Assembly (NCBI GenBank): GCA_014728215.1
Contig: WJLZ01000211.1
Location: 1 to 64,000, forward strand
Length of the DNA: 64,000 nucleotides
Direction of reading: 5' to 3'
DNA from: Chitinivibrionales bacterium
GTDB lineage: Bacteria; Fibrobacterota; Chitinivibrionia; Chitinivibrionales; WJKA01
In this document: positions 1-64,000 of the stretch, piece after piece
How positions within the stretch are numbered: position 1 is the first letter of the stretch
Layout: each line of letters begins with the position of its first letter
Position numbers and translations under genes: made by a program
The notes under the pieces: generated by a model
Databases searched by the model: none
Told to the model about the DNA's origin: nothing
Seen by the model: only the letters and a program-made list of their open reading frames with translations

Positions 1-141
1 CACTGCCGGATTTTCGGGTATTCGAAAATGAAAGTTATCAAAACAATTCTAGGACATCTTGGGTTGCTGGTGGAACTCTATTCGTTCAAGCGGGCTTACG
101 GACGGATTGCCCGGTCGGAGGTATCGGCAGCCTCAGAGTGA
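1..141 (+). pseudogene. 3' end of an unidentified gene, possibly an IS91-like transposase remnant
   Basis: The frame is open from the window edge and ends at TGA 139-141, giving 46 residues. It contains a basic segment with the pattern MKVIKTILGHLGL (residues 10-22). This faintly resembles the extreme C-terminus of IS91-type transposases, where a met-lys-val-ile stretch leads to a lys-ile-leu-x-his-leu-gly-leu ending, but the usual zinc-finger cysteines before it are mostly missing. It could equally be the tail of any other gene cut by the window edge. The following 137 bases are AT-rich and hold no recognisable promoter of the sigma54 type seen elsewhere in the window. Confidence 0.3.
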
Positions 142-278
142 ATAGGTACTTTTAAATTAAAAGTAATTCGATAACTATATTATAAAAAAATCTTTAAGTA
201 TTGAAATCATATACCTATGGTGAATATTGAAATACTGCATAGAAAATTGCTTCGTGAATATCATGTTATGGAGAAGAT

Positions 279-1649
279 ATGAAGAGATACTTCAATAAAA
301 GCCGTCGGTCATTTATAACCTCAATGGCTGCAGTTATAAGTGCTGCCATCTTTAATTCATGCTCAAAACAGGAAAAGAAAATGAAAGGCAAAAAATCAAA
401 TCCTCCGAAACCATCGGCTACTGTTTTTCGTGCAGTGAATGGTAATCCTGTACAAAATATGGGAAAAATACTTTCTATGATGGGAGGAATTGAAAATATT
501 GTCGGTCACGATGATATTGTTGTTATTAAACCAAATCTCCAGTGGTGGAATCAGGGTGCACCCAATATTGCAGCAGTCCATTGTTTTGTCACTCAAATAT
601 TCAATCGGCCGGGAGGATTTAGCGGCGAAGTTGTTATTGCAGAAAACAGTCACATGGGTAAAGCCCCCTGGGAGCACGCGGGGTGGAACCGCAGGTTTGA
701 GCGCAACAGTGGTCTTGAAGGAGTCTTCAATTATAACGAGCTGGCGAAGCTGCTCAGAAAAGACTATGGCGATGCATTTTCGGCATGTTACTTAATCAAT
801 GTTAAAACCGGAGCAAAACGTGTTTATTCCCCCTCTGAGGGGCCGGGGTATGTTTATTGTGACGGCACCGGGGGTGTTCCGCTCCTTAAAATCGACAACG
901 GCCTGGATGGAGATCAAAAAAGAGAAACAATAATGACCTATCCGGTTATGAAAACAGATCGGGAAACGACAATTGACTTTAAAAACGGCATTTGGGAAAA
1001 GGATGCATATTCAGAGCGTCCGCTTCGTTTTTTCAACTTTGCCGCGCTCAATCATCACAGTTTCTACTGTGGTGTTACTTCGGCGGTAAAAAACTATCTT
1101 GGAATTGTAGATTTAAGTGGTGGACCAAATACGTTCGATGATGGTAAAATAATTGATAATTATTATAACTTTCACACTTTTCCTTTTGATTACTGGGATA
1201 AAGGCCCTGTTCCCGGAGTAATGGGTTCTGCGATCGGCTATTTTATGAAAACTGTCAGGAAAGCTGATATGAATTTTATTACCGCTCAGTGGTCTGGCCT
1301 TGCTTCAAGAGTTGAGCCACCAGTCTCAAAAACAAAAATTATAATGGCAAGTAAAGATCCCGTTGCTTTGGATTATCATGCATCAAAGTACGTGCTTCAT
1401 CCTAATTCAAATGCAAAGGTACACGATCCTGACAACACCAGTCTTCCCCTTTATAATTATCTCGCAAAATGTGCAGAACAAACGGGATATATAATAGACG
1501 AAAAAGTCACCGCTGTTAAGTCATTTGATTTTTTAAAGGATGCTTTGCAGGATATTAATAATCTAGAAGTAAAAGGTGACAAAATATGGGGCAACCATTT
1601 AAAATCTATTGCTGAACATGTTTTACTTCACTTTATAACTTCGCGATAG
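279..1649 (+). CDS. DUF362 protein A, Tat-exported lipoprotein
   Basis: 456 residues. The N-terminus has a twin-arginine motif (SRRSF, Arg9-Arg10), a hydrophobic stretch and a lipobox-like end at Cys28, so export by Tat and lipid anchoring are predicted. The body matches DUF362: a D-x-V-x-IKPNL strand (about 79-87), a conserved NHHSFYCG segment followed by KNYLGIVDLSGG, and the late MASKDPVALDYHASKYVL motif. No ferredoxin-type cysteine clusters are present, unlike DUF362 proteins that carry 4Fe-4S domains. The biochemical role is unknown. It is one of three paralogues here (others at 5431 and 19648), and its gene is visibly AT-richer than theirs. An 11-base gap to the next gene implies co-transcription with GNAT-A. 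Confidence 0.85.
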   Translation: MKRYFNKSRRSFITSMAAVISAAIFNSCSKQEKKMKGKKSNPPKPSATVFRAVNGNPVQNMGKILSMMGGIENIVGHDDIVVIKPNLQWWNQGAPNIAAVHCFVTQIFNRPGGFSGEVVIAENSHMGKAPWEHAGWNRRFERNSGLEGVFNYNELAKLLRKDYGDAFSACYLINVKTGAKRVYSPSEGPGYVYCDGTGGVPLLKIDNGLDGDQKRETIMTYPVMKTDRETTIDFKNGIWEKDAYSERPLRFFNFAALNHHSFYCGVTSAVKNYLGIVDLSGGPNTFDDGKIIDNYYNFHTFPFDYWDKGPVPGVMGSAIGYFMKTVRKADMNFITAQWSGLASRVEPPVSKTKIIMASKDPVALDYHASKYVLHPNSNAKVHDPDNTSLPLYNYLAKCAEQTGYIIDEKVTAVKSFDFLKDALQDINNLEVKGDKIWGNHLKSIAEHVLLHFITSR

Positions 1650-1660
1650 ATTTAAGACAA

Positions 1661-2308
1661 ATGTATCCAGGAATAAACACAATTTCAAAAAGCTATATTT
1701 TCAGACTATTCGGCACTAGAGGCACAGCGCTTCTATTAAAAAGCAGCATTTTTTCAATCAATCATTATTATTTAATGAAAGGTAATCTGAAATTTATTCC
1801 ATATCTGAAAATTCAGAATAGGCTTAAAGGCAATTTCCGTAAAGTAACAAAAGAGGACATTTTTTCATTAAAAAACCGTTTAGAAACACTATCATTTTAC
1901 GACAAACGAGAGCTATTGTCCAGAATCCTTTTCTATAATAGTGGATTCACAAACTGTTACGGTTTTTTTGCCGACAACAAAATCGCTTATATCCAATGGC
2001 TCATTTATCCATCTGAGAATTATATAATAGAAAAAGACTATGCAACGAAATTTTATCCTTTATCACCTAAACAGGTAATGATAGAAAACGCCTTCACTTT
2101 TCCGGAATATAGAGGATATGGTCTCTACCGAACATTAACGCATAAACTTTGCAAGCAGGTGTACAAAGAGGGTTATACCACTGGATTATGCTACACAAGA
2201 AAAGATAAAACCACACCCCTGAATGAATTTTATCTCCTGGGTTTTAAAATTGATAAGCTTCTGACCGAATATAAATTTCTTTTCCGTACTTGGCGCAATT
2301 TGGATTAG
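1661..2308 (+). CDS. GNAT-family acyltransferase A
   Basis: 215 residues. The C-terminal half has the acetyl-CoA-binding motif A of GNAT enzymes (PEYRGYGLYRTL, about 148-159), followed by a CYTR strand and a NEFYLLGFK segment typical of the last beta-alpha-beta part. The N-terminal half has no familiar domain. It is paralogous over its full length to the gene at 6980 and follows DUF362-A by 11 bases, so the two genes form a pair. The acyl acceptor cannot be told from sequence. Base composition in a sampled 60-base line is about 37% G+C against about 57% in the paralogue, which points to a different origin or age. Confidence 0.75.
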   Translation: MYPGINTISKSYIFRLFGTRGTALLLKSSIFSINHYYLMKGNLKFIPYLKIQNRLKGNFRKVTKEDIFSLKNRLETLSFYDKRELLSRILFYNSGFTNCYGFFADNKIAYIQWLIYPSENYIIEKDYATKFYPLSPKQVMIENAFTFPEYRGYGLYRTLTHKLCKQVYKEGYTTGLCYTRKDKTTPLNEFYLLGFKIDKLLTEYKFLFRTWRNLD

Positions 2309-2344
2309 TTCAGCTAAAATCATCTATAAAGGTACGTAATTAAT

Positions 2345-2770
2345 ATGGTAATCGATCATATCGGCATAGCAGTTTCATCGATCCACAAGGGTATCGACCA
2401 TTGGGAAAAGACCTTCGGTTACCGGCAGGCAACCGACATTATCGAAAACACCCGTCAGAAAGTACTGGTAACATTTTTAGAAAAGCCCGAATCAACAACT
2501 GTAAAGCTAATCCAACCCACCGAAGAATCCTCTCCGGTCTATCGTTTCGCCAAAAAGGGCGGTGGTCTCCATCATCTCTGTTTCAAAGGCAACGACATCG
2601 ACACCGACGTGTCCAGGTTCAAGGAGCTGGGTCTGCGGGTCCTGACCGATCCCCAACCCGGCGAAGCCTTCGATAACGAAAAAATCGCCTTCATCTACGC
2701 TGGCCAGGGTCTCAATATCGAGCTGATCGATACCGAAAAAAAAGCAGGCCGGAAAGAGGCAAAACCCTGA
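2345..2770 (+). CDS. VOC-superfamily (glyoxalase/bleomycin-resistance fold) protein
   Basis: 141 residues, a single vicinal-oxygen-chelate domain. The first strand DHIGIAV, the internal HHLCF and the last NIELID supply the usual His/His/Glu metal ligands. The order and length resemble methylmalonyl-CoA epimerase, but no mutase gene is nearby and the substrate is open. It lies 36 bases after GNAT-A on the same strand, yet its base composition is that of the bulk of the window, so the AT-rich segment ends just before it. The C-terminus is charged and lysine-rich. Confidence 0.75.
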   Translation: MVIDHIGIAVSSIHKGIDHWEKTFGYRQATDIIENTRQKVLVTFLEKPESTTVKLIQPTEESSPVYRFAKKGGGLHHLCFKGNDIDTDVSRFKELGLRVLTDPQPGEAFDNEKIAFIYAGQGLNIELIDTEKKAGRKEAKP

Positions 2771-3064
2771 ACCGATGCACTGAAATCTACAGCCATTCCG
2801 CCCCAACGACCCCTGAAAAGCCGATATATCGCAATAATCGCAAACTATTCTTCTTCCTCTCGACACTTCCCGATTTTCACCGGGACAGCCATGCGCTCAC
2901 TCTTCCCCCTCGTCGAGTCGTCGTGTCGCCGTGTCGTCGCATCGTTTCCCCCTCCCCGTGCCTTTCCGCGGTAACCGTGGGCATTTTTGTATTGATAAAT
3001 ATCAACAAATACTGTATATTAACACTATACCGATTAATACATTTTGCAAAGGAAAGCTGTTCCA
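2771..3064. other. Low-complexity intergenic stretch
   Basis: No gene is seen. Bases 2895-2960 are a run of degenerate CGTCG/CGTGTCG units followed by C-rich DNA. The same style of sequence occurs at 3600-3715 and 9478-9545. A possible Shine-Dalgarno (aaagga) for the next gene lies at about 3048-3053. Confidence 0.5.
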
Positions 3065-3493
3065 ATGAAAAAGTTCTATGCCCTGGCATCCGTGATTACC
3101 GCATCCGTGCTTTTATTTCATTGTTCCGATATCACCGAAGAACGTCCGGCCACGGCAATCGATATCGGCGGTCCTCAGATGTTAGTCTGTACCGATGATA
3201 CCCTGAATCTCTGTTGGGATGCTCCTGATCAGACCGACAGCTCCAATACCATCGAATCGTACGAATTATGTTACCGGGAGCACGACACCGGCTCTACCTG
3301 GACTGTTATTGATACGAATATTTCGGCGGGCAGTACGACCTGCTTTACTGTTTCCCACGCCGATCTTGGTAATGGGGTCTTCGATTTCGCCGTCCGCTCC
3401 GTTGCCGTTAACGGCACAAAATCCGATTACCACACCTCAATCGAAAACACCGCAATCCCTTCCTCCGGCTGGTTCGTTCGGTGGGATAAGTAG
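3065..3493 (+). CDS. Small lipoprotein with a fibronectin type III-like domain
   Basis: 142 residues. ATG 3065 is preferred over the upstream in-frame start at 3044 because it follows a Shine-Dalgarno-like aaagga and starts a proper lipoprotein signal: MKK, a hydrophobic core, then the lipobox LLFHC with Cys20. Residues about 40-135 have the shape of an Fn3 domain: LCWDAP, SYELCYRE, W-x-V, VFDFAVRSVAVNG. The protein ends shortly after the domain (WFVRWDK), so it is little more than a lipid-anchored Fn3 module. Function unknown; an envelope location is predicted. Confidence 0.65.
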   Translation: MKKFYALASVITASVLLFHCSDITEERPATAIDIGGPQMLVCTDDTLNLCWDAPDQTDSSNTIESYELCYREHDTGSTWTVIDTNISAGSTTCFTVSHADLGNGVFDFAVRSVAVNGTKSDYHTSIENTAIPSSGWFVRWDK

Positions 3494-3589
3494 TACCTGT
3501 TCAAATTTGACTTTCGTCAATTTTGAACGGAGTAGAGGAATAGTGGATTGATGGAGTTATGCTTTTCGGTGTTTTCCATGGGGATTCTC

Positions 3590-3719
3590 ACCCACTTTCC
3601 ACATCTCTTCATTCCTCATAAGCTCGTGCGCTCATTCTGCCCCTTCTGCCCCTCCTGCGTTCCTGCGTTCGTGCGCTCGTAAATTTGTGCGCTCGTGCGC
3701 TCGTGCGCTCACCTTCCTT
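3590..3719. repeat. Low-complexity tract with GTGCGCTC units
   Basis: The tract consists of imperfect short units (CTGCCCCT, CTGCGTTC, then GTGCGCTC repeated several times around 3668-3712). Units are not uniform and have no spacers, so this is not a CRISPR array. It sits between two convergent genes. Confidence 0.5.
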
Positions 3720-4775
3720 TTAGGGCACGTAGGTAATTCTCCGGTTAACCACCTCCTGATTTTCCTTATCGATCTTCATTTCCATACGCACAATATAGGC
3801 ACCCGCGCTCAGGGCGTGGGGAATGGTTATTCGCTGCATTTTTCCCGGGGTGGAGTATGCCGTATGACGCCACAGGCATTTCCCATTCATGTTATACAGG
3901 GCTATTGCGGTATTATTCTCATACCTTTCCGGCAGCGCCCAGGTTATTTCCAGGAGAGAGCCTGCCCGAGGTTTCATCATGCATTGCAAAACAGGTTCCG
4001 TGACCGGTTTTCGCATACGAGCGATAGTTTTTTCTTCCGGACAAGCCTCATCGATGTCGATTCCGAAATATCCATTATGCTTTGCAAACATGTCAAGGTC
4101 GATCCCCAGATAGGATGATGCCAGTTCTTTATAGCGGCCGTCAACCTCCACTCGTGCAAGTCTAAACGGCTTTTGGTTTTGGGTGATGATACGCAGGGCA
4201 TCTTTTCCAATCAGCCATCGATCGGGATTTGCTTTTTGGTTCCGGTTGAAAAAACTTCCGGTGAGCAGGTTGTTTTTACTACAGGAAAACTGTAATCTGA
4301 GAGAATCATTGAATGCAACGGTATAATACTGCCAGGGTATATACTCGAGCGCAGAATCGAGCAGAGGAAAGGGGAAATATACCAGGGTGGTATCATTATC
4401 TCCCCGGGCCTCGATCTCCCTTATCCAACGGCAGTTTCGATAATCCCTGGATGCATTGACAATTTCTGCAGGCAATGTATCTTCGATAAAAACAGTAATC
4501 GCGCTGGAGCCGCTTGTCACATACCCGAGCCATTCGGAAATACCCTCGCAACTAAAGGACCCCTTTAGTTGCGAGTCCGACGGTTTTTTTTCTTCTGTTG
4601 TAAAACTCCCTTTTGCTCTATGGCCTTTATTGATGGAATCACCGGCCAACCGGGTCCAGGCAAAGAGGCAGATACTTTCATTCAGGACCACCTGTGCGTG
4701 CAGGTGAAAATGAAAAGTGGTGATGAAAAGTATTGCCGCACATACGCATTTTCCGGATATTTTCGAAGATTTCAT
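3720..4775 (-). CDS. Secreted protein with type IX-like C-terminal sorting domain
   Basis: 351 residues from the ATG at 4775, which has an AAGGTGG Shine-Dalgarno; a GTG nine bases further out is the alternative. A signal peptide is evident (lysine-rich start, hydrophobic core, cleavage near HAQ). The middle has no family that I recognise. The last ~80 residues have the pattern of the Por/type IX secretion C-terminal domain common in Bacteroidota and Fibrobacterota: ALYNMNGKCLWRH, then ITIPHALSAGAYIVRMEM. The protein is therefore predicted to be exported and perhaps surface attached. It faces the lipoprotein gene at 3065 tail to tail. Confidence 0.6.
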   Translation of the reverse strand: MKSSKISGKCVCAAILFITTFHFHLHAQVVLNESICLFAWTRLAGDSINKGHRAKGSFTTEEKKPSDSQLKGSFSCEGISEWLGYVTSGSSAITVFIEDTLPAEIVNASRDYRNCRWIREIEARGDNDTTLVYFPFPLLDSALEYIPWQYYTVAFNDSLRLQFSCSKNNLLTGSFFNRNQKANPDRWLIGKDALRIITQNQKPFRLARVEVDGRYKELASSYLGIDLDMFAKHNGYFGIDIDEACPEEKTIARMRKPVTEPVLQCMMKPRAGSLLEITWALPERYENNTAIALYNMNGKCLWRHTAYSTPGKMQRITIPHALSAGAYIVRMEMKIDKENQEVVNRRITYVP

Positions 4776-5430
4776 AGGCGCCACCTTGATGAGGGTGAGG
4801 TATCAATAGTTTAGCTATGGCTTTGCCTGGCAATCGGTAGAGACAGGGTGTTATGTATATGCTCACTACTCCTGCGGAACAAAGGTTAATCGCTTAATTT
4901 TCATTTCGCACCTCTTCCGCTGCTACCGGGTAATGTGCCCTCCCTTGCCTGCTCTTCCGAGCAACGGCACGTATCTTAACCGCTTTAATTAATAATATAG
5001 TATTTGTTGGTGGTATTGCAAGTTTCACCTGAATATCCGCTGTCGCTCTCCAGGGCCCGGACAGGAGGAGGACGATTGAGGAGTGGTTCTTATTTTTCTT
5101 AGTCATGCCGGCTCTGACGAGTCTGGAGATCCCGGTTTTCTGGGCTCCGATTTCCGGATCAACTATCCTCAACGATTATCTTCTTCTCCCTCCCCGTTTC
5201 CGTGTGTTCCGCGGCCTAAAAAATTCTAATTCCGTAATTGATTTATCACAAACGCAAGCCCCTTAAATCTTCTATATAACCCCGCCCAAATCTTTCTCTA
5301 CAGCAGCACAATCACCTGGCACACTATTTGTGATAATAAACCAATAAGATCGTTTATTATTGATAAATGGTTTTTGACGTGCAACGTTCGACTTGCAGCC
5401 AATAACGTTCAACCCATACGCTTCACCACT
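4776..5430. other. Intergenic region with weak sigma54-like site and degenerate repeat
   Basis: No convincing gene is present. Bases 5100-5165 (GTCATGCCGGCTCTGACGAG and following) resemble the widespread GTCATnCCGGC-type intergenic repeat; an ORF read from its complement is probably not a gene. The last 120 bases carry a sigma54-like site and the leader of DUF362-B. Confidence 0.45.
5317..5332 (+). promoter_or_regulatory. Weak sigma54-type promoter before DUF362-B
   Basis: The sequence is TGGCACACTATTTGTG. The -24 half is perfect (TGGCAC) with correct spacing, but the -12 half has GT where GC is expected. It would start transcription near 5342, ahead of both the TTG 5374 and ATG 5431 start codons. 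It is supported mainly by the stronger sites before sister genes. Confidence 0.4.
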
Positions 5431-6705
5431 ATGAACACAATCAGCAGAATTTACCGCTCCATAAACGGGTCGCCGGTACAGAACATGGGTCGTGTGCTCA
5501 CGTTGATGGGCGGGATAGAGTCTGTAATTGGTCCTGAGGACATCGTTATTGTCAAACCGAATCTCCGGTGGTGGAACCAGGGCGCGCCCAACATTGCGGC
5601 GATCAACTTTTTTATCGAGCGCATATTCAGCCGTCCGGGCGGATTTTCCGGTGAAGTCATTCTTGCGGAAAACAGTCACCGGGGTGCTTTACCCTGGAAT
5701 GAGGGCGGTTGGAGTACTCCCTTCCTTCGCAACAGCGATCTTAAGGGTGTAACAAACTATACGGAACTGGCCCAACGCCTCAAAAGCCGCCACGGCAACC
5801 GGTTTTCGGTCTGTCATTTAATCGATGTCAAGGATGGGGGCACACGGGTCTATTCGCCCTCGGAAGGTCCCGGGTATGTTTACTGTGACGGCACCGGTGG
5901 GGTCCCCCTTCTTGAAATCGATAATGGTCTCGATGCCGATTTCATGGTAGATTTCCCGGAATGTTATCCGGTCAAACGGGAGACCATTATGTCCTATCCG
6001 ATCATGCAAACCGACCGTGGTACCCTTGTCGATTTTAAAAACGGCACCTGGGACAAAGGCGCCTATTCCGACCGTCCGGTCCGGTTGATCAATTTTTCAG
6101 CACTCAATCACCACAGTTTCTACGGCGGCATGAGCGGATCGGTGCGAAACTACCTGGGGATCGCGGATTTAAGTGGTGGCCCGGATCCATTCATGGACGG
6201 GCGGCTGGTTGCTCATTATTATAATTTCCATACTTTCCCCTATAATTGCTGGGATGACGGTTCTGTTCCGGGGCTTATCGGCTATGCTATCGGGTATTTC
6301 ATGAATAAAATCCGTAAAGCGGACCTGAATATTATGACGGCCCACTGGTGCGGTCTGGCTTCCCGGATCCACCCTCCGGCCGCAAATACAAAAACGATTA
6401 TGGCAAGTGAGGACCCTGTTGCCTTAGATTATCATGCCGCCAAATACGTGCTTTTTCCCAACTCAAACGCGCCCATGCACGATCCCGACAATCTCCGCCT
6501 TCCCCTGGGCCAGTACCTTTTTCGCTGCGCCGAGCAGACCGGCTATGCCTTTGATGAAGAATTCGTTGCGCTGAAATCGTATGACTATCGAAAAAAAGGC
6601 ATGCAGGACCCCGGTGACCTCCCGGTGCGGGCCCCCCGAATCTGGGGCACCGATTTCGAAACCATCCTGCGCCATCTGGCGCTTTACTTTTTGAGTCCGA
6701 AGTAA
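5431..6705 (+). CDS. DUF362 protein B, without export signal
   Basis: 424 residues from ATG 5431; a TTG at 5374 would add 19 residues that do not form a signal peptide. The DUF362 core is the same as in the copies at 279 and 19648: IVIVKPNL, NHHSFYGG, KNYLGIADLSGG-type and MASEDPVALDYHAAKYVL motifs. Two things set this copy apart. It begins directly at the domain, so no Tat signal or lipobox is encoded. It also has an insertion of about 13 residues before the KRETIM motif, near residue 175. The protein may therefore be cytoplasmic, or it may have lost its signal. The next gene, GNAT-B, has its own promoter 182 bases downstream. Confidence 0.85.
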   Translation: MNTISRIYRSINGSPVQNMGRVLTLMGGIESVIGPEDIVIVKPNLRWWNQGAPNIAAINFFIERIFSRPGGFSGEVILAENSHRGALPWNEGGWSTPFLRNSDLKGVTNYTELAQRLKSRHGNRFSVCHLIDVKDGGTRVYSPSEGPGYVYCDGTGGVPLLEIDNGLDADFMVDFPECYPVKRETIMSYPIMQTDRGTLVDFKNGTWDKGAYSDRPVRLINFSALNHHSFYGGMSGSVRNYLGIADLSGGPDPFMDGRLVAHYYNFHTFPYNCWDDGSVPGLIGYAIGYFMNKIRKADLNIMTAHWCGLASRIHPPAANTKTIMASEDPVALDYHAAKYVLFPNSNAPMHDPDNLRLPLGQYLFRCAEQTGYAFDEEFVALKSYDYRKKGMQDPGDLPVRAPRIWGTDFETILRHLALYFLSPK

Positions 6706-6886
6706 AGTGGGCAGGGGCTAAAAGCCTAATCTACCATCCTCATCCATTATCGTCTCTTTTCCTCCCCCACCACTACTCATCGGCGAAATCCGTGTTTTTT
6801 TCATGAAACCCCTCTTATCAGGTAATTTGCCAAAAAGAAAGCAAACAATGTACCACCAATTCCCCCTTCATCATTGTACCCACCAA

Positions 6887-6902
6887 TGGCATATATTTTG
6901 CA
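6887..6902 (+). promoter_or_regulatory. sigma54 (-24/-12) promoter before GNAT-B
   Basis: TGGCATATATTTTGCA fits TGGCAY-N5-TTGCA with the GG and GC dinucleotides separated by ten bases. Start of transcription would be near 6914. Two near-identical decamer-like repeats lie upstream (AATGTACCACC at about 6847 and ATTGTACCCACC at about 6874) and could be activator sites. The leader holds a CCCGCT/AGCGGG hairpin (about 6930-6944) and a 12-base palindrome CCCTTATAAGGG that overlaps the Shine-Dalgarno. Confidence 0.75.
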
Positions 6903-6979
6903 CTGCTAGTCAATGTATCATTACGTCCCCGCTCTGAGCGGGATCGAGTTTCGAATTTTCCCTTATAAGGGAGGTTTTT

Positions 6980-7639
6980 ATGTCTCTTTATCCAGGAATC
7001 CATACCTTACCAAAAGCCTATATCGCCGGGCAGCTCGGTGTGCGCGGGATGGCGGCTATGTTTAAAGAATACATTTTCTCGGTCAATTATTATTACATGA
7101 TGAAAGCTAATTTAAAATTTCTTCCCGATATAAAATATCATAATCATCTCAATGGTGAATTCCGCAGGGTAAAGGGAGAGGATATCGACAGCTTAAAACA
7201 AAGGGTTTCCGCCCTCCCGCTCAGGGACAGACGGGACATTCTCTCACGGATCCTTTTTTACGGAAATGGTTTCACCAATTGCCATGGTTTTTTTGTGGAG
7301 AACAAACTGGCCTATATGCAGTGGCTTATCTATCCCTCCGAAAACCACCTGATAGAAAGCCACTATCCAACCCGGTTCTACCCCCTTTCCCCACACCAGG
7401 TTATGATCGAAAATGCCTTTACCTTTCCGGAATACAGGGGATATGGTCTCTACCGCTATTTCACCTGGCATTTGCTTAAAAAGGCCCGTAATGAAGGCTA
7501 TCGTTGCGGAATATGTTATACCAAAACCGAAAGGATTATACCAATTAACGAATTCTATATGCTGGGCTTTAAAATAGACAAAATTTTATCCGAATACAGG
7601 GTCCTGTTTCGAACGAATAGAAATCTCAAGGAGAGGTGA
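6980..7639 (+). CDS. GNAT-family acyltransferase B
   Basis: 219 residues with an AGGGAGG Shine-Dalgarno. It has motif A PEYRGYGLYRYF and the NEFYMLGFK segment, and it aligns end to end with the gene at 1661, including identical stretches such as LSRILFY and VMIENAFTFPEYRGYGLY. The N-terminal ~90 residues are shared by both paralogues but match no domain that I know. The acceptor substrate is unknown. Position after DUF362-B mirrors the DUF362-A/GNAT-A pair, which suggests that the two proteins work together, although here the acyltransferase has its own sigma54 promoter. Confidence 0.75.
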   Translation: MSLYPGIHTLPKAYIAGQLGVRGMAAMFKEYIFSVNYYYMMKANLKFLPDIKYHNHLNGEFRRVKGEDIDSLKQRVSALPLRDRRDILSRILFYGNGFTNCHGFFVENKLAYMQWLIYPSENHLIESHYPTRFYPLSPHQVMIENAFTFPEYRGYGLYRYFTWHLLKKARNEGYRCGICYTKTERIIPINEFYMLGFKIDKILSEYRVLFRTNRNLKER

Positions 7640-7920
7640 TTCGTGGGTAACAGTAAATTTATGCGCTGAAGCGATGCGTCGAGTGTATCGAAACGCTCAG
7701 GGCACACTCATTCAAACCGGAAATTCGAAACTCGAGATTCGAAAGGCTGCTCGTTGCATGGATTCACGCAATCGGCATTGGAATCTGTTATCTTCTTATG
7801 CCGTTCCTCTCATTTGTCGTCATCCTTGGCGGTAGCTTTTGTCTCTTTTTATTACCCTCATCCAGAATAGTGTATATTAGAAAAACATACATCCCCTATT
7901 CACCACGGAAGGTTGTTTGT

Positions 7921-9471
7921 ATGACGCAATTACCATCCCTCGCAGCGTTTCTTGAGTCCCATGCGGAATCGGAGGCACCCAATCCTGCGGTTGTTTTCAA
8001 TGGGCAACGGATCGGCTATGGAGACCTGAACCAAAAAGCGAATTTGGTTGCCCGTTTTCTTATGGGGAACCATATTGCCGTGGGTGACCGGGTAATTCTG
8101 CTCTCCGACAACAGCATCAATTTTATTATCGCCTACTATGGTATCATCAAATCGGGCGGGGTTGCCATACCGCTCAACACCGGGTTCGGTGCTCAGAAAA
8201 TTACAGGGATCATAAAAGAGACCGGGGCAAAGGCGCTCATTGTCTCATCCCGGTATGAACGGCTGATTCAGGAAACATATCTCCTTGGCACTCCGCTTCC
8301 CTGTACGGTAATCGAGCGCCCGGCGCTTTCATGGGGTACAAAAAAGGGAGCGGTATGGGAATGGGACGATATACTCGGGGAGAGTAATTCGTCAAATCCA
8401 TTGCTCGAACTCGACCGTAACGATCTGTGCAATATTATTTACACCTCCGGTTCCACCGGGATACCCAAGGGGGTGATGCTGACCCATCGGAATCTTACGG
8501 CCAACACCCATTCTATTTGTAAATACCTTCGACTCACCCCCCAGGACATTCAGATGGCCGTCCTTCCCTTTTACTATGTCATGGGCCTGTCGCTTCTCAA
8601 CACGCACATCGCCTGCGGCGGAACTGTCGTTATCAACAACCAGTTTGCGTTCCCCGCCGCGGTGCTCAACCAGATGATTGCCGAAAACGTTACCGGCTTT
8701 TCAGGTGTTCCGGCCACCTACGCCTATCTGCTCCACCGCTCGCCCCTGCTCAAGTACCGTGAGAAGCTGACATCGCTTCGCTACTGCTCCCAGGCCGGCG
8801 GCCACATGTCCTCCCAGATAAAAAAACAGCTCCGGGATACCCTTCCGACCCACACCGATATTGTTATCATGTACGGCGCGACCGAAGCCTCGGCCCGGCT
8901 CACCTACCTCGATCCGAAATATTATACCGAAAAGATTGATTCTATCGGCAAAGCGATCCCCGGGGTTACCCTGTGCGTTTTAGACAAAGAGGGCAAACAA
9001 CTTCCTCCCGGCGCCGAAGGCGAGCTGGTGGCTACCGGCCATAATATCATGAAAGGATATTTCAATGATGCCGATGGTACCCGGGAAGTTCTGGACCACA
9101 ACGGCTACCATACCGGCGATGTGGGGTATATGGACAAAGATGGATTTTTCTATATTACCGGACGAAAAGACAACCTTCTGAAAGTAGGCGGCCACCGGAT
9201 AAATCCTCAGGAGATCGAAGATGTTCTTATGTCCACCGGGCTTCTTGTTGAAGTTGCGGTGCTGGGTGTTCCCGACAAACTCATGGTCCATAAACTCCGG
9301 GCAATCGGAGTGGCTATCGATACAACCACCACCGAAAAGGATATCCTGGCCAAAGCATCACAAAGCCTCCCCCGGTATAAAATCCCCGAATCGGTCAAGC
9401 TTGTGCGAATGCTTCCCAAAAAAGGAAGCGGCAAGGTCGACCGGGAGGCGTGCTTGAGGATGGTGGGGTGA
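7921..9471 (+). CDS. AMP-forming acyl/aryl ligase (ANL superfamily)
   Basis: 516 residues from ATG 7921, which has a GAAGG Shine-Dalgarno and starts the normal fold; a longer frame from 7798 adds a hydrophobic stretch with no counterpart in the family. Motifs are complete: YTSGSTGIPKG (174-184, ATP phosphates), YGATE (318-322), TGD (398-400), the hinge GRKDNLLKVGGHRINPQEIE and the C-terminal catalytic lysine in GSGKVDR (Lys505). The enzyme should activate a carboxylic acid as an adenylate and pass it to CoA or a carrier thiol. No acyl-carrier protein is seen nearby. AMP ligases of this kind occur in exosortase-associated and polysaccharide clusters. The acid is unknown. Confidence 0.85.
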   Translation: MTQLPSLAAFLESHAESEAPNPAVVFNGQRIGYGDLNQKANLVARFLMGNHIAVGDRVILLSDNSINFIIAYYGIIKSGGVAIPLNTGFGAQKITGIIKETGAKALIVSSRYERLIQETYLLGTPLPCTVIERPALSWGTKKGAVWEWDDILGESNSSNPLLELDRNDLCNIIYTSGSTGIPKGVMLTHRNLTANTHSICKYLRLTPQDIQMAVLPFYYVMGLSLLNTHIACGGTVVINNQFAFPAAVLNQMIAENVTGFSGVPATYAYLLHRSPLLKYREKLTSLRYCSQAGGHMSSQIKKQLRDTLPTHTDIVIMYGATEASARLTYLDPKYYTEKIDSIGKAIPGVTLCVLDKEGKQLPPGAEGELVATGHNIMKGYFNDADGTREVLDHNGYHTGDVGYMDKDGFFYITGRKDNLLKVGGHRINPQEIEDVLMSTGLLVEVAVLGVPDKLMVHKLRAIGVAIDTTTTEKDILAKASQSLPRYKIPESVKLVRMLPKKGSGKVDREACLRMVG

Positions 9472-10140
9472 TTTGTGAAGGGACGACGCGACGACACGAC
9501 GACATGAAGACATAACGACATGAAGATATGAAGACACGACGATAGGATAACGATCCCGAGCTTCGTAAAGAACTTATCGGGGTGAGACATACCTTTTCGA
9601 CCACCTCTTAAACCGAAAGAGTCTTCTTACCTCCAGATGAAGCTTCCTTATTTTCGGCACTCCTTTTTTGTAATCATCACCCATTCTTTTTCTTTTTTGG
9701 GAATAACTGTTTGCATATTCTGGAAAGGGAAAAACAGAGTATTCCTCTTCTATCAAAAGAGCAAATACCGGGGGACCATCAGTTGGTAATTATGACAAAA
9801 GGATAAACGTCCCCCTCACCTGTTTTTGAAATCAAACGCCACAACCTTCGGATTTGCGCTCATTAATGGCCTTTTCCATTCTTTTATCACGCCCCGGGTT
9901 GGCACATTTATTGCAAACTATAATCGCAGGTAAACGACCGGAGTGGGCGAAGAGGGCCGGCCCAACGAACAGGCCGGTTAAACCATAAATGCACCCATTC
10001 TTCTTTAGGTGTAGCGCGAATTCCACGTTTTAGATAGTGCCATTTTCAAACACAACCGCATAAAGATTCAGAGCCGTGCCAAAGGCATGAAAAAGCATTG
10101 TGCGCCCTGTTTCCGTGCGACTTATCAAGGTGGTGTTACT
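9472..10140. other. Intergenic region: low-complexity tract plus long leader
   Basis: Bases 9478-9545 are degenerate GACGACACGACGACATGAAGA-type units. The stretch 9560-9890 shows no gene that I can support on either strand. A sigma54 promoter at 9900 leaves a leader of more than 200 bases before the ATP-grasp gene, with GGCCGG-rich inverted segments around 9950-9985. Confidence 0.5.
9900..9915 (+). promoter_or_regulatory. sigma54 promoter before ATP-grasp ligase 1
   Basis: TGGCACATTTATTGCA is an exact match to TGGCAC-N5-TTGCA. Predicted start of transcription is near 9927. It would drive the tightly spaced run 10141-13632 (ATP-grasp, methyltransferase, DUF218 protein, methyltransferase). Confidence 0.8.
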
Positions 10141-11334
10141 ATGACAACAATTTATCGTACCAACACACCAAAAACACCGGCAATTGTATGCGGCAATCAC
10201 ATAATGGGACTGGGCATAATCCGCTCCCTGGGACAGCATAAGGTGCCGGTTACGGCGGTGACCTATGAAACCAGTGATATGGCATATCTGTCAAAATATG
10301 TAAACAATTGCCTGATCGCCCCGAGCCCTTTACACAACGAACGAAAGTTTATAGCGTATCTTTCTACCCTTCCCGCTCGATACAAGGGGGGAGTACTTTT
10401 TGCTTCGGACGATGCAACGTTATCGGCGGTGGCGCGGAACAAACGCACCCTGAACAAACAATATCGACTAGCCTGCGCCGACTGGAACATTGCCCGGAAA
10501 TTTATTGACAAAAAATACACCTACGAGCTTGCGCATTCACTGGGCATCCCCGCGCCTAAAAGTAAGACCGCCCGGTCTATCGAGCATATCGAGTCTTTTA
10601 TCGATGATTTCACTTTCCCCTGTCTTGTCAAGCCCTGCCAGAGCCATCTTTTTGTCGACAAATTCAAGACAAAAATGAATCTGGTTCATGCAAGAGATGC
10701 TCTCTTTGCCGAATTCCGCAAGGCACAGGAATCTTCACTTGAAGTAATGATACAGGAATATATCCCGGGCACCGACACCGGCGGGGTCAATTACAACAGC
10801 TTTATCTGGCAGCAGAAATGTATCGCCGAATTTACCGCCGAAAAAGTCCGCCTGTCACCCCCGGGGTTCGGCGTGCCCTGCGTTGTCCGGCACAAGCCGA
10901 TCGATGAAATCAAGGGGCCGGGCCGGAAAATTCTCAAGGCACTCAGGTTCAACGGCTACTCATGCACCGAATTCAAGAAAGACCCCCGTGACGGCGTGTA
11001 CAAACTGATGGAAGTTAATGGGAGACATAACCGGTCGGGACTTTTAGCCCTGGCATGCGGAATAAATTTTCCCCTGATGGAATATGAATTCTACACACAA
11101 AACCGTTCTTCGGCCAATACCACGGTGTTGCATGATGGTCTCTACTGGGTTGATGAATTCAAGGATATGGCCACCTGGCTGAAAAGCGTGTGTTTAATGA
11201 AATACCCTCTGGGAGAATTTATCAGGCCCTATATAAACCGAAACGTTTTTGCCGTCTTTGACAGGCAGGACATTAAACCTTTCGTGAAACGGACAGGCGA
11301 TTGTTTTTCAATTTTAAAGAGCGGTAAGAATTAA
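10141..11334 (+). CDS. ATP-grasp carboxylate-amine ligase 1
   Basis: 397 residues from ATG 10141, preceded by AAGGTGG; an ATG at 10087 in the same frame is less likely. The N-terminus is a Rossmann-like pre-ATP-grasp domain (AIVCGNHIMGLGIIRSL, 14-30). The ATP-grasp core shows the lysine strand FPCLVKP (159-165), QEYIPGTD (205-212) and a Mg-binding LMEVNGR (289-295). Such proteins resemble the carbamoyl-phosphate-synthase-like and PylC-like ligases that join a carboxylate to an amine through an acyl phosphate. The substrates are unknown. It is the first gene of a probable four-gene operon, four bases before the methyltransferase. Confidence 0.8.
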   Translation: MTTIYRTNTPKTPAIVCGNHIMGLGIIRSLGQHKVPVTAVTYETSDMAYLSKYVNNCLIAPSPLHNERKFIAYLSTLPARYKGGVLFASDDATLSAVARNKRTLNKQYRLACADWNIARKFIDKKYTYELAHSLGIPAPKSKTARSIEHIESFIDDFTFPCLVKPCQSHLFVDKFKTKMNLVHARDALFAEFRKAQESSLEVMIQEYIPGTDTGGVNYNSFIWQQKCIAEFTAEKVRLSPPGFGVPCVVRHKPIDEIKGPGRKILKALRFNGYSCTEFKKDPRDGVYKLMEVNGRHNRSGLLALACGINFPLMEYEFYTQNRSSANTTVLHDGLYWVDEFKDMATWLKSVCLMKYPLGEFIRPYINRNVFAVFDRQDIKPFVKRTGDCFSILKSGKN

Positions 11335-11338
11335 GCCT

Positions 11339-12199
11339 ATGAAGAAGGGCAGCAAAAAAAAAGAGGTAGCCGATTTTTTCTCATCGGCAACAGCCTACTG
11401 GGATTCGATATACACCCAAAATTCGGGTGATGTCGACATATTCGATCATATAACGGTCACCGGAAGACAGCACTATCTGCTCCGGTTTCTTCTGGACCAT
11501 AAGGTAAAGGGGATCGCACTGGATATCGGCTGCGGTGCCGGTGTTCTGATGAAGCAGCTCGAGAAGCAGCAGGTGCAAACCGTGGGCCTGGATATTTCTC
11601 CTGCCATGGCGCGAAAAACAAAAGAGGTCATGAGCGATGTCCCGGGGTTCCTCGGTGTTGTGCAGGGTGATATCGAACATCTGCCATTCAAACCCCGGGC
11701 ATTCGCCGCGGTCACCAGTATCGGCGTATTGCAGTACCTCAAAGACGATAAGGAGGCTATTGCAGAGATGTGCCGGGTTACCGCCACCGAGGGCGTGGTT
11801 GTCTGCTCCACCCCGAACCTTCTGCGGCTGAACAACTTTTTCGATCCCTATTATTACACCCGACGGGGGATGGATTACTGCCGGTATGTCGTAAATAAAA
11901 AAATACTGAAAAAACAGGATCTTTTTTCGGCCTCCGAATATCACGACAACCGGAATTTCGGCAACAGAAGATACCTTCGGGGCCAGCTTGACAAACACTT
12001 TTTGGAGCATCGGTTCAAAAAGACCAACATGGCCGGTGTGGGTTACGGACCCTTTACGTTGTGGAAAAACAAGGTATTGCCCGACTCGATCAATGTCATG
12101 CTCAACGACCGTATGCACCGTTTTTCGCAGAAAGCCTTTGGGAAATGGATGGGGTTTCTTGCCACCCGATGGGTATCGTGTTACAAAAATGAAAATTAA
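11339..12199 (+). CDS. Class I SAM-dependent methyltransferase 1
   Basis: 286 residues. The SAM-binding motif ALDIGCGAGVL (about 60-70) is followed by the acidic VGLDIS strand and a methyltransferase-11-like motif IGVLQYLKDD. It starts four bases after the ATP-grasp stop, and its end overlaps the next start by 11 bases, so it is translationally coupled on both sides. The target may be the product of the ligases or a glycan. The C-terminal ~90 residues (YYYTRRGMDYCRYVV onward) are an extension beyond the core. Confidence 0.8.
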   Translation: MKKGSKKKEVADFFSSATAYWDSIYTQNSGDVDIFDHITVTGRQHYLLRFLLDHKVKGIALDIGCGAGVLMKQLEKQQVQTVGLDISPAMARKTKEVMSDVPGFLGVVQGDIEHLPFKPRAFAAVTSIGVLQYLKDDKEAIAEMCRVTATEGVVVCSTPNLLRLNNFFDPYYYTRRGMDYCRYVVNKKILKKQDLFSASEYHDNRNFGNRRYLRGQLDKHFLEHRFKKTNMAGVGYGPFTLWKNKVLPDSINVMLNDRMHRFSQKAFGKWMGFLATRWVSCYKNEN

Positions 12200-12809
12200 T
12201 ACAACCATACCAACACCGAAACCAAACAAGGTCGGCATCGGCATCATGCTCTGCCTGTTCCTGTTTTTCGTATTCTTTATTCATCCGTTCCTTGCTGCCG
12301 ATAACCCGGTCGATTCTTCGGTGCTGGGTATCGAAGGATGGATATCACTTTCAACCGCCGCCGAAGCCGCCACTATTGCCGAAAGGGATTCCTACCGGAC
12401 AATTATAATCACCGGGCCGGAATGTTCTGGCGTGGGCAGGAAAATCAGCTGCAATGCAACCATTGTGTCGATTCTGTACGATCACGATATGTCCGGTAAA
12501 TCGATTATCACCGGCGCAACCCGAGAGAGCCATTCCTCTCGGACCGCTTCCTATGCCTATGCGCTGAAAGATATCATGGCCAATCATACTCCCCCGCTTA
12601 ATTCGGTCAATATTTTTACCGAAGGGGTCCATGCTGAAAAGAGCTATGTTACCTATAAAAACATTCTGGGACCGAAAATTACCGTCGGAGTCATTTCCGG
12701 CACCCCCGGCGAATACAACCCCCAATTCTGGTGGGTGTCGGTGAAAGGTTGGAAATGGGTTCTCTTCGATCTTTTCAAATACATTCGAGCGTTGATAGTG
12801 GGATATTAA
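12189..12809 (+). CDS. DUF218 (ElyC/SanA/YdcF-like) membrane-anchored protein
   Basis: 206 residues. The start ATG 12189 lies inside the end of the preceding methyltransferase; a longer open frame from 11988 is only overlap. Residues 16-35 form one membrane segment, followed by an extracytoplasmic domain. It has the DUF218 hallmarks: an early VLGIEGW strand, an IIITG strand, a small-polar turn, and the late VNIFTEGVHAEKSYVTYK segment. That segment parallels the VnvvT-x-GaHArRs-x-x-f pattern of the YdcF-like protein in exosortase clusters. Family members are implicated in envelope or polyprenyl-linked metabolism. The exact function is unknown. Confidence 0.6.
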   Translation: MKINTTIPTPKPNKVGIGIMLCLFLFFVFFIHPFLAADNPVDSSVLGIEGWISLSTAAEAATIAERDSYRTIIITGPECSGVGRKISCNATIVSILYDHDMSGKSIITGATRESHSSRTASYAYALKDIMANHTPPLNSVNIFTEGVHAEKSYVTYKNILGPKITVGVISGTPGEYNPQFWWVSVKGWKWVLFDLFKYIRALIVGY

Positions 12810-12831
12810 CCCTTTTAAAAGGATAGTCGCT

Positions 12832-13632
12832 ATGAGAGACGATGCACAGGTTCTTGAAAACAGAAGGCTTGAAGGAGTTGAAGTCCAGGAGCAGTATCGG
12901 CAAATCCACGAACGTCACCGGATTTTCCCGGCTGTCTTTGAAAAACGGAACCATAAGCGGATACTCGATATCTCCTCGGGAGTGGGTATTGTCGGAAAAC
13001 GGATACAGGAGTTTTGCGATGATACGGAAGTTGTGTGTAACGACATAAGCGAAGCCGCGCTCGAGACCATGCGGCGCGCTGGTTTGAAAACGATCAGCTT
13101 TGACCTTGACACCGAAGAAACTCCCTTTCCGCCGGGGGATAATGAATTCGATGCGGTCATTTCGCTTGCCACGATCGAACACCTGATCCATTGCGATCAT
13201 TTCATGCAGGAATTATACCGGATCATTTCGCCGGGCGGACACCTCTATCTGTCTTCCCCCAACTACGCCGGGTTCCTTTACCTGATGCCGGTCCTTCTCA
13301 CCGGACATACCTTTCATAATCCTCTGGGCCCAAACACCAGATACGAATTTTATGCCCATGTGCGATATTTTACCTACAACAGTCTTCTCAGCTATGTATC
13401 ATCATTCGGTTTTGTTCCGGAAGCCGCCTATGTCGGGGTCCCGCGGGAAAGCACGAAATTCTTACAACTGAAAAAGAGTGCGCCGGCCAAAGCATTCATC
13501 TTTCAGAATGCAATGAAAGCCATGTGCACGACCCTTTCCCCCCGGTGGGCATCGGAGCCGGTTATCTGCTTTCAGAAAGTATCGCGCTCCGAACAGCAAA
13601 AAAAGCCTAAAGTAAAGAAAATCGTTTTATAG
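12832..13632 (+). CDS. Class I SAM-dependent methyltransferase 2
   Basis: 266 residues. The SAM motif is LDISSGVGIVG (about 44-54), where the usual GxGxG is partly replaced (SSGVG). The later motifs DAVISLATIEHL and SPGGHLYLSSPNYAG are typical of methyltransferase type 11. It starts 22 bases after the DUF218 gene and closes the operon. It shares no close similarity with the methyltransferase at 11339, so two different methylations may occur. The C-terminus is lysine-rich. Confidence 0.75.
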   Translation: MRDDAQVLENRRLEGVEVQEQYRQIHERHRIFPAVFEKRNHKRILDISSGVGIVGKRIQEFCDDTEVVCNDISEAALETMRRAGLKTISFDLDTEETPFPPGDNEFDAVISLATIEHLIHCDHFMQELYRIISPGGHLYLSSPNYAGFLYLMPVLLTGHTFHNPLGPNTRYEFYAHVRYFTYNSLLSYVSSFGFVPEAAYVGVPRESTKFLQLKKSAPAKAFIFQNAMKAMCTTLSPRWASEPVICFQKVSRSEQQKKPKVKKIVL

Positions 13633-13722
13633 ATAATTTCCGGACACGTGTATATCCGGATTAAGAGTGTGTTGCGACACCGCTGTTGCTGTCTTGAAAC
13701 TTTTACATAAGGAATACAGATT

Positions 13723-14919
13723 ATGAAAACAGGCATGGTTGCATATACGTTTTATGAAGACGACAACCGGGTTCGGCGGTATGCTGAGGCGCTTGCGAAA
13801 AGGGGTGATGAGGTTGAAGTAATCGCGGCGCGGCCCAGGGGCCAGGCAAAGGAAGGGGTCCTGAAAGGAGTACGGGTTTTCCGAATATACGAACGCCTGC
13901 TGAATGAAAAAGGGAAATCCGATTATTTTATAAGGACCACCCTGTTTCTTTTAGCCTCCTTTTTAAAAGTAACGCTCAGACACCTTCGCCGTCCCTACGA
14001 TGTTCTTCATATTCATTCCATACCCGACTATGAGGTTTTTGCCGCCCTTATTCCCCGGCTAACCGGCACAAAAATTATCCTCGATATCCATGACCTTGTT
14101 CCCGAACTATTTGCCGGCAAGTTTAAAAAGGAGCCAAACCACTGGATGACCAAAATCTTGCGGTCGGTCGAAAAAATGTGCTGCTCCTTTTCGCACCATG
14201 TAATCATTTCAAATGATCTCTGGCGGGATAGAATCGTCACGCGGTCGGTAAGGGAAGAAAAGTGTACCGCTCTTCTCAATTACCCCGATTCTTCCATATT
14301 CAATCCCGATCCACCATTAGAAAAAAATAATTCCGATGCATTCATCTGCCTCTATCCCGGATCGCTCAATTACCATCAGGGAGTCGACATTGCCGTGAAA
14401 GCCTGCTCACTGATACAGATTCCCAATCTCGAATTTCATATCTACGGCTATGGCCCGCTCTGGGAACTTCTGGAGAAGCAGATTCGTGAGTTCAACCTCC
14501 AACAAACCGTTTTCCTTCACGACATAGTTTCTCTGGAAGAAATTGCCGCGGTCATGGGATCGGCCGACCTGGGAATTGTCCCCAAACGGGCCGAGGATTT
14601 CGGCAACGAAGCGTTCTCCACCAAAACACTGGAATTCATGATGCTTGGTGTGCCTATCATCCTCTCCGAAACCCGTATCGACAAATTTTATTACAACCAT
14701 TCACTGGTCGAATTCTTTAAATCCGGCAATGAAATGGATCTGGCTAAAAAGATTACCTATCTCTATGGTAATCCCCACCGGCGAAACGAATTGATTGAAA
14801 ACGGCAAGGCCTATGCCGAACAAAATATTTGGGAACGAAAAAAACAGCTATACTTCGATATTGTCGATGCTATCCCGCAGAAAAACAAGGCCCGTATCCC
14901 GGCGAAGGTAAGGGGATGA
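13723..14919 (+). CDS. GT4-family glycosyltransferase
   Basis: 398 residues, GT-B fold. The N-terminal domain has LHIHSIPDYEVF and ILDIHDLVPELF. The C-terminal domain has the donor-binding entry YPGSLNYHQGVDIAV and the E-x7-E-like region in AEDFGNEAFSTKTLEFMMLGVPII. It should transfer a sugar from a nucleotide donor at the cytoplasmic face. A possible Shine-Dalgarno (aaggaa) precedes the ATG. The 90-base gap upstream contains TCCGGA inverted units and no clear sigma54 site, so it may be transcribed from its own promoter or by read-through. Confidence 0.85.
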   Translation: MKTGMVAYTFYEDDNRVRRYAEALAKRGDEVEVIAARPRGQAKEGVLKGVRVFRIYERLLNEKGKSDYFIRTTLFLLASFLKVTLRHLRRPYDVLHIHSIPDYEVFAALIPRLTGTKIILDIHDLVPELFAGKFKKEPNHWMTKILRSVEKMCCSFSHHVIISNDLWRDRIVTRSVREEKCTALLNYPDSSIFNPDPPLEKNNSDAFICLYPGSLNYHQGVDIAVKACSLIQIPNLEFHIYGYGPLWELLEKQIREFNLQQTVFLHDIVSLEEIAAVMGSADLGIVPKRAEDFGNEAFSTKTLEFMMLGVPIILSETRIDKFYYNHSLVEFFKSGNEMDLAKKITYLYGNPHRRNELIENGKAYAEQNIWERKKQLYFDIVDAIPQKNKARIPAKVRG

Positions 14920-14978
14920 AGAGGCGGATTACGAGGGGGAGAGGACGATAATGGATTTTAATGCTGACCCCGGGCCGC

Positions 14979-16154
14979 TCATATATACCTGAGTATAAAA
15001 AACGAACGTTGCCGCTTGACTCTTCTGAACAGAATGCAAAGGGGATACATGACAATCATGGTAATAACCGCTGCAAGTAAAGCCGGCCATATATTCAATT
15101 CTCCTTCGATGTGAAACAGTTTAGCCGGAAGCAACATCACATGTTTGTGAATAAGATAGAAAAAGAAGGCGGTTTGACCGAAGACGATCAATGGATTGAA
15201 AAGCGCAATCCTCTCCTTTTTAGCTTCGATTTTAAGGCACAGAAGCATGAGCGCCAGCATGATACCGGTTTGATACATAAAATAGGTCAGGCTTGGCGGA
15301 TACTTGCTTATATAGAGCCAGTTAACAAGTGATAATCCTTCACGATACACAAACATATTTCCGTATCGATTAATATACTTTAACATGAGCGCCAGGGTTA
15401 TCAAGATAAGGCTTCCAAAAGCCAGCAGACGGTGGAATTTTGGTGTATAAAGCAGGGCTTTTCCTTTGTTATTTATAAATTCGCCAAAAAGCCACCCGAA
15501 TATCATAAGGGGGAGCCAGGGAAGAAAAGGATACAGAACATTGATCTTTATTGAACCGACTTGAAATGGGATGCCCGGATGAACAAAGGGGAAGAGAAGT
15601 CTGATTGCCCCTATATCAATATACGCTCCCCGGGCCGATGACTTTATTACAAACAGATCAATATCGGCCAGGGAGAAAAATGAATGGACCGCCAGTTCAT
15701 TGAAGATAAGCAGAAACAATGCAATTATCAGATTCAGCCGCCATGCTAATCGTCGCAAAAATATCATGCAGAGGTAACACATGGCAATTGCAAATAATAC
15801 CTGAAGACAGAACTTATTCCAGTAAAAGAGTTCGATACCAATGAAAAAGAGGGCTCTGAAAAAAATGTGCCTGTCGATAGCGGGGGCCGCCGAAATGCTT
15901 TCGGATTTTTTTCGACCGATACTCAAAGCCAGGGAGGTCCCCGCCAGAAAGATAAAGGTAACGGCACAGGTATGGGTAATCCAGCGGACAATGAATTGCA
16001 AATGTGGTATTGTTGCGGATGAATAGTTGAACCAGGAGTCCCGGCTGAAATGAAACTTATCGAAGACAATGCCGGCATGATCGATTGTCATAAGTATCAT
16101 CACAATACCGCGAAGCATATCAAAGGCATATATTCTTTTACTGTATGTATTCAT
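14979..16154 (-). CDS. DUF1624/HGSNAT-type multi-pass membrane acyltransferase
   Basis: 391 residues with about ten hydrophobic segments. The start FDMLRGIVMILMTIDHAG (residues 10-27) is the signature of the DUF1624 and heparan-alpha-glucosaminide N-acetyltransferase group, which carries acyl groups across the membrane onto sugars. The second helix region ends in THTCAVTFIFLAGTSLAL, also conserved in this family. The start codon overlaps the stop of the ATP-grasp gene in an ATGA junction. This is the last gene of a three-gene minus-strand operon and the most likely step acting outside the membrane. Confidence 0.75.
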   Translation of the reverse strand: MNTYSKRIYAFDMLRGIVMILMTIDHAGIVFDKFHFSRDSWFNYSSATIPHLQFIVRWITHTCAVTFIFLAGTSLALSIGRKKSESISAAPAIDRHIFFRALFFIGIELFYWNKFCLQVLFAIAMCYLCMIFLRRLAWRLNLIIALFLLIFNELAVHSFFSLADIDLFVIKSSARGAYIDIGAIRLLFPFVHPGIPFQVGSIKINVLYPFLPWLPLMIFGWLFGEFINNKGKALLYTPKFHRLLAFGSLILITLALMLKYINRYGNMFVYREGLSLVNWLYISKYPPSLTYFMYQTGIMLALMLLCLKIEAKKERIALFNPLIVFGQTAFFFYLIHKHVMLLPAKLFHIEGELNIWPALLAAVITMIVMYPLCILFRRVKRQRSFFILRYI

Positions 16155-17317
16155 TTTTTTGCTAAAAGCATGGTTTTTGAAAGGTGATTGAACAGTTCAA
16201 TGATTTCGGGCATCGGGTCCATAAGGGTATACTGGAGACCACTCTCATGCCAGCCGATTTTTATTTTTTGAGTATGGGGTTTCAGTACTCCGGATAGTGC
16301 CCGCACAGAGGCGGCCGGATGGGCATATCTGCAGGGCTTATATTCGCATTTCGGCAAATCGATATTTAAAGCATCATGCAAAAGTATCCGGGGAAAATTT
16401 ATCCCTGCGCAGAGTGAACCTAAAACCGCCTGCCCCAGGCGGCAGTTTATTTCGAGAACAAAACATTTTCCACTTTTTTTGTCTATCCGGAAATCGATAC
16501 ACGCTATGCCGTTCCAGCCTAATTTCTTCAAAAGCATTCTGCTTATGCCGTAAATCTCATCATGATGAACAAAATCCATGATCCTCTGGGGGCCGTAATG
16601 AGTGTCATTGCCCAGAACCGATTCTTGTATGGAAGAGACAATAATTTCTCCTTTTTTACAAAAGACACTCATCGAGTAATCATTTCCCGGAACATATTCC
16701 TGTACGAAATAGCCGGTATGACGTATCAAACCCTTTTTACTTTCCCAGATCCGGATGACCTCGTCATAACCGCAAGCCTTAACAATGCCCCATCCCCCCT
16801 TACCGCTTACCGGTTTGATGAGCACGGGAAATCGCATTTTTTTTACCCGGTTTTTATTATGGATTTCATTTTTTGCAGAGTTTCCGATAAAAACCGACGG
16901 GATGAGGGGGGCATGCAACAGGTTACCGGAAAAGATAAAATCCCACTTGTTTTTTTCGAGCAGTATCTGTTGTGCAACAGGATTGGCCGGAACCTTTATT
17001 ATCTTTTCCAATTCCTTCTTATACCGGGCGATAAACTCGACACCGGATAATGTTGCGGGAAGAATGACATCAAAGGAATGCTGTGTATGCAGACCTTTGA
17101 TTCCATCCAACAGTTCGCTGTAACAGGTATAATTCAAATTCATATATTTAACTTTACAGTTGCTGTGCTGCGCGACAGAGTGCCGGTTACGGGAAAGGAA
17201 ATAGACTTTTATATCAGGATGGCGCAGGCACCGGGCAATTTTGACCGCGGTCCACTCCTCGGCATCGGGAATCAAAACCCCGACTTTCCGCTTTTTAATT
17301 GTCGGTTTTCCTTTCAT
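16151..17317 (-). CDS. ATP-grasp ligase 2
   Basis: 388 residues from ATG 17317; the longer frame to 17488 lies wholly inside the upstream gene. The core shows FPVLIKPVSGKGGWG (163-177, with the glycine-rich loop), QEYVPGND (206-213) and the metal-binding LEINCRLG (288-295). It is more CarB-like than the other ATP-grasp and only distantly related to it. It should make an amide or ester through an acyl phosphate; substrates are unknown. ATGA overlaps on both sides show coupling with the acyltransferase genes around it. Confidence 0.8.
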   Translation of the reverse strand: MKGKPTIKKRKVGVLIPDAEEWTAVKIARCLRHPDIKVYFLSRNRHSVAQHSNCKVKYMNLNYTCYSELLDGIKGLHTQHSFDVILPATLSGVEFIARYKKELEKIIKVPANPVAQQILLEKNKWDFIFSGNLLHAPLIPSVFIGNSAKNEIHNKNRVKKMRFPVLIKPVSGKGGWGIVKACGYDEVIRIWESKKGLIRHTGYFVQEYVPGNDYSMSVFCKKGEIIVSSIQESVLGNDTHYGPQRIMDFVHHDEIYGISRMLLKKLGWNGIACIDFRIDKKSGKCFVLEINCRLGQAVLGSLCAGINFPRILLHDALNIDLPKCEYKPCRYAHPAASVRALSGVLKPHTQKIKIGWHESGLQYTLMDPMPEIIELFNHLSKTMLLAKK

Positions 17318-18492
17318 GCGGCTCTCCCCATCGCTTTCCGCATGAATGTTTTCACCTGTTGCTCGATACCCCATTTTTCGAGCATTTTCCGGGAATTGAT
17401 ACCAATAAAATTGGCGCAGATATCGGTAACGGATAAAAACCTTCCTTTGGCAGTGGCCGCATAACGTGTCCAGGTCTGTTCGGACCATTCTTCATTCGCC
17501 AGCCTGGCTTTATAAAAAGCCTCACCACAACCGAAGTCTACTGATTCTATTCCGTTCTCGAAGAGGTCTTCCACCATTTTGTAAAAAAGTACAGTGCCGA
17601 TTTCCATCTTTCTGTATTGGGGATCATATCCGGTGGAGCTGAGATGAAAGGTTGTTCCCTGCCTAAACCCTATCCAGAAACAGGCCGGTGCAGTATCGAG
17701 ATACAAGAGATATGCCCGCAGCCGTCCTCTTCCCGCCTGAAGTTCGAGCCGGGTCCGCATTTCGTCATTATTGATGAAACCGCGACCAAGCGCCCGTTGA
17801 TAGGTATGGGCTGCAACCTTTTCGGCATCTTCCATCAACCGATCAATCTCATCACTCCTGCACAACAGTGCAATTCGGTGATTGGGACAGGATTCCTCAA
17901 GCAATCGTGTCTGCCTTCGTATCCAGTACCGATGCTTTGATTTCATCTGGCCCATGAGCGCTTCAAAGGATTCGGGAAAATTGAGCAGATAATGCTTCTG
18001 CTGTTTGAAAAAGGGGTTGCGAAGCAGTGAAGGAGTGCAATCATCCAGAGATTTCCGCAAGGGAGAATCCGAATGGAGCATATCTGCATAAATCATATCA
18101 ATTTTGTTGTCGGCCATTATCTTCGACACGTTGTTTGCAAAGAGCGTTGCCTGATGCTCTTCCATGGTCCCGATCATGCCGCCGTGAATTAATTCGAGCT
18201 TTCTGATTTTGGGTCCGGGAAGCCGCAGATAGCCGATTCTGAAAACATGACGAACATGCTCCAACCGGGCTGCAATCAAACACCGGATTGTATCATCCTC
18301 TTTAATAACAAATACCAGAGGACGGGCCCCCATATCTGAACGACAGGTGATGATGGTTTTATAAAAATCGAGGTCTGCATTCGGATTTGCATTGTTTTTG
18401 TCCCAGAATTCACGGAAATGTTCCAGTTTATCCAGTTCGTTTACAACAGGTACATCGAGTGCTCTTGTAGGTATCGCCAAATTAGTCATCAT
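17314..18492 (-). CDS. FemAB/CelD-like GNAT N-acyltransferase
   Basis: 392 residues from ATG 18492 with a GGAG Shine-Dalgarno; TTG 18498 is an alternative start. It has the double-GNAT organisation of the BcsL/CelD and FemAB-like group. The central part (MKSKHRYWIRRQTRLLEE) is the typical K-x-x-x-R-x-x-x-R-R segment, and the second GNAT domain ends in FHLSSTGYDPQYRKMEIGTVLFYKMVEDLFENG. Proteins of this type accompany exosortase and exopolysaccharide loci and may aminoacylate or acylate glycans. It is the first gene of the minus-strand operon. No sigma54 site is seen upstream. Confidence 0.75.
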   Translation of the reverse strand: MMTNLAIPTRALDVPVVNELDKLEHFREFWDKNNANPNADLDFYKTIITCRSDMGARPLVFVIKEDDTIRCLIAARLEHVRHVFRIGYLRLPGPKIRKLELIHGGMIGTMEEHQATLFANNVSKIMADNKIDMIYADMLHSDSPLRKSLDDCTPSLLRNPFFKQQKHYLLNFPESFEALMGQMKSKHRYWIRRQTRLLEESCPNHRIALLCRSDEIDRLMEDAEKVAAHTYQRALGRGFINNDEMRTRLELQAGRGRLRAYLLYLDTAPACFWIGFRQGTTFHLSSTGYDPQYRKMEIGTVLFYKMVEDLFENGIESVDFGCGEAFYKARLANEEWSEQTWTRYAATAKGRFLSVTDICANFIGINSRKMLEKWGIEQQVKTFMRKAMGRAA

Positions 18493-18837
18493 AAACAACT
18501 CCTCTCCTCGTCATCATTTTTTACCGCCAAAACCGTCAAGATGGCAAACCGGAACTGCTGCCCTGATCCAATACCATCACCACACAAAAAACATTTAAGT
18601 AATAAGCCACCACCGCACGAGGAACCTGATGAAAGAGCCACCATTAATGCCGAAAGACATCAAAAAGCGACAGCAATGGTAACTGCAAAATCTGTGCCTG
18701 CAATCCCCTTAGGGAGTCAATAAATCTATGGCATAGGGTTTGCATTTAAATCGAACATTCCGTTCATTGTTGCGACAACAGGGGAGCTGCAGAAATGGGG
18801 GCTATTTGAAACCGAAAATTTCAAATGGAGATTATAT
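18493..18837. other. Divergent intergenic region
   Basis: The region separates the minus-strand FemAB-like operon from the plus-strand hexapeptide acetyltransferase. It contains the sigma54 site at 18729. I see no gene; short frames in 18500-18720 lack ribosome binding sites. Confidence 0.45.
18729..18744 (+). promoter_or_regulatory. sigma54 promoter before the hexapeptide acetyltransferase
   Basis: TGGCATAGGGTTTGCA fits the consensus with one change in the -24 half and a perfect -12 half. Predicted start is near 18756, leaving an 82-base leader. Confidence 0.75.
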
Positions 18838-19452
18838 ATGAATTTTTTACTCTACAAATTGTACAACACAAAGCTTGCCATGATGAAGAAGCTTATTGTC
18901 AAGCTGGTTTTAATGGAAGAAAAGGGGGAATGCCATTCACGAACATTACGGCGGATTTTCAACAATTATCATAATATCGATGTAGGGATGTATTCCTATG
19001 GCGCCTGTTTTAACTGGCGGCTGTTTCATCCCGGTATAACGGTGGGCCGCTACTGCTCCATCTCCCCGACAGCATCGGCACGAACCCGTGGCCATCCTCT
19101 GGAATTTAAATCCTCCCATCCCCTTTTCTTCAGTTCAAAAATGAAATTGTGCAAGGAGGATTTAGTTACCTTCAGTCCGCTGGTGATCGGCAATGATGTA
19201 TGGATGGGGTATAATTCGATAATCCTTCCCAGGGTCGAGCGTATTGGTGATGGTGCGGTTATCGGAGCAAATGCGGTGGTTACCGATAATGTCCCCCCCT
19301 ACGCCGTTGTGGCCGGAGTCCCGGCAAAAGTGATCCGCTATCGGTTTTCTCCCAATACTATCGACAAATTATTACAAGAAAAATGGTGGGATAAGGACCT
19401 CGAAGAACTGAAGCCCCACTTGGAAGAATTTACCCGGAAATACAACCCGTAA
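18838..19452 (+). CDS. Hexapeptide-repeat (CatB/VatD-like) O-acetyltransferase
   Basis: 204 residues with a GGAG Shine-Dalgarno seven bases before ATG. The left-handed beta-helix region has ITVGRYCSIS, then after a loop with GHP the run VIGNDVWMGYNSIILPRVERIGDGAVIGANAVV, and the closing PPYAVVAGVPAKVIRYRF that is standard for xenobiotic/CatB acetyltransferases. The likely role is O-acetylation of a sugar or cell-envelope intermediate with acetyl-CoA. It is preceded by its own sigma54 promoter and followed by DUF362-C, which has another. Confidence 0.85.
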   Translation: MNFLLYKLYNTKLAMMKKLIVKLVLMEEKGECHSRTLRRIFNNYHNIDVGMYSYGACFNWRLFHPGITVGRYCSISPTASARTRGHPLEFKSSHPLFFSSKMKLCKEDLVTFSPLVIGNDVWMGYNSIILPRVERIGDGAVIGANAVVTDNVPPYAVVAGVPAKVIRYRFSPNTIDKLLQEKWWDKDLEELKPHLEEFTRKYNP

Positions 19453-19508
19453 ACCATTGCCAGTATACAGCCGTAACCCAGTACCGCCCGGAGCCATCTT
19501 TACTGATG

Positions 19509-19538
19509 CCGTTTTCGGAAATGACTTGCCGAAAGCGG
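19509..19538. promoter_or_regulatory. Inverted repeat, candidate activator site
   Basis: Arms CCGTTTTCGG (19509-19518) and CCGAAAGCGG (19529-19538) are inverted with one mismatch and a ten-base spacer. It lies about 43 bases upstream of the sigma54 site of DUF362-C and just past the preceding stop codon, so it may instead be a terminator stem, though no T-run follows. Confidence 0.4.
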
Positions 19539-19580
19539 TAAGAACATTTGGAATAAGTGCCCTTTACCACCATCGCTTTG

Positions 19581-19596
19581 TGGCATGCTATTTGCA
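19581..19596 (+). promoter_or_regulatory. sigma54 promoter before DUF362-C
   Basis: TGGCATGCTATTTGCA fits TGGCAY-N5-TTGCA. Predicted start of transcription near 19608 lies downstream of an in-frame ATG at 19585, which therefore cannot be the start codon; the next ATG at 19648 begins a Tat signal. Confidence 0.75.
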
Positions 19597-19647
19597 AATT
19601 TTAACGTGAGATTGTATGCTTTCAACTTTCAACCCAGGTCTTTCACC

Positions 19648-21006
19648 ATGCCGAAGCTGTCTCGACGAGAAGCATTACACCTTATCAGCCAGGTGGTGGG
19701 GTCATCGCTATTTTTTCCAGGGTGTTTACCGGTGAAAACAGAATCCAGACTGAAAAAAAACACGAAGAACCCCTCGAGTATCGTATACCGTTCCGTTAAC
19801 GGCACGCCGGTGCAGAATATGGATCGGGTGCTTATGCTTATGGGAGGCATCGAGACGATAATCGGTCCTGATGACATTGTTTGTATCAAACCGAATCTCC
19901 AGTGGTGGAATCAGGGTGCGCCGAACATTGCGGCGGTTAATTACCTTATAGAAATGATATTCAACCGGCCGGGCGGATTTGGTGGTGAAGTCATTCTTGC
20001 GGAAAACAATCACCGGGGGAACCGTCCATGGGAGATGGGCGGCTGGGCGCAGACATTTGTACGTAACAGCGATTGCGAGTGCATACATTATAACGCGCTG
20101 GTTCATCGCCTGAAACACCGGTTCGGCGATCGGTTTACGGCCAGTCATCTGATCGATATCAAGGCAGGCGGGAGGCGGGTCTATTCGCCCTCCGATGGTC
20201 CCGGGTATGTCTATTGTGACGGTACCGGCGGCAATCCGCTTTTAAAAATCGATAATTTTCAGAGCGGCGATCAGAAACGGGAGACAATTATGTCCTATCC
20301 CATTCTGAAAACCGACCGGGGGACCATAATCGATTTCAAAAAGGGTATATGGGAAAAAAACGCCTACTCCAGCCGTCCCTTCCGTTTCATAAATTTCGCA
20401 GCTATCAACCACCACAGTTTCTACTGTGGTGCAACTGCATCGATTAAAAATTACATGGGAATTGTCGACCTCAGCGGCGGTCCGGATAATCACAAAGACG
20501 GCAGAATGATCGGCGATTATTACAATTTCCATACCTTTCCTTTCGACCACTGGGATGAAGGCCCGGTACGGGGCATTGTGGGATACGCGATCGGATACTT
20601 TATGCATTCGATTCGAACCGCCGACCTGAATTTCATTACCGCCCACTGGTGTGGACTGGCATCGAGAACCGAAACGCCCGTGGCTGAAGCAAAAACTATC
20701 ATGGCAAGCCGTAATCCGGTAGCGCTCGATTATCATGCATCAAAGTATGTGCTCTATCCAAACTCCACCATTCCCTTTCACAATCCCGATAAAACTCATC
20801 TGCCTCTGTTCCAGTACATGGCTATGTGCGCCAAACAAACCGGTTTCGGGCTCGACGAAAAACATACCAGGGTGGAATCCTTTGATTTCAAGAACAACAC
20901 AATGCAGGAGATCGAAAACCTCCAGGTCAAAGGAGAAAAGATATGGGGCAATAATTATAAATCACTTCTCAAGCATTTTTTGCTTCATATAATCAAAAAG
21001 GGATAG
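19648..21006 (+). CDS. DUF362 protein C, Tat-exported lipoprotein
   Basis: 452 residues from ATG 19648. The signal has twin arginines (LSRREAL, Arg6-Arg7), a hydrophobic core and Cys26 in a FFPGC lipobox. The DUF362 core is complete and close to copies A and B: IVCIKPNL, NHHSFYCG, KNYMGIVDLSGG and MASRNPVALDYHASKYVL. It lacks the insertion of copy B. Unlike A and B, no GNAT gene follows; the gene ends facing glnE. A fixed exported location for two of three copies suggests action on an extracytoplasmic substrate, but the reaction is unknown. Confidence 0.85.
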   Translation: MPKLSRREALHLISQVVGSSLFFPGCLPVKTESRLKKNTKNPSSIVYRSVNGTPVQNMDRVLMLMGGIETIIGPDDIVCIKPNLQWWNQGAPNIAAVNYLIEMIFNRPGGFGGEVILAENNHRGNRPWEMGGWAQTFVRNSDCECIHYNALVHRLKHRFGDRFTASHLIDIKAGGRRVYSPSDGPGYVYCDGTGGNPLLKIDNFQSGDQKRETIMSYPILKTDRGTIIDFKKGIWEKNAYSSRPFRFINFAAINHHSFYCGATASIKNYMGIVDLSGGPDNHKDGRMIGDYYNFHTFPFDHWDEGPVRGIVGYAIGYFMHSIRTADLNFITAHWCGLASRTETPVAEAKTIMASRNPVALDYHASKYVLYPNSTIPFHNPDKTHLPLFQYMAMCAKQTGFGLDEKHTRVESFDFKNNTMQEIENLQVKGEKIWGNNYKSLLKHFLLHIIKKG

Positions 21007-21143
21007 CAGCCAAGGATAGGAAGCCACAGACCGCCTCTCAAGCTCATCGGGCCGATCGAACGGGCTTCACCTTTGCCCAGGCCTCGCGAGGAAGCGACCT
21101 GCATCGCATGCAGATACCGGGATAAATAAATCCGGGGCTTGAT

Positions 21144-24100
21144 TTATTCCCTATTCCGGAATTCATCGTATGCCCCTCGGATCCGCTTTCTACAGGCCTC
21201 CACAGCATCCATGAAATCATCATAGCCCGCCCCCACTCCCAGGATCCGCTTGGCCAGGGCGATGACGGCATCCCGGTTGGTGGGAATGGCATGTTTCTGT
21301 TGATCTTCGAGTATCTGAAGAGCGTGTTCTATTTTGCGAAGGAATTGGTAGTCCTCCGAAAGCTGCAGTGCGGTATCTGCTGTAATGATCCCGTTGTTCC
21401 GAAGGCGCTCCAGGGCAACAAGAGTGTTACCGTCAATTATGCCGTCACTGGCATGTGTATGAATCAGCTGCAGGCCCTGAACGGTAAACTCGATATCCCG
21501 GATTCCACCGGCTCCCACTTTGACATCAAAAGGTTCATTCCCGGTAGGCGCCTGCTTTTTTATCGCCGAAGCCCGGAGCCGCTCGATCGATTCGATCACC
21601 GTATCCGGCTCCTGTTTTTTCCGGAGTATTTCACGGAATGTTGCGACCAGCGATTCTCCAATTTTTCTGTTGCCGCCAACAGGCCGCAGTTTCAACAGCG
21701 CCTGGATCTCCCACAAGGAGGCTGTTGACGAGTAATAATCGGCAAGGGTCTTGACCGAATTGACAAGCCGTCCGGACCTTCCGTAGGGCCGGAGCCTCAG
21801 ATCGACCCGGAACACATGGCCTTCAACCATATAACTCGACAGGTCGGAGCGGAGGTGCTCGATTACCTTGGCGAAAAGCTCTCGCTCCTTCTCCGTTATC
21901 TCACCCCGAGTTTCATCATAGGCGGCCAGAAGATCGATATCGGAAGAATAATTTAATTCTCTTCCTCCAAGCTTACCAAAAGCGAGAATGCAAAACCGGT
22001 CTTCCTGTTCACCAACATCTCTGTCGCCGGTCTTTTTGCCGGAAAATCCGGCAAATATCTGCTTGAGCGAAACCCGGATGATCCCTTCGGCAAGGTCCGA
22101 TAAATTCCGGGTAATCAACTCCAGGGGCGACCGCAGGCAGATATCGAGTGTTCCGATACGCAGAATTTCCCGTCGTCTGAACTGTCGTAACCGGTGGAGC
22201 CAATCGGTATGATCATGCGCACTTTCGGCGATCCGGCCGAGTTCATTCTCGATAAGATCGGCGGTGGTCTCTCGGCGGAGGTTTTCCGGAATAATCACCC
22301 AGTCTAAAAATCCGGGGTTTCTGATCAGAATATTGGCCAGAAACTGGCTGCCGGCAAATATGGACAAAAGTATTTCGAGCTGCATGGGCTGGGAGAGCAA
22401 CCGTTCGTAATGCTCTTTCCGGGCGCCGACAGCGTTAACGAACTGTTCCCAGTTGTTTAGGGCCATGTCGGCATCGGGTTTATTCCGTAATATGTCACAG
22501 GCCAGAACCGCAAGACGGGCAAAGCTTTCCCGGTCGGCGCCGGCCAGACTCTGTAAGTTGACATAGGCCCGGTCCGGTTTTCCAAAACCGCTTTTGCTCA
22601 ATACCATATGGGCAAGATCAATATCGATATCTTCCAACAGCACAAGATCGGCAACATTACCGATTGCAGGTCCGGGAAGACTCTCTCTTCCGAAATGTTT
22701 TGCCACAAAAGAACGAACGATTGCGGTCTGGGAATCGAAATCGGTGCGTAACTGCTGTGCCGGATGCATCCCGTCTTTCATTCCATACCCCATCCGGCGG
22801 GCAAGATGCATGAATTCATCATCATCGGGTGAAGGTAGAAACAGGTCGGTAGCGGTTCCCCGAAGCATGCGGAGCCCGTTGATCAGGCGGCGGAAAAAGT
22901 CATAGGCCGCAGACAGCCGCAAGCTCTCATCACTGCCCAGTACACCGGCATGAGCCAGTCCCTCGAGGGCTTCGTGAAGGCGGGGGGTTCGAAGAACAGG
23001 ATTATTCTTGCCGTGGATTACCTGAAGCAATTGAACATCATACTCCAGATCCACCAACGCACCGGGATTGAATTTGGCATTCAGTTTTCCCGGCACCTTT
23101 TTCTCGGCATACTGTTTTTCTCTGAGTTCTTTTATTTCCCGCGGCTTGATCGACTGGGATTCATACACAATATCATCACGGATACGCTCGATCTGCGCAC
23201 CGAGCCCCGGATCGCCGCTGATCGTTCTCAGCCGTACCAGAGCAAGCCGTTCATAGGAATGAGCCGGACCGTGGGGTCCGTAATAGTTGCAAAAATTTTC
23301 CAGACTGCTGGCCAGAGGCCCGTCCTTTCCGTAAGGGCGCAGACGAAGATCGATATTAAATATGCCTTCCCGTTTGGTTCTGATTATCCGATTGACCTGT
23401 TTGACCAGACGACTGAAAAATTCTCCATTGTCGACAGCTCGGTTTCCCGTGGTCGTACCGTTATCGCTGTAAACAAAAAGCAGCTCGATATCCGATGCAT
23501 ACCCTAAAGCGGCGCCGCCCAGTTTTCCCAAACCGAAAACCACATGCCGGGCCGGAAGCCCCGCGACCGTACCCGGTTCACCGAATCGTGATATCAGTTC
23601 GTTATAGGCAAGTGACGTTGCGGTATCGACAATAACTTCCGCAAGCTTGCTCAAGTGCTCGGCAAGGGCTTTAAAATCAAACTCCCGGTCTAAAATATGA
23701 TCCAGGTCGATCAGAAAGGCCTCCCGGTCTTTAAACTCGTTAAGCCGCCGCTGCTTTTCTTCCATTGTTGCGCATGAGTCAAGGAGCTGTGTCAGACGGT
23801 CCTTGAGTGTCGTCTCGGGATTGCTGAACCGGTGTCCCCGGGTGTGGGGTCCGATAATCGGAAGAAGTTCTTCATACTGAAGACGGATAAAATCTTCCCA
23901 TAAATAGTCGCTGGCTCCCAGAAGACGGGCCAGTTCCTGAAGTATCCGGGGGTTGGACATGTAGTCGAGCCACTTCTCCTGATCCGGATTTTTGATCATG
24001 TCCTTGACTAGCTGCTCGAACCGGACCAGTGCAACATAGGGGTTGGGTGATTGACCGAGAAAATAGGTAAACTGTTTGGTGAGGAGTACCGACAGCTTAA

Positions 24101-24929
24101 TCTGGTTGATCGACGATGTCTCGGTGAGCTTTTTTCCGAACCGGTCGACAATATCGATAATATCCTGTACCCTGCCGTCCACGGTGCTGATACTCACCTG
24201 CTCGATTGACATATCATTGAGCGATAAAGCATTCGAAAGGGAATAGAGAAACGCAGGTGTATCTTCAGAAGCAACTTTCAAGCGGGTCCAGGGCCCTTCA
24301 TCGTTATCAACATCGATACTTACCGGATACAAGACCGGCGTGGAGTCGTACTCGATTCCATCAAGGTGATCGGCAACCAGCTGATTGACATTCCGCCGTG
24401 CCTTTTCAAGCGAGGGATCATCACCCTTCTCGAGCAAGGCGATTGCCTGTTCCAGCTGACCGGTCAAGTTTTTCTTCCAGTCATTCCAGGATTGGCGGGT
24501 GGTCAGTATGCCGGTGAAATGGTCCACGATCCTCCGCCGCATCAGGGGATCTTCGGTAATCCGGCGCCGGGAATACCGTCTCCGGTGCAAAGCCCGGTTC
24601 GCCCGGACCGTATCCCTCGAATAGGTAAACACATTCCCCGCCAGGATATCCAGCCCGAAAGAATTGAGTATCCCCGTAATGAGGGCAAACACCGATGGAT
24701 AATCGAATGACAAAACCGTGCAGCCCACCGAATTCTCACCGAACCGGTCGAAAAGCACCTCCACCGGATGATCGCTTTTCACCCGGGAAAGGGCAGTAAT
24801 ATGACCCGCAATCTGATACTCCTCAAACCGGTTGAAATACCGCTCATCCAGCCGCTCAAGATGGTTCCGGATAAAAGCATCAACAACCGATCCACAGGAG
24901 GACTTTATGTGTTCTGGTGATAGTCTCAT
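21144..24929 (-). CDS. glnE: Glutamine synthetase adenylyltransferase/deadenylylase with N-terminal ACT domains
   Basis: 1261 residues, about 300 longer than usual GlnE. Both nucleotidyltransferase modules are present: GLGKLGGAALGYASDIELLF (467-486) with VDLEY near 626, and AFGKLGGRELNYSSDIDLL (983-1001) with GAGGIRDIEF (1139-1148). The first module has Glu in place of the second catalytic Asp (SDIEL, not SDIDL). The added N-terminus has two stretches that look like ACT domains (about 66-104 and 214-262), the latter with edtPaFLysLsnaL and a DGR turn, as in the C-terminus of GlnD. The enzyme should add and remove AMP on GlnA, whose target Tyr409 is present at 35013-36458. Confidence 0.85.
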   Translation of the reverse strand: MRLSPEHIKSSCGSVVDAFIRNHLERLDERYFNRFEEYQIAGHITALSRVKSDHPVEVLFDRFGENSVGCTVLSFDYPSVFALITGILNSFGLDILAGNVFTYSRDTVRANRALHRRRYSRRRITEDPLMRRRIVDHFTGILTTRQSWNDWKKNLTGQLEQAIALLEKGDDPSLEKARRNVNQLVADHLDGIEYDSTPVLYPVSIDVDNDEGPWTRLKVASEDTPAFLYSLSNALSLNDMSIEQVSISTVDGRVQDIIDIVDRFGKKLTETSSINQIKLSVLLTKQFTYFLGQSPNPYVALVRFEQLVKDMIKNPDQEKWLDYMSNPRILQELARLLGASDYLWEDFIRLQYEELLPIIGPHTRGHRFSNPETTLKDRLTQLLDSCATMEEKQRRLNEFKDREAFLIDLDHILDREFDFKALAEHLSKLAEVIVDTATSLAYNELISRFGEPGTVAGLPARHVVFGLGKLGGAALGYASDIELLFVYSDNGTTTGNRAVDNGEFFSRLVKQVNRIIRTKREGIFNIDLRLRPYGKDGPLASSLENFCNYYGPHGPAHSYERLALVRLRTISGDPGLGAQIERIRDDIVYESQSIKPREIKELREKQYAEKKVPGKLNAKFNPGALVDLEYDVQLLQVIHGKNNPVLRTPRLHEALEGLAHAGVLGSDESLRLSAAYDFFRRLINGLRMLRGTATDLFLPSPDDDEFMHLARRMGYGMKDGMHPAQQLRTDFDSQTAIVRSFVAKHFGRESLPGPAIGNVADLVLLEDIDIDLAHMVLSKSGFGKPDRAYVNLQSLAGADRESFARLAVLACDILRNKPDADMALNNWEQFVNAVGARKEHYERLLSQPMQLEILLSIFAGSQFLANILIRNPGFLDWVIIPENLRRETTADLIENELGRIAESAHDHTDWLHRLRQFRRREILRIGTLDICLRSPLELITRNLSDLAEGIIRVSLKQIFAGFSGKKTGDRDVGEQEDRFCILAFGKLGGRELNYSSDIDLLAAYDETRGEITEKERELFAKVIEHLRSDLSSYMVEGHVFRVDLRLRPYGRSGRLVNSVKTLADYYSSTASLWEIQALLKLRPVGGNRKIGESLVATFREILRKKQEPDTVIESIERLRASAIKKQAPTGNEPFDVKVGAGGIRDIEFTVQGLQLIHTHASDGIIDGNTLVALERLRNNGIITADTALQLSEDYQFLRKIEHALQILEDQQKHAIPTNRDAVIALAKRILGVGAGYDDFMDAVEACRKRIRGAYDEFRNRE

Positions 24930-25257
24930 GTTTTAAACATCTCAGATTTCATGTTTTTTGAGTATAGGGTATAGGGATCGACAACAATATCAATCCTCGT
25001 CTTCCATCTTTTCTTCACTCCACCTCCCCAAAATACTTCACCTCCCTCTCCCACCCCAAAAAGCACAAATTTGTACTGCGCCGTCTTATTCGAAACGAAT
25101 ATGTTATGCTTTCGGTTGGTCGGCAACACCTTCCTTTTATATATAAGGTAAAGGCTCACTTAATGGCACATCCATTGCATTCCAACCCTGCATGTGCATA
25201 AATCGGCACAAGGAAAAAAATACACCATTTCATTCATTTCTCATAAGGAGGTGCAGT
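24930..25257. other. Divergent intergenic region between glnE and the porin-amtB operon
   Basis: It contains a low-complexity GAGTATAGGGTATAGGGAT string at 24959 (a similar inverted string lies near 54456-54490), an ACAAATTTGT palindrome at about 25068 and the sigma54 promoter at 25164. No gene is seen. Confidence 0.45.
25164..25179 (+). promoter_or_regulatory. sigma54 promoter of the porin-amtB-glnK operon
   Basis: TGGCACATCCATTGCA is an exact consensus match. Predicted start is near 25191, with a 67-base leader to the ATG at 25258, showing that the in-frame start at 25192 is too early. Confidence 0.85.
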
Positions 25258-26385
25258 ATGCACAAATTCATTACCTTACTTGGCGCCGTTTTAGTAACGA
25301 GCCTCACCCTTGTCCACGCTGATGACCACGAAAAGGTCTCTTTCAGCGGTTATCTTGATTCGGATGTCTGGACCGACTTTTCCGGAAACTTTTTCAGCAA
25401 CGATGAACTCGATCTGAGCATGGCGATCCGGTTTTCCGATAAAGTGAGTGCTTCGGTCTGTGCAACAGTTGCCAGTGGAACCATTCCGGCAGGTATGGGA
25501 TTACCCGGTGGTGAAGATGTTTCCGTGTATGAGTTGGCCAATGATACCTTCGAGATTACCGAAGATTATTCCCGGTGGGTAGCGATTACGTTCGACGGTG
25601 TCTCGATATCTTACGAGAGCCCGATCGGCACGTTCACGGTGGGTGACCTTGTCTATCAGTTCGGTGGATTCAACTACTATTTCTACAAACGGCTCAGCAT
25701 GATCACCGAAGAGAGCTTTACCCGCGGTGTCGGCTATTCTTTTGGGAACGAGGCGCTTACGCAGAGTATTCTCGCCGGTTCGGCAGATATCAATCAGGTG
25801 GGCGATCTTGTGGGTATTACCTCACTTGCCTTTGGTGAAGAAAACAGCCTTTCACTCTACTATGGAGTCCGAGGAAGTATTTATGAACAATTCAAGACAG
25901 GCTCAATGCTCTTTGCCGGACTGGAATACCTGGGTTCGATTGGCGAGATGATTTCGTTGAAATTCGATTTAGGTTTGCAGAATCTCCCTGGTGAAGAGCG
26001 TTCTACCGCCTACACCCTGCTCTTCGAACCGGTATTTACAGCCGGTGATTTCAGCACGGCAATGAGCGTCTATACCTTTATCGATCCCGATTCGACTGGA
26101 GCGAATTTTGTGGAGGATGAATTCTATGCTTATATCGAGCCGGGACATGCCTTTACCGATGTCCTTGCTGCAGGACTACCGCTCGAAATTCATACCACCG
26201 ATCTGGATGAGTTCAGTGACGCCGGATCATTCTGGGTAGTACCGACACTGTATGTCTATCCTGCCGACGGCGTTGAATGGTGGATATGGGGGCAGGTTGT
26301 CGCACCGCTTGGTGATGGTGATGGTGATGGTGAAACTGATGATCTGAGTTATGGCCTTGGTTCGGAAATAATTGTGACATTTTAA
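25258..26385 (+). CDS. Outer-membrane beta-barrel (porin-like) protein of the ammonium operon
   Basis: 375 residues from ATG 25258, preceded by a strong AAGGAGGTG. A signal peptide ends near VHADDHE. The remainder alternates polar and hydrophobic residues in the manner of a beta-barrel and ends in YGLGSEIIVTF, with the terminal Phe recognised by the BAM machinery. A GDGDGDGETDD loop precedes the last strand. I do not recognise a named family. It sits 18 bases before amtB under a sigma54 promoter, so it is predicted to let ammonium or a small nitrogen compound cross the outer membrane under nitrogen limitation. Confidence 0.7.
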   Translation: MHKFITLLGAVLVTSLTLVHADDHEKVSFSGYLDSDVWTDFSGNFFSNDELDLSMAIRFSDKVSASVCATVASGTIPAGMGLPGGEDVSVYELANDTFEITEDYSRWVAITFDGVSISYESPIGTFTVGDLVYQFGGFNYYFYKRLSMITEESFTRGVGYSFGNEALTQSILAGSADINQVGDLVGITSLAFGEENSLSLYYGVRGSIYEQFKTGSMLFAGLEYLGSIGEMISLKFDLGLQNLPGEERSTAYTLLFEPVFTAGDFSTAMSVYTFIDPDSTGANFVEDEFYAYIEPGHAFTDVLAAGLPLEIHTTDLDEFSDAGSFWVVPTLYVYPADGVEWWIWGQVVAPLGDGDGDGETDDLSYGLGSEIIVTF

Positions 26386-26403
26386 GGATCAGAGGAGGAA
26401 AAA

Positions 26404-27744
26404 ATGCGAATAAAAAATTGTATACCAGGCATTCTTCTTATCGGGGCGGCATATCCTGTGCTTGCCGAGGAAGTAGCCGCTATGCCGCAGGAACACGGCA
26501 ACATGCTCTGGACACTTATTGCTGCGATACTGGTATTCTTTATGCAGGCAGGATTTGCAATGGTCGAGAGCGGATTTACCCGTGCAAAGAATGCAGTGAA
26601 TATCATGATGAAAAACCTGATGGACTTTTCAATCGGTTCGCTGGGATACTGGGTGATCGGTTTTGCCCTGATGTTCGGGGCTACTGCCGGTCATTTTATC
26701 GGCACCACCGGGTTTTTTCTGTCTGATGCCACTCCGGGCAAGGAAGGATGGGAGTGGGCGTTGGTCTTTTTCATGTTCCAGACTGTCTTTGCGGCAACCG
26801 CTGCGACCATTGTCTCGGGCGCTATGGCCGAACGGACAAAGTTTACCAGCTATCTTATTTACAGTATCCTGATCAGCGCAGTTATCTACCCCATCTCGGG
26901 ACACTGGGCCTGGGGAAGTCTTTTCAATGGCGAAGGTTGGCTTGAGAAAATGGGCTTTATCGACTTTGCCGGCTCCACCGTTGTTCACAGTGTTGGCGGA
27001 TGGTGTGCTCTTGCAGGAGCGATCGTTTTAGGTTCACGGACCGGGAAGTATACCGCTGATGGTAAATCGAGAGCGATTCCCGGCCATAATATCCCCCTTG
27101 CGGCACTGGGCGTATTTATTCTCTGGTTCGGATGGTTCGGGTTTAACCCCGGTTCGACTACGACGGCGGATATGAGCATCGGACGGATTGCCGTGACCAC
27201 CAATCTTGCCGCGGCTGCCGGCGCTGTTGCTGCAATGCTTACCGCATGGATTATCATCGGTAAACCAGATGGTTCCATGGCGCTCAACGGCGTGCTCGCA
27301 GGACTGGTGGGTATTACTGCTCCCTGTGCGGATGTCTCGCCGTTCAGTGCGGTCATTATCGGTCTTGTCGCCGGTATCCTTGTGGTGATTGCGGTTCTGT
27401 TTATCGATAAGACCCTAAAAATCGATGATCCAGTCGGTGCGGTCAGTGTTCACGGTGTCTGCGGCGCCTGGGGAACCCTCGCTGCCGGACTCTTTGCCGA
27501 AGAAGCATACGGTGGTAATGCCGGCCTCTTTTTCGGTGGTGGATTAAAACCGGTCCTTGTTCAACTCACCGGAATCGGCGCGGTATTTCTCTGGGCGTTC
27601 GGTTTAGCAATGGTCATGTTTCTTGTAATTAAGCATACGGTCGGCCTGCGCGTCAAAAAAGAAGAAGAACTCAGTGGGTTGGATATCGGTGAACACGGTA
27701 TGGAAGCCTACAGTGGATTCCAGATATTTACTACGGAAAGCTGA
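26404..27744 (+). CDS. amtB: Ammonium transporter 1
   Basis: 446 residues with a signal-peptide-like first segment and about eleven membrane helices. Family motifs are clear: FFMQAGFAMVESGFTRAKN, the pore twin histidines in [10 protein letters not shown] (His195) and SVHGVCGAWG (near 349), and the DPVGA turn. It moves ammonium/ammonia across the inner membrane. A Shine-Dalgarno GAGGAGG precedes the start. It is followed 45 bases later by glnK, the usual partner that blocks the channel when nitrogen is ample. Confidence 0.95.
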   Translation: MRIKNCIPGILLIGAAYPVLAEEVAAMPQEHGNMLWTLIAAILVFFMQAGFAMVESGFTRAKNAVNIMMKNLMDFSIGSLGYWVIGFALMFGATAGHFIGTTGFFLSDATPGKEGWEWALVFFMFQTVFAATAATIVSGAMAERTKFTSYLIYSILISAVIYPISGHWAWGSLFNGEGWLEKMGFIDFAGSTVVHSVGGWCALAGAIVLGSRTGKYTADGKSRAIPGHNIPLAALGVFILWFGWFGFNPGSTTTADMSIGRIAVTTNLAAAAGAVAAMLTAWIIIGKPDGSMALNGVLAGLVGITAPCADVSPFSAVIIGLVAGILVVIAVLFIDKTLKIDDPVGAVSVHGVCGAWGTLAAGLFAEEAYGGNAGLFFGGGLKPVLVQLTGIGAVFLWAFGLAMVMFLVIKHTVGLRVKKEEELSGLDIGEHGMEAYSGFQIFTTES

Positions 27745-27789
27745 GTCCTGATTCTGTAACCGGCAATTCTTTCAAAGGAGAAAACATAT

Positions 27790-28131
27790 ATGAAACTGAT
27801 AATAGCGATTATTCAGCCCCAGAAGTTGCCTGATGTCAAAAAAGCGCTTCTGGATGCCGAAGTACACAAGATGACGGTCACCAATGTGATCGGAGCCGGT
27901 CAACAGGCCGGATACACCGAAAGCTATCGGGGCAATATCTTTGAAGTAAACCTGTTGAAAAAAATCCGCCTCGAAATTGCGGTCAATGATGATTTTGTTC
28001 AAAAAACTCTTGATGCCATTATTAAAGGTGCACGCACCGGCAATATCGGTGACGGCAAAATCTTTATCCAGGATCTCCCTCAATGCATCCGGATACGTAC
28101 CGGTGAGGAAGGCTCTTCAGCCATAGGCTGA
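27790..28131 (+). CDS. glnK: PII signal-transduction protein 1, Phe at the usual Tyr51
   Basis: 113 residues, normal PII length. Conserved parts: IIQPxKLxDVKKAL at the start, the T-loop [18 protein letters not shown] in the B-loop and IRTGEEG at the end. Tyr46 is present, but position 51, which is uridylylated in enterobacterial GlnB/GlnK, is Phe (RGNIF). Covalent modification at that site is therefore not possible, and control must come from ATP/ADP/2-oxoglutarate binding or another residue. It is linked to amtB and is expected to gate it. Confidence 0.95.
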
Positions 28132-28154
28132 TTTTTTCCACAACTCCTTGATAG

Positions 28155-28189
28155 GGGCACGGCCTGCAGTGCAGGGTGTGCCCTTTTTT
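28155..28189 (+). terminator. Rho-independent terminator after glnK1
   Basis: Stem arms GGGCAC (28155-28160) and GTGCCC (28178-28183), with an inner GC-rich loop, followed by six T (28184-28189). It closes the porin-amtB-glnK operon. Confidence 0.75.
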
Positions 28190-28254
28190 CAGGTTGAGGG
28201 AGAGGGCAGGGTAAGCAAAAAGTGCTGCGTTTCAACATTCAACACACCGACAGC

Positions 28255-28316
28255 ACTTCGATCACGTTCAGTATACCAGCTCAGTGCATCGCTTGCGACT
28301 TCCGAGCTTAGAACTT
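28255..28316. repeat. Dispersed intergenic repeat, copy 1
   Basis: A segment around 28269-28295 (AGTATACCAGCTCAGTGCAT and onward) is closely matched by 33041-33066 (AGTGTACCAGCTCAGTGCAG and onward). Both are flanked by TTCGAC/AACTTTC-type pyrimidine-rich strings. A third, weaker relative may lie near 7668-7715. Confidence 0.5.
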
Positions 28317-30602
28317 CTACTTTCGACCTTCATTCAATCCGTCTTTATACTCCCCGATATACCGCTCGATATCTTTCAGCGAAGAGTATCCCAGCAGGGT
28401 TTCTGCATACTCGACCGCTTCGGGTAGAGAGACTTTCCGTATATGTTCCTGGATCCGGGGGATGAATAGGGGGTCCATGCTCAGGCGTGTAATGCCGATA
28501 CCGATAAGGAACGTGACATATTCTTCACTGTGGGCCATCTCTCCGCAGACCGATACAATTTTGTTTTTCGCTTTCCCGGCCCGGGCGATTTTGGCAAGGG
28601 CGCGCAGTACCGACGGATGATGGGGTTTGTAAAGGTGGGCCACTTTGATATTAGTCCGATCGACCGCCAGCATGTATTGGATAAAATCATTGGTGCCGAT
28701 CGAAAAGAAATCGGCAATCCCGGCAAAGTCATCGATTATATCCACCACCGACGGCAGCTCGACCATCATGCCGATGCGGGGTGATTCATGATAGACATCC
28801 CCTTCATTTTTCAGATCTTCGAGGCAGGTGGTAACCAGTTCCCGGGCCGATTCGAATTCATCCAGCGATGATATCATGGGAAACATGATATGGAGCCCGG
28901 TTCCCTTCGCTGCCCGGAGGATCGCTCGGATCTGCTGCTTGAAAATATCTCTGTTTCTGAGGATGAAACGGATCGAGCGCATTCCCAGAAAGGGATTGTT
29001 TTCTTTGAAATTATTAAAATATGAAAGTACCTTGTCGCCTCCGATATCGAGAGTGCGAAATGTCAGTATCCTGTTTTCCATTTTCTCCGCTACCCGACGG
29101 TATATCATCAACTGTTCTTCCTCGGTAGGAAAGGTAGAGCGGATCATGAAGGGGAACTCTGTTCTATAAAGCCCGATTCCGGCGACATTCATCTCCCGGG
29201 CGTTGCGGATATCGGCAAGAAGGTTGATATTTGCCAGAAGGTCGATCTGCTGTTTGTCCCGGGTAATCGTTTTTGATTTTGCTTTGCCGCGGATTTTTTT
29301 GCTCTCTTCCCGCGCCGCATGCTGCTGCATAAAGGTATCAACCACCGGATCATCCGGATCGATATAGACATTTCCAACACCGGCATCGAGCAGCAACAGC
29401 GTATTGTCGGGCATATCGAGCAAACCGGGTTCATCGCAGATAATCAGCGGGATTTTCAGAGAGCGGGAGAGTATTGACATGTGGGATGTTGCACTTTCGG
29501 AAACAACAACCGCTCCCAGGGCCCCCTCTGCAGCAAGGATCAGCATCTCCGAGGGAAGCAGTGTTTCGGCAATAACAACTTTTTTGTGTGCACTCGACAA
29601 TCCATACTTTTTGCCGCTTAAATTGCTGAGAATGCGCAAGGACAGATCAAGAACATCATGCGCCTTCTCCCGAAGGTAGAGATCTTCCTTTTCCTCAAAG
29701 GCATGAATATATTCCTGCGCCACTCCGGCAACGGCATCGGGGGGCGAAAGTCCCTTTGAAATCAGTATTTCCATCTTGCCCACAAAAAACCTGTCTTTCA
29801 ATAAAAGCAGATGGGCCGAGAAAATCATTGATGCCATATCCGACAGCCGTTCTTCAACCTGGTCCTGAAGCAACCGAAGCTGGGAAGCGGTTTCTGAGAG
29901 AGCATGCTGAAAGTCTTCAAGGGTAAGCGTGGTATCCGGCTTTACTTGGGATATCTTTTTAAGTGAAACCTTGCGGTCAACCACCAGGGAGGGCCCGTAG
30001 GCAAACCCCAGACTCGCACCCTGACCTTTAATGAACTTTTGTGTTATCGGATGATGTATTACCTTGTTGGGAACATGGTGTTCCGTTATTTCGAGGATAA
30101 GCTGAGCATTTTCGATACTCGATGCCAGTTGATTCGATACCGCCTGCATGGTAGCGAGTTCATTATGGGTAAAACCTTCATTGTTCTCCCGCTGTATAAC
30201 CAGTACGCCGATTTTTTTAATGCCCCGGAGAATGGGAACGGCTAAAAATGATTTAAACCGCTCTTCATCGAGCCCTTTGAACAATCGGAAATTGGGGTGT
30301 TCCTCGCCGGATTTTACGCTCAGTGCACGAAGCTCCTTAAGCGCAAGTCCGGTTATACCTTCACCCAGCCGCAACTTAACCGTATCGATCATTTTACGAT
30401 TAAGCCCGACAGTGGCCTTCAGGGTAAGAACTTCATCGAGAGCATCGAAAAGATACACCGAACATACTTCCGCACTCGTATGCGCAGCGACCATCTCAAC
30501 TGTCTTCTGCAAAAAGGTCTCGACCGTAGAACCTTCCGAAAAAGCCCAGTTCAGCTCACCAAAATCACAAAGAAACTGAATATGATTCTTTTTTCGTATC
30601 AT
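28317..30602 (-). CDS. ptsP: Nitrogen-PTS enzyme I (EI-Ntr) with GAF domain
   Basis: 761 residues. Residues about 20-165 form a GAF sensor domain. The linker (ASLGFAYGPSL, 196-206) starts the enzyme I N-terminal part. The phosphohistidine loop is ATSHMSILSRSL with His374. The C-terminal PEP-binding barrel has GIGLYRTEFPFM, MVELPS, FFSIGTNDFIQYMLAVDR and the catalytic VCGEMAH cysteine. It should autophosphorylate from PEP and pass phosphate to an HPr-like protein, none of which is encoded in this window. A possible downstream IIA acceptor is the HTH-IIA fusion at 56799. Position between two amtB-glnK units supports a role in nitrogen signalling. Confidence 0.9.
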   Translation of the reverse strand: MIRKKNHIQFLCDFGELNWAFSEGSTVETFLQKTVEMVAAHTSAEVCSVYLFDALDEVLTLKATVGLNRKMIDTVKLRLGEGITGLALKELRALSVKSGEEHPNFRLFKGLDEERFKSFLAVPILRGIKKIGVLVIQRENNEGFTHNELATMQAVSNQLASSIENAQLILEITEHHVPNKVIHHPITQKFIKGQGASLGFAYGPSLVVDRKVSLKKISQVKPDTTLTLEDFQHALSETASQLRLLQDQVEERLSDMASMIFSAHLLLLKDRFFVGKMEILISKGLSPPDAVAGVAQEYIHAFEEKEDLYLREKAHDVLDLSLRILSNLSGKKYGLSSAHKKVVIAETLLPSEMLILAAEGALGAVVVSESATSHMSILSRSLKIPLIICDEPGLLDMPDNTLLLLDAGVGNVYIDPDDPVVDTFMQQHAAREESKKIRGKAKSKTITRDKQQIDLLANINLLADIRNAREMNVAGIGLYRTEFPFMIRSTFPTEEEQLMIYRRVAEKMENRILTFRTLDIGGDKVLSYFNNFKENNPFLGMRSIRFILRNRDIFKQQIRAILRAAKGTGLHIMFPMISSLDEFESARELVTTCLEDLKNEGDVYHESPRIGMMVELPSVVDIIDDFAGIADFFSIGTNDFIQYMLAVDRTNIKVAHLYKPHHPSVLRALAKIARAGKAKNKIVSVCGEMAHSEEYVTFLIGIGITRLSMDPLFIPRIQEHIRKVSLPEAVEYAETLLGYSSLKDIERYIGEYKDGLNEGRK

Positions 30603-31002
30603 AATACTTCAACTAAGCAATGCAATAAATATACCTATTTTGCCATGCCCATGTCCTGTTCCTGAGGGGATTTTCCATGATACTTTTCCGTATCAAGCCT
30701 ATTTAAAGGTTTCCCACAAAGCGGGACATATGCTGGGCCCGGCAAAAATTCAGTAAGAAACGCACAGACTCTAGGGGCCAAAAACCTTCTCCTTCGACTT
30801 TCAATTTTCGACCTTCACCCCTCGACCTTCGACACAATTTCGTGCCGCCATTCCCGGCATAACACGATAATGTACAGCCACTAACCTGTCAATGCTCATT
30901 TAACAATGTATAAGGCTGTTTTATTTGGCATTGTGATTGCATTCTACCTTGATCGAATTGTGCGCAGTTCCTTTTTCATTGTGCTTATCAAGGAGTTTTT
31001 CT
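30603..31002. other. Divergent intergenic region between ptsP and amtB2
   Basis: It contains pyrimidine-rich CTTTCAATTTTCGACCTTCACCCCTC-like low-complexity DNA near 30793-30830 and the sigma54 promoter at 30926. On the minus strand, 30621-30636 reads AGGTATATTTATTGCA, a weak sigma54-like site only about ten bases from a usable transcript start for ptsP. No gene is seen. Confidence 0.4.
30926..30941 (+). promoter_or_regulatory. sigma54 promoter of amtB2-glnK2
   Basis: TGGCATTGTGATTGCA matches TGGCAY-N5-TTGCA. Predicted start is near 30953, about 50 bases before ATG 31003, ruling out the in-frame start at 30937. Confidence 0.85.
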
Positions 31003-32328
31003 ATGAAGTTTTCTGCAAAAGTACCTGTTCTTTTTCTCATTCTCACCGGCGCGGCCGTATCGCCGCTTTTTGCCGCTGATGGTTCAGAGATCAATCTGAT
31101 CGACACGCTCTGGATCCTCGTTGCCGCCTTTCTGGTCTTTTTTATGAATGCCGGTTTTGCATTTGTCGAGACCGGGTTCTGCCGGGCTAAAAATGCAACC
31201 AATATTCTGGGTAAAAACTTTACGGTCTTTGCAATAGCAACGCTTGCTTTCTGGGCACTCGGCTATGGAATCATGTTCGGCGCGGGTGAAGGACTGATCG
31301 GTACAAATTCGTTTTTTGTTGGTGAAACGGCAAATAATCCTGCTCCCAATTTACCGGTCTTTGCCTTTTTCTTTTTCCAGGTTGCCTTTGCCGCGGCAGG
31401 ATGCTCGATTATATCCGGTGCGGTTGCCGAACGGATCAAATTCAATGCCTTTTTACTTTTTGGAACCCTGATGGTTGCGTTCATCTATCCTCTGGGTGGC
31501 CATTGGGTATGGGGCGGCGGATGGCTTTCCGGACTGGGATTTCACGATTTTGCCGGTTCTACCGTTGTTCATTCTGTTGGCGGTTGGGCTGCGCTGGCCG
31601 GAGTTTTGCTCCTTGGCGCACGGATCGGTAAATACAACCACGATGGCAGCACCAAGGCAATTTTGGGTCATTCCATCCCCCTTGCCACGCTGGGCGGGTT
31701 TATTCTGTGGCTCGGATGGTTCGGGTTTAATCCGGGAAGTGAGCTTGCCCTCAACGGCAATGTCCCCCGTATCGCGCTTACCACCGCACTGGCATCATGC
31801 GCAGGAATTGTTTCAGCCATGACAACCGCCTGGATAATAAGCGGCAAACCCGATCTATCAATGATTATCAACGGTTGTCTTGCCGGCCTGGTGGCTATTA
31901 CCGCTCCCTGTGCTGTTGTAAACCCCACCGGATCGATAATCATCGGACTCATTGCCGGTACCCTGGTCGTGCTTGCCGTACTGTTTTTTGATAAACTGCA
32001 TATCGACGATCCTGTCGGAGCGCTGGCCGTTCACCTCGTTAACGGCATCTGGGGAACCCTCGCTGTCGGCCTCTTTGCGGTAAACGGCTATATCGACGGC
32101 GTCACCGGCCTCTTTTACGGTGGCGGTGCAACACAACTCGGTATCCAGGCTCTCGGCATAATCGGCGTCGGCCTTCCCGCCTTTGTTCTCTCCCTGATCT
32201 TCTGGTCTATTATCAAAGCTACTGTGGGGTTGCGGGTAACCAGAGAAGAGGAAATCGGCGGACTGGATATTGGCGAGATGGGCATGGAAGCCTACAATGG
32301 ATTTCAGATCTTTACTACTGAAAACTAA
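31003..32328 (+). CDS. amtB: Ammonium transporter 2
   Basis: 441 residues from ATG 31003 with an AAGGAG Shine-Dalgarno. It begins with a signal-peptide-like segment ending near FAADG, then has the family motifs [29 protein letters not shown] and [16 protein letters not shown]. It is a diverged paralogue of the gene at 26404: similar length and C-terminus ([15 protein letters not shown]), different signal peptide and some loops. It has its own sigma54 promoter and its own glnK 103 bases downstream. The window thus has two independent sets of ammonium uptake genes. Confidence 0.95.
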
Positions 32329-32431
32329 TATGGACAAATTCCAAATGTGTATCTCGTTGTTCAAAATGATAGTATTAAATTTCAGATCCGTTACCCTTCG
32401 ACCGGTAACTATTTATTAAGGAGCAGTATAT

Positions 32432-32773
32432 ATGAAATTGATCATAGCAGTAATACAACCGACAAAATTACCTGATGTTAAAAAGGCGCTTTTCGATGCA
32501 CAGGTTCATAAAATGACCGTTACCAATGTTATCGGCGCTGGCCAGCAGGCTGGCTACACCGAGAGTTATCGGGGCAATATCTTTGAAGTCAATCTTTTGA
32601 AAAAGATCCGTCTCGAAATTGCCGTAAACGAGCAATTTGTAAAACCCACTATCGACGCAATTATCGAGGGTGCCAGGACCGGGAATATCGGTGATGGAAA
32701 AATTTTCGTTTTGGACCTTCCCCAGTGTATCCGGATACGGACCGGTGAAGAAGGATCTGAGGCAATTGGATAA
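32432..32773 (+). CDS. glnK: PII signal-transduction protein 2, Phe at the usual Tyr51
   Basis: 113 residues, nearly identical to the PII protein at 27790, including the whole T-loop from [16 protein letters not shown] to [10 protein letters not shown]. Position 51 is again Phe, so the loss of the uridylylation tyrosine is shared and not a chance mutation. Differences are mainly in the 20-25 and 67-80 regions. A Shine-Dalgarno AAGGAG lies eight bases before ATG. A small gene follows after four bases. Confidence 0.95.
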
Positions 32774-32777
32774 AACA

Positions 32778-32981
32778 ATGAAAAGGGCAGAAGAAATCAT
32801 CAGGCTCTATTACTACGATGATACTATGCCCTATTTTGTTGATGTTGGTCCTGAAATACAAGCGGGTGAAGTCGTCACAATCGATACCATACTCTTTGAA
32901 ATCTATAAAGTCCGCCAAAACGACAACGAAGAAATCCAGCGGCTATGGATCAAACGAGTGGCGGCTTCATCGGCGGATTGA
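32778..32981 (+). CDS. Small hypothetical protein coupled to glnK2
   Basis: 67 residues, starting at ATG 32778 only four bases after the glnK2 stop. The sequence is acidic in the middle, with YYYDDTMPYFVD followed by GEVVTIDTILFEIYKVRQNDNEE. I recognise no family. The codon-like composition, tight spacing and normal amino-acid mix favour a real gene, but there is no strong Shine-Dalgarno and no second copy after glnK1. It may act with PII or AmtB2. Confidence 0.45.
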   Translation: MKRAEEIIRLYYYDDTMPYFVDVGPEIQAGEVVTIDTILFEIYKVRQNDNEEIQRLWIKRVAASSAD

Positions 32982-33014
32982 GGGGAAAGGAAATTGACGA
33001 TCCTTCGAGACTTC

Positions 33015-33085
33015 GGCAGCCCTTCGACCATTCTGCAGGCTCAGTGTACCAGCTCAGTGCAGCGCTTTCAACTTTTCAACCAGCG
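33015..33085. repeat. Dispersed intergenic repeat, copy 2
   Basis: It shares the CAGCTCAGTGCA core and flanks with 28255-28316, and continues with CTTTCAACTTTTCAACC-like pyrimidine-rich DNA. It lies between the small gene after glnK2 and the convergent activator gene. Confidence 0.5.
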
Positions 33086-33100
33086 CTCTTCGTCCCTCCC

Positions 33101-34660
33101 CTAGTGCCTGAACCGCTGGTAATCGATTTTGTACTTGGTAATTTTGTATTGGATTATCCGCTTGGTGGTTCCAAGGATTTTAGCGGCTTCGGTCTGATTT
33201 CCCCGGGCATCTTTAAGAGCATCCACGATAAGCTCCTTTTCGTAGGCAGCGACCAGGTTGTTAAAGGTGTTTCTGATTCCTCCGGTTTCGGCTCCCATTT
33301 CTTTCATCTGGAGTGTTGGCGGAAGGTCATGACCTTCAACGCTGTTTGATCCCGCTACCAGGACCGCCCGTTCCATGACATTTTCCAGTTCTCTGACATT
33401 TCCCGGCCAGTGATATGAAGACAGCATATCGATTGCCGGCGTTGATATACGGCTGATCTTTTTGGAATGGATAGTGCTGTATTTTTTAGCAAAATGATCT
33501 GCCAGAAGGAGAATGTCAGCGCCCCGGTTCCGGAGAGGCGGCAGCACAATGGTAAAAACATTGACCCGATAATAGAGGTCTTCACGGAAAACCCCCTCTT
33601 TGACGTCATTTTCGAGGTCCCTGTTGGTTGCGCATATCAGACGGACATTGACTTTTACCGAATCGAGGCCGCCTACCCGCTGTATCTCCTTTTCCTGGAT
33701 TGCCCGCAGGAGCCTGCTCTGGGCACTCGGGGTCATCTCACCGATTTCATCGAGAAACAGCGTACCATTGTTCGCAGCCTCAAAGCGTCCGATCCGACGG
33801 GAAACGGCGCCGGTAAAGGAGCCTTTTTCGTGGCCGAAAAGTTCACTTTCTAAAAGCGATTCGGGAAGCGATGCACAGTTTACGGCAATGAAATGGCCGT
33901 CTTTTCGCGGGCTTTTCTGGTGAATTGCCCGGGCAACCAGCTCCTTGCCGGTCCCCGTGTCACCGCAGATAAGTACCGTTGTTGGTGATGACGATACCTG
34001 AGCGATCTGACGGAAAACCTCACGCATGGTACTGCTGTTCCCGATCATCTCACGGGGCCGTCCCATGTCTTCGAGCGACCTGCGGAGTTCCAGATTCTCC
34101 TTTTCAAGCTCCGAAATCCGTTCATTGCTTTCCCGGCGCTCCAAAACCAGTTGCGAGACCAGATCACCCACCGCCTCTAAAAAATCAAGCTCGTTCTCGA
34201 GCTTGTCTTTGTTGCCGTTGGTCACCCGGTCGACCGACAGTGTTCCGATAACATTTCCTTTGGCCTTAACCGGAACACAGAGAAAGGCGATATTCGAGCT
34301 TTCAAGGTTACTCCGCGCGCCGGTCCTGTCTAAAAATGCAGGCTCATCTTTTAATTTCGGAATAACAATCGGTTTGCCGCTCTGAAGAACTTTGCCGGTC
34401 ACCCCTTCACCCGGGCGGTACCTGCCCCGCCGGCGGTCGGGCTCGGAAATCCCATGGGCAACATCGAGAATTAATTCGGTGTTGTCCTTACTCAATATGG
34501 TAATCATGCCCCGGTTCATACCCGCATGAATCTCGAGAATTTCCAAGACATTAACCATTATCTTCTCAAGATCACCACCCGCACCCAATACACGGGCAAT
34601 ATGGTAAAGTACCGAGACACCATTAAAACTAAGATCCGAATTTATTTCTTTTATAACCAT
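33101..34660 (-). CDS. NifA-like sigma54-dependent transcription activator (GAF-AAA+-Fis)
   Basis: 519 residues. GAF domain about 15-175; a coiled linker 175-200 ([17 protein letters not shown]); AAA+ domain 205-440 with Walker A GDTGTGKE (233-240), the sigma54 loop GSFTGA (280-285, Ser for the usual Ala), Walker B LFLDEI and the arginine-finger region [13 protein letters not shown]-terminal Fis-type helix-turn-helix [20 protein letters not shown] (488-507). It should activate sigma54 promoters, and several lie in this window. The overall layout matches NifA, but no nitrogenase genes are present here. Its gene lies between amtB2-glnK2 and glnA. Confidence 0.9.
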
Positions 34661-34751
34661 TTTTGTTGTCCCTTTTTATTTATTTGTCCAACTAAAAGGG
34701 ATTATTCATATTTCGAAAACACCCGACACAATATTGTATCACCATAAAATA

Positions 34752-34886
34752 TCACCTCTCCGCTGGTTTGTGCAATATCAACACGATTGAGCGAAGGGGA
34801 TAAGCGATTATTTGCCGCAGGTACTCAATGAATCCGGGAATGATTACGATGTACGAACCATACCGAGTATTGCAGAGGCATTTCAC
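34752..34886 (-). CDS. Possible 44-residue small protein upstream of the activator
   Basis: A GTG start at 34886 follows an excellent AAAGGAGG Shine-Dalgarno with five-base spacing. The frame runs 44 codons to TGA. The product is hydrophobic and basic (YGSYIVIIPGFIEYLRQII), possibly one membrane-associated helix. The Shine-Dalgarno sits inside a stem (GAGGCAT at 34875-34881 with ATGCCTC at 34889-34895), so translation could be controlled. It may be a leader peptide or chance; no family is recognised. Confidence 0.35.
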   Translation of the reverse strand: MKCLCNTRYGSYIVIIPGFIEYLRQIIAYPLRSIVLILHKPAER

Positions 34887-34912
34887 ATATGCCTCCTTTG
34901 TTGTAATCATTC
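34838..34912 (-). ncRNA. Nested inverted-repeat RNA structure
   Basis: Outer arms GAATGATTAC (34838-34847) and GTAATCATTC (34903-34912) pair perfectly; inside, GAGGCAT (34875-34881) pairs with ATGCCTC (34889-34895). The 75-base element lies in the leader of the NifA-like gene, or in the glnA 3' region, and covers the start of the small frame 34752-34886. No riboswitch family is recognised. Confidence 0.4.
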
Positions 34913-34942
34913 TCCTGATCGTTTATCCTCTTCTTAAAGCAA

Positions 34943-34980
34943 CAGGGGACCCACCAGTCAAAAAGTCCGGGAGTCCCCTG
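34943..34980 (-). terminator. Hairpin downstream of glnA
   Basis: Eight-base perfect arms CAGGGGAC (34943-34950) and GTCCCCTG (34973-34980) with a 22-base loop lie about 33 bases past the glnA stop. The run of T in the minus direction is poor, so termination efficiency is uncertain. Confidence 0.4.
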
Positions 34981-35012
34981 CAAGCAGCAACCATTAAATA
35001 AAATAGAAATTT

Positions 35013-36458
35013 TTAAATATCATAGTAGAGAGCAAACTCCCACGGATGCGGCCTGAGATCGATAGCCTGTACTTCATGGGTCATTTTATAATCGATCCAT
35101 GTCTCGACAACATCAGGAGTAAAGACATCACCCTTGAGAAGATATTCGTTATCTTTTTCCAGTGCATTCAGTGCTTCTCTTAATGATCCCGGTGTTGTGG
35201 GGACCTTTGCGAGTTCTTCCGGCGGAAGATCGTAGATATCCTTATCGAGCGGTTCTCCCGGATCGATTTTGTTTTGAATACCGTCAAGGGCAGCCATAAG
35301 CAGGGCCGACATGGCGATATAGGGATTGCAGCTTGGATCCGGGCAACGGAATTCAAGCCGTTTTGCCTTGGCCGATGTCGAGTACATCGGGATACGGACC
35401 GCCGCACTCCTGTTTCTGCTTGAGTATGCAAGATTCACCGGTGCTTCAAAACCCGGTACCAGCCGTTTGTAGCTGTTGGTAGTCGGATTGGTAAAAGCAA
35501 GCAACGACGGTGCATGTTTTAGAATTCCACCGATTGCATACATGGCATCCTGTGACATACCGGCATAGCCGTCACCGGCAAAGAGGTTCGTATCCCCTTT
35601 CCAGATCGACAGATGGGTGTGCATTCCCGTACCGTTATCGTTAAAAAGCGGTTTAGGCATGAATGTGACGCTTTTGCCATGTTTTCTGGCAACGTTTTTA
35701 ATGATATATTTGTATTTCAGAAGATGGTCACCCATGACTACCAGCGGGGCAAAGCGGATATCGATTTCGGCCTGTCCACCGGTGGCAACTTCGTGGTGTT
35801 GACATTCGATCGGTACACCGGTATTGATAAGTGAAAGCATCATCTCACTGCGGATATCCTGGAGACTATCGGTTGGCGGTACCGGAAAATACCCTTCTTT
35901 ATACCGCGGTTTGTACGCCAGATTATGAGAAAGCCCCGATTCATCGAGAAACTCTTCACGGCCGGTATTCCAGCGCCCTTCAAAGGAATCGAGGAAATAG
36001 TAGCCGGAGTTACAGGTCTGATCAAACCGGACATCATCAAAAATAAAGAACTCTGCTTCAGGTCCAAGATAGGCGGTGTCACCAATACCGGTTGTTTTCA
36101 GATAGTTCTCTGCTTTGCGAGCAATGTTTCTCGGATCACGGGTGTAGTCTTCGCCGGTAATCGGATCGCAAATATTACAGACCATCACAAGGGTCTTATG
36201 GACCATGAAAGGATCGATAAATGCAGTCTCTGCTACAGGACGTACCAGCATGTCCGATTCATTAATAGCCTGCCATCCCCGAATACTTGAACCGTCAAAA
36301 CCAAGCCCCTTCTCGAAAGTATCCTCATCGAGCTCGGAAACCGGTATTGAAAAATGCTGCCATAAACCGGGAAAATCCATGAATCTGAGGTCTACGACTT
36401 GTACCTCTTCGCTCTTAATGAGGGCAAAGACATCTTTGGTAGTTTTGCAGGGAGTCAT
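35013..36458 (-). CDS. glnA: Glutamine synthetase type I (adenylylatable)
   Basis: 481 residues. GSI motifs are present: [10 protein letters not shown] (53-62), the metal-ligand PEAEFFIFD (133-141), the [16 protein letters not shown]/glutamate site (275-287), and [10 protein letters not shown]-type region (371-380). [10 protein letters not shown] near the C-terminus supplies Tyr409, equivalent to the adenylylated tyrosine of GSI-beta enzymes; glnE is encoded in the same window. The enzyme joins ammonia to glutamate with ATP. A sigma54 site about 60 bases upstream shows nitrogen-controlled transcription. Confidence 0.95.
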
Positions 36459-36517
36459 ATCTGATCCTTTGTTAAGTTGTACAAAAATGCTCTTTTCTTT
36501 TTGAAGATCTTTATGTG

Positions 36518-36533
36518 CGCAATTAATATGCCA
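36518..36533 (-). promoter_or_regulatory. sigma54 promoter of glnA
   Basis: On the minus strand TGGCATATTAATTGCG fits the consensus with a G at the last position. Predicted start is near 36506, leaving a leader of about 48 bases to ATG 36458. Confidence 0.75.
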
Positions 36534-36661
36534 AAAAGAGAAATTCCGAAAAAAATAAAATATATGTATTATTCTATATTATATTATGTTTGTAATACCG
36601 TTTTTTGACTGTTTCAGGCATTCCCAATCACTATCGATAGAGCAACCGCAGCACATAGAAG

Positions 36662-36777
36662 CACAAAAATGTAGCAATAACACCCCTGAAATACATTTTT
36701 GTGTCGCAACGGCTTTTTACACTTGTTCATGTTCAATATAAGTGTTGGCATGGTTGTTGCGACACATTTATGTGTCG
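36662..36777. promoter_or_regulatory. Cluster of inverted repeats between opposed sigma54 promoters
   Basis: Three pairs are seen: 12-base perfect arms CACAAAAATGTA (36662-36673) and TACATTTTTGTG (36692-36703); 11-base perfect arms TGTGTCGCAAC (36700-36710) and GTTGCGACACA (36756-36766); and the near palindrome CGACACAT-TT-ATGTGTCG (36760-36777). The TGTGTCG word recurs three times, once overlapping the -12 element of the plus-strand promoter. This looks like binding sites for a dimeric regulator shared by glnA and the gene at 36916. Confidence 0.55.
36746..36761 (+). promoter_or_regulatory. sigma54 promoter before the KaiC-like/PPDK_N fusion gene
   Basis: TGGCATGGTTGTTGCG fits TGGCAY-N5-TTGCN. 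Predicted start is near 36773, about 143 bases before ATG 36916. The -12 half is embedded in the TGTGTCG inverted repeats. Confidence 0.7.
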
Positions 36778-36915
36778 AACCCGTAATAACGACATGCCAC
36801 AATCGTAATCACAAGGAAAACAAAAAGCAGCATCACTGAAAATACTACTTTAACAAGCCTGCCTCCGGCCGCGGCTCCATAAGTATGGGTTTTCATTCAA
36901 GGTATCTGGGTTATA

Positions 36916-39549
36916 ATGCAGCCATTAAAAAAAGTTCACACATCGATGAGCACCGGCCTCAAAGGACTCGATCAAACCATTCACGGCGTATTGCCCGGAG
37001 ACAATATAGTTTTCCAGGTCGATAATATCGACGATTACATCCCCTTTGTTCATCCCTTCTGCTATCAGGCCAATCGGGAAAACCGGAGCCTTATTTATTT
37101 CAGATTTGCAGACCATCCATGGCTTCTGCCCGAGGATGTAAAAGCGGAAATTCATCAGCTCCACCCCGAAGACGGGTTCGAGACCTTCATTTCCGAGATT
37201 TTTGATGTTATCGAACGCCAGGGGCTCGGCGCATGTTATGTCTTCGACAGCCTTTCGGAATTATCGGTGGACTGGTACAGCGACCGAATGCTCGGTAATT
37301 TCTTTATGCTCACCTGCCCCTATCTCTACGATTTTAAAACCGCCACCTATTTTGCGCTCCAGCGGGATCATCATATGACTGTCGCCACCCAGGCCATTCA
37401 TACGACCGCTCAGGTGGTACTCGATGTGTACTGCAATAAAGGAACGATATATATCCACCCCCTGAAAGTGTGGAAACGGTATTCACCGACCATGTTTATG
37501 CTCCATGCCCGGCATGGTGATAAATTCAGGCCGGTAACCGGCAGCACGGGTATTGCCGAGATCATGGGTTCAATCTCCCAGGACTGGCTCGATTTCAGCT
37601 TTCAGAATTTAGATGTCTGGACCCGGACTTTCGGCCAGGCACGGGAGTGTCTTCAACAAGGCCCCGATAATGACCAGGCCTACCGCGAAGCAAAAATTCT
37701 GCGCGACCGCCTGCTTCGAATGGCCATTACCCGCGACAACCGCCTTTTAGAACTGGCACAGCAACATTTCGATCTTATCGATCTGGTGGAAATCGGCAAA
37801 CGGATGATCGGCACCGGCCTGATCGGCGGTAAATCGGTGGGCATGCTTCTGGCACGGGCGATCCTCAGGAAAAACGATCCCCGGTGGAAAGAAATTCTCG
37901 AAACCCACGATTCGTTCTTTATCGGATCCGACCTCTTTTACTCGTACCTGATAACCAACGGATGCTGGTGGCTGCGGCGAAAGCTGAAACTCTCCGGTGA
38001 GATACTCGACGGCTCCGAGGATGTTCAACGGAAAATCCTCTCGGGAACTTTCCCCGATGATATCAAGGCCCAGTTCAGCAATATGCTCGACTATTTCGGC
38101 CAGTCACCGATCATTGTCCGCTCGAGCAGTCTTCTGGAAGATGCCTATGGGAATGCCTTTTCAGGAAAGTACGAAAGCGTGTTCTGCGCAAACCAGGGAT
38201 CCCCACCCGATCGCCTCGAAGAATTCATGGATGCAGTACGGACAGTCTATGCCAGCACCATGCGAAAAGAGGCGCTGGCCTACCGGAAACATTGGGGACT
38301 CCTGGACCAGGATGAACAGATGGCCCTTCTTGTGCAGCGTGTTTCGGGCGATATCAACGGGACATTCTATTACCCCCATGTCGCCGGTGTCGGATTCTCC
38401 TTTAATCCCTATGCCTGGTCACCGGATATCGATCCCGGAAAAGGAATGCTTCGCCTGGTATTCGGATTGGGGACCCATGCGGTCGACAGGGTGGATGACG
38501 ATTATACCAGGATTGTCGCGTTGAACGCGCCCGACAAAAGACCTGAATCCAATTTTGATCAGGTGCGAAAATATGCCCAACGGAGAGTCGATGTGCTGGA
38601 TTTAAAAGAAAATCGGCATATTTCCCATGATTTCGAAAATGTCGCTCAAAACGCAAGCGATCTCCCGCTCGATATTTTTGCATCGCGGGATGAAGAAATG
38701 GAGCGACGGGCACGGGAACATAAAATGAGCACTGTCTTTTCCTATGTCCTTACCTTCGATAAACTTCTGAAACAGACCGATTTTGTTTCGGATATGCGCT
38801 CCATGCTTCAGATACTCCAGAAAGCATACAACTATCCGGTGGATATCGAATTTACGGCAAACTTTGTTGAAGAAAATTTATACCGGATAAATCTTGTCCA
38901 GTGCAGGCCCTTTCAGGTAAAAGGCGAATTCCGGACCGTTGAATCACCGGGCAAAATCGCCATGAAGAATATCATCTTTCAAACCAGGGGCCCCATTATC
39001 GGCAACAGTATCTCCGATACAATCGAACGCCTGGTCTATGTGGTTCCCTCACACTACACCAGTCTCTCCATGAACGAACGGTATTCACTTGCCCGGGTTA
39101 TCGGCAAACTGACCCATCTGCACGAAAAAAATAATTCGGTGCAAAAAACAATCGCGCTTATCGGTCCCGGACGGTGGGGAACGACATCGCCCTCACTCGG
39201 TGTGCCTGTCTCCTTTACCGATATCAACACCGTATCGGTGCTCTGCGAACTGGCGTTTATGCATGAAGGACTGATTCCGGATGTCTCGCTGGGAACCCAT
39301 TTTTTTAACGATCTGGTCGAAATGGACATGCTCTACCTGGCGATCTATCCCAAACGTGAAGGTCATAGATTCAACGAAAACTTTCTCATGTCGTCCCCGA
39401 ACCGTTTTCCCGAATTGCTGCCCGATGCGGCATCGTGGAGTGAATGTATCAGGGTGATCGACTTTGAAAACTTCGACAGCAAACGCAATATATGCCTCAA
39501 TGTTAACGCACTGACCCAGGAAGGAGTATGCTATATTGACCGGGAGTAA
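36916..39549 (+). CDS. Degenerate KaiC-like domain fused to a PEP/pyruvate dikinase ATP-grasp domain
   Basis: 877 residues. The N-terminal ~200 residues follow the RecA/KaiC pattern (MSTGLKGLDQTIHGVLPGDNIVF, then YVFDSLSEL at 108-116), but the P-loop Gly-Lys-Ser/Thr is replaced by VDNIDDY, so ATP hydrolysis there is unlikely. Residues about 290-690 match the PPDK_N nucleotide-binding domain (GLIGGKSVGM 301-310; VRSSSLLEDAYGNAFSGKYESV 401-422; RINLVQCRPFQ). The swivelling phosphohistidine and PEP-barrel domains are absent; a ~190-residue C-terminal extension is unassigned. It is followed 87 bases later by gltB, so a link to glutamate synthesis or its control is inferred. Confidence 0.75.
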   Translation: MQPLKKVHTSMSTGLKGLDQTIHGVLPGDNIVFQVDNIDDYIPFVHPFCYQANRENRSLIYFRFADHPWLLPEDVKAEIHQLHPEDGFETFISEIFDVIERQGLGACYVFDSLSELSVDWYSDRMLGNFFMLTCPYLYDFKTATYFALQRDHHMTVATQAIHTTAQVVLDVYCNKGTIYIHPLKVWKRYSPTMFMLHARHGDKFRPVTGSTGIAEIMGSISQDWLDFSFQNLDVWTRTFGQARECLQQGPDNDQAYREAKILRDRLLRMAITRDNRLLELAQQHFDLIDLVEIGKRMIGTGLIGGKSVGMLLARAILRKNDPRWKEILETHDSFFIGSDLFYSYLITNGCWWLRRKLKLSGEILDGSEDVQRKILSGTFPDDIKAQFSNMLDYFGQSPIIVRSSSLLEDAYGNAFSGKYESVFCANQGSPPDRLEEFMDAVRTVYASTMRKEALAYRKHWGLLDQDEQMALLVQRVSGDINGTFYYPHVAGVGFSFNPYAWSPDIDPGKGMLRLVFGLGTHAVDRVDDDYTRIVALNAPDKRPESNFDQVRKYAQRRVDVLDLKENRHISHDFENVAQNASDLPLDIFASRDEEMERRAREHKMSTVFSYVLTFDKLLKQTDFVSDMRSMLQILQKAYNYPVDIEFTANFVEENLYRINLVQCRPFQVKGEFRTVESPGKIAMKNIIFQTRGPIIGNSISDTIERLVYVVPSHYTSLSMNERYSLARVIGKLTHLHEKNNSVQKTIALIGPGRWGTTSPSLGVPVSFTDINTVSVLCELAFMHEGLIPDVSLGTHFFNDLVEMDMLYLAIYPKREGHRFNENFLMSSPNRFPELLPDAASWSECIRVIDFENFDSKRNICLNVNALTQEGVCYIDRE

Positions 39550-39636
39550 AAAGCGTGAAAAGACCGATTCCAGATATATTATGCAAAATGAAATATATAA
39601 AAGAATAATCGTACAGAACGAAAGGTATTTCCTATC

Positions 39637-42600
39637 ATGAGACAACCAGCCCGGGGATTATATGATCCGGCATTCGAGCATGACAATTGCGGCGTCGGAT
39701 TTGTCGTCAATGTCAATGGCCAGCAATCACATCAGATCGTTGCCGACGGTATTACCATTCTGAAGAATCTTGTCCATCGCGGAGCGATCGGCGGAGACAG
39801 TAAAACCGGTGACGGTGCCGGGCTTTTAATCCAGATACCTCATCTGTTTTTTCAGGAAGAAGCTCATCGACTTAATTTCAAACTGCCCGGGGAAGGCGCC
39901 TATGGTGTCGGCATGCTTTTCCTTCCTCAAAAAGACGATGATCGCAAAAGGGCATGCGAACTGATCGAAACAACTGTCGGCCAGGAGGGCGGTTATGTTC
40001 TCGGATGGCGTGACATTCCGATCAACCCCGACTGCCTCGGTGAAATGGCCCGGGAAAGCATGCCTTTCATGAAGCAGCTCTTTATCGCGCTGAAAAAGCG
40101 TACCGACGACAATCTCGAACGGAAACTCTATGTTGTGCGCCGGTGCCTGGAAAAGGCCGCGGGTGAGCAGGGATTCTCGATCGAAGATTTTTATGTTTCA
40201 TCGCTCTCCTGCAAGACAATCACCTATAAGGGGCTCTTTGTCGCCCCCCAGTTCGAGGACTTTTTCCCCGATCTCAGAAACAAGGACGTTCAAAGCGCCT
40301 TTGCACTTGTCCACCAGCGCTACAGCACCAATACCTTTCCATCGTGGCCCCTGGCCCAGCCTTTCAGATATCTGGCCCACAACGGGGAAATCAACACACT
40401 CCGGGGGAATATCAATAAAATGAATGCCCGGGAAACAACCCTCCAATCGAAACTCTACGGCGATGATATCGATAAGCTTCTTCCCATTATCGATCCGACA
40501 TCGAGCGATTCGGCCATATTCGACAATGTTTTCGAACTTCTTTCTCACAGCGGAAGATCGATCGAGCATTCGGTGATGATGATGGTTCCCGAGGCCTTTG
40601 GCCCCAAGTATCATATCAGTCAGGACAAGCGTGCATTCTATGAATATCATGCTGCGATTATGGAACCCTGGGATGGTCCTGCGGCGCTGGTTTTCACCGA
40701 CGGCACCAAAGTCGGCGCCTCTCTCGACAGAAACGGCCTCCGGCCGGCACGGTTCGTGGTGACCAAAAGCGGCCGTGTTATCATGGCATCCGAGGTCGGT
40801 GTGCTCCCGGTTCCCGCAGAAGATATCCTTCAGAAAGGACGGCTCGCCCCCGGAAAGATGCTTCTGGTTGACACAAAAAAAGGACGGATCCTTTACGACA
40901 ACGAAATAAAAGCTTCGGTGTCGAGGCAGAAACCATACCGCCGGTGGCTCGAAAGCAACCGGATCGAGCTCCGGGGCCTCTTTCAACCCCCCGGCCCGAT
41001 CCCCCATGCCGACAACAATAATGCAACCGAACAGAAAATTTTCGGCTATACGCTCGAAGACCTCTCAATGATTATTTCTCCCATGGCCATTAACGGACAG
41101 GAACCGGTCGGCTCCATGGGCAACGACGCCCCCTTAGCGGTGTTATCGCACCGTCCGCAACTTCTGTACAACTATTTCAAACAGCTCTTTGCCCAGGTGA
41201 CAAACCCACCTATCGATCCCTATCGTGAAAACCAGGTCATGTCGCTCATGAGTTTTATCGGTAAAGAACAGAACCTGCTCGATGAAACCGCAATGCACTG
41301 CCGGCAACTCAAACTCCCCCACCCCATCATAATCAACGAAGATATCGAAAAACTCAAATCGGTTGATGAAGACGGGTTCAGGGGAACGGTAATCTCGATG
41401 TGCGCACCGGAAAACGACAACCACTGGGATCTGAACAAGGCGGTGGAAAACATCTGCACCCGGGCGGAACGGAGCGTCGATGATGGCTATTCACTGATTA
41501 TTCTCAGCGACCGTGACATTGACAAAGATAACATCCCGGTGCCTGCGCTGCTCGCCGTTTCAGCAGTCCATCATCACCTGGTAAAATGCGGAAAACGACA
41601 GTTGACCGGCCTGGTGGTCGAAACCGGCGAGGCCAGAGAAGTCATGCATTTCGCCACCCTGATCGGATTCGGTGCAAGTGCGGTTAATCCCTGGCTTGCC
41701 TTCGAGTGCGTCGCCCAGCTTAAAAGGGAAGGATGGTTTCCCGACGACCTGAAGCTGGAAACGGCAATCGATAATTATATCACGGCTATCAAAAAGGGCC
41801 TTCTGAAAATAATGTCGAAAATGGGTATTTCCACGATCCGTAGTTACCGGGGGGCTCAGGTTTTCGAAGCGGTCGGCCTTAACACTGACATTGTAAGCCG
41901 CTTCTTTCCCGGAACACCCTCCCGTATTGAAGGTATCGGGATCGAACAGATTGCCCGGGAAACACTGGAACGTCACCGGCAATCCTTTACCCTTGCCGAC
42001 ACCGATCCCCGTCAACTCAACTCGGGCGGCAACATCCATTACCGCCGTTTTTCCGAACGCCATCTTATCAGCCCGGAGGCCGTCACGCTGATTCACCAGG
42101 CGATCAGGGAAAACGATTATACAGCATATAAATCCTATGCAGACCGGGTTAATCACGCGGAAAAAAGCCTCTGCACACTCCGCGGGCTGTTCCGGTTCAA
42201 AAAACAGGAGCCGATAGCTCTCGAAGAAGTTGAGTCTGCAGATTCAATTGTCAAGCGTTTTGTCAGCTCGGCCATGTCTTTCGGTTCGATCAGCAAGGAA
42301 GCCCATGAGACCATAGCGATAGCCATGAACCGCCTGGGCGCGGCGAGTAATTCGGGTGAGGGGGGCGAAGATGAAGAGCGTTTCAAACCCCTTCCCAACG
42401 GCGACAACAAAAACAGCATGGTCAAACAGGTCGCCTCGGGCCGTTTCGGAGTCAACAGCGCCTACGTGGTCAGCGCCAGAGAGCTTCAGATAAAAATGGC
42501 TCAGGGAGCGAAACCAGGTGAGGGTGGTCAGTTGCCGGGACACAAGGTAAACGAGATAATCGCAAAAGTCCGTCATTCGACTCCCGGTGTCATGCTGATC

Positions 42601-44175
42601 TCACCGCCGCCTCATCATGACATTTACTCTATCGAAGATCTTGCGCAATTGATATTTGATTTGAAAAACGCCAATCCCGAGGCACGGGTATCAGTTAAAC
42701 TCGTCTCCGAAGTCGGCGTCGGCACCATTGCCGCAGGAGTCGCCAAAGGTAAAGCCGACATGGTCTTGATCAGCGGTCATGACGGTGGCACGGGAGCTTC
42801 ACCCATATCATCAATTAAGCACGCCGGTGCTCCCTGGGAAATCGGCCTGGCCGAAACCCAGCAGACACTTGTCCTCAACCGGCTTCGAAGCCGTATCCGG
42901 GTGCAGACAGACGGCAAGCTTTTGACCGGCAGGGATGTTGTCGTTGCAACACTGCTTGGTGCGGAAGAATTCGGGTTCGGCACCATGTCGCTGGTATGTA
43001 TGGGCTGTGTCATGATGAGAAAATGCCATCTGAACACCTGCCCGGTCGGGGTTGCCACTCAGGACCCTGAACTGAGAAAACGGTTTTCCGGCAAACCGGA
43101 ATATCTGGTCAATTTCATGAAATTCGTCGCAAACGATGTTCGTGAAATCATGGCGCAGCTCGGATTCCGGACGGTCGATGAAATGGTCGGCCGTGTCGAT
43201 ACACTGGAAGTCAATGATGCGATCGAACACTGGAAAGCCCGGGGTCTCGATTTCTCAAAAGTACTTTCGATACCCACCGTACCAAAGGACGGCTCGCTCT
43301 ATTGCACCGATAAGCAGCACCACGATTTTTCCATGAGTATCGACCAGGAGCTTATCGAAACGTCAATGCCTGCGCTCGAGCAGAAACACTCCACCAACCT
43401 TTTTGCCTCGATCCAGAACTGCAACCGGACCGTGGGGGCGACACTGAGTGCCGAGATATCCCGCCGCTTTGGTTCCAAAGGACTTCCGGCCGACACAATC
43501 AAATGTAAATTTACCGGTTCTGCAGGTCAGAGTTTCGGTGCTTTCCTTGCGCCGGGTATTACGTTCGAGCTTGAAGGCGATGCCAATGATTATTTCGGCA
43601 AAGGACTCTCGGGAGGAAAAATAATCGTCTATCCCCCCAAGGGCTCCACATTCCGTCCCCAGAACAACATAATTACCGGCAATGTCAACCTTTTCGGCGC
43701 GGTTAAAGGTGAAGTTTATATCAACGGTATGGCTGGCGAACGTTTTGCTGTCCGCAATAGCGGCGCGATCGCGGTTGTGGAAGGCGTTGGTGATCACGGC
43801 TGCGAATACATGACCGGCGGAGTGATTGTCGTTTTAGGACGAACCGGGATTAATTTTGGTGCGGGAATGAGCGGCGGTATCGCCTTTGTTCTCGATGAAG
43901 ACCAGCTTTTCGATACCAAGTGTAATCTTGAAATGATCGATGTGGAACCGATCGCCGACCCGGAAGATAAAAAGCTTCTGCTTCGCCTGATCCAGAACCA
44001 TGTCGCCCTGACCCGGAGCGAATACGCATCGAGAATCCTGCGGGACTGGACTGAAATGCTGCCGCAGTTTGTTAAAGTGATGCCTCTCGATTACAGGAAA
44101 GCTCTCGAACGGCTGCGGAAAGATGAATCAAAGGAATCTGAAATTGTTTCGATGACCGAGGAGATATTTGCATAA
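39637..44175 (+). CDS. gltB: Glutamate synthase large subunit
   Basis: 1512 residues, full length. The class II amidotransferase nucleophile is Cys18 (DNCGVGF), exposed after removal of a short propeptide. Then come the central domain, the FMN-binding synthase barrel (SGEGGEDEER, KVRHSTPGVMLISPPPHHD, HDGGTGASP), the 3Fe-4S cysteines in CMGCVMMRKCHLNTCPVG, and the C-terminal beta-helix (glycine-rich repeats of the GXXGXXXG type). It converts glutamine plus 2-oxoglutarate to two glutamates. The stop overlaps the gltD start by one base (TAATG). Confidence 0.95.
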   Translation: MRQPARGLYDPAFEHDNCGVGFVVNVNGQQSHQIVADGITILKNLVHRGAIGGDSKTGDGAGLLIQIPHLFFQEEAHRLNFKLPGEGAYGVGMLFLPQKDDDRKRACELIETTVGQEGGYVLGWRDIPINPDCLGEMARESMPFMKQLFIALKKRTDDNLERKLYVVRRCLEKAAGEQGFSIEDFYVSSLSCKTITYKGLFVAPQFEDFFPDLRNKDVQSAFALVHQRYSTNTFPSWPLAQPFRYLAHNGEINTLRGNINKMNARETTLQSKLYGDDIDKLLPIIDPTSSDSAIFDNVFELLSHSGRSIEHSVMMMVPEAFGPKYHISQDKRAFYEYHAAIMEPWDGPAALVFTDGTKVGASLDRNGLRPARFVVTKSGRVIMASEVGVLPVPAEDILQKGRLAPGKMLLVDTKKGRILYDNEIKASVSRQKPYRRWLESNRIELRGLFQPPGPIPHADNNNATEQKIFGYTLEDLSMIISPMAINGQEPVGSMGNDAPLAVLSHRPQLLYNYFKQLFAQVTNPPIDPYRENQVMSLMSFIGKEQNLLDETAMHCRQLKLPHPIIINEDIEKLKSVDEDGFRGTVISMCAPENDNHWDLNKAVENICTRAERSVDDGYSLIILSDRDIDKDNIPVPALLAVSAVHHHLVKCGKRQLTGLVVETGEAREVMHFATLIGFGASAVNPWLAFECVAQLKREGWFPDDLKLETAIDNYITAIKKGLLKIMSKMGISTIRSYRGAQVFEAVGLNTDIVSRFFPGTPSRIEGIGIEQIARETLERHRQSFTLADTDPRQLNSGGNIHYRRFSERHLISPEAVTLIHQAIRENDYTAYKSYADRVNHAEKSLCTLRGLFRFKKQEPIALEEVESADSIVKRFVSSAMSFGSISKEAHETIAIAMNRLGAASNSGEGGEDEERFKPLPNGDNKNSMVKQVASGRFGVNSAYVVSARELQIKMAQGAKPGEGGQLPGHKVNEIIAKVRHSTPGVMLISPPPHHDIYSIEDLAQLIFDLKNANPEARVSVKLVSEVGVGTIAAGVAKGKADMVLISGHDGGTGASPISSIKHAGAPWEIGLAETQQTLVLNRLRSRIRVQTDGKLLTGRDVVVATLLGAEEFGFGTMSLVCMGCVMMRKCHLNTCPVGVATQDPELRKRFSGKPEYLVNFMKFVANDVREIMAQLGFRTVDEMVGRVDTLEVNDAIEHWKARGLDFSKVLSIPTVPKDGSLYCTDKQHHDFSMSIDQELIETSMPALEQKHSTNLFASIQNCNRTVGATLSAEISRRFGSKGLPADTIKCKFTGSAGQSFGAFLAPGITFELEGDANDYFGKGLSGGKIIVYPPKGSTFRPQNNIITGNVNLFGAVKGEVYINGMAGERFAVRNSGAIAVVEGVGDHGCEYMTGGVIVVLGRTGINFGAGMSGGIAFVLDEDQLFDTKCNLEMIDVEPIADPEDKKLLLRLIQNHVALTRSEYASRILRDWTEMLPQFVKVMPLDYRKALERLRKDESKESEIVSMTEEIFA

Positions 44176-45599
44176 TGGGAAAACCAACAGGATTTATGAA
44201 TTATGAACGCCGGGCGCCGGTGTACAAACCGGCTGATGAACGGATTCACAATTATGAAGAATTCGTCATTCTTCAGCCCACCGAAGAAATACAGACTCAA
44301 GGGGCCCGGTGCATGGATTGCGGCATCCCCTTCTGCCATGCCATGGGATGTCCGGTCTATAACCTTATCCCCGAATGGAATGATCTTGTTTACCGGGGAA
44401 AATGGGAAGAAGCCTACTACCGGCTGGAAATGACCAACACCCTTCCCGAGGTAACCGGAAGGATTTGTCCTGCGCCCTGTGAAGCGGCCTGTACCCTTTC
44501 GATCAATACCAGTCCGGTGACAATCAAGCAGATCGAGCTGGCGATTATCGAGCGGGCGTTTAAGGAAGGATGGGTTGTTCCCCGTCCACCGTCGGTTGAA
44601 ACCGGCAAAAAAGTTGCGGTTATCGGTTCAGGCCCTGCAGGATTGGCGGCGGTCCAGCAGCTCAGGCGGGCCGGACATACCGTAACCCTCTTTGAAAAGG
44701 ACAATAAAATCGGCGGTATACTCCGGTATGGTATCCCCGATTACAAACTCGATAAAAGCATGCTCGACCGGCGGATCGAGCAGATGAGCGCTGAAGGAGT
44801 CACCTTCGAAACCGATGTTGTCATTGGTGAAGACATCTCGGTACGGTACCTGCGGAAATCCTTTGATGCCATACTTTTAACGATCGGCGCAGGCACCCCC
44901 CGAGACCTTCATGTGCCCGGACGGGGACTCGAGGGTATCCATTTTGCCATGGACTATCTGAAACAATCCAACAAGGCTGTTGCCGGCGAACTGGAAAAGC
45001 ATCAAATCATCTCGGCAAAAAATAAAAACGTTCTGGTGATCGGCGGTGGCGATACCGGGGCCGATTGTGTCGGAACTGCCATCCGGCAGGGAGCACGACA
45101 GGTCTATCAATACGAAATAATGCCCAAGCCAATGACCTGGGACAAACCCTGGAATCCCTCATGGCCAAACTGGCCCCGGATTTTCAGAACCGCAACATCC
45201 CATGAGGAAGGATGTACCCGGGAATGGGGTATCCTGACCAAAGGGTTCCGAAGCCATGGGATCAATATCGAAGAAGCCGATTTTGTGCGTGTCAAGTGGG
45301 AAAAAGATGAAAAAAAGAACCGCCAGGTAATGAAAGAGATCCCCGGATCCGAATTCTCACTCAAGGTCGATCTGGTGCTTCTGGCAATGGGGTTCCTCCA
45401 TGTAGAACACGGCAAACTGATCGAAGATCTCGGCATTGATCTTGATGACAGAGGGAATTTAAAAATCGAAAATTATGCAACTACCGTTCCGGGCGTGTTT
45501 GCCGCCGGTGACTCAGGCACCGGTGCATCACTGGTAGTCCGCGCCATCTATCACGGAAGGGAAGCTGCTAAGAGTATTGACGAATTTTTAAGAAAATAG
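44175..45599 (+). CDS. gltD: Glutamate synthase small subunit
   Basis: 474 residues. The N-terminal 4Fe-4S domain has CMDCGIPFCHAMGCP and CPAPCEAACTL; next comes the FAD site VIGSGPAGLAAVQQL, the NADPH site VIGGGDTGADCVGTA, and the final FAD motif VFAAGDSGTGASLVVRAI. It passes electrons from NADPH to the large subunit. It is translationally coupled to gltB. Confidence 0.95.
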   Translation: MGKPTGFMNYERRAPVYKPADERIHNYEEFVILQPTEEIQTQGARCMDCGIPFCHAMGCPVYNLIPEWNDLVYRGKWEEAYYRLEMTNTLPEVTGRICPAPCEAACTLSINTSPVTIKQIELAIIERAFKEGWVVPRPPSVETGKKVAVIGSGPAGLAAVQQLRRAGHTVTLFEKDNKIGGILRYGIPDYKLDKSMLDRRIEQMSAEGVTFETDVVIGEDISVRYLRKSFDAILLTIGAGTPRDLHVPGRGLEGIHFAMDYLKQSNKAVAGELEKHQIISAKNKNVLVIGGGDTGADCVGTAIRQGARQVYQYEIMPKPMTWDKPWNPSWPNWPRIFRTATSHEEGCTREWGILTKGFRSHGINIEEADFVRVKWEKDEKKNRQVMKEIPGSEFSLKVDLVLLAMGFLHVEHGKLIEDLGIDLDDRGNLKIENYATTVPGVFAAGDSGTGASLVVRAIYHGREAAKSIDEFLRK

Positions 45600-45681
45600 A
45601 GGATAAGGGGGAGCAAAAAGAGGTTTAACGATAATGAGCGTGTGAATCCGGCTCTTGATCTTCACCTTCAACTTTGGTCCT

Positions 45682-46380
45682 ATGAAAATCCACTACCTTC
45701 AACACGTTTCCTTTGAAGACCCCGCTGCTATTTGTACCTGGGCCCGGAAAAGAGGGCATTCTGTTTCGGGGACAAAGCTTTTCAAAAGGGAACCTTTTCC
45801 TCCGCCAGAATCCTTCGATCTTCTTACAATAATGGGCGGACCTATGAGTATTCATGATGGAAATGAATATCCCTGGCTGGATGACGAAAAACGATTTATC
45901 GATCGGACACTGGAACAGGGAAAAACCGTGCTGGGCATCTGTCTTGGCGCTCAATTGATCGCCCATGTGCTGGGAGCACGGGTTTACAGAAACAAACATA
46001 AAGAGATCGGATGGTTTCCCGTTCATTTAACCAAGCACGGCAAGTCGTCACGGTTCCTGGGTTCGCTCCCGGAAAAATTTACGGCCTTTCACTGGCATGG
46101 CGAAATGTTCGACATTCCCCAAGGCGCCGTAAAAACATCATACTCCTATGGATGCAGCAATCAGTCCTTTGAATATGAAAACCGTGTCGTTGCCCTTCAG
46201 TTCCATCTGGAATCAAACCGGGAAAGCATCGCAAAACTGATCGAACATTGTAATAACGAAATAACAGAAAAACTCTTTATTCAGACAAAAGAGGAGATGA
46301 CCGGGCACGACATTTATGAAGATGAACTTCGAAAGCTAAGTGACCTGTTTATGACCCGTGTCGAAAATTCAATGAGTTAG
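45682..46380 (+). CDS. Class I glutamine amidotransferase-like protein
   Basis: 232 residues from ATG 45682; the longer TTG start at 45655 adds nine residues. The nucleophile elbow GICLGAQL gives Cys87, and the FHLES motif gives His175 and Glu177, so the triad is intact. TIMGGPMSIHDG (49-60) supplies the oxyanion strand. It belongs to the stand-alone GMP-synthase-like amidotransferases, some of which hydrolyse gamma-glutamyl compounds. It lies 82 bases after gltD with no good terminator between them and may be co-transcribed. Confidence 0.8.
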   Translation: MKIHYLQHVSFEDPAAICTWARKRGHSVSGTKLFKREPFPPPESFDLLTIMGGPMSIHDGNEYPWLDDEKRFIDRTLEQGKTVLGICLGAQLIAHVLGARVYRNKHKEIGWFPVHLTKHGKSSRFLGSLPEKFTAFHWHGEMFDIPQGAVKTSYSYGCSNQSFEYENRVVALQFHLESNRESIAKLIEHCNNEITEKLFIQTKEEMTGHDIYEDELRKLSDLFMTRVENSMS

Positions 46381-46402
46381 ACGGTTTTTCCGAAAGAATT
46401 TA

Positions 46403-46573
46403 ATGAAGAGAATAATTTTTTTGGGGCTACTTATAGATTTCTCTGGAAATTTGGGAGTACAATTCTTATTTTATTCCCAATTGGGGCGTGGAAAGATAGT
46501 AATTGTGCCTGAAGTAAGCGAAACAAAAGTGATTAAAGCCGCTAAATCAGAAGGGATGTACGGAAATGGGTGA
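46403..46573 (+). CDS. Possible 56-residue small protein
   Basis: ATG 46403 to TGA 46571-46573. The product has a hydrophobic N-terminal half (RIIFLGLLIDF) and a basic second half. There is no convincing Shine-Dalgarno and no family resemblance; it may be a gene remnant. Confidence 0.2.
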   Translation: MKRIIFLGLLIDFSGNLGVQFLFYSQLGRGKIVIVPEVSETKVIKAAKSEGMYGNG

Positions 46574-46608
46574 TGCAAAGGGCATCACGGTTCGGGCATT
46601 CTTTTTTT
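46570..46608 (+). terminator. Possible terminator before carA
   Basis: Arms GTGATGC (46570-46576) and GCATCAC (46582-46588) form a short perfect hairpin; a run of seven T follows at about 46602, thirteen bases later, which is further than usual. Confidence 0.35.
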
Positions 46609-46690
46609 CTTCAATTGTTTTCTCAAAATCCCTCTTTTTTTCAAATAAAATTCCGTATTTTTTCAATCTTACTAACCAAAGAGGTACACG

Positions 46691-47800
46691 GTGAAGGGCT
46701 ATATTGCGCTAGAGGATGGAACTGTATTTAAAGGTGAATCATTTGGAGCGCCGGGAGAATCGGTCGGCGAGATAGTATTCAATACCGCGATGACCGGGTA
46801 CCAGGAGGTCCTCACTGATCCATCGTATAATAATCAGATCGTTACCATGACCTATCCCCTGATCGGGAATTACGGCATTACTGAAACCGATATCGAATCA
46901 TCTCGTGTCCAGGTTGCAGGTTTTGTGGTGAAGGAAGCCTGCGGGTATCCATCGAATTTTACCAGCCAGCAGTCGTTGGGAGAATATCTCGAAAAGTCGG
47001 GAATCATCGGGATCCAGGGAATCGATACCCGTTTGCTTACCCGGAAGATACGGCTTAAAGGAGCAATGAACGCGGTCCTGTATGCCGGTGAAAACGGCAT
47101 TAATACCGACGACCTTGTTGACAAGGCAAAGGCCTGGGAGGGTCTTCTGGATAAAGATATTGTAAAAAATGTTACCTGCAAAAAACCCTGGGTCTGGAAT
47201 GAGGTCTCCGACAGCGGTGATGCAAAGAAAAAGCCGCGGTTTTCGATTGTTGCCTTTGATTACGGTATCAAATATTCGATTCTGAGGATTCTGGAATCGC
47301 TGGGCGGTAAAATAACGGTTGTCCCTGCTTCGACGAAAGCGGCCGATGTCCTTGCGTTGAATCCGGATGGTGTTTTTTTGTCCAACGGTCCGGGTGATCC
47401 CGGCGGTGTTCCCTATGCAGTCGATACATTAAAAGAATTAATCGGCAAGGTACCGATTTTCGGTATCTGCCTGGGCCATCAGCTCGCCGGTCTTGCCCTG
47501 GGAGGAAAACGCTACAAACTCAAATTCGGCCATCACGGCGCCAATCACCCGGTACGGAATCTGAAAACCGGAGAAATCGAGATAACATCACAGAACCATA
47601 ATTATTGTATTGATGCCGAGTCGATGAAAGCAGCCGGCGTCACGATGACACACCTGAACCTGAATGATATCACCTGCGAAGGTCTTTCCGATCCTGATGC
47701 AAAGGTATTCAGTGTTCAGTATCATCCGGAAGCGGCTCCCGGACCGCACGATTCGGGCTACCTTTTCGAGAAATTTATCACGTTAATTGACAACTCATAA
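46691..47800 (+). CDS. carA: Carbamoyl-phosphate synthase small subunit
   Basis: 369 residues with a GTG start preceded by GAGG. The N-terminal domain begins YIALEDGTVFKGESFG. The class I amidotransferase domain has FLSNGPGDP, the nucleophile loop FGICLGHQL and the catalytic FSVQYHPEA. It supplies ammonia from glutamine to CarB for arginine and pyrimidine synthesis. carB follows after 21 bases. Confidence 0.95.
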   Translation: MKGYIALEDGTVFKGESFGAPGESVGEIVFNTAMTGYQEVLTDPSYNNQIVTMTYPLIGNYGITETDIESSRVQVAGFVVKEACGYPSNFTSQQSLGEYLEKSGIIGIQGIDTRLLTRKIRLKGAMNAVLYAGENGINTDDLVDKAKAWEGLLDKDIVKNVTCKKPWVWNEVSDSGDAKKKPRFSIVAFDYGIKYSILRILESLGGKITVVPASTKAADVLALNPDGVFLSNGPGDPGGVPYAVDTLKELIGKVPIFGICLGHQLAGLALGGKRYKLKFGHHGANHPVRNLKTGEIEITSQNHNYCIDAESMKAAGVTMTHLNLNDITCEGLSDPDAKVFSVQYHPEAAPGPHDSGYLFEKFITLIDNS

Positions 47801-47821
47801 TTCGATCACGCAGGAGTAGTA

Positions 47822-50800
47822 ATGCCGAAAAGAACAGACATTCATCGCATACTGATTATCGGAAGTGGGCCGATTGTTATTGGCCAGGCCTGTGAATTCG
47901 ATTATTCCGGTACTCAGGCATGCAAAGCGTTGCGGGAAGAGGGATACGAAGTTATCCTGGTAAATTCCAATCCGGCAACAATCATGACCGATCCACTCAT
48001 GGCCGACCGAACCTATATTGAGCCGGTAACTCCTGAGATTGTGGAAAAAATTATTGCAAAAGAGAAACCCGATGCAATTCTTCCTACAATGGGTGGTCAG
48101 ACAGGGCTCAACACCGCCATGGAACTTGCCGAAAACGGTGTCCTTCAACGGTACAATGTCAAATTGATCGGCGCCGACCAGGATGCGATAAAAAAGGCGG
48201 AAGACCGGAGCAGTTTCAAAGCGGCGATGATAAAAATCGGCCTTGATGTTCCCCAAAGTGCCCTTGCTTATAACATGGATGAAGCCTGGGAGATTGTCAA
48301 AGAAATCGGTTTTCCCATCATTATTCGTCCGAGCTACACGCTTGGCGGAACCGGCGGCGGTATTGCCCATAACGAAGTCGAATTTGAACGTCAGGCCCGA
48401 CTCGGACTCCACTACAGCCGGATAAACGAAATACTCCTTGAAGAATCGGTGCTGGGATGGAAAGAATATGAACTCGAGATCATGCGGGACCACGCCGATA
48501 ACGTCGTGATTATCTGCTCGATCGAGAATCTCGATCCCATGGGCATTCACACCGGTGACAGCATCACGACCGCTCCCGCCCAGACCCTCACCGACCGCCA
48601 GTACCAGAAGATGCGGGATGCCTCCGTAGCGATCATTCGAGAAATCGGTGTCGATACGGGCGGGTCGAATATCCAGTTTGCTGTTCAGCCGGAAACAGGC
48701 CGCATGGTGGTGATAGAGATGAACCCCCGGGTCAGCCGCAGTTCGGCACTCGCCTCAAAGGCGACCGGGTTCCCGATTGCAAAATTTGCCGCCAAACTGG
48801 CGGTCGGCTATTCGCTTGATGAAATCCGTAATGATATTACCAAAGAGACACCGGCCTCCTTTGAGCCCACGATCGACTACTGTGTGGTGAAAATCCCCCG
48901 GTTTGCCTTTGAAAAATTCCCCGAAGCCAATTCATCACTGGGCGTGCAGATGAAATCGGTGGGAGAAACCATGGCGATCGGACGGACTTTCAAGGAAGCC
49001 CTGCAGAAAGGCCTCAGAGGACTGGAGATCGGAAGACCCGGTCTGGATGAAGCTAAATTCGGCCATCTTACCAAAAAAGAGATCCTCCCGATGCTTGAAG
49101 AACTCCGGTGTGACAGAATGTTTGCTGTCGGACGGGCTCTGCGGCTGGAAATCACTCCCGAACTAATCAACGAAAAAACCGGTATCGATCTCTGGTTTAT
49201 CAATAATATTAAAGATATTATCGATTTCGAAGCATCCATACCAAAAGACATACTCAAGGCACCCAGGGATGAGCAACAGGTGTTCTTTGAAAAAGCAAAA
49301 CAGATGGGATTTTCGGATGTTCAGCTTGGAAAAAACCTTGAGATAACCGAAAACGAAGCCAGAAAACTTCGCAAAAAGCTGGAAATAACCCCCACCTACA
49401 AACTGGTTGACACCTGTGCAGCCGAATTCGAGGCCTACACGCCCTATTATTATTCGACTTATGAAACCGAAGATGAAGGTTTGCCGTCGGAGCGGAAAAA
49501 GATAATCATTCTGGGTGGCGGTCCCAACCGGATCGGTCAGGGTATCGAATTCGACTACTGCTGCTGTCAGGCTTCCTATGCCCTGCGGGATATGGGTATC
49601 GAATCAATCATGGTGAATTCCAACCCCGAAACGGTGAGTACCGACTACGACACCTCCGACCGTCTCTATTTCGAGCCGCTTACCTTTGAGGATGTGATGA
49701 ATATTATCGATAAGGAGAAGCCGGACGGTGTAATTATTCAATTCGGCGGCCAGACACCGCTTAATCTCGCCAGGAAGCTTAAAGAAGCCGGTGCGCCGAT
49801 AATCGGGACGTCGGTTGAATCGATCGAACGTGCCGAAGACCGGGATGAATTTGCGGCAATGCTGAAAAAACTCGATCTGCAACAGCCACCCAACGGTATG
49901 GCGGAAAATATCGATGAAGCGCTGAAAATCTGCCATGAGATCTCTTTCCCGATCCTTCTGCGGCCATCCTTTGTGCTCGGTGGACGGGCCATGCGGATCA
50001 TTTACGACAAAGAGGAACTCCATGCTTTTATCGATGAAGCCAAGGAAGCGGGAGAAAATCGTCCGGTGCTGATCGACAAATTTATCGGCGATGCGATCGA
50101 GGTTGATGTTGATGCTCTGTCCGACGGCAAGACGACCATGATCTGCGGCATTATGGAACATATTGAGGAAGCCGGGATTCACTCCGGCGACAGCGCATGT
50201 GTTGTTCCGCCCTACTCCCTTTCAAAGGGTATGATCGAAGAAATCAGACGCATTACCATGGCAATTGCCAATGAGCTGAATGTGGTTGGGTTGATGAACA
50301 TCCAGTTTGCGGTGAATGAAGACACCGTTTACATTCTGGAAGTCAACCCGCGGGCATCTCGGACCGTACCCTTTGTCTCCAAGGCAACCGGCATACCGTG
50401 GGCCTATATTGCCGCCAAGGTAATGGCCGGCGCCAGGCTTGCCGATATACCAGAAGCCCGGGAACGGACAATGACTTATTTCTCGGTAAAAGAATCGGTT
50501 CTTCCTTTTGGTAAATTCCCCGGAGCAGACACGGTACTGGGCCCCGAAATGAAATCCACCGGTGAAGTCATGGGAATCGACCAGGATTTCGGTCTGGCCT
50601 ATGCCAAATCGCAGGAAGCTGCGGGCAATTATCTTCCCCGGTCCGGCACGGTCTTTATCAGTGTCCGCAACAGTGTGAAACGAAGCATTATCTTTGCCGC
50701 CAAAACCCTGTTTGATATGGGTTTTCAGCTCTGTGCCACCGAAGGTACCTGGCATGCGCTGACCAGCGCAGGAATTAATGTCCGACAGGTCTATAAAATC

Positions 50801-51100
50801 GGTGAAGGAAAACCCGATATCGTAGATCTTATAAAAACCAATAGTGTCGACCTGGTGATCAATGTACCGGCAGGACGGAAATCGCTGATCGATTCAAAAC
50901 CGATCCGCAGTGCAGCCGTATCGCAGAGTATTCCGTATATCACAACCCTTGAAGGCGCGCAGGCTGCTATCGGCGGAATGTTTTCCCTTGAAAAACGGGG
51001 CTTTGATGTCGTCAGTATCCAGGAACGGGCTGCCCCCGCCGGTAAAAATCAGCAAAATAATATCAATCTGCTCTCGAAAAAGAAAGATATGTGGAAATAA
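47822..51100 (+). CDS. carB: Carbamoyl-phosphate synthase large subunit
   Basis: 1092 residues, normal length, with two homologous ATP-grasp halves: [15 protein letters not shown] in the first and [15 protein letters not shown] in the second, plus EVNPRASRT and the VNSNPET pair of strands. The C-terminal MGS-like allosteric domain (from about residue 945, [17 protein letters not shown]) binds effectors such as UMP or ornithine. It makes carbamoyl phosphate from bicarbonate, ammonia and two ATP. Confidence 0.95.
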
Positions 51101-51144
51101 AGAACACATTTCGAGTTTCGAATTTTTAGTTCACGGAGGTCTCA

Positions 51145-52752
51145 ATGTCGAAATTCATATTTGTAACCGGAGGAGTTGTTTCTTCCCTGGGCAAGGGAAT
51201 CGCAGCATCCTCCATAGGCATGCTGCTCAAATCCCGGGGCATCAGGGTGGCGAATCAAAAATTTGATCCCTATCTTAATGTCGATCCGGGAACAATGAAT
51301 CCGTACCAGCATGGTGAAGTGTATGTTACCGATGACGGCGCTGAGACCGATCTCGACCTTGGGCATTACGAGCGATTCACCGGAGTTACCACGACAAAAC
51401 ATTCCAACTATACGGCCGGGAAAATATACGATTCGATCATAAAAAAAGAGCGGCAGGGCGAATACCTCGGCGCCACCGTTCAGGTTGTTCCTCACGTGAC
51501 TACCGAGATATGCGACAGCATCCGCTCGATGGAATCGCCGGACATCGATGTCGTCATTAGTGAGATCGGTGGGACGGTTGGTGATATCGAGAGCCTTCCT
51601 TTCCTCGAAGCCCTCCGTCAATTCCGCCTTCAGGTGGGAAAAAGCAACTGTCTATTTATCCATGTTACCCTGATCCCCTATCTTCGCAAGGCCGGTGAAG
51701 TCAAGACCAAGCCGACACAGCATTCGGTAGGACGTCTTCGTGAAATAGGAATCATCCCCGACATTCTCATTTGTCGCACCGAGAAGCATCTGGATAAAGA
51801 GGTACGCCGGAAGATTTCGCTTTTCTGTAATGTCGACACCGAAGGGGTCATTGAAGCCTTCGATGTCCGTCATACCATATACGAAGTCCCCCTCGATTTT
51901 GCATCGCAGAATTTCGACCATCTCATTATCGATTCTCTTGGTCTTCGTGCCGGACGGCGGAGTCTCAGCTCCTGGAGAGAATATGTGGACAAGGTAATCG
52001 AGGCCCGACATATCGTCAGAATAGCTATCGTCGGCAAATATTCCGAACTTCTTGATGCTTACAAGTCGATTCATGAAGCGCTCAATCACAGCGGCGCTCA
52101 TCACTCGACAAAAGTTGAAATACACAGTGTCTCGGCCGAAGATATCGAACAGAAGGGTGCGGCAAAGGTACTGAAAGGTATGCACGGCATACTGATACCC
52201 GGCGGTTTCGGCAGCCGGGGACACGAAGGGAAAATTCTTGCAGTAAAGCATGCCCGGGAACGCAAGGTCCCCTTTCTCGGAATCTGTCTCGGTATGCAAA
52301 TGGCAGTAGTGGAATTCGCCCGGAATGTTCTCAAACGAAAAGACGCCGACAGCACCGAACTGGTCCCCGAAACCCCGGAACCGGTCATCCATCTTATGGA
52401 AGAGCAGAAGCGGGTGATGAACCTCGGGGGGACCATGCGTCTTGGAGCATTTCCCTGCAAGCTGAAAGCCGGCAGCAAAGCCCGGAAAATTTACGGAAAA
52501 GAGCTTGTCAGTGAACGGCACCGGCACCGGTATGAATTCAACAACGACTATCGTGAACAATTTGAAAGTAATGGAATGGCCCTCTCCGGTTTATCACCGG
52601 ATGGTTTACTGGTCGAAATTATCGAGCTGAAAGATCATCCATGGTTTGTTGGCCCTCAGTTCCATCCGGAATTCAAATCGAGGCCGGTTGCACCACATCC
52701 CTTGTTCAGAGATTTTGTTGGTGCAAGCCTTCACTATTCCTTGAAAAAATAA
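51145..52752 (+). CDS. pyrG: CTP synthase
   Basis: 535 residues with a GGAGGT Shine-Dalgarno. The amidoligase domain opens with [22 protein letters not shown] (P-loop) and has [13 protein letters not shown]. The C-terminal class I amidotransferase has [16 protein letters not shown] with the nucleophile and [10 protein letters not shown] with the histidine and glutamate. It converts UTP to CTP with glutamine. It follows carB by 44 bases, joining two glutamine-dependent pyrimidine steps. Confidence 0.95.
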
Positions 52753-52792
52753 GCGCCCTCCAGCGGCAATTATTTAAAGTAAGGAGCAATTA

Positions 52793-52918
52793 ATGGGAAA
52801 ATTTTTCGGCGCTGTTTCAAAAGATGATTGTGTATCTATTGCTGGGATGGGGCGGAATAGAAACCTCAATCCGTTTCTGCAATTCCCCCTATTCGCAGCA
52901 GGGTCAGGCGATATATAA
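52793..52918 (+). pseudogene. N-terminal fragment of a PurF-like class II amidotransferase
   Basis: ATG 52793 has an AAGGAG Shine-Dalgarno. The first residues MGKFFGAVSKDDCV match the usual opening of a short PurF-like amidotransferase family (MGGFFGvxSKxDCV, then normally a YGTDYHSHLGT motif). After about residue 15 the match stops and the frame ends at 41 residues. It therefore looks like the surviving head of a second amidophosphoribosyltransferase-type gene, 54 bases before the intact purF. It might alternatively act as a translated leader for purF. Confidence 0.5.
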
Positions 52919-52972
52919 ACACAGATCGACAAGGGGCATTAAATTTGCCTCGATAGTTCAGAGGAATTAGCT

Positions 52973-54349
52973 ATGCTGCAAGACTCTCTCCATGAAGAGT
53001 GCGGGGTATTCGGTATTTACAACGCACCCGATGCTGCTCATTTGACCTACCTGGGCCTCTATGCTCTACAACACCGGGGCCAGGAAAGTGCCGGTATTGC
53101 CGTTTCTAATCAGGGCAAAATGACCGTTTATAAAAATATGGGCCTTGTCTCCCAGGTGTTTCGTCACCACGAAATACTCGACCGTCTTCAGGGAAACCAT
53201 GCTATCGGCCATAACCGGTATTCTACCACCGGCTCTTCCAATCTTGCCAATTCGCAGCCGATACTGACCGATTTCAAAGCAGGACAACTGGCAAGTGCTC
53301 ATAATGGTAACTTGGTTAATGCCGCCGAGCTACGGAATGAGATGGAGGAAGACGGCTCGATATTCTGCTCCACCACTGATACTGAAGTTATCATGCACCT
53401 GGTTGCCCGTTCCAAGCGGGAAAATCTCGATGCCATGATTCTGGATGCGCTTTCCCGTGTTAGGGGCGCCTACTCTCTTCTTTTTCTCAACAAGCATGCA
53501 CTCTATGGTGCCCGGGATCCACGGGGTATCCGGCCTCTTCTTCTGGGAGAACTGAACGGCAGTTATCTGCTTTCTTCCGAGACCTGTGCATTCGACCTGA
53601 TCGGGGCCCATCTTATCAGGGAAATCGAGCCGGGAGAAATGATACGTATCGATAAAAATGGTATTACCAGTTATACGATCCCTCTGTTCGGCCATACGCC
53701 CAAACCGTCTCATTGTGTGTTCGAATTTGTCTACTTCTCCCGTCCGGACAGCTTTGTCTTTGGAGAAAATGTCGATAAAGTCCGCCGGCGGCTCGGACGG
53801 TGTCTGGCGGTGGAACATCCATGCCCCAATGCAGATATCGTCATGGGAATCCCCGATTCGGCAACAACCGCTGCCCTGGGATATTCGGAAGAATCAGGAA
53901 TCAAGTTCGATATCGGCCTGATCCGCAATCATTACATCGGAAGAACTTTCATTCAGCCTCAGCAAAAGGGCCGGGACTTCGGTGTCCGGATCAAATTCAA
54001 TCCGGTTAAAGGAGTGGTCAAGGATAAAAAAATCGTTATTGTCGATGATTCCATTGTCCGGGGAACCACCATGAAAAAAATTGTCCGGCTTCTCAGGACC
54101 GCCCAGCCAAAAGAAATCCATCTCCGGATCTCATCACCCCCGATCACCTGCCCCTGCTTTCTGGGAATCGATATGCCCACCAAAGAAGAACTCATCGCTT
54201 CAGCCCAGTCCATCAAGGACATTCAGGAGTACCTGGGCGTTGATTCTCTCGGCTATTTATCTACCGAAGGAATGCTGTCGGTGGTTCCGCAACCAAAGGA
54301 ACATTACTGTTGCGCCTGTTTTGACGGCAACTATCCGATGTGCCCTTGA
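52973..54349 (+). CDS. purF: Amidophosphoribosyltransferase
   Basis: 458 residues. A nine-residue propeptide precedes the nucleophile Cys10 (EECGVFGIY). The amidotransferase domain has GHNRYSTTGSS, and the phosphoribosyltransferase domain has the PRPP loop VIVDDSIVRGTTMKK. Cysteines near the C-terminus (HYCCACFDGNYP) match those that bind the 4Fe-4S cluster in the Bacillus-type enzyme. It performs the first step of purine synthesis from PRPP and glutamine. Confidence 0.95.
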   Translation: MLQDSLHEECGVFGIYNAPDAAHLTYLGLYALQHRGQESAGIAVSNQGKMTVYKNMGLVSQVFRHHEILDRLQGNHAIGHNRYSTTGSSNLANSQPILTDFKAGQLASAHNGNLVNAAELRNEMEEDGSIFCSTTDTEVIMHLVARSKRENLDAMILDALSRVRGAYSLLFLNKHALYGARDPRGIRPLLLGELNGSYLLSSETCAFDLIGAHLIREIEPGEMIRIDKNGITSYTIPLFGHTPKPSHCVFEFVYFSRPDSFVFGENVDKVRRRLGRCLAVEHPCPNADIVMGIPDSATTAALGYSEESGIKFDIGLIRNHYIGRTFIQPQQKGRDFGVRIKFNPVKGVVKDKKIVIVDDSIVRGTTMKKIVRLLRTAQPKEIHLRISSPPITCPCFLGIDMPTKEELIASAQSIKDIQEYLGVDSLGYLSTEGMLSVVPQPKEHYCCACFDGNYPMCP

Positions 54350-54570
54350 GGCTGAGGGGGGAAGGAAAAGAGACAAAAGCTAACGAGAACGATTATGACA
54401 AATGAAGGGAAAAGAAATGGGAGAGCTGAGACAACGGTTTGAGAAATAATCCTCTATCCTATACTCGATAACCCTGTACCCTATAATCTTCTCACCCTTA
54501 CCCTTGCTCTGAGCGATGAGTTATTTTCTTGCTGTTACCAGATACGGCAGAACAGCATCCGGAGGTTATT
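54350..54570. repeat. Low-complexity leader
   Basis: The stretch 54450-54490 consists of ACTCGATAACCCTGTACCCTATAATC-like units, resembling in inverted sense the GAGTATAGGGTATAGGGAT string at 24959. No gene is seen. Confidence 0.4.
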
Positions 54571-56772
54571 ATGGATACCGTCTCTCTGCTCCCCGCCGGC
54601 AGTATGGAAAAACAGTTTATTCCGGACGAATTTATTCCCCGGGGTAAAAACGAATATTACCTTCGCAACAGACAACAACCAAAGCCAGCCGATTCTTTTC
54701 GCACGCTCCAGTCCGATGAAATCGAAACTTTGATAAAAAACCGGAATACCTGCGATGACTGGAACAATATCCGGGTATGTGATGATTTTAATCCTTCACT
54801 CATAAAAAATTGTGAATTTTACGGAATGATACGCATCGGCAGACTCATCCCGGTTATACTCTCCCATCAGGACCTGAAAATAGGCGCCGGCATTACCGGC
54901 TGCCGGATAATTTCCTGTGATATCGGAGATGATGTTGCCTTGCACCAGGTTCACTATCTGTCTCATTGTATTATCGGCAACCGGTGTATAATTTTTGACA
55001 TCGGCGAAATGCATACAACGAATTGTGCCGGATTCGGCAACGGCATTCTTAAAGACGGTGAGGAAGAAAATAAGCGGGTATGGCTTGATCTTATGAATGA
55101 GGGCGGCGATCGTTCGGTTGTCCCTTTTGACGGCATGCTTTCGGCTGATGCTTACCTGTGGGCTAAATACCGTGATGAACCGGTGCTGCAGAAAAAACTA
55201 CTTTCGATTACGCAACACTCTTTTGATTCGCATCGGGGATACTATGGTTATGTAGGAGACCAATCGGTAATAAAACATACCGGTGTTATAAAAGATGTCA
55301 AAATCGGTTCTCATGCCTGTATTCAAGGCGCAAATCTCCTTACGAACCTGACAATTAATTCAACCGAAAACGAACCTGCGACTATCGGTTCGGACGTTGA
55401 GCTTGTTGATGGCATCGTCGGATATGGATGTACGATAGCTTTCGGATGTAAAGCAAATAAATTCATAATGGGCAACAATTCGAGGTTCACATACGGAGCG
55501 AGAGTTCTCAATTCCTTTGTTGGTGACAATTCGACAATATCCTGCTGTGAAATACAGAACAATCTGATTTTTCCGGGCCACGAACAGCACCACAACAACT
55601 CTTTTCTGATTGCATCGCTTGTCATGGGTCAAAGCAACATTGCTGCCGGTGCTACAATCGGTTCTAACCACAACAGCCGTTCCAACGACAATGAAATACA
55701 GGCGGGCCGCGGTTTCTGGCCCGGCCTTTGTACTTCGGTGAAACACTCAAGCCGCTTTGCCTCATTCTGCCTCCTTGCCAAAGGAGATTTTACCGCAGAA
55801 CTTGACATCCGTCTCCCCTTTTCTCTTGTTAACAACAATGCATTAAAAGATCGTCTCGAAATACTCCCCGCTTTCTGGTGGACATACAACATGTATGCCC
55901 TGGCTCGCAACAGCTGGAAATACGAGGCCCGGGATAAACGGCTTACCAAATCACAGCATATCGAGTTCGATTTTCTGGCGCCCGATACGACAGAAGAGAT
56001 TATGGAAGCCTGTCGGTTGCTCGAACTGTGGACCGGTCGCGCTTTCGTAAAAAACACCGAATCAAAAGATTCGAGCAAAAGCGAACAGTCTCTTATAAAG
56101 AAAGGCCGCAGCCTGCTTATGGAGCAGCCGGAGGATGTTGGTTTGCGCACAATTTATGGTGAGGAAATAGAAAAGTCAAAACGGAAAACCGTCATTCTCA
56201 AATGCGCCGAAGCCTACGCTGCATATAAAAATATGCTTCATTATTACGCCGTAAAAAATCTGGTTTTTTTTATGGAAACCTCCACTCAGCCTTCGTTGTT
56301 ATTTATGAATAAAACGCTGAACGGTAAGCGGAAAAGCAAATGGATCAATATCGGCGGGCAGCTTATCACCGAATTTGAGCTGCAGCAGCTTTTAAAGAAA
56401 ATAAAGTCCCAAAAGCTGAAAACCTGGAGCGATATTCACAATGCATACGATTACCTGTGGGAAGCTTATCCTCTTCAGAAGCAGCGCCATGCCTATTCGG
56501 TACTCCTTGAGCTTTTAAGCACTCAAAGCCTTACACCATCACAGTGGAAAGGGGCTCTTGACAAAGCAGTTTCGATTCAGGAGTATATCTGCGATCAGGT
56601 ATACCGCAGCCGTAAGAAGGATTTTGAAAATCCCTTCAAACAGACAACATTCCAGAATCCGGCGGAAATGAAAGCGGTATGCGGCACAGCCGAAAATGAC
56701 AGTTTTGTTAAACAGGTTCGGAGTGAAACGGAAGAATTCGGGCGGAGAGTTAACAAAATAAAAAAACGCTGA
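54571..56772 (+). CDS. DUF4954 family left-handed beta-helix protein
   Basis: 733 residues from ATG 54571, which has a GGAGG Shine-Dalgarno; the frame is open to a TTG at 54529. Residues about 85-420 consist of hexapeptide-like repeats (IGAGITGCRIISCDIGDDV, VKIGSHACIQGANLLTNL, MGNNSRFTYGARVLNSFVGDNSTI) that predict a left-handed beta-helix as in acyl- and nucleotidyl-sugar transferases. The remaining C-terminal part is helical. The family is found in Bacteroidota, spirochaetes and Fibrobacterota and has no known reaction. It is a stand-alone gene. Confidence 0.75.
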   Translation: MDTVSLLPAGSMEKQFIPDEFIPRGKNEYYLRNRQQPKPADSFRTLQSDEIETLIKNRNTCDDWNNIRVCDDFNPSLIKNCEFYGMIRIGRLIPVILSHQDLKIGAGITGCRIISCDIGDDVALHQVHYLSHCIIGNRCIIFDIGEMHTTNCAGFGNGILKDGEEENKRVWLDLMNEGGDRSVVPFDGMLSADAYLWAKYRDEPVLQKKLLSITQHSFDSHRGYYGYVGDQSVIKHTGVIKDVKIGSHACIQGANLLTNLTINSTENEPATIGSDVELVDGIVGYGCTIAFGCKANKFIMGNNSRFTYGARVLNSFVGDNSTISCCEIQNNLIFPGHEQHHNNSFLIASLVMGQSNIAAGATIGSNHNSRSNDNEIQAGRGFWPGLCTSVKHSSRFASFCLLAKGDFTAELDIRLPFSLVNNNALKDRLEILPAFWWTYNMYALARNSWKYEARDKRLTKSQHIEFDFLAPDTTEEIMEACRLLELWTGRAFVKNTESKDSSKSEQSLIKKGRSLLMEQPEDVGLRTIYGEEIEKSKRKTVILKCAEAYAAYKNMLHYYAVKNLVFFMETSTQPSLLFMNKTLNGKRKSKWINIGGQLITEFELQQLLKKIKSQKLKTWSDIHNAYDYLWEAYPLQKQRHAYSVLLELLSTQSLTPSQWKGALDKAVSIQEYICDQVYRSRKKDFENPFKQTTFQNPAEMKAVCGTAENDSFVKQVRSETEEFGRRVNKIKKR

Positions 56773-56798
56773 CAGCAGGCCGTTTTCTGCGAAAATCT

Positions 56799-57515
56799 CT
56801 ACTGCAGACCGATACGAGGCACTTCATTTTTAAGTGCAGAGATGCTGTGAGAATGAAAATGGGCCCCGATTCCACCGGCAAGAACATCGTATATCGCATA
56901 CGGATCATTACTGGTAACCAGTTTTTCCCGGATACTCTCATGTTTTATCAGGCTGCTTAAATATGAGAGAAGGCGCAGGAATTCGGAATGCTGTTTTCTG
57001 TTGCCCGCAACCATGACAATAATAAAAACAGGAATATTGTCAAGCGATTCATAATCCATGATACCAACCGGACTGATTCCTACGGCAGCCACAAGATCTT
57101 TAACCGACCCTAGGCGAACATGGGGAACGCCAACACCAAGCCCCAGTGCCGTGCTCATGAGGCTTTCTCTTTTAAAAATCTCTTCCGAAAGCTCTTTTTT
57201 CTTCCTGATGCAGCTGGAGGTACTTATAATATCAACAAGGTGGTTGAAAGCTTCAACTTTAGTGATCGAATCGAGTACTGCTATCCGCTGGGGCGAAAAT
57301 ATGTCCCGTACGGAAATTGAAGGAGGTGCGACCGATTTATGAGAAGCAACCAATCGCTCATCTACCCATTGTTCTATTTCAGACCGCTTGAAACGCCAGA
57401 CCGTACCAATTTTTCCACAGGGGATCTCTCCTTTATGCGCCCATTCATAAACTGTGCGCACGGAAACCCGCAAAAATTCCGCAACCTCTTCCATGGTCAT
57501 TATTTTATTATCCAT
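56799..57515 (-). CDS. DNA-binding HTH fused to PTS IIA(Ntr)-like domain
   Basis: 238 residues. Residues 5-52 are an excisionase-type helix-turn-helix (MTMEEVAEFLRVSVRTVYEWAHKG, then VWRFKRSEIEQWV). Residues about 68-215 are a type 2 IIA domain with the phospho-acceptor His132 in GVGVPHVRL. The protein probably binds DNA in a manner changed by phosphorylation from the EI-Ntr (ptsP) cascade also encoded here; no NPr is seen in the window. It is transcribed away from the sigma factor gene. Confidence 0.85.
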   Translation of the reverse strand: MDNKIMTMEEVAEFLRVSVRTVYEWAHKGEIPCGKIGTVWRFKRSEIEQWVDERLVASHKSVAPPSISVRDIFSPQRIAVLDSITKVEAFNHLVDIISTSSCIRKKKELSEEIFKRESLMSTALGLGVGVPHVRLGSVKDLVAAVGISPVGIMDYESLDNIPVFIIVMVAGNRKQHSEFLRLLSYLSSLIKHESIREKLVTSNDPYAIYDVLAGGIGAHFHSHSISALKNEVPRIGLQ

Positions 57516-57802
57516 TGGCTATTGTACCCTTTACCTCGTTATCACAGATGAAACCATAATTTTGCACGATGTGAAAATATAACGCTTTTGCCAATGAGTT
57601 GTCAAAATCCGGTATGATATATCAAAAAATGTAAATAAATGTTGCTATATTCAAAATTTTTTATTATTTTTTAGAGTTTACCGCAATCGGGCAACCAGTT
57701 CTTCGCTCTTTTAATTAAGGGAGCAATTAATTCAATGACCTTAAACCACCATACATATCATCACAATCAAAGTTTTTCTACCATTATCGAAAGGGATTCA
57801 CC

Positions 57803-58657
57803 TTGAAGACATCGCTCGCAAACGGCTTTCTTGTAGAAAACGGTAGCTTAGGATTGTATTTAAAGGAAATATCCCGTTACAAGCCCCTCCCCGCTCAGGA
57901 AGAATTTGAAACTGCCGAACGTATTCAAAAAGGTGATAAACAGGCACTCGAGAAACTCGTTAAAGCAAATCTTCGATTTGTTGTAAGCGTAGCTCGTACC
58001 TACGATCATCAGGGCATGTCACTTGCCGACCTTATTCATGAAGGCAATCTCGGTCTTATCAAGGCCGCCAAACGGTTCGACCAGACAAAGAATTTTAAAT
58101 TTATCTCCTATGCAGTGTGGTGGATTCGCCAGGCTATTCTTCAGGCCCTTGCAGAACAGTCCCGTATTACCAAGCTGCCTCTCAACTGTGTCGGTACTAT
58201 TCATAAAATCGGAAAGGCCCAGAGCCGGCTCGAACAGAAATACCGCCGCGCTCCTCATATCGAAGAAATTGCCCGGGAACTCGATATGGATAGCAATAAG
58301 GTTAAAGAAGCACTCAGTATCGGGAACAATCATACTTCCCTGGATGCACCGCTTCAGAATTCCGACAGCTCCCGGCTCATGGATCTTCTGCCTAATAAGA
58401 AAGAGGCAATGCCCGATGATTGTATCGAAGATATTTCACTTCAGGAATCGATCAATAAAGCCCTCAAAAAGCTGAGCGACCGGGAAAAGAAAGTGATTCG
58501 TCTTTATTTTGGGATTGAAGACGGCATATCTCATACCCTTGAGGAAATCGCACAGCGGTATAGTCTGACCCGCGAAAGAGTACGCCAGATAAAGGAAAAT
58601 GCTCTTAAAAAGCTGAAAGCCAGCGAAGAAGTCGAACACCTGCAGAATCATTATTGA
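57803..58657 (+). CDS. Primary-type sigma-70 factor lacking region 1.1
   Basis: 284 residues from a TTG start; no ATG is available earlier in the domain. Region 1.2 (LGLYLKEISRYKPL), region 2 (ANLRFVVSVARTYDHQGMSLADLIHEGNLGLIKAAKRFD and FISYAVWWIRQAI), region 3 and region 4 with the helix-turn-helix TLEEIAQRYSLTRERVRQIKENALKKL are intact. The length and absence of region 1.1 fit RpoD/SigA of Bacteroidota and Fibrobacterota or an RpoS-like sigma. It is followed by a strong palindromic terminator. Confidence 0.9.
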   Translation: MKTSLANGFLVENGSLGLYLKEISRYKPLPAQEEFETAERIQKGDKQALEKLVKANLRFVVSVARTYDHQGMSLADLIHEGNLGLIKAAKRFDQTKNFKFISYAVWWIRQAILQALAEQSRITKLPLNCVGTIHKIGKAQSRLEQKYRRAPHIEEIARELDMDSNKVKEALSIGNNHTSLDAPLQNSDSSRLMDLLPNKKEAMPDDCIEDISLQESINKALKKLSDREKKVIRLYFGIEDGISHTLEEIAQRYSLTRERVRQIKENALKKLKASEEVEHLQNHY

Positions 58658-58683
58658 TTCCCCAAAGGCATGGGGGTGTATGT

Positions 58684-58713
58684 AGTAAGGGCGTTCAATT
58701 GAACGCCCTTACT
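58684..58713. terminator. Perfect 30-base palindrome, bidirectional terminator
   Basis: Arms AGTAAGGGCGTTCAA and TTGAACGCCCTTACT are perfectly complementary with no loop excess. It lies between the convergent sigma factor and gdhA genes. T-rich stretches are short on both sides (CTTACTT to the right), so pausing may depend on the stem. Confidence 0.65.
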
Positions 58714-58752
58714 CTTACTTACTCCGATAGCTGAACGCTCCTCTCAGGAGAA

Positions 58753-60090
58753 TCACACAACACCCTGATCGATCATGGCATCGGCAACTTTGACAAATCC
58801 ACCGATATTTGCCCCATTCACGTAATTAACATAACCGTTTTCTTCACCATACTCGACACAGGTTGAATGGATCGCTTTCATGATATCCTGAAGTCGCCGA
58901 TCGACTTCTTCACGGGTCCAGTTAAGATGCATACCGTTCTGTGCCATTTCGAGGCCGCTGACAGCAACTCCGCCTGCATTGGCCGCTTTTCCGGGGCAGT
59001 AGAGAACCTTGCTCTGCTGGAACACCTCAATACCGTCCGGTTCGGTCGGCATATTCGCGCCTTCAGAAACCAGTTTGCAGCCGTTTTTCGCCAGCGTTTT
59101 GGCATCTTCGGCAGATATTTCATTCTGGGTTGCCGAGGGGAATGCGCAATCACATTTGATATCCCACGGGCGTTTTCCGTCAAAATACTCGCACTTGAAT
59201 TTATCGGCATACTCTTTAATGCGACCCCGTTTTATATTTTTAAGCTCGAAAACAAAAGCCAGCTTTTCGGCATCGATTCCCTCGGGATCATAGATCGATC
59301 CACTGCTGTCGGAGAGGGTGACACACTTACCGCCGAGTTCATTTACTTTTTCCACTGTATACTGGGCAACATTACCCGATCCGGACACTGCGCAGATTTT
59401 GCCTTCCATGGAGTCACCTTTGAGCGTGAGCATTTCCTGGGCCATATAAACAGCACCATAACCGGTGGCTTCGGGCCTGATCAGTGAACCGCCCCAGTTG
59501 AGTCCCTTACCGGTAAGAACGCCGGTGAATTCGTTACGCAGCTTTTTGTACTGACCAAAGAGAAAACCGATTTCGCGGCCGCCCACGCCGATATCCCCGG
59601 CAGGAACGTCGGTGTTGGGTCCGATATGACGGCACAGTTCGCTCATGAAAGCCTGGCAAAAACGCATAACTTCATTGTCGGACTTTCCCTTGGGATCGAA
59701 ATCCGATCCACCCTTGCCGCCGCCCATGGGAAGGGTGGTGAGTGAATTTTTGAAAACCTGCTCGAAAGCAAGAAATTTTAAAATGCCGAGATTCACTGAA
59801 GGATGAAACCGGAGACCGCCCTTGTATGGACCGATTGCGCTGCTCATCTCGATACGAAATCCACGGTTAACCTGGACTTCACCCTTATCATCAACCCACG
59901 GAACCCGGAACATAATGACTCGTTCCGGCTCCACCATGCGCTCCAATACCCGGGCTTTCTGATACCGGGGATTCTTCTTAATGAACGGCATTACCGATTC
60001 AACAACTTCCTCAACTGCCTGGTGAAACTCCTTTTCGGCAGGATTTTTGGCGATCACCTTTTCCATGAAGGCTGAAACTTCAGTAGACAT
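58753..60090 (-). CDS. gdhA: NADP-type glutamate dehydrogenase
   Basis: 445 residues, the usual hexameric small GDH. The glutamate-binding lysines lie in KGGLRFHPSVNLG and PMGGGKGGSDFDPKGKSD. The nucleotide domain has AVSGSGNVAQYTVEKV. Together with GS/GOGAT it gives a second route of ammonia assimilation, suited to high ammonia. It has a sigma70-type promoter and a terminator-like hairpin in its leader. Confidence 0.95.
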   Translation of the reverse strand: MSTEVSAFMEKVIAKNPAEKEFHQAVEEVVESVMPFIKKNPRYQKARVLERMVEPERVIMFRVPWVDDKGEVQVNRGFRIEMSSAIGPYKGGLRFHPSVNLGILKFLAFEQVFKNSLTTLPMGGGKGGSDFDPKGKSDNEVMRFCQAFMSELCRHIGPNTDVPAGDIGVGGREIGFLFGQYKKLRNEFTGVLTGKGLNWGGSLIRPEATGYGAVYMAQEMLTLKGDSMEGKICAVSGSGNVAQYTVEKVNELGGKCVTLSDSSGSIYDPEGIDAEKLAFVFELKNIKRGRIKEYADKFKCEYFDGKRPWDIKCDCAFPSATQNEISAEDAKTLAKNGCKLVSEGANMPTEPDGIEVFQQSKVLYCPGKAANAGGVAVSGLEMAQNGMHLNWTREEVDRRLQDIMKAIHSTCVEYGEENGYVNYVNGANIGGFVKVADAMIDQGVV

Positions 60091-60130
60091 AAAAAAACTC
60101 CTTTATTTAATGATTGGTGCTTGCCGAAAT

Positions 60131-60169
60131 AAAAAAAGCCCGCACTTCGCGCAGACACGAAGCAAGGGC
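60131..60169 (-). promoter_or_regulatory. Terminator-like hairpin in the gdhA leader (attenuator)
   Basis: On the minus strand a GC-rich stem with arms GCCCTTGCTTCG and CGAAGTGCGGGC (60158-60169 and 60138-60149) is followed by seven T (60131-60137). It lies between the predicted promoter and the gdhA start codon, 41 bases upstream of ATG, and no gene precedes it on this strand. It therefore looks like a conditional terminator rather than the end of an upstream gene. Confidence 0.65.
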
Positions 60170-60224
60170 ATCGTCTTTGATACTCACAACTTTAGCGGAA
60201 CGACATTGTTCAGCAGATCAAATA

Positions 60225-60253
60225 AAGATAAATTACACCCCATAAATAGTCAA
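60225..60253 (-). promoter_or_regulatory. sigma70-type promoter of gdhA
   Basis: Minus-strand TTGACT (60248-60253), 17-base spacer, TATCTT (60225-60230). Transcription would start near 60218 and give a leader of about 128 bases. Confidence 0.5.
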
Positions 60254-60325
60254 TACTTATCTTTCCCTGCTTGTAGTGCGCGTAAGAGGTTGTTTTTGCA
60301 GCTATAATCAGGAAATATACAAGCA

Positions 60326-60354
60326 TTGATATATCCTGATAAAGCGTGTATATT
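60326..60354 (+). promoter_or_regulatory. sigma70-type promoter of the small membrane protein
   Basis: TTGATA (60326-60331), 17-base spacer, TATATT (60349-60354), about 70 bases before ATG 60424. Confidence 0.45.
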
Positions 60355-60423
60355 ATGAATATATACAGGTGATTACATGAAAAAGCTCAATGAATGCACC
60401 GGTTTTGATGGGAAGGATCATCT

Positions 60424-60660
60424 ATGCTTGCCGAATTTAAACAAAAACTACACGACAAGAAGAAAAAGCCGCGGCTATTATGGATGCTGGGAATATTTAT
60501 CATCACCAAGATCGCGGCGCTGGTGCATCTTTTCGCTATTCAGCAGGAATTGCATGCGAAAGAGAAACGGGTATGGGTTTTTATAATCATCCTGATCCCG
60601 CCGGGAGCATTTCTTTATTTTCTCTCCTACATAATGCTCCGCCGGATGCAGAGAGGCTGA
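60424..60660 (+). CDS. Small two-helix membrane protein
   Basis: 78 residues. A GGGAAGG Shine-Dalgarno and a predicted promoter precede it. A lysine-rich N-terminus (KQKLHDKKKKPR) is followed by two hydrophobic segments (about 18-39 and 49-71) separated by a charged loop (QQELHAKEKR) and a basic tail. No family is recognised. It is divergent from gdhA. Confidence 0.55.
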   Translation: MLAEFKQKLHDKKKKPRLLWMLGIFIITKIAALVHLFAIQQELHAKEKRVWVFIIILIPPGAFLYFLSYIMLRRMQRG

Positions 60661-60861
60661 AACCACCAATATATACCGGTATCGGCGGGAGCGATCGGCG
60701 CCCGATGTTCATACCTCGTTATAGGCGATAAAAGCATTTCGGGAAATTTTAGGGGCAGTCTGTTCATGGAGTGCTGGTTGTTTTATCGATAATGATCGCG
60801 GATATTCTTTTTGACCGGGGATGGGAAACCCAACGGGTAGCATTCACATCCCAAGTCCATG

Positions 60862-62064
60862 CTATTTTCCTTTTGCACAATACGCCAGTGCCTGTTTCAG
60901 GTCGGCGATAATATCCTCGGTATCTTCGACCCCTACCGCAAGCCTGATCAGGGTATCGGTAATGCCCAGTGAGTAGCGCTCTTTCCGGCTGTAGTCGTAG
61001 TAGCTGACTGTTGCCGGATGAGTGATCAGGCTTTCGACACCTCCCAGGCTGGGACCGATATAGAGCAACTGGAGTGCATCCAGAAAGCGATTTGCCGTTT
61101 TAAGCGTGCCTTTGGTCTCGAACGTCACGACCCCACCGAAGCCCCTCATTTGTTTTTTAGCTATCTGGTGGTGACGGTGGGATTTCAGTCCTGGATAGTA
61201 GACCTTATCGATCATGGGATGCTTCTCCAGAAAGCGGGCTACTTCAAGGGCCGAGGCATTCTGCTTTTCGACCCGCAGAGGAAAGGTTTTAAGCCCCCGG
61301 AGCAGCAAATAGCAGCAATGAGGATCGATCAGCCCCCCCATTCCTTTATGCATTTTCCGTACCTCTTCGACAAGCTCTTTACGTCCGGAGATAGCACCGG
61401 CAAGGATATCATTATGTCCGGCAAGATATTTGGTACAGCTCTGCATGACCAGGTCGACTCCGAATTCCAGAGGACGCTGGTTATAGGGCGTGGCAAAGGT
61501 GCTGTCGATAATGGTCAGAACATCGTGTTTCTTCGCAATATTTTTCAACCGCACCAGGTCGAAAATATTAAGATAGGGGTTGGTCGGCGACTCGGAAATA
61601 ACAAACCGGGTATTTTTCTGTATGGTGTTGTCTAAAAGCTCATAATCACCGAAGGGCACTACCGAGCACTCTACCCCGAAACGGGCCAGATAGGCGTTGC
61701 AGAATTCAAGTGTCTTTTTATAGGCGTCATCGGTAATAACAATGTGATCGCCGGTACGGATCAGGGCGAGAATGGTTGTTGTTACGGCACTCATTCCCGA
61801 AGAAAAAACCAGACAATCCTCGGCACCTTCAAGATCGGCAAGCCGCTGTTGCGCCACCTTCTCGGTAGGATTACCATAGCGGCCATACTCAAACCGGTCC
61901 TTTTTCTTCGACGTATACTCCCGGATTTCCTTGCTGTTCTTGAAAGTATAGGTAGAGGTCTGAACAATCGGAGTGGTCAGAGAATCGGCATAACGATTCC
62001 GCGCCTCTCCTGCATGAATGCTTCGGGTTGAAAATCCATCGAGTTTTTCCTTCTTTCGTGCCAT
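60862..62064 (-). CDS. Cys/Met-metabolism PLP-dependent enzyme (cystathionine gamma-synthase/lyase type)
   Basis: 400 residues. STRSIHAGEARNRYADSLTTPIVQTSTY opens the fold. YGRYGNPT gives the PLP-phosphate and substrate tyrosines, the PLP lysine is in QSCTKYLAGHND, and the C-terminal SLGGVESLITHPA is typical. The family includes cystathionine gamma-synthase, cystathionine lyases and methionine gamma-lyase; sequence alone does not decide. It is the last gene of a minus-strand run with the GAF-ANTAR gene, 24 bases apart. Confidence 0.85.
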   Translation of the reverse strand: MARKKEKLDGFSTRSIHAGEARNRYADSLTTPIVQTSTYTFKNSKEIREYTSKKKDRFEYGRYGNPTEKVAQQRLADLEGAEDCLVFSSGMSAVTTTILALIRTGDHIVITDDAYKKTLEFCNAYLARFGVECSVVPFGDYELLDNTIQKNTRFVISESPTNPYLNIFDLVRLKNIAKKHDVLTIIDSTFATPYNQRPLEFGVDLVMQSCTKYLAGHNDILAGAISGRKELVEEVRKMHKGMGGLIDPHCCYLLLRGLKTFPLRVEKQNASALEVARFLEKHPMIDKVYYPGLKSHRHHQIAKKQMRGFGGVVTFETKGTLKTANRFLDALQLLYIGPSLGGVESLITHPATVSYYDYSRKERYSLGITDTLIRLAVGVEDTEDIIADLKQALAYCAKGK

Positions 62065-62088
62065 TATTTTTTCCTCTCTCTGCTTGTA

Positions 62089-62796
62089 TTACCCGATTCC
62101 TGAGGTAAGGATAATCGATTCTGCCAGTTTTGCCATTGATGTCCGGGTATTCATGCTGTGTTTTCGCAGGAGTTCATAAGCCTTTCCCGGCGTAATGCCG
62201 TTTTTATCGGCAATAATCTCCTTTGCCCGTTCGATGGCCTTCCGTTCTTCGAGTTCCCGCTCCACGATTTCTTTCATGATCTGGAGTTCGGTATTTCGCA
62301 GCACCACGGCGGCATGGGAAGCAACCGCCGTGAGCATCTGCTGGTCTTCTTCGGTAAAGTCGTACTCTTGGGGCGTATAGCAGTTAATCACCCCGACAAC
62401 TTCACCTTCAACACTCATGGGCACCGACAGCAGCGAAACAAGGCCGTCTTCAATGGCGATTTTTTTATTAATGAACCGTGGATCCTTACGGACATCTAAA
62501 ACCTTGATCGGTTCATTTTTCAACGCCACTCGTCCGGCAATCCCCTTTCCCAGGGGTGTGTTGGATTTTTGATTATAGCTACCCGAATCGGAATGACATG
62601 CCCGCAGCACCAGCTCCTGTGTTTTCCGGTCCAGAAGAAGAATCGAACAGATTTTGGAGCCGGTAACTTTGGCGGTAACCGAAACAATGAGGGCAAGAAT
62701 ATCCTCGATATATTGTTTTTCCATTACCGCCCTGCTGATTTCGGCGATACCATCGAGAAAACGGGATGAAGCGTTCTTTTTTTCTGTGTCGGCCAT
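62089..62796 (-). CDS. GAF-ANTAR RNA-binding antiterminator
   Basis: 235 residues from ATG 62796; TTG 62817 is an alternative start that touches the preceding stop. A GAF domain fills about residues 15-175 (LLLDRKTQELVLRACHS, PLGKGIAGRVALKNEPIKVLDV, LLSVPMSVEGEVVGVINCYT). The last ~55 residues are an ANTAR domain (ERKAIERAKEIIADKNGITPGKAYELLRKHSM), which binds paired hairpins in nascent RNA to stop termination. ANTAR proteins often control nitrogen genes. A possible target here is the gdhA leader hairpin. Confidence 0.9.
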   Translation of the reverse strand: MADTEKKNASSRFLDGIAEISRAVMEKQYIEDILALIVSVTAKVTGSKICSILLLDRKTQELVLRACHSDSGSYNQKSNTPLGKGIAGRVALKNEPIKVLDVRKDPRFINKKIAIEDGLVSLLSVPMSVEGEVVGVINCYTPQEYDFTEEDQQMLTAVASHAAVVLRNTELQIMKEIVERELEERKAIERAKEIIADKNGITPGKAYELLRKHSMNTRTSMAKLAESIILTSGIG

Positions 62797-62817
62797 ATCG
62801 GAACCCTGGAATATCAA

Positions 62818-64000
62818 TTACAAATACATATTGAGCGCCTTGACCCATTTATCATAGGCCTCTTTATAGGCCTGGATATTTTTCTGATCGGGATCAACGG
62901 TTTTCATTGTTTTCTGACCGGCAAAGGCTTCTTTGGAATCCGAATAAACCTTGCTGCCGATACCAGCTCCCCGTGCCGCGCCCTGGGCGCCGTCGGTATC
63001 ATAAAGCTCCACTCTGGCCTGAGTCACCGTCGCAAAGACATCACTGAAAACCGGACTCAAAAACATATTCGCATTCCCCGCGCGGACAGTCTCGATCGAA
63101 ACACCGATATCCCGCATTATCTCCAGACCGTAGTTGAGTGCAAAAACGATTCCCTCCTGGACCGCACGGAGGAGATGTTTGTTGGTATGACGGTTGAAAT
63201 CGAGATTATGGATTGAAGCATTGATCGATTTATTGCCCAATGTTCTTTCGGCACCATTACCGTAGGGAAGAATCATCAAACCATCGGAGCCGATTGGCGC
63301 CTCCGCAGCGAGCTTGTCCATCTGACCATACCCCATTTCATCGGTGCCGTTGCTCATGCAGTTGTGTTTGATCCAGCTGTTGAGAATCCCTGTTCCATTC
63401 AGGCAGAGAAGGATTCCGTATCGCGGAGTTTCTTTGGAGTAGTTAACGTGCACAAAGGTATTGACCCGTGACTGAGGATCGTAATCCGGGCGGTCGGCCA
63501 CGCCATAGACCACGCCTGATGTTCCTGCTGTGGTGGCAAGTTCGCCGGGGTTGAGCACATTCAGCGACAGCGCATTATTGGGCTGGTCTCCCCCGCGATA
63601 GGCAACCACTGTCCCGGCTTTTAAACCGAGTTCTTCTGCAGCAGCCGCAGTAAGCTCGCCCTGGACAGAAAAGGTAGGGACTACTTCGGGAAGCAGGTCA
63701 TGAGAAAATCCAAAATAATCGAGCAGAAAATCTGCCGGAGCGCCTTCCTTGAAATTCCACATAATCCCTTCAGAGAGCCCCGAGGGTGTCGTAACAATTT
63801 CACCGGTCAGTTTCATGGCGATATAGTCGCCGGGAAGCATAATCTTATGGATTTTTTTGAACAGGTCGGGCTCATTCTCTTTCACCCAGGCCAGCTTTGA
63901 TGCAGTAAAATTACCCGGTGAATTCAGCAGTTTTTCTAAACAGGCTTTTCCCCCAAGATCCTGGAACGCCTTCTCGCCATAGGGCACCGCCCGGCTATCG
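62818..64000 (-). CDS. FGGY-family sugar kinase (xylulokinase-like), 5' end outside the window
   Basis: The frame is open to the window edge, giving about 394 residues of the C-terminal part. KLAWVKENEPDLFKKIHKIMLPGDYIAMKLTG and the TTAGTSGVVYGV phosphate-binding region belong to the FGGY kinase family, with the second FGGY-type region RAGNANMFLSPVFSDVF. The carbohydrate cannot be fixed; xylulose is the usual annotation for this subgroup. The gene ends just before the GAF-ANTAR gene, so these three genes form a probable operon. Confidence 0.85.
   Translation of the reverse strand, partial: DSRAVPYGEKAFQDLGGKACLEKLLNSPGNFTASKLAWVKENEPDLFKKIHKIMLPGDYIAMKLTGEIVTTPSGLSEGIMWNFKEGAPADFLLDYFGFSHDLLPEVVPTFSVQGELTAAAAEELGLKAGTVVAYRGGDQPNNALSLNVLNPGELATTAGTSGVVYGVADRPDYDPQSRVNTFVHVNYSKETPRYGILLCLNGTGILNSWIKHNCMSNGTDEMGYGQMDKLAAEAPIGSDGLMILPYGNGAERTLGNKSINASIHNLDFNRHTNKHLLRAVQEGIVFALNYGLEIMRDIGVSIETVRAGNANMFLSPVFSDVFATVTQARVELYDTDGAQGAARGAGIGSKVYSDSKEAFAGQKTMKTVDPDQKNIQAYKEAYDKWVKALNMYL

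Follow-up and report, generated by a model that had tools for sequence, protein, structure and literature searches.

The window, by which we mean the whole 64,000-nucleotide stretch of DNA that was analyzed, carries a glnE-like gene in a single intact frame on the minus strand, and a search of the genome found one gene of this kind. A sequence-only reading of the locus had described a GlnE of about 1261 residues with two full nucleotidyltransferase modules and had left out the strand. Pfam agrees with that description: PF03710 (GlnE, 329.8 bits) and PF08335 (GlnD_UR_UTase, 142.8 bits) each match two stretches of the protein, and each PF03710 module is followed by a PF08335 helical domain. Two tandem amt-PII cassettes span 26404-32773; their PII proteins are 88% identical, and a gene for a GAF-domain PTS enzyme I (PtsP-like) separates them. 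The protein encoded next to glnA combines a GAF domain, a sigma54 activator domain and HTH_8 and lies near NifA (508.8 bits; cut-off 528.9), and in several relatives its homologues adjoin glnA, glnE or both. The gene between glnE and amt encodes a 397-aa protein without a Pfam match, possibly an outer-membrane protein, which occupies the same place in three other genomes (G036, G037 and G039). Between glnA and gltB lies the gene for an 877-aa protein in which only PPDK_N, the ATP-binding domain of PEP synthase, was matched, at residues 302-674.

Table 1. Features of the glnE locus in the window; residue numbers are those of the glnE product.
Feature	Position	Strand	Basis or remark
glnE-like gene	21144..24929	-	1261 aa; ACT-ACT-nucleotidyltransferase module 1 (AT-like)-module 2 (AR-like)
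Second nucleotidyltransferase module, residues 800-1261	21147..22532	-	Like canonical N-terminal (deadenylylating) module; D997/D999/D1043
First nucleotidyltransferase module, residues 292-750	22680..24056	-	Like canonical C-terminal (adenylylating) module; D480/E482/D527 (SDIE)
ACT2, residues 203-291	24057..24323	-	Pfam, hhalign, AlphaFold2
ACT1, residues 56-168, with disordered insert 103-132	24426..24764	-	hhalign, AlphaFold2, Foldseek
Helical lead-in, residues 17-49	24783..24881	-	Colinear with the GlnD stretch after the HD domain; HLERLDERYFNRFEEYQIAGH
397-aa protein	25192..26385		No Pfam match
Ammonium transporter Amt, first copy	26404..27744	+	Profile match
PII protein, Phe at position 51 (YRGNIF)	27790..28131	+	Profile match, alignment
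GAF-domain PTS enzyme I (PtsP-like)	28317..30602	-	
Ammonium transporter Amt, second copy	30937..32328	+	Profile match
Second PII protein, Phe at position 51	32432..32773	+	Profile match, alignment
NifA-like GAF-sigma54 activator-HTH_8 protein	33101..34660	-	Below cut-off
Glutamine synthetase, only one found in genome	35013..36458	-	Tyr409 aligns with E. coli GlnA tyrosine
877-aa protein with PPDK_N	36916..39549		
Glutamate synthase large subunit (GOGAT)	39637..44175	+	

An NCBIfam GlnE model starts near residue 278 of the window protein, and the N-terminal extension has no counterpart in the 946-aa GlnE of E. coli. Pfam on the window protein gave only a sub-threshold match to ACT_7 (E 0.25), and PF01842 (ACT) was matched in 14 of 24 relatives with the same architecture, which we call ACT-GlnE; as Pfam by itself does not recover these domains in the window protein, no conclusion was based on single-domain scans. 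The NCBIfam GlnD models match all 24 ACT-GlnE members, and in the window protein they align residues 19-281 with GlnD positions ~620-919 at E values of 2e-18 and 1.5e-17, so that the resemblance is not due to chance. When the 24-member alignment was compared by hhalign with GlnD of E. coli and of four genomes from the window's phylum, the N-terminus matched with a probability of 99.2% (E 2.4e-19) over 231 colinear columns, GlnD columns 643-877, so that residues ~17-281 of the window protein are homologous to the double-ACT region at the C-terminus of GlnD and follow it in the same order. These matches support a GlnD-like origin of the extension.

Structure prediction agrees with the profiles. 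AlphaFold2 modeled the N-terminus with a pLDDT of 85 and a pTM of 0.86 and predicted two ACT folds, at residues ~56-168 and ~203-291, the first of which holds a disordered insert at ~103-132. The ACT-like stretches proposed from the sequence (66-104 and 214-262) fall inside these two domains, although each covers only part of one. In Foldseek searches the matches of the N-terminus included the threonine dehydratase regulatory domain, the GL3 ACT-like domain, PGDH and the 180-kDa glutamate dehydrogenase (GDH) of M. smegmatis, the last being the best match; no solved GlnD ACT structure was among the matches listed. A PDB sequence search seeded with the profile of the N-terminus returned no convincing ACT chain, and a plasmid search for the ACT N-terminus returned no match. 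The full-length model reached a pTM of 0.66, with a low-confidence linker at ~338-364. Profile search and structure prediction of the N-terminus, the check that the sequence-only reading had proposed, thus confirm its observation of a GlnE with an added N-terminal double-ACT region.

The genome is a draft of 229 contigs, a circumstance that would suit a wrong joining of two genes by assembly or gene calling in a metagenome-assembled contig. That explanation is refuted by the recurrence of the architecture in independent assemblies, as 24 proteins from three phyla share it without stops at identities of 29-70%, and we give it practically no credence.

We then considered how far the family extends. 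A contig search with the full window protein recovered relatives from Chitinivibrionales (70% identity), candidate division FCPU426 (52%) and an unclassified metagenome-assembled genome (49%); as such a search reaches close relatives only, other phyla may also hold ACT-GlnE. Among 168 genomes of the window's phylum, GlnE occurs in 16, the ACT extension occurs in the same 16, and plain GlnE was not detected. ACT-GlnE is present in 8 of the 45 genomes of the phylum of the FCPU426 genome and in 3 of 44 of a third phylum, where other genomes have plain GlnE with open frames of 1055-1156 aa. Two genomes of the window's own order (G002 and G017) have PII but no detectable GlnE, and control of glutamine synthetase (GS) by adenylylation appears patchy in the window's phylum.

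Module trees place ACT-GlnE in one conserved family with two sister branches. Type A, which comprises the window protein, its order, FCPU426 and the third phylum, was found in 16 genomes of three phyla, and the divergent type B in 11 genomes of two families of the window's phylum (f10 and f11). The two branches differ in the company they keep: GlnD scoring above the TIGR01693 cut-off is present in 11 of 11 type B genomes and in 0 of 16 type A genomes, a count that is made on draft genomes and carries the caveat of incompleteness. No GlnD over this cut-off was found in the window's genome, which is 96% complete, and the window GlnE itself scores 63 bits against a cut-off of 519 and is not a full-length uridylyltransferase with an HD domain. 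Because type A is a single clade, the absence of GlnD may reflect one or a few events rather than 16 independent ones.

In E. coli GlnE, removal of AMP falls to the N-terminal domain and its attachment to the C-terminal one (PMC12409994). Having fixed a module-swap hypothesis ahead of tree building, we found that E. coli GlnE alone does not discriminate between the ACT-GlnE modules, and canonical GlnEs of other groups were therefore added. In the tree with four canonical GlnEs, ACT-GlnE second modules grouped with canonical first modules (support 83/76), and the AU test rejected the canonical pairing (p 0.0117). With ten, drawn from Gammaproteobacteria, Alphaproteobacteria, Actinomycetota and metagenome-assembled genomes, the swapped grouping rose to 93/96, just under the starred support level, and the AU test again went against the normal order (p 0.004). 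Profiles built from canonical first (deadenylylating, AR) and second (adenylylating, AT) modules, which classified 20 of 20 canonical modules correctly in a leave-one-out control, gave the same picture: for all 24 second modules of ACT-GlnE the AR profile beat the AT profile by 19-67 bits, and 22 of the 24 first modules preferred the AT profile, the other two being slightly AR-like. Discrete diagnostic residues agree as well, the second module carrying Arg1144, Asn993, Gln1205 and His1213 as in canonical AR modules where the first carries Val626, Gly476, Arg687 and Asp695 as in most canonical AT modules.

These results have to be weighed against the canonical order, AR then AT, in which the second module would have become AR-like by gene conversion or unequal rates and the first would be a fast-evolving AR module. 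The first modules do sit on a long branch, the log-odds signal is spread unevenly over the modules, and the E. coli adenylylating domain ranked first in PDB searches; a Foldseek search with the whole model did not tell the modules apart. Both AU tests, the profile assignments with their controls and the diagnostic residues nevertheless run against canonical orthology, and we consider it improbable. Unlike in canonical GlnE, where the deadenylylating module comes first, the catalytic modules of ACT-GlnE thus appear, as judged from sequence comparison, to stand in reversed order, adenylylating-like and then deadenylylating-like.

The acidic residues of both modules (D480, E482 and D527; D997, D999 and D1043) are invariant in the 24-sequence alignment, with Glu replacing Asp at 482 of the first module (DxE). 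The sequence-only reading had pointed to this Glu as a departure from a usual SDIDL motif. The Glu itself is real, since the first module reads SD[ILM]E in all 24 members; as the first module is AT-like, the Asp that its Glu stands for is that of an SDLD-type rather than an SDID-type motif. PDB titles name E52D mutants of ANT(4'), another nucleotidyltransferase, whose Glu52 we take to occupy the same place as Glu482 of ACT-GlnE. Inactivation of the first module by DxE was rejected, given the Glu in all members and in ANT(4'), and on the alignment the SDIE Glu is a family trait rather than damage.

The one GS detected in the genome is encoded in the window and would be the target of this putative enzyme; its Tyr409 lines up with the tyrosine that is modified in E. 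coli GlnA (DKNLYDLPPEE). Just upstream of ACT-glnE, on the same strand and ~100-360 bases away, glnA is found in G039 and G182 as well as in six type B genomes; in the type B loci (L095-L098, L103 and L104) the two genes adjoin, suggesting that they form an operon. That PII could not be uridylylated at position 51 had also been proposed from the sequence, and Phe51 in both window PII proteins is in line with it. The Amt-type PII proteins of other type A genomes carry some other non-Tyr residue at this position, and the PII sequences read from GlnD-containing genomes carry Tyr51. G002 has no GlnE, no GlnD above the cut-off and two PII copies read without Tyr51, which indicates that loss of Tyr51 tracks loss of GlnD and not the presence of ACT-GlnE. 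Three loci of the FCPU426 phylum (L183 in G183, L184 in G187 and L185 in G182) have divergent extra PII paralogues, several of which have Tyr in the position-51 column despite the absence of GlnD.

A glycine in the beta1-alpha1 turn is typical of ligand-binding ACT domains, being common and not essential to the fold. The window protein has Ser79 in ACT1 and Ala226 in ACT2 instead, and among type A proteins the glycine is lost from ACT1 in 13 of 13 and from ACT2 in 11 of 13, with Ala taking its place in ACT2 in 9 of 13, the window protein included. Type B ACT1 keeps it. In PGDH, this glycine is placed at the ligand site (PMC3173338). Glutamine regulates GlnD (PMC4285133) and is regarded as being sensed by the ACT domains of that protein (PMC3173338), and by this analogy glutamine would be the likeliest ligand of the ACT pair of the window GlnE. 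A different reading is that the pair senses another effector, such as glutamate or some other amino acid, or is a ligand-blind platform for dimerization or docking, for instance of PII or GS, with nitrogen control exerted through unmodified PII (2-oxoglutarate, ATP/ADP). Loss of the ligand-site glycine from most type A ACT domains, at the very turn where types A and B differ, and the two PII genes near glnE in the window speak for this reading. It has to contend with the retention of lead-in helix, ACT1, linker and ACT2 in all 24 proteins of three phyla, which suggests that the sensor architecture matters, and with the fact that ACT1 of E. coli GlnD (DRPYLF) also lacks the glycine, so that its loss is not fatal to a glutamine-sensing model. 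We regard the non-glutamine or platform reading as a serious possibility, if a minority one, and retain glutamine as the preferred effector. The sequence-only proposal that GlnE may itself sense glutamine is thereby partly supported, namely by the two ACT domains, their GlnD-like origin, the PII proteins without Tyr51 and the lack of GlnD in the genome.

Set against our GlnE references (E. coli GlnE, NF008292/NF010707, and PDB 1V4A and 3K7D), the window protein has in common with GlnE the two nucleotidyltransferase modules with helical domains, the intact acidic residues and a GS with the target tyrosine; unlike canonical GlnE, it has ~290 extra N-terminal residues that contain two ACT domains, and DxE in the first module, and it falls under the NCBIfam equivalog cut-offs for GlnE (475.5 against 625 bits and 473.3 against 487 bits). 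With GlnD (TIGR01693) it shares the succession of lead-in helix, ACT1, linker and ACT2 that follows the HD domain there and corresponds to window residues ~17-281, but it is without the GlnD-type uridylyltransferase module or HD domain, and the sensor is N-terminal on a different enzyme. The literature offers a likeness in Arabidopsis ACR11 and ACR12, ACT-only proteins whose GlnD-like ACT pair stands apart from GlnD and has been connected with glutamine synthetase (PMC3173338), although, unlike the window GlnE, these plant proteins have no catalytic domain. In the open-access literature (subscription papers being outside the scope of the search) we found no description of ACT domains on GlnE or of a reversed GlnE.

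The bicyclic cascade of GlnD, PII and GlnE is a textbook case of covalent enzyme regulation, running in E. coli from glutamine through GlnD, PII-UMP and GlnE to GS. We lean, on balance, toward reading the window protein as a bifunctional GS adenylyltransferase and deadenylylase formed by fusion of the GlnD C-terminal sensor to the N-terminus of a module-swapped GlnE, with the nitrogen signal coming from the ACT pair and the effector being likely glutamine. In bacteria without GlnD, the ACT pair would replace the signal that GlnD and PII-UMP give in E. coli. An amino-acid effector, most likely glutamine, would bind at the pair, which would gate both opposing activities: with the effector abundant, the first module would adenylylate and so inactivate GS, and with the effector scarce, the second module would strip the AMP from GS. 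Unmodified PII may contribute a 2-oxoglutarate or energy signal.

The wider proposal, which we hold more tentatively and at somewhat under an even chance, is that several poorly studied phyla possess a GlnD-free nitrogen circuit in which a module-swapped GlnE has taken over the glutamine sensor from GlnD and the cascade has collapsed to glutamine, GlnE and GS. If true, this would be a natural shortening of the cascade, with the GlnD sensor directly on GlnE, the module order reversed and a PII without Tyr51, and it would explain the control of GlnE in bacteria that lack GlnD. It would also provide a single-protein system for the switching between opposing activities by ACT domains. In the closest relatives without GlnD, one protein may thus both sense nitrogen status and act upon it.
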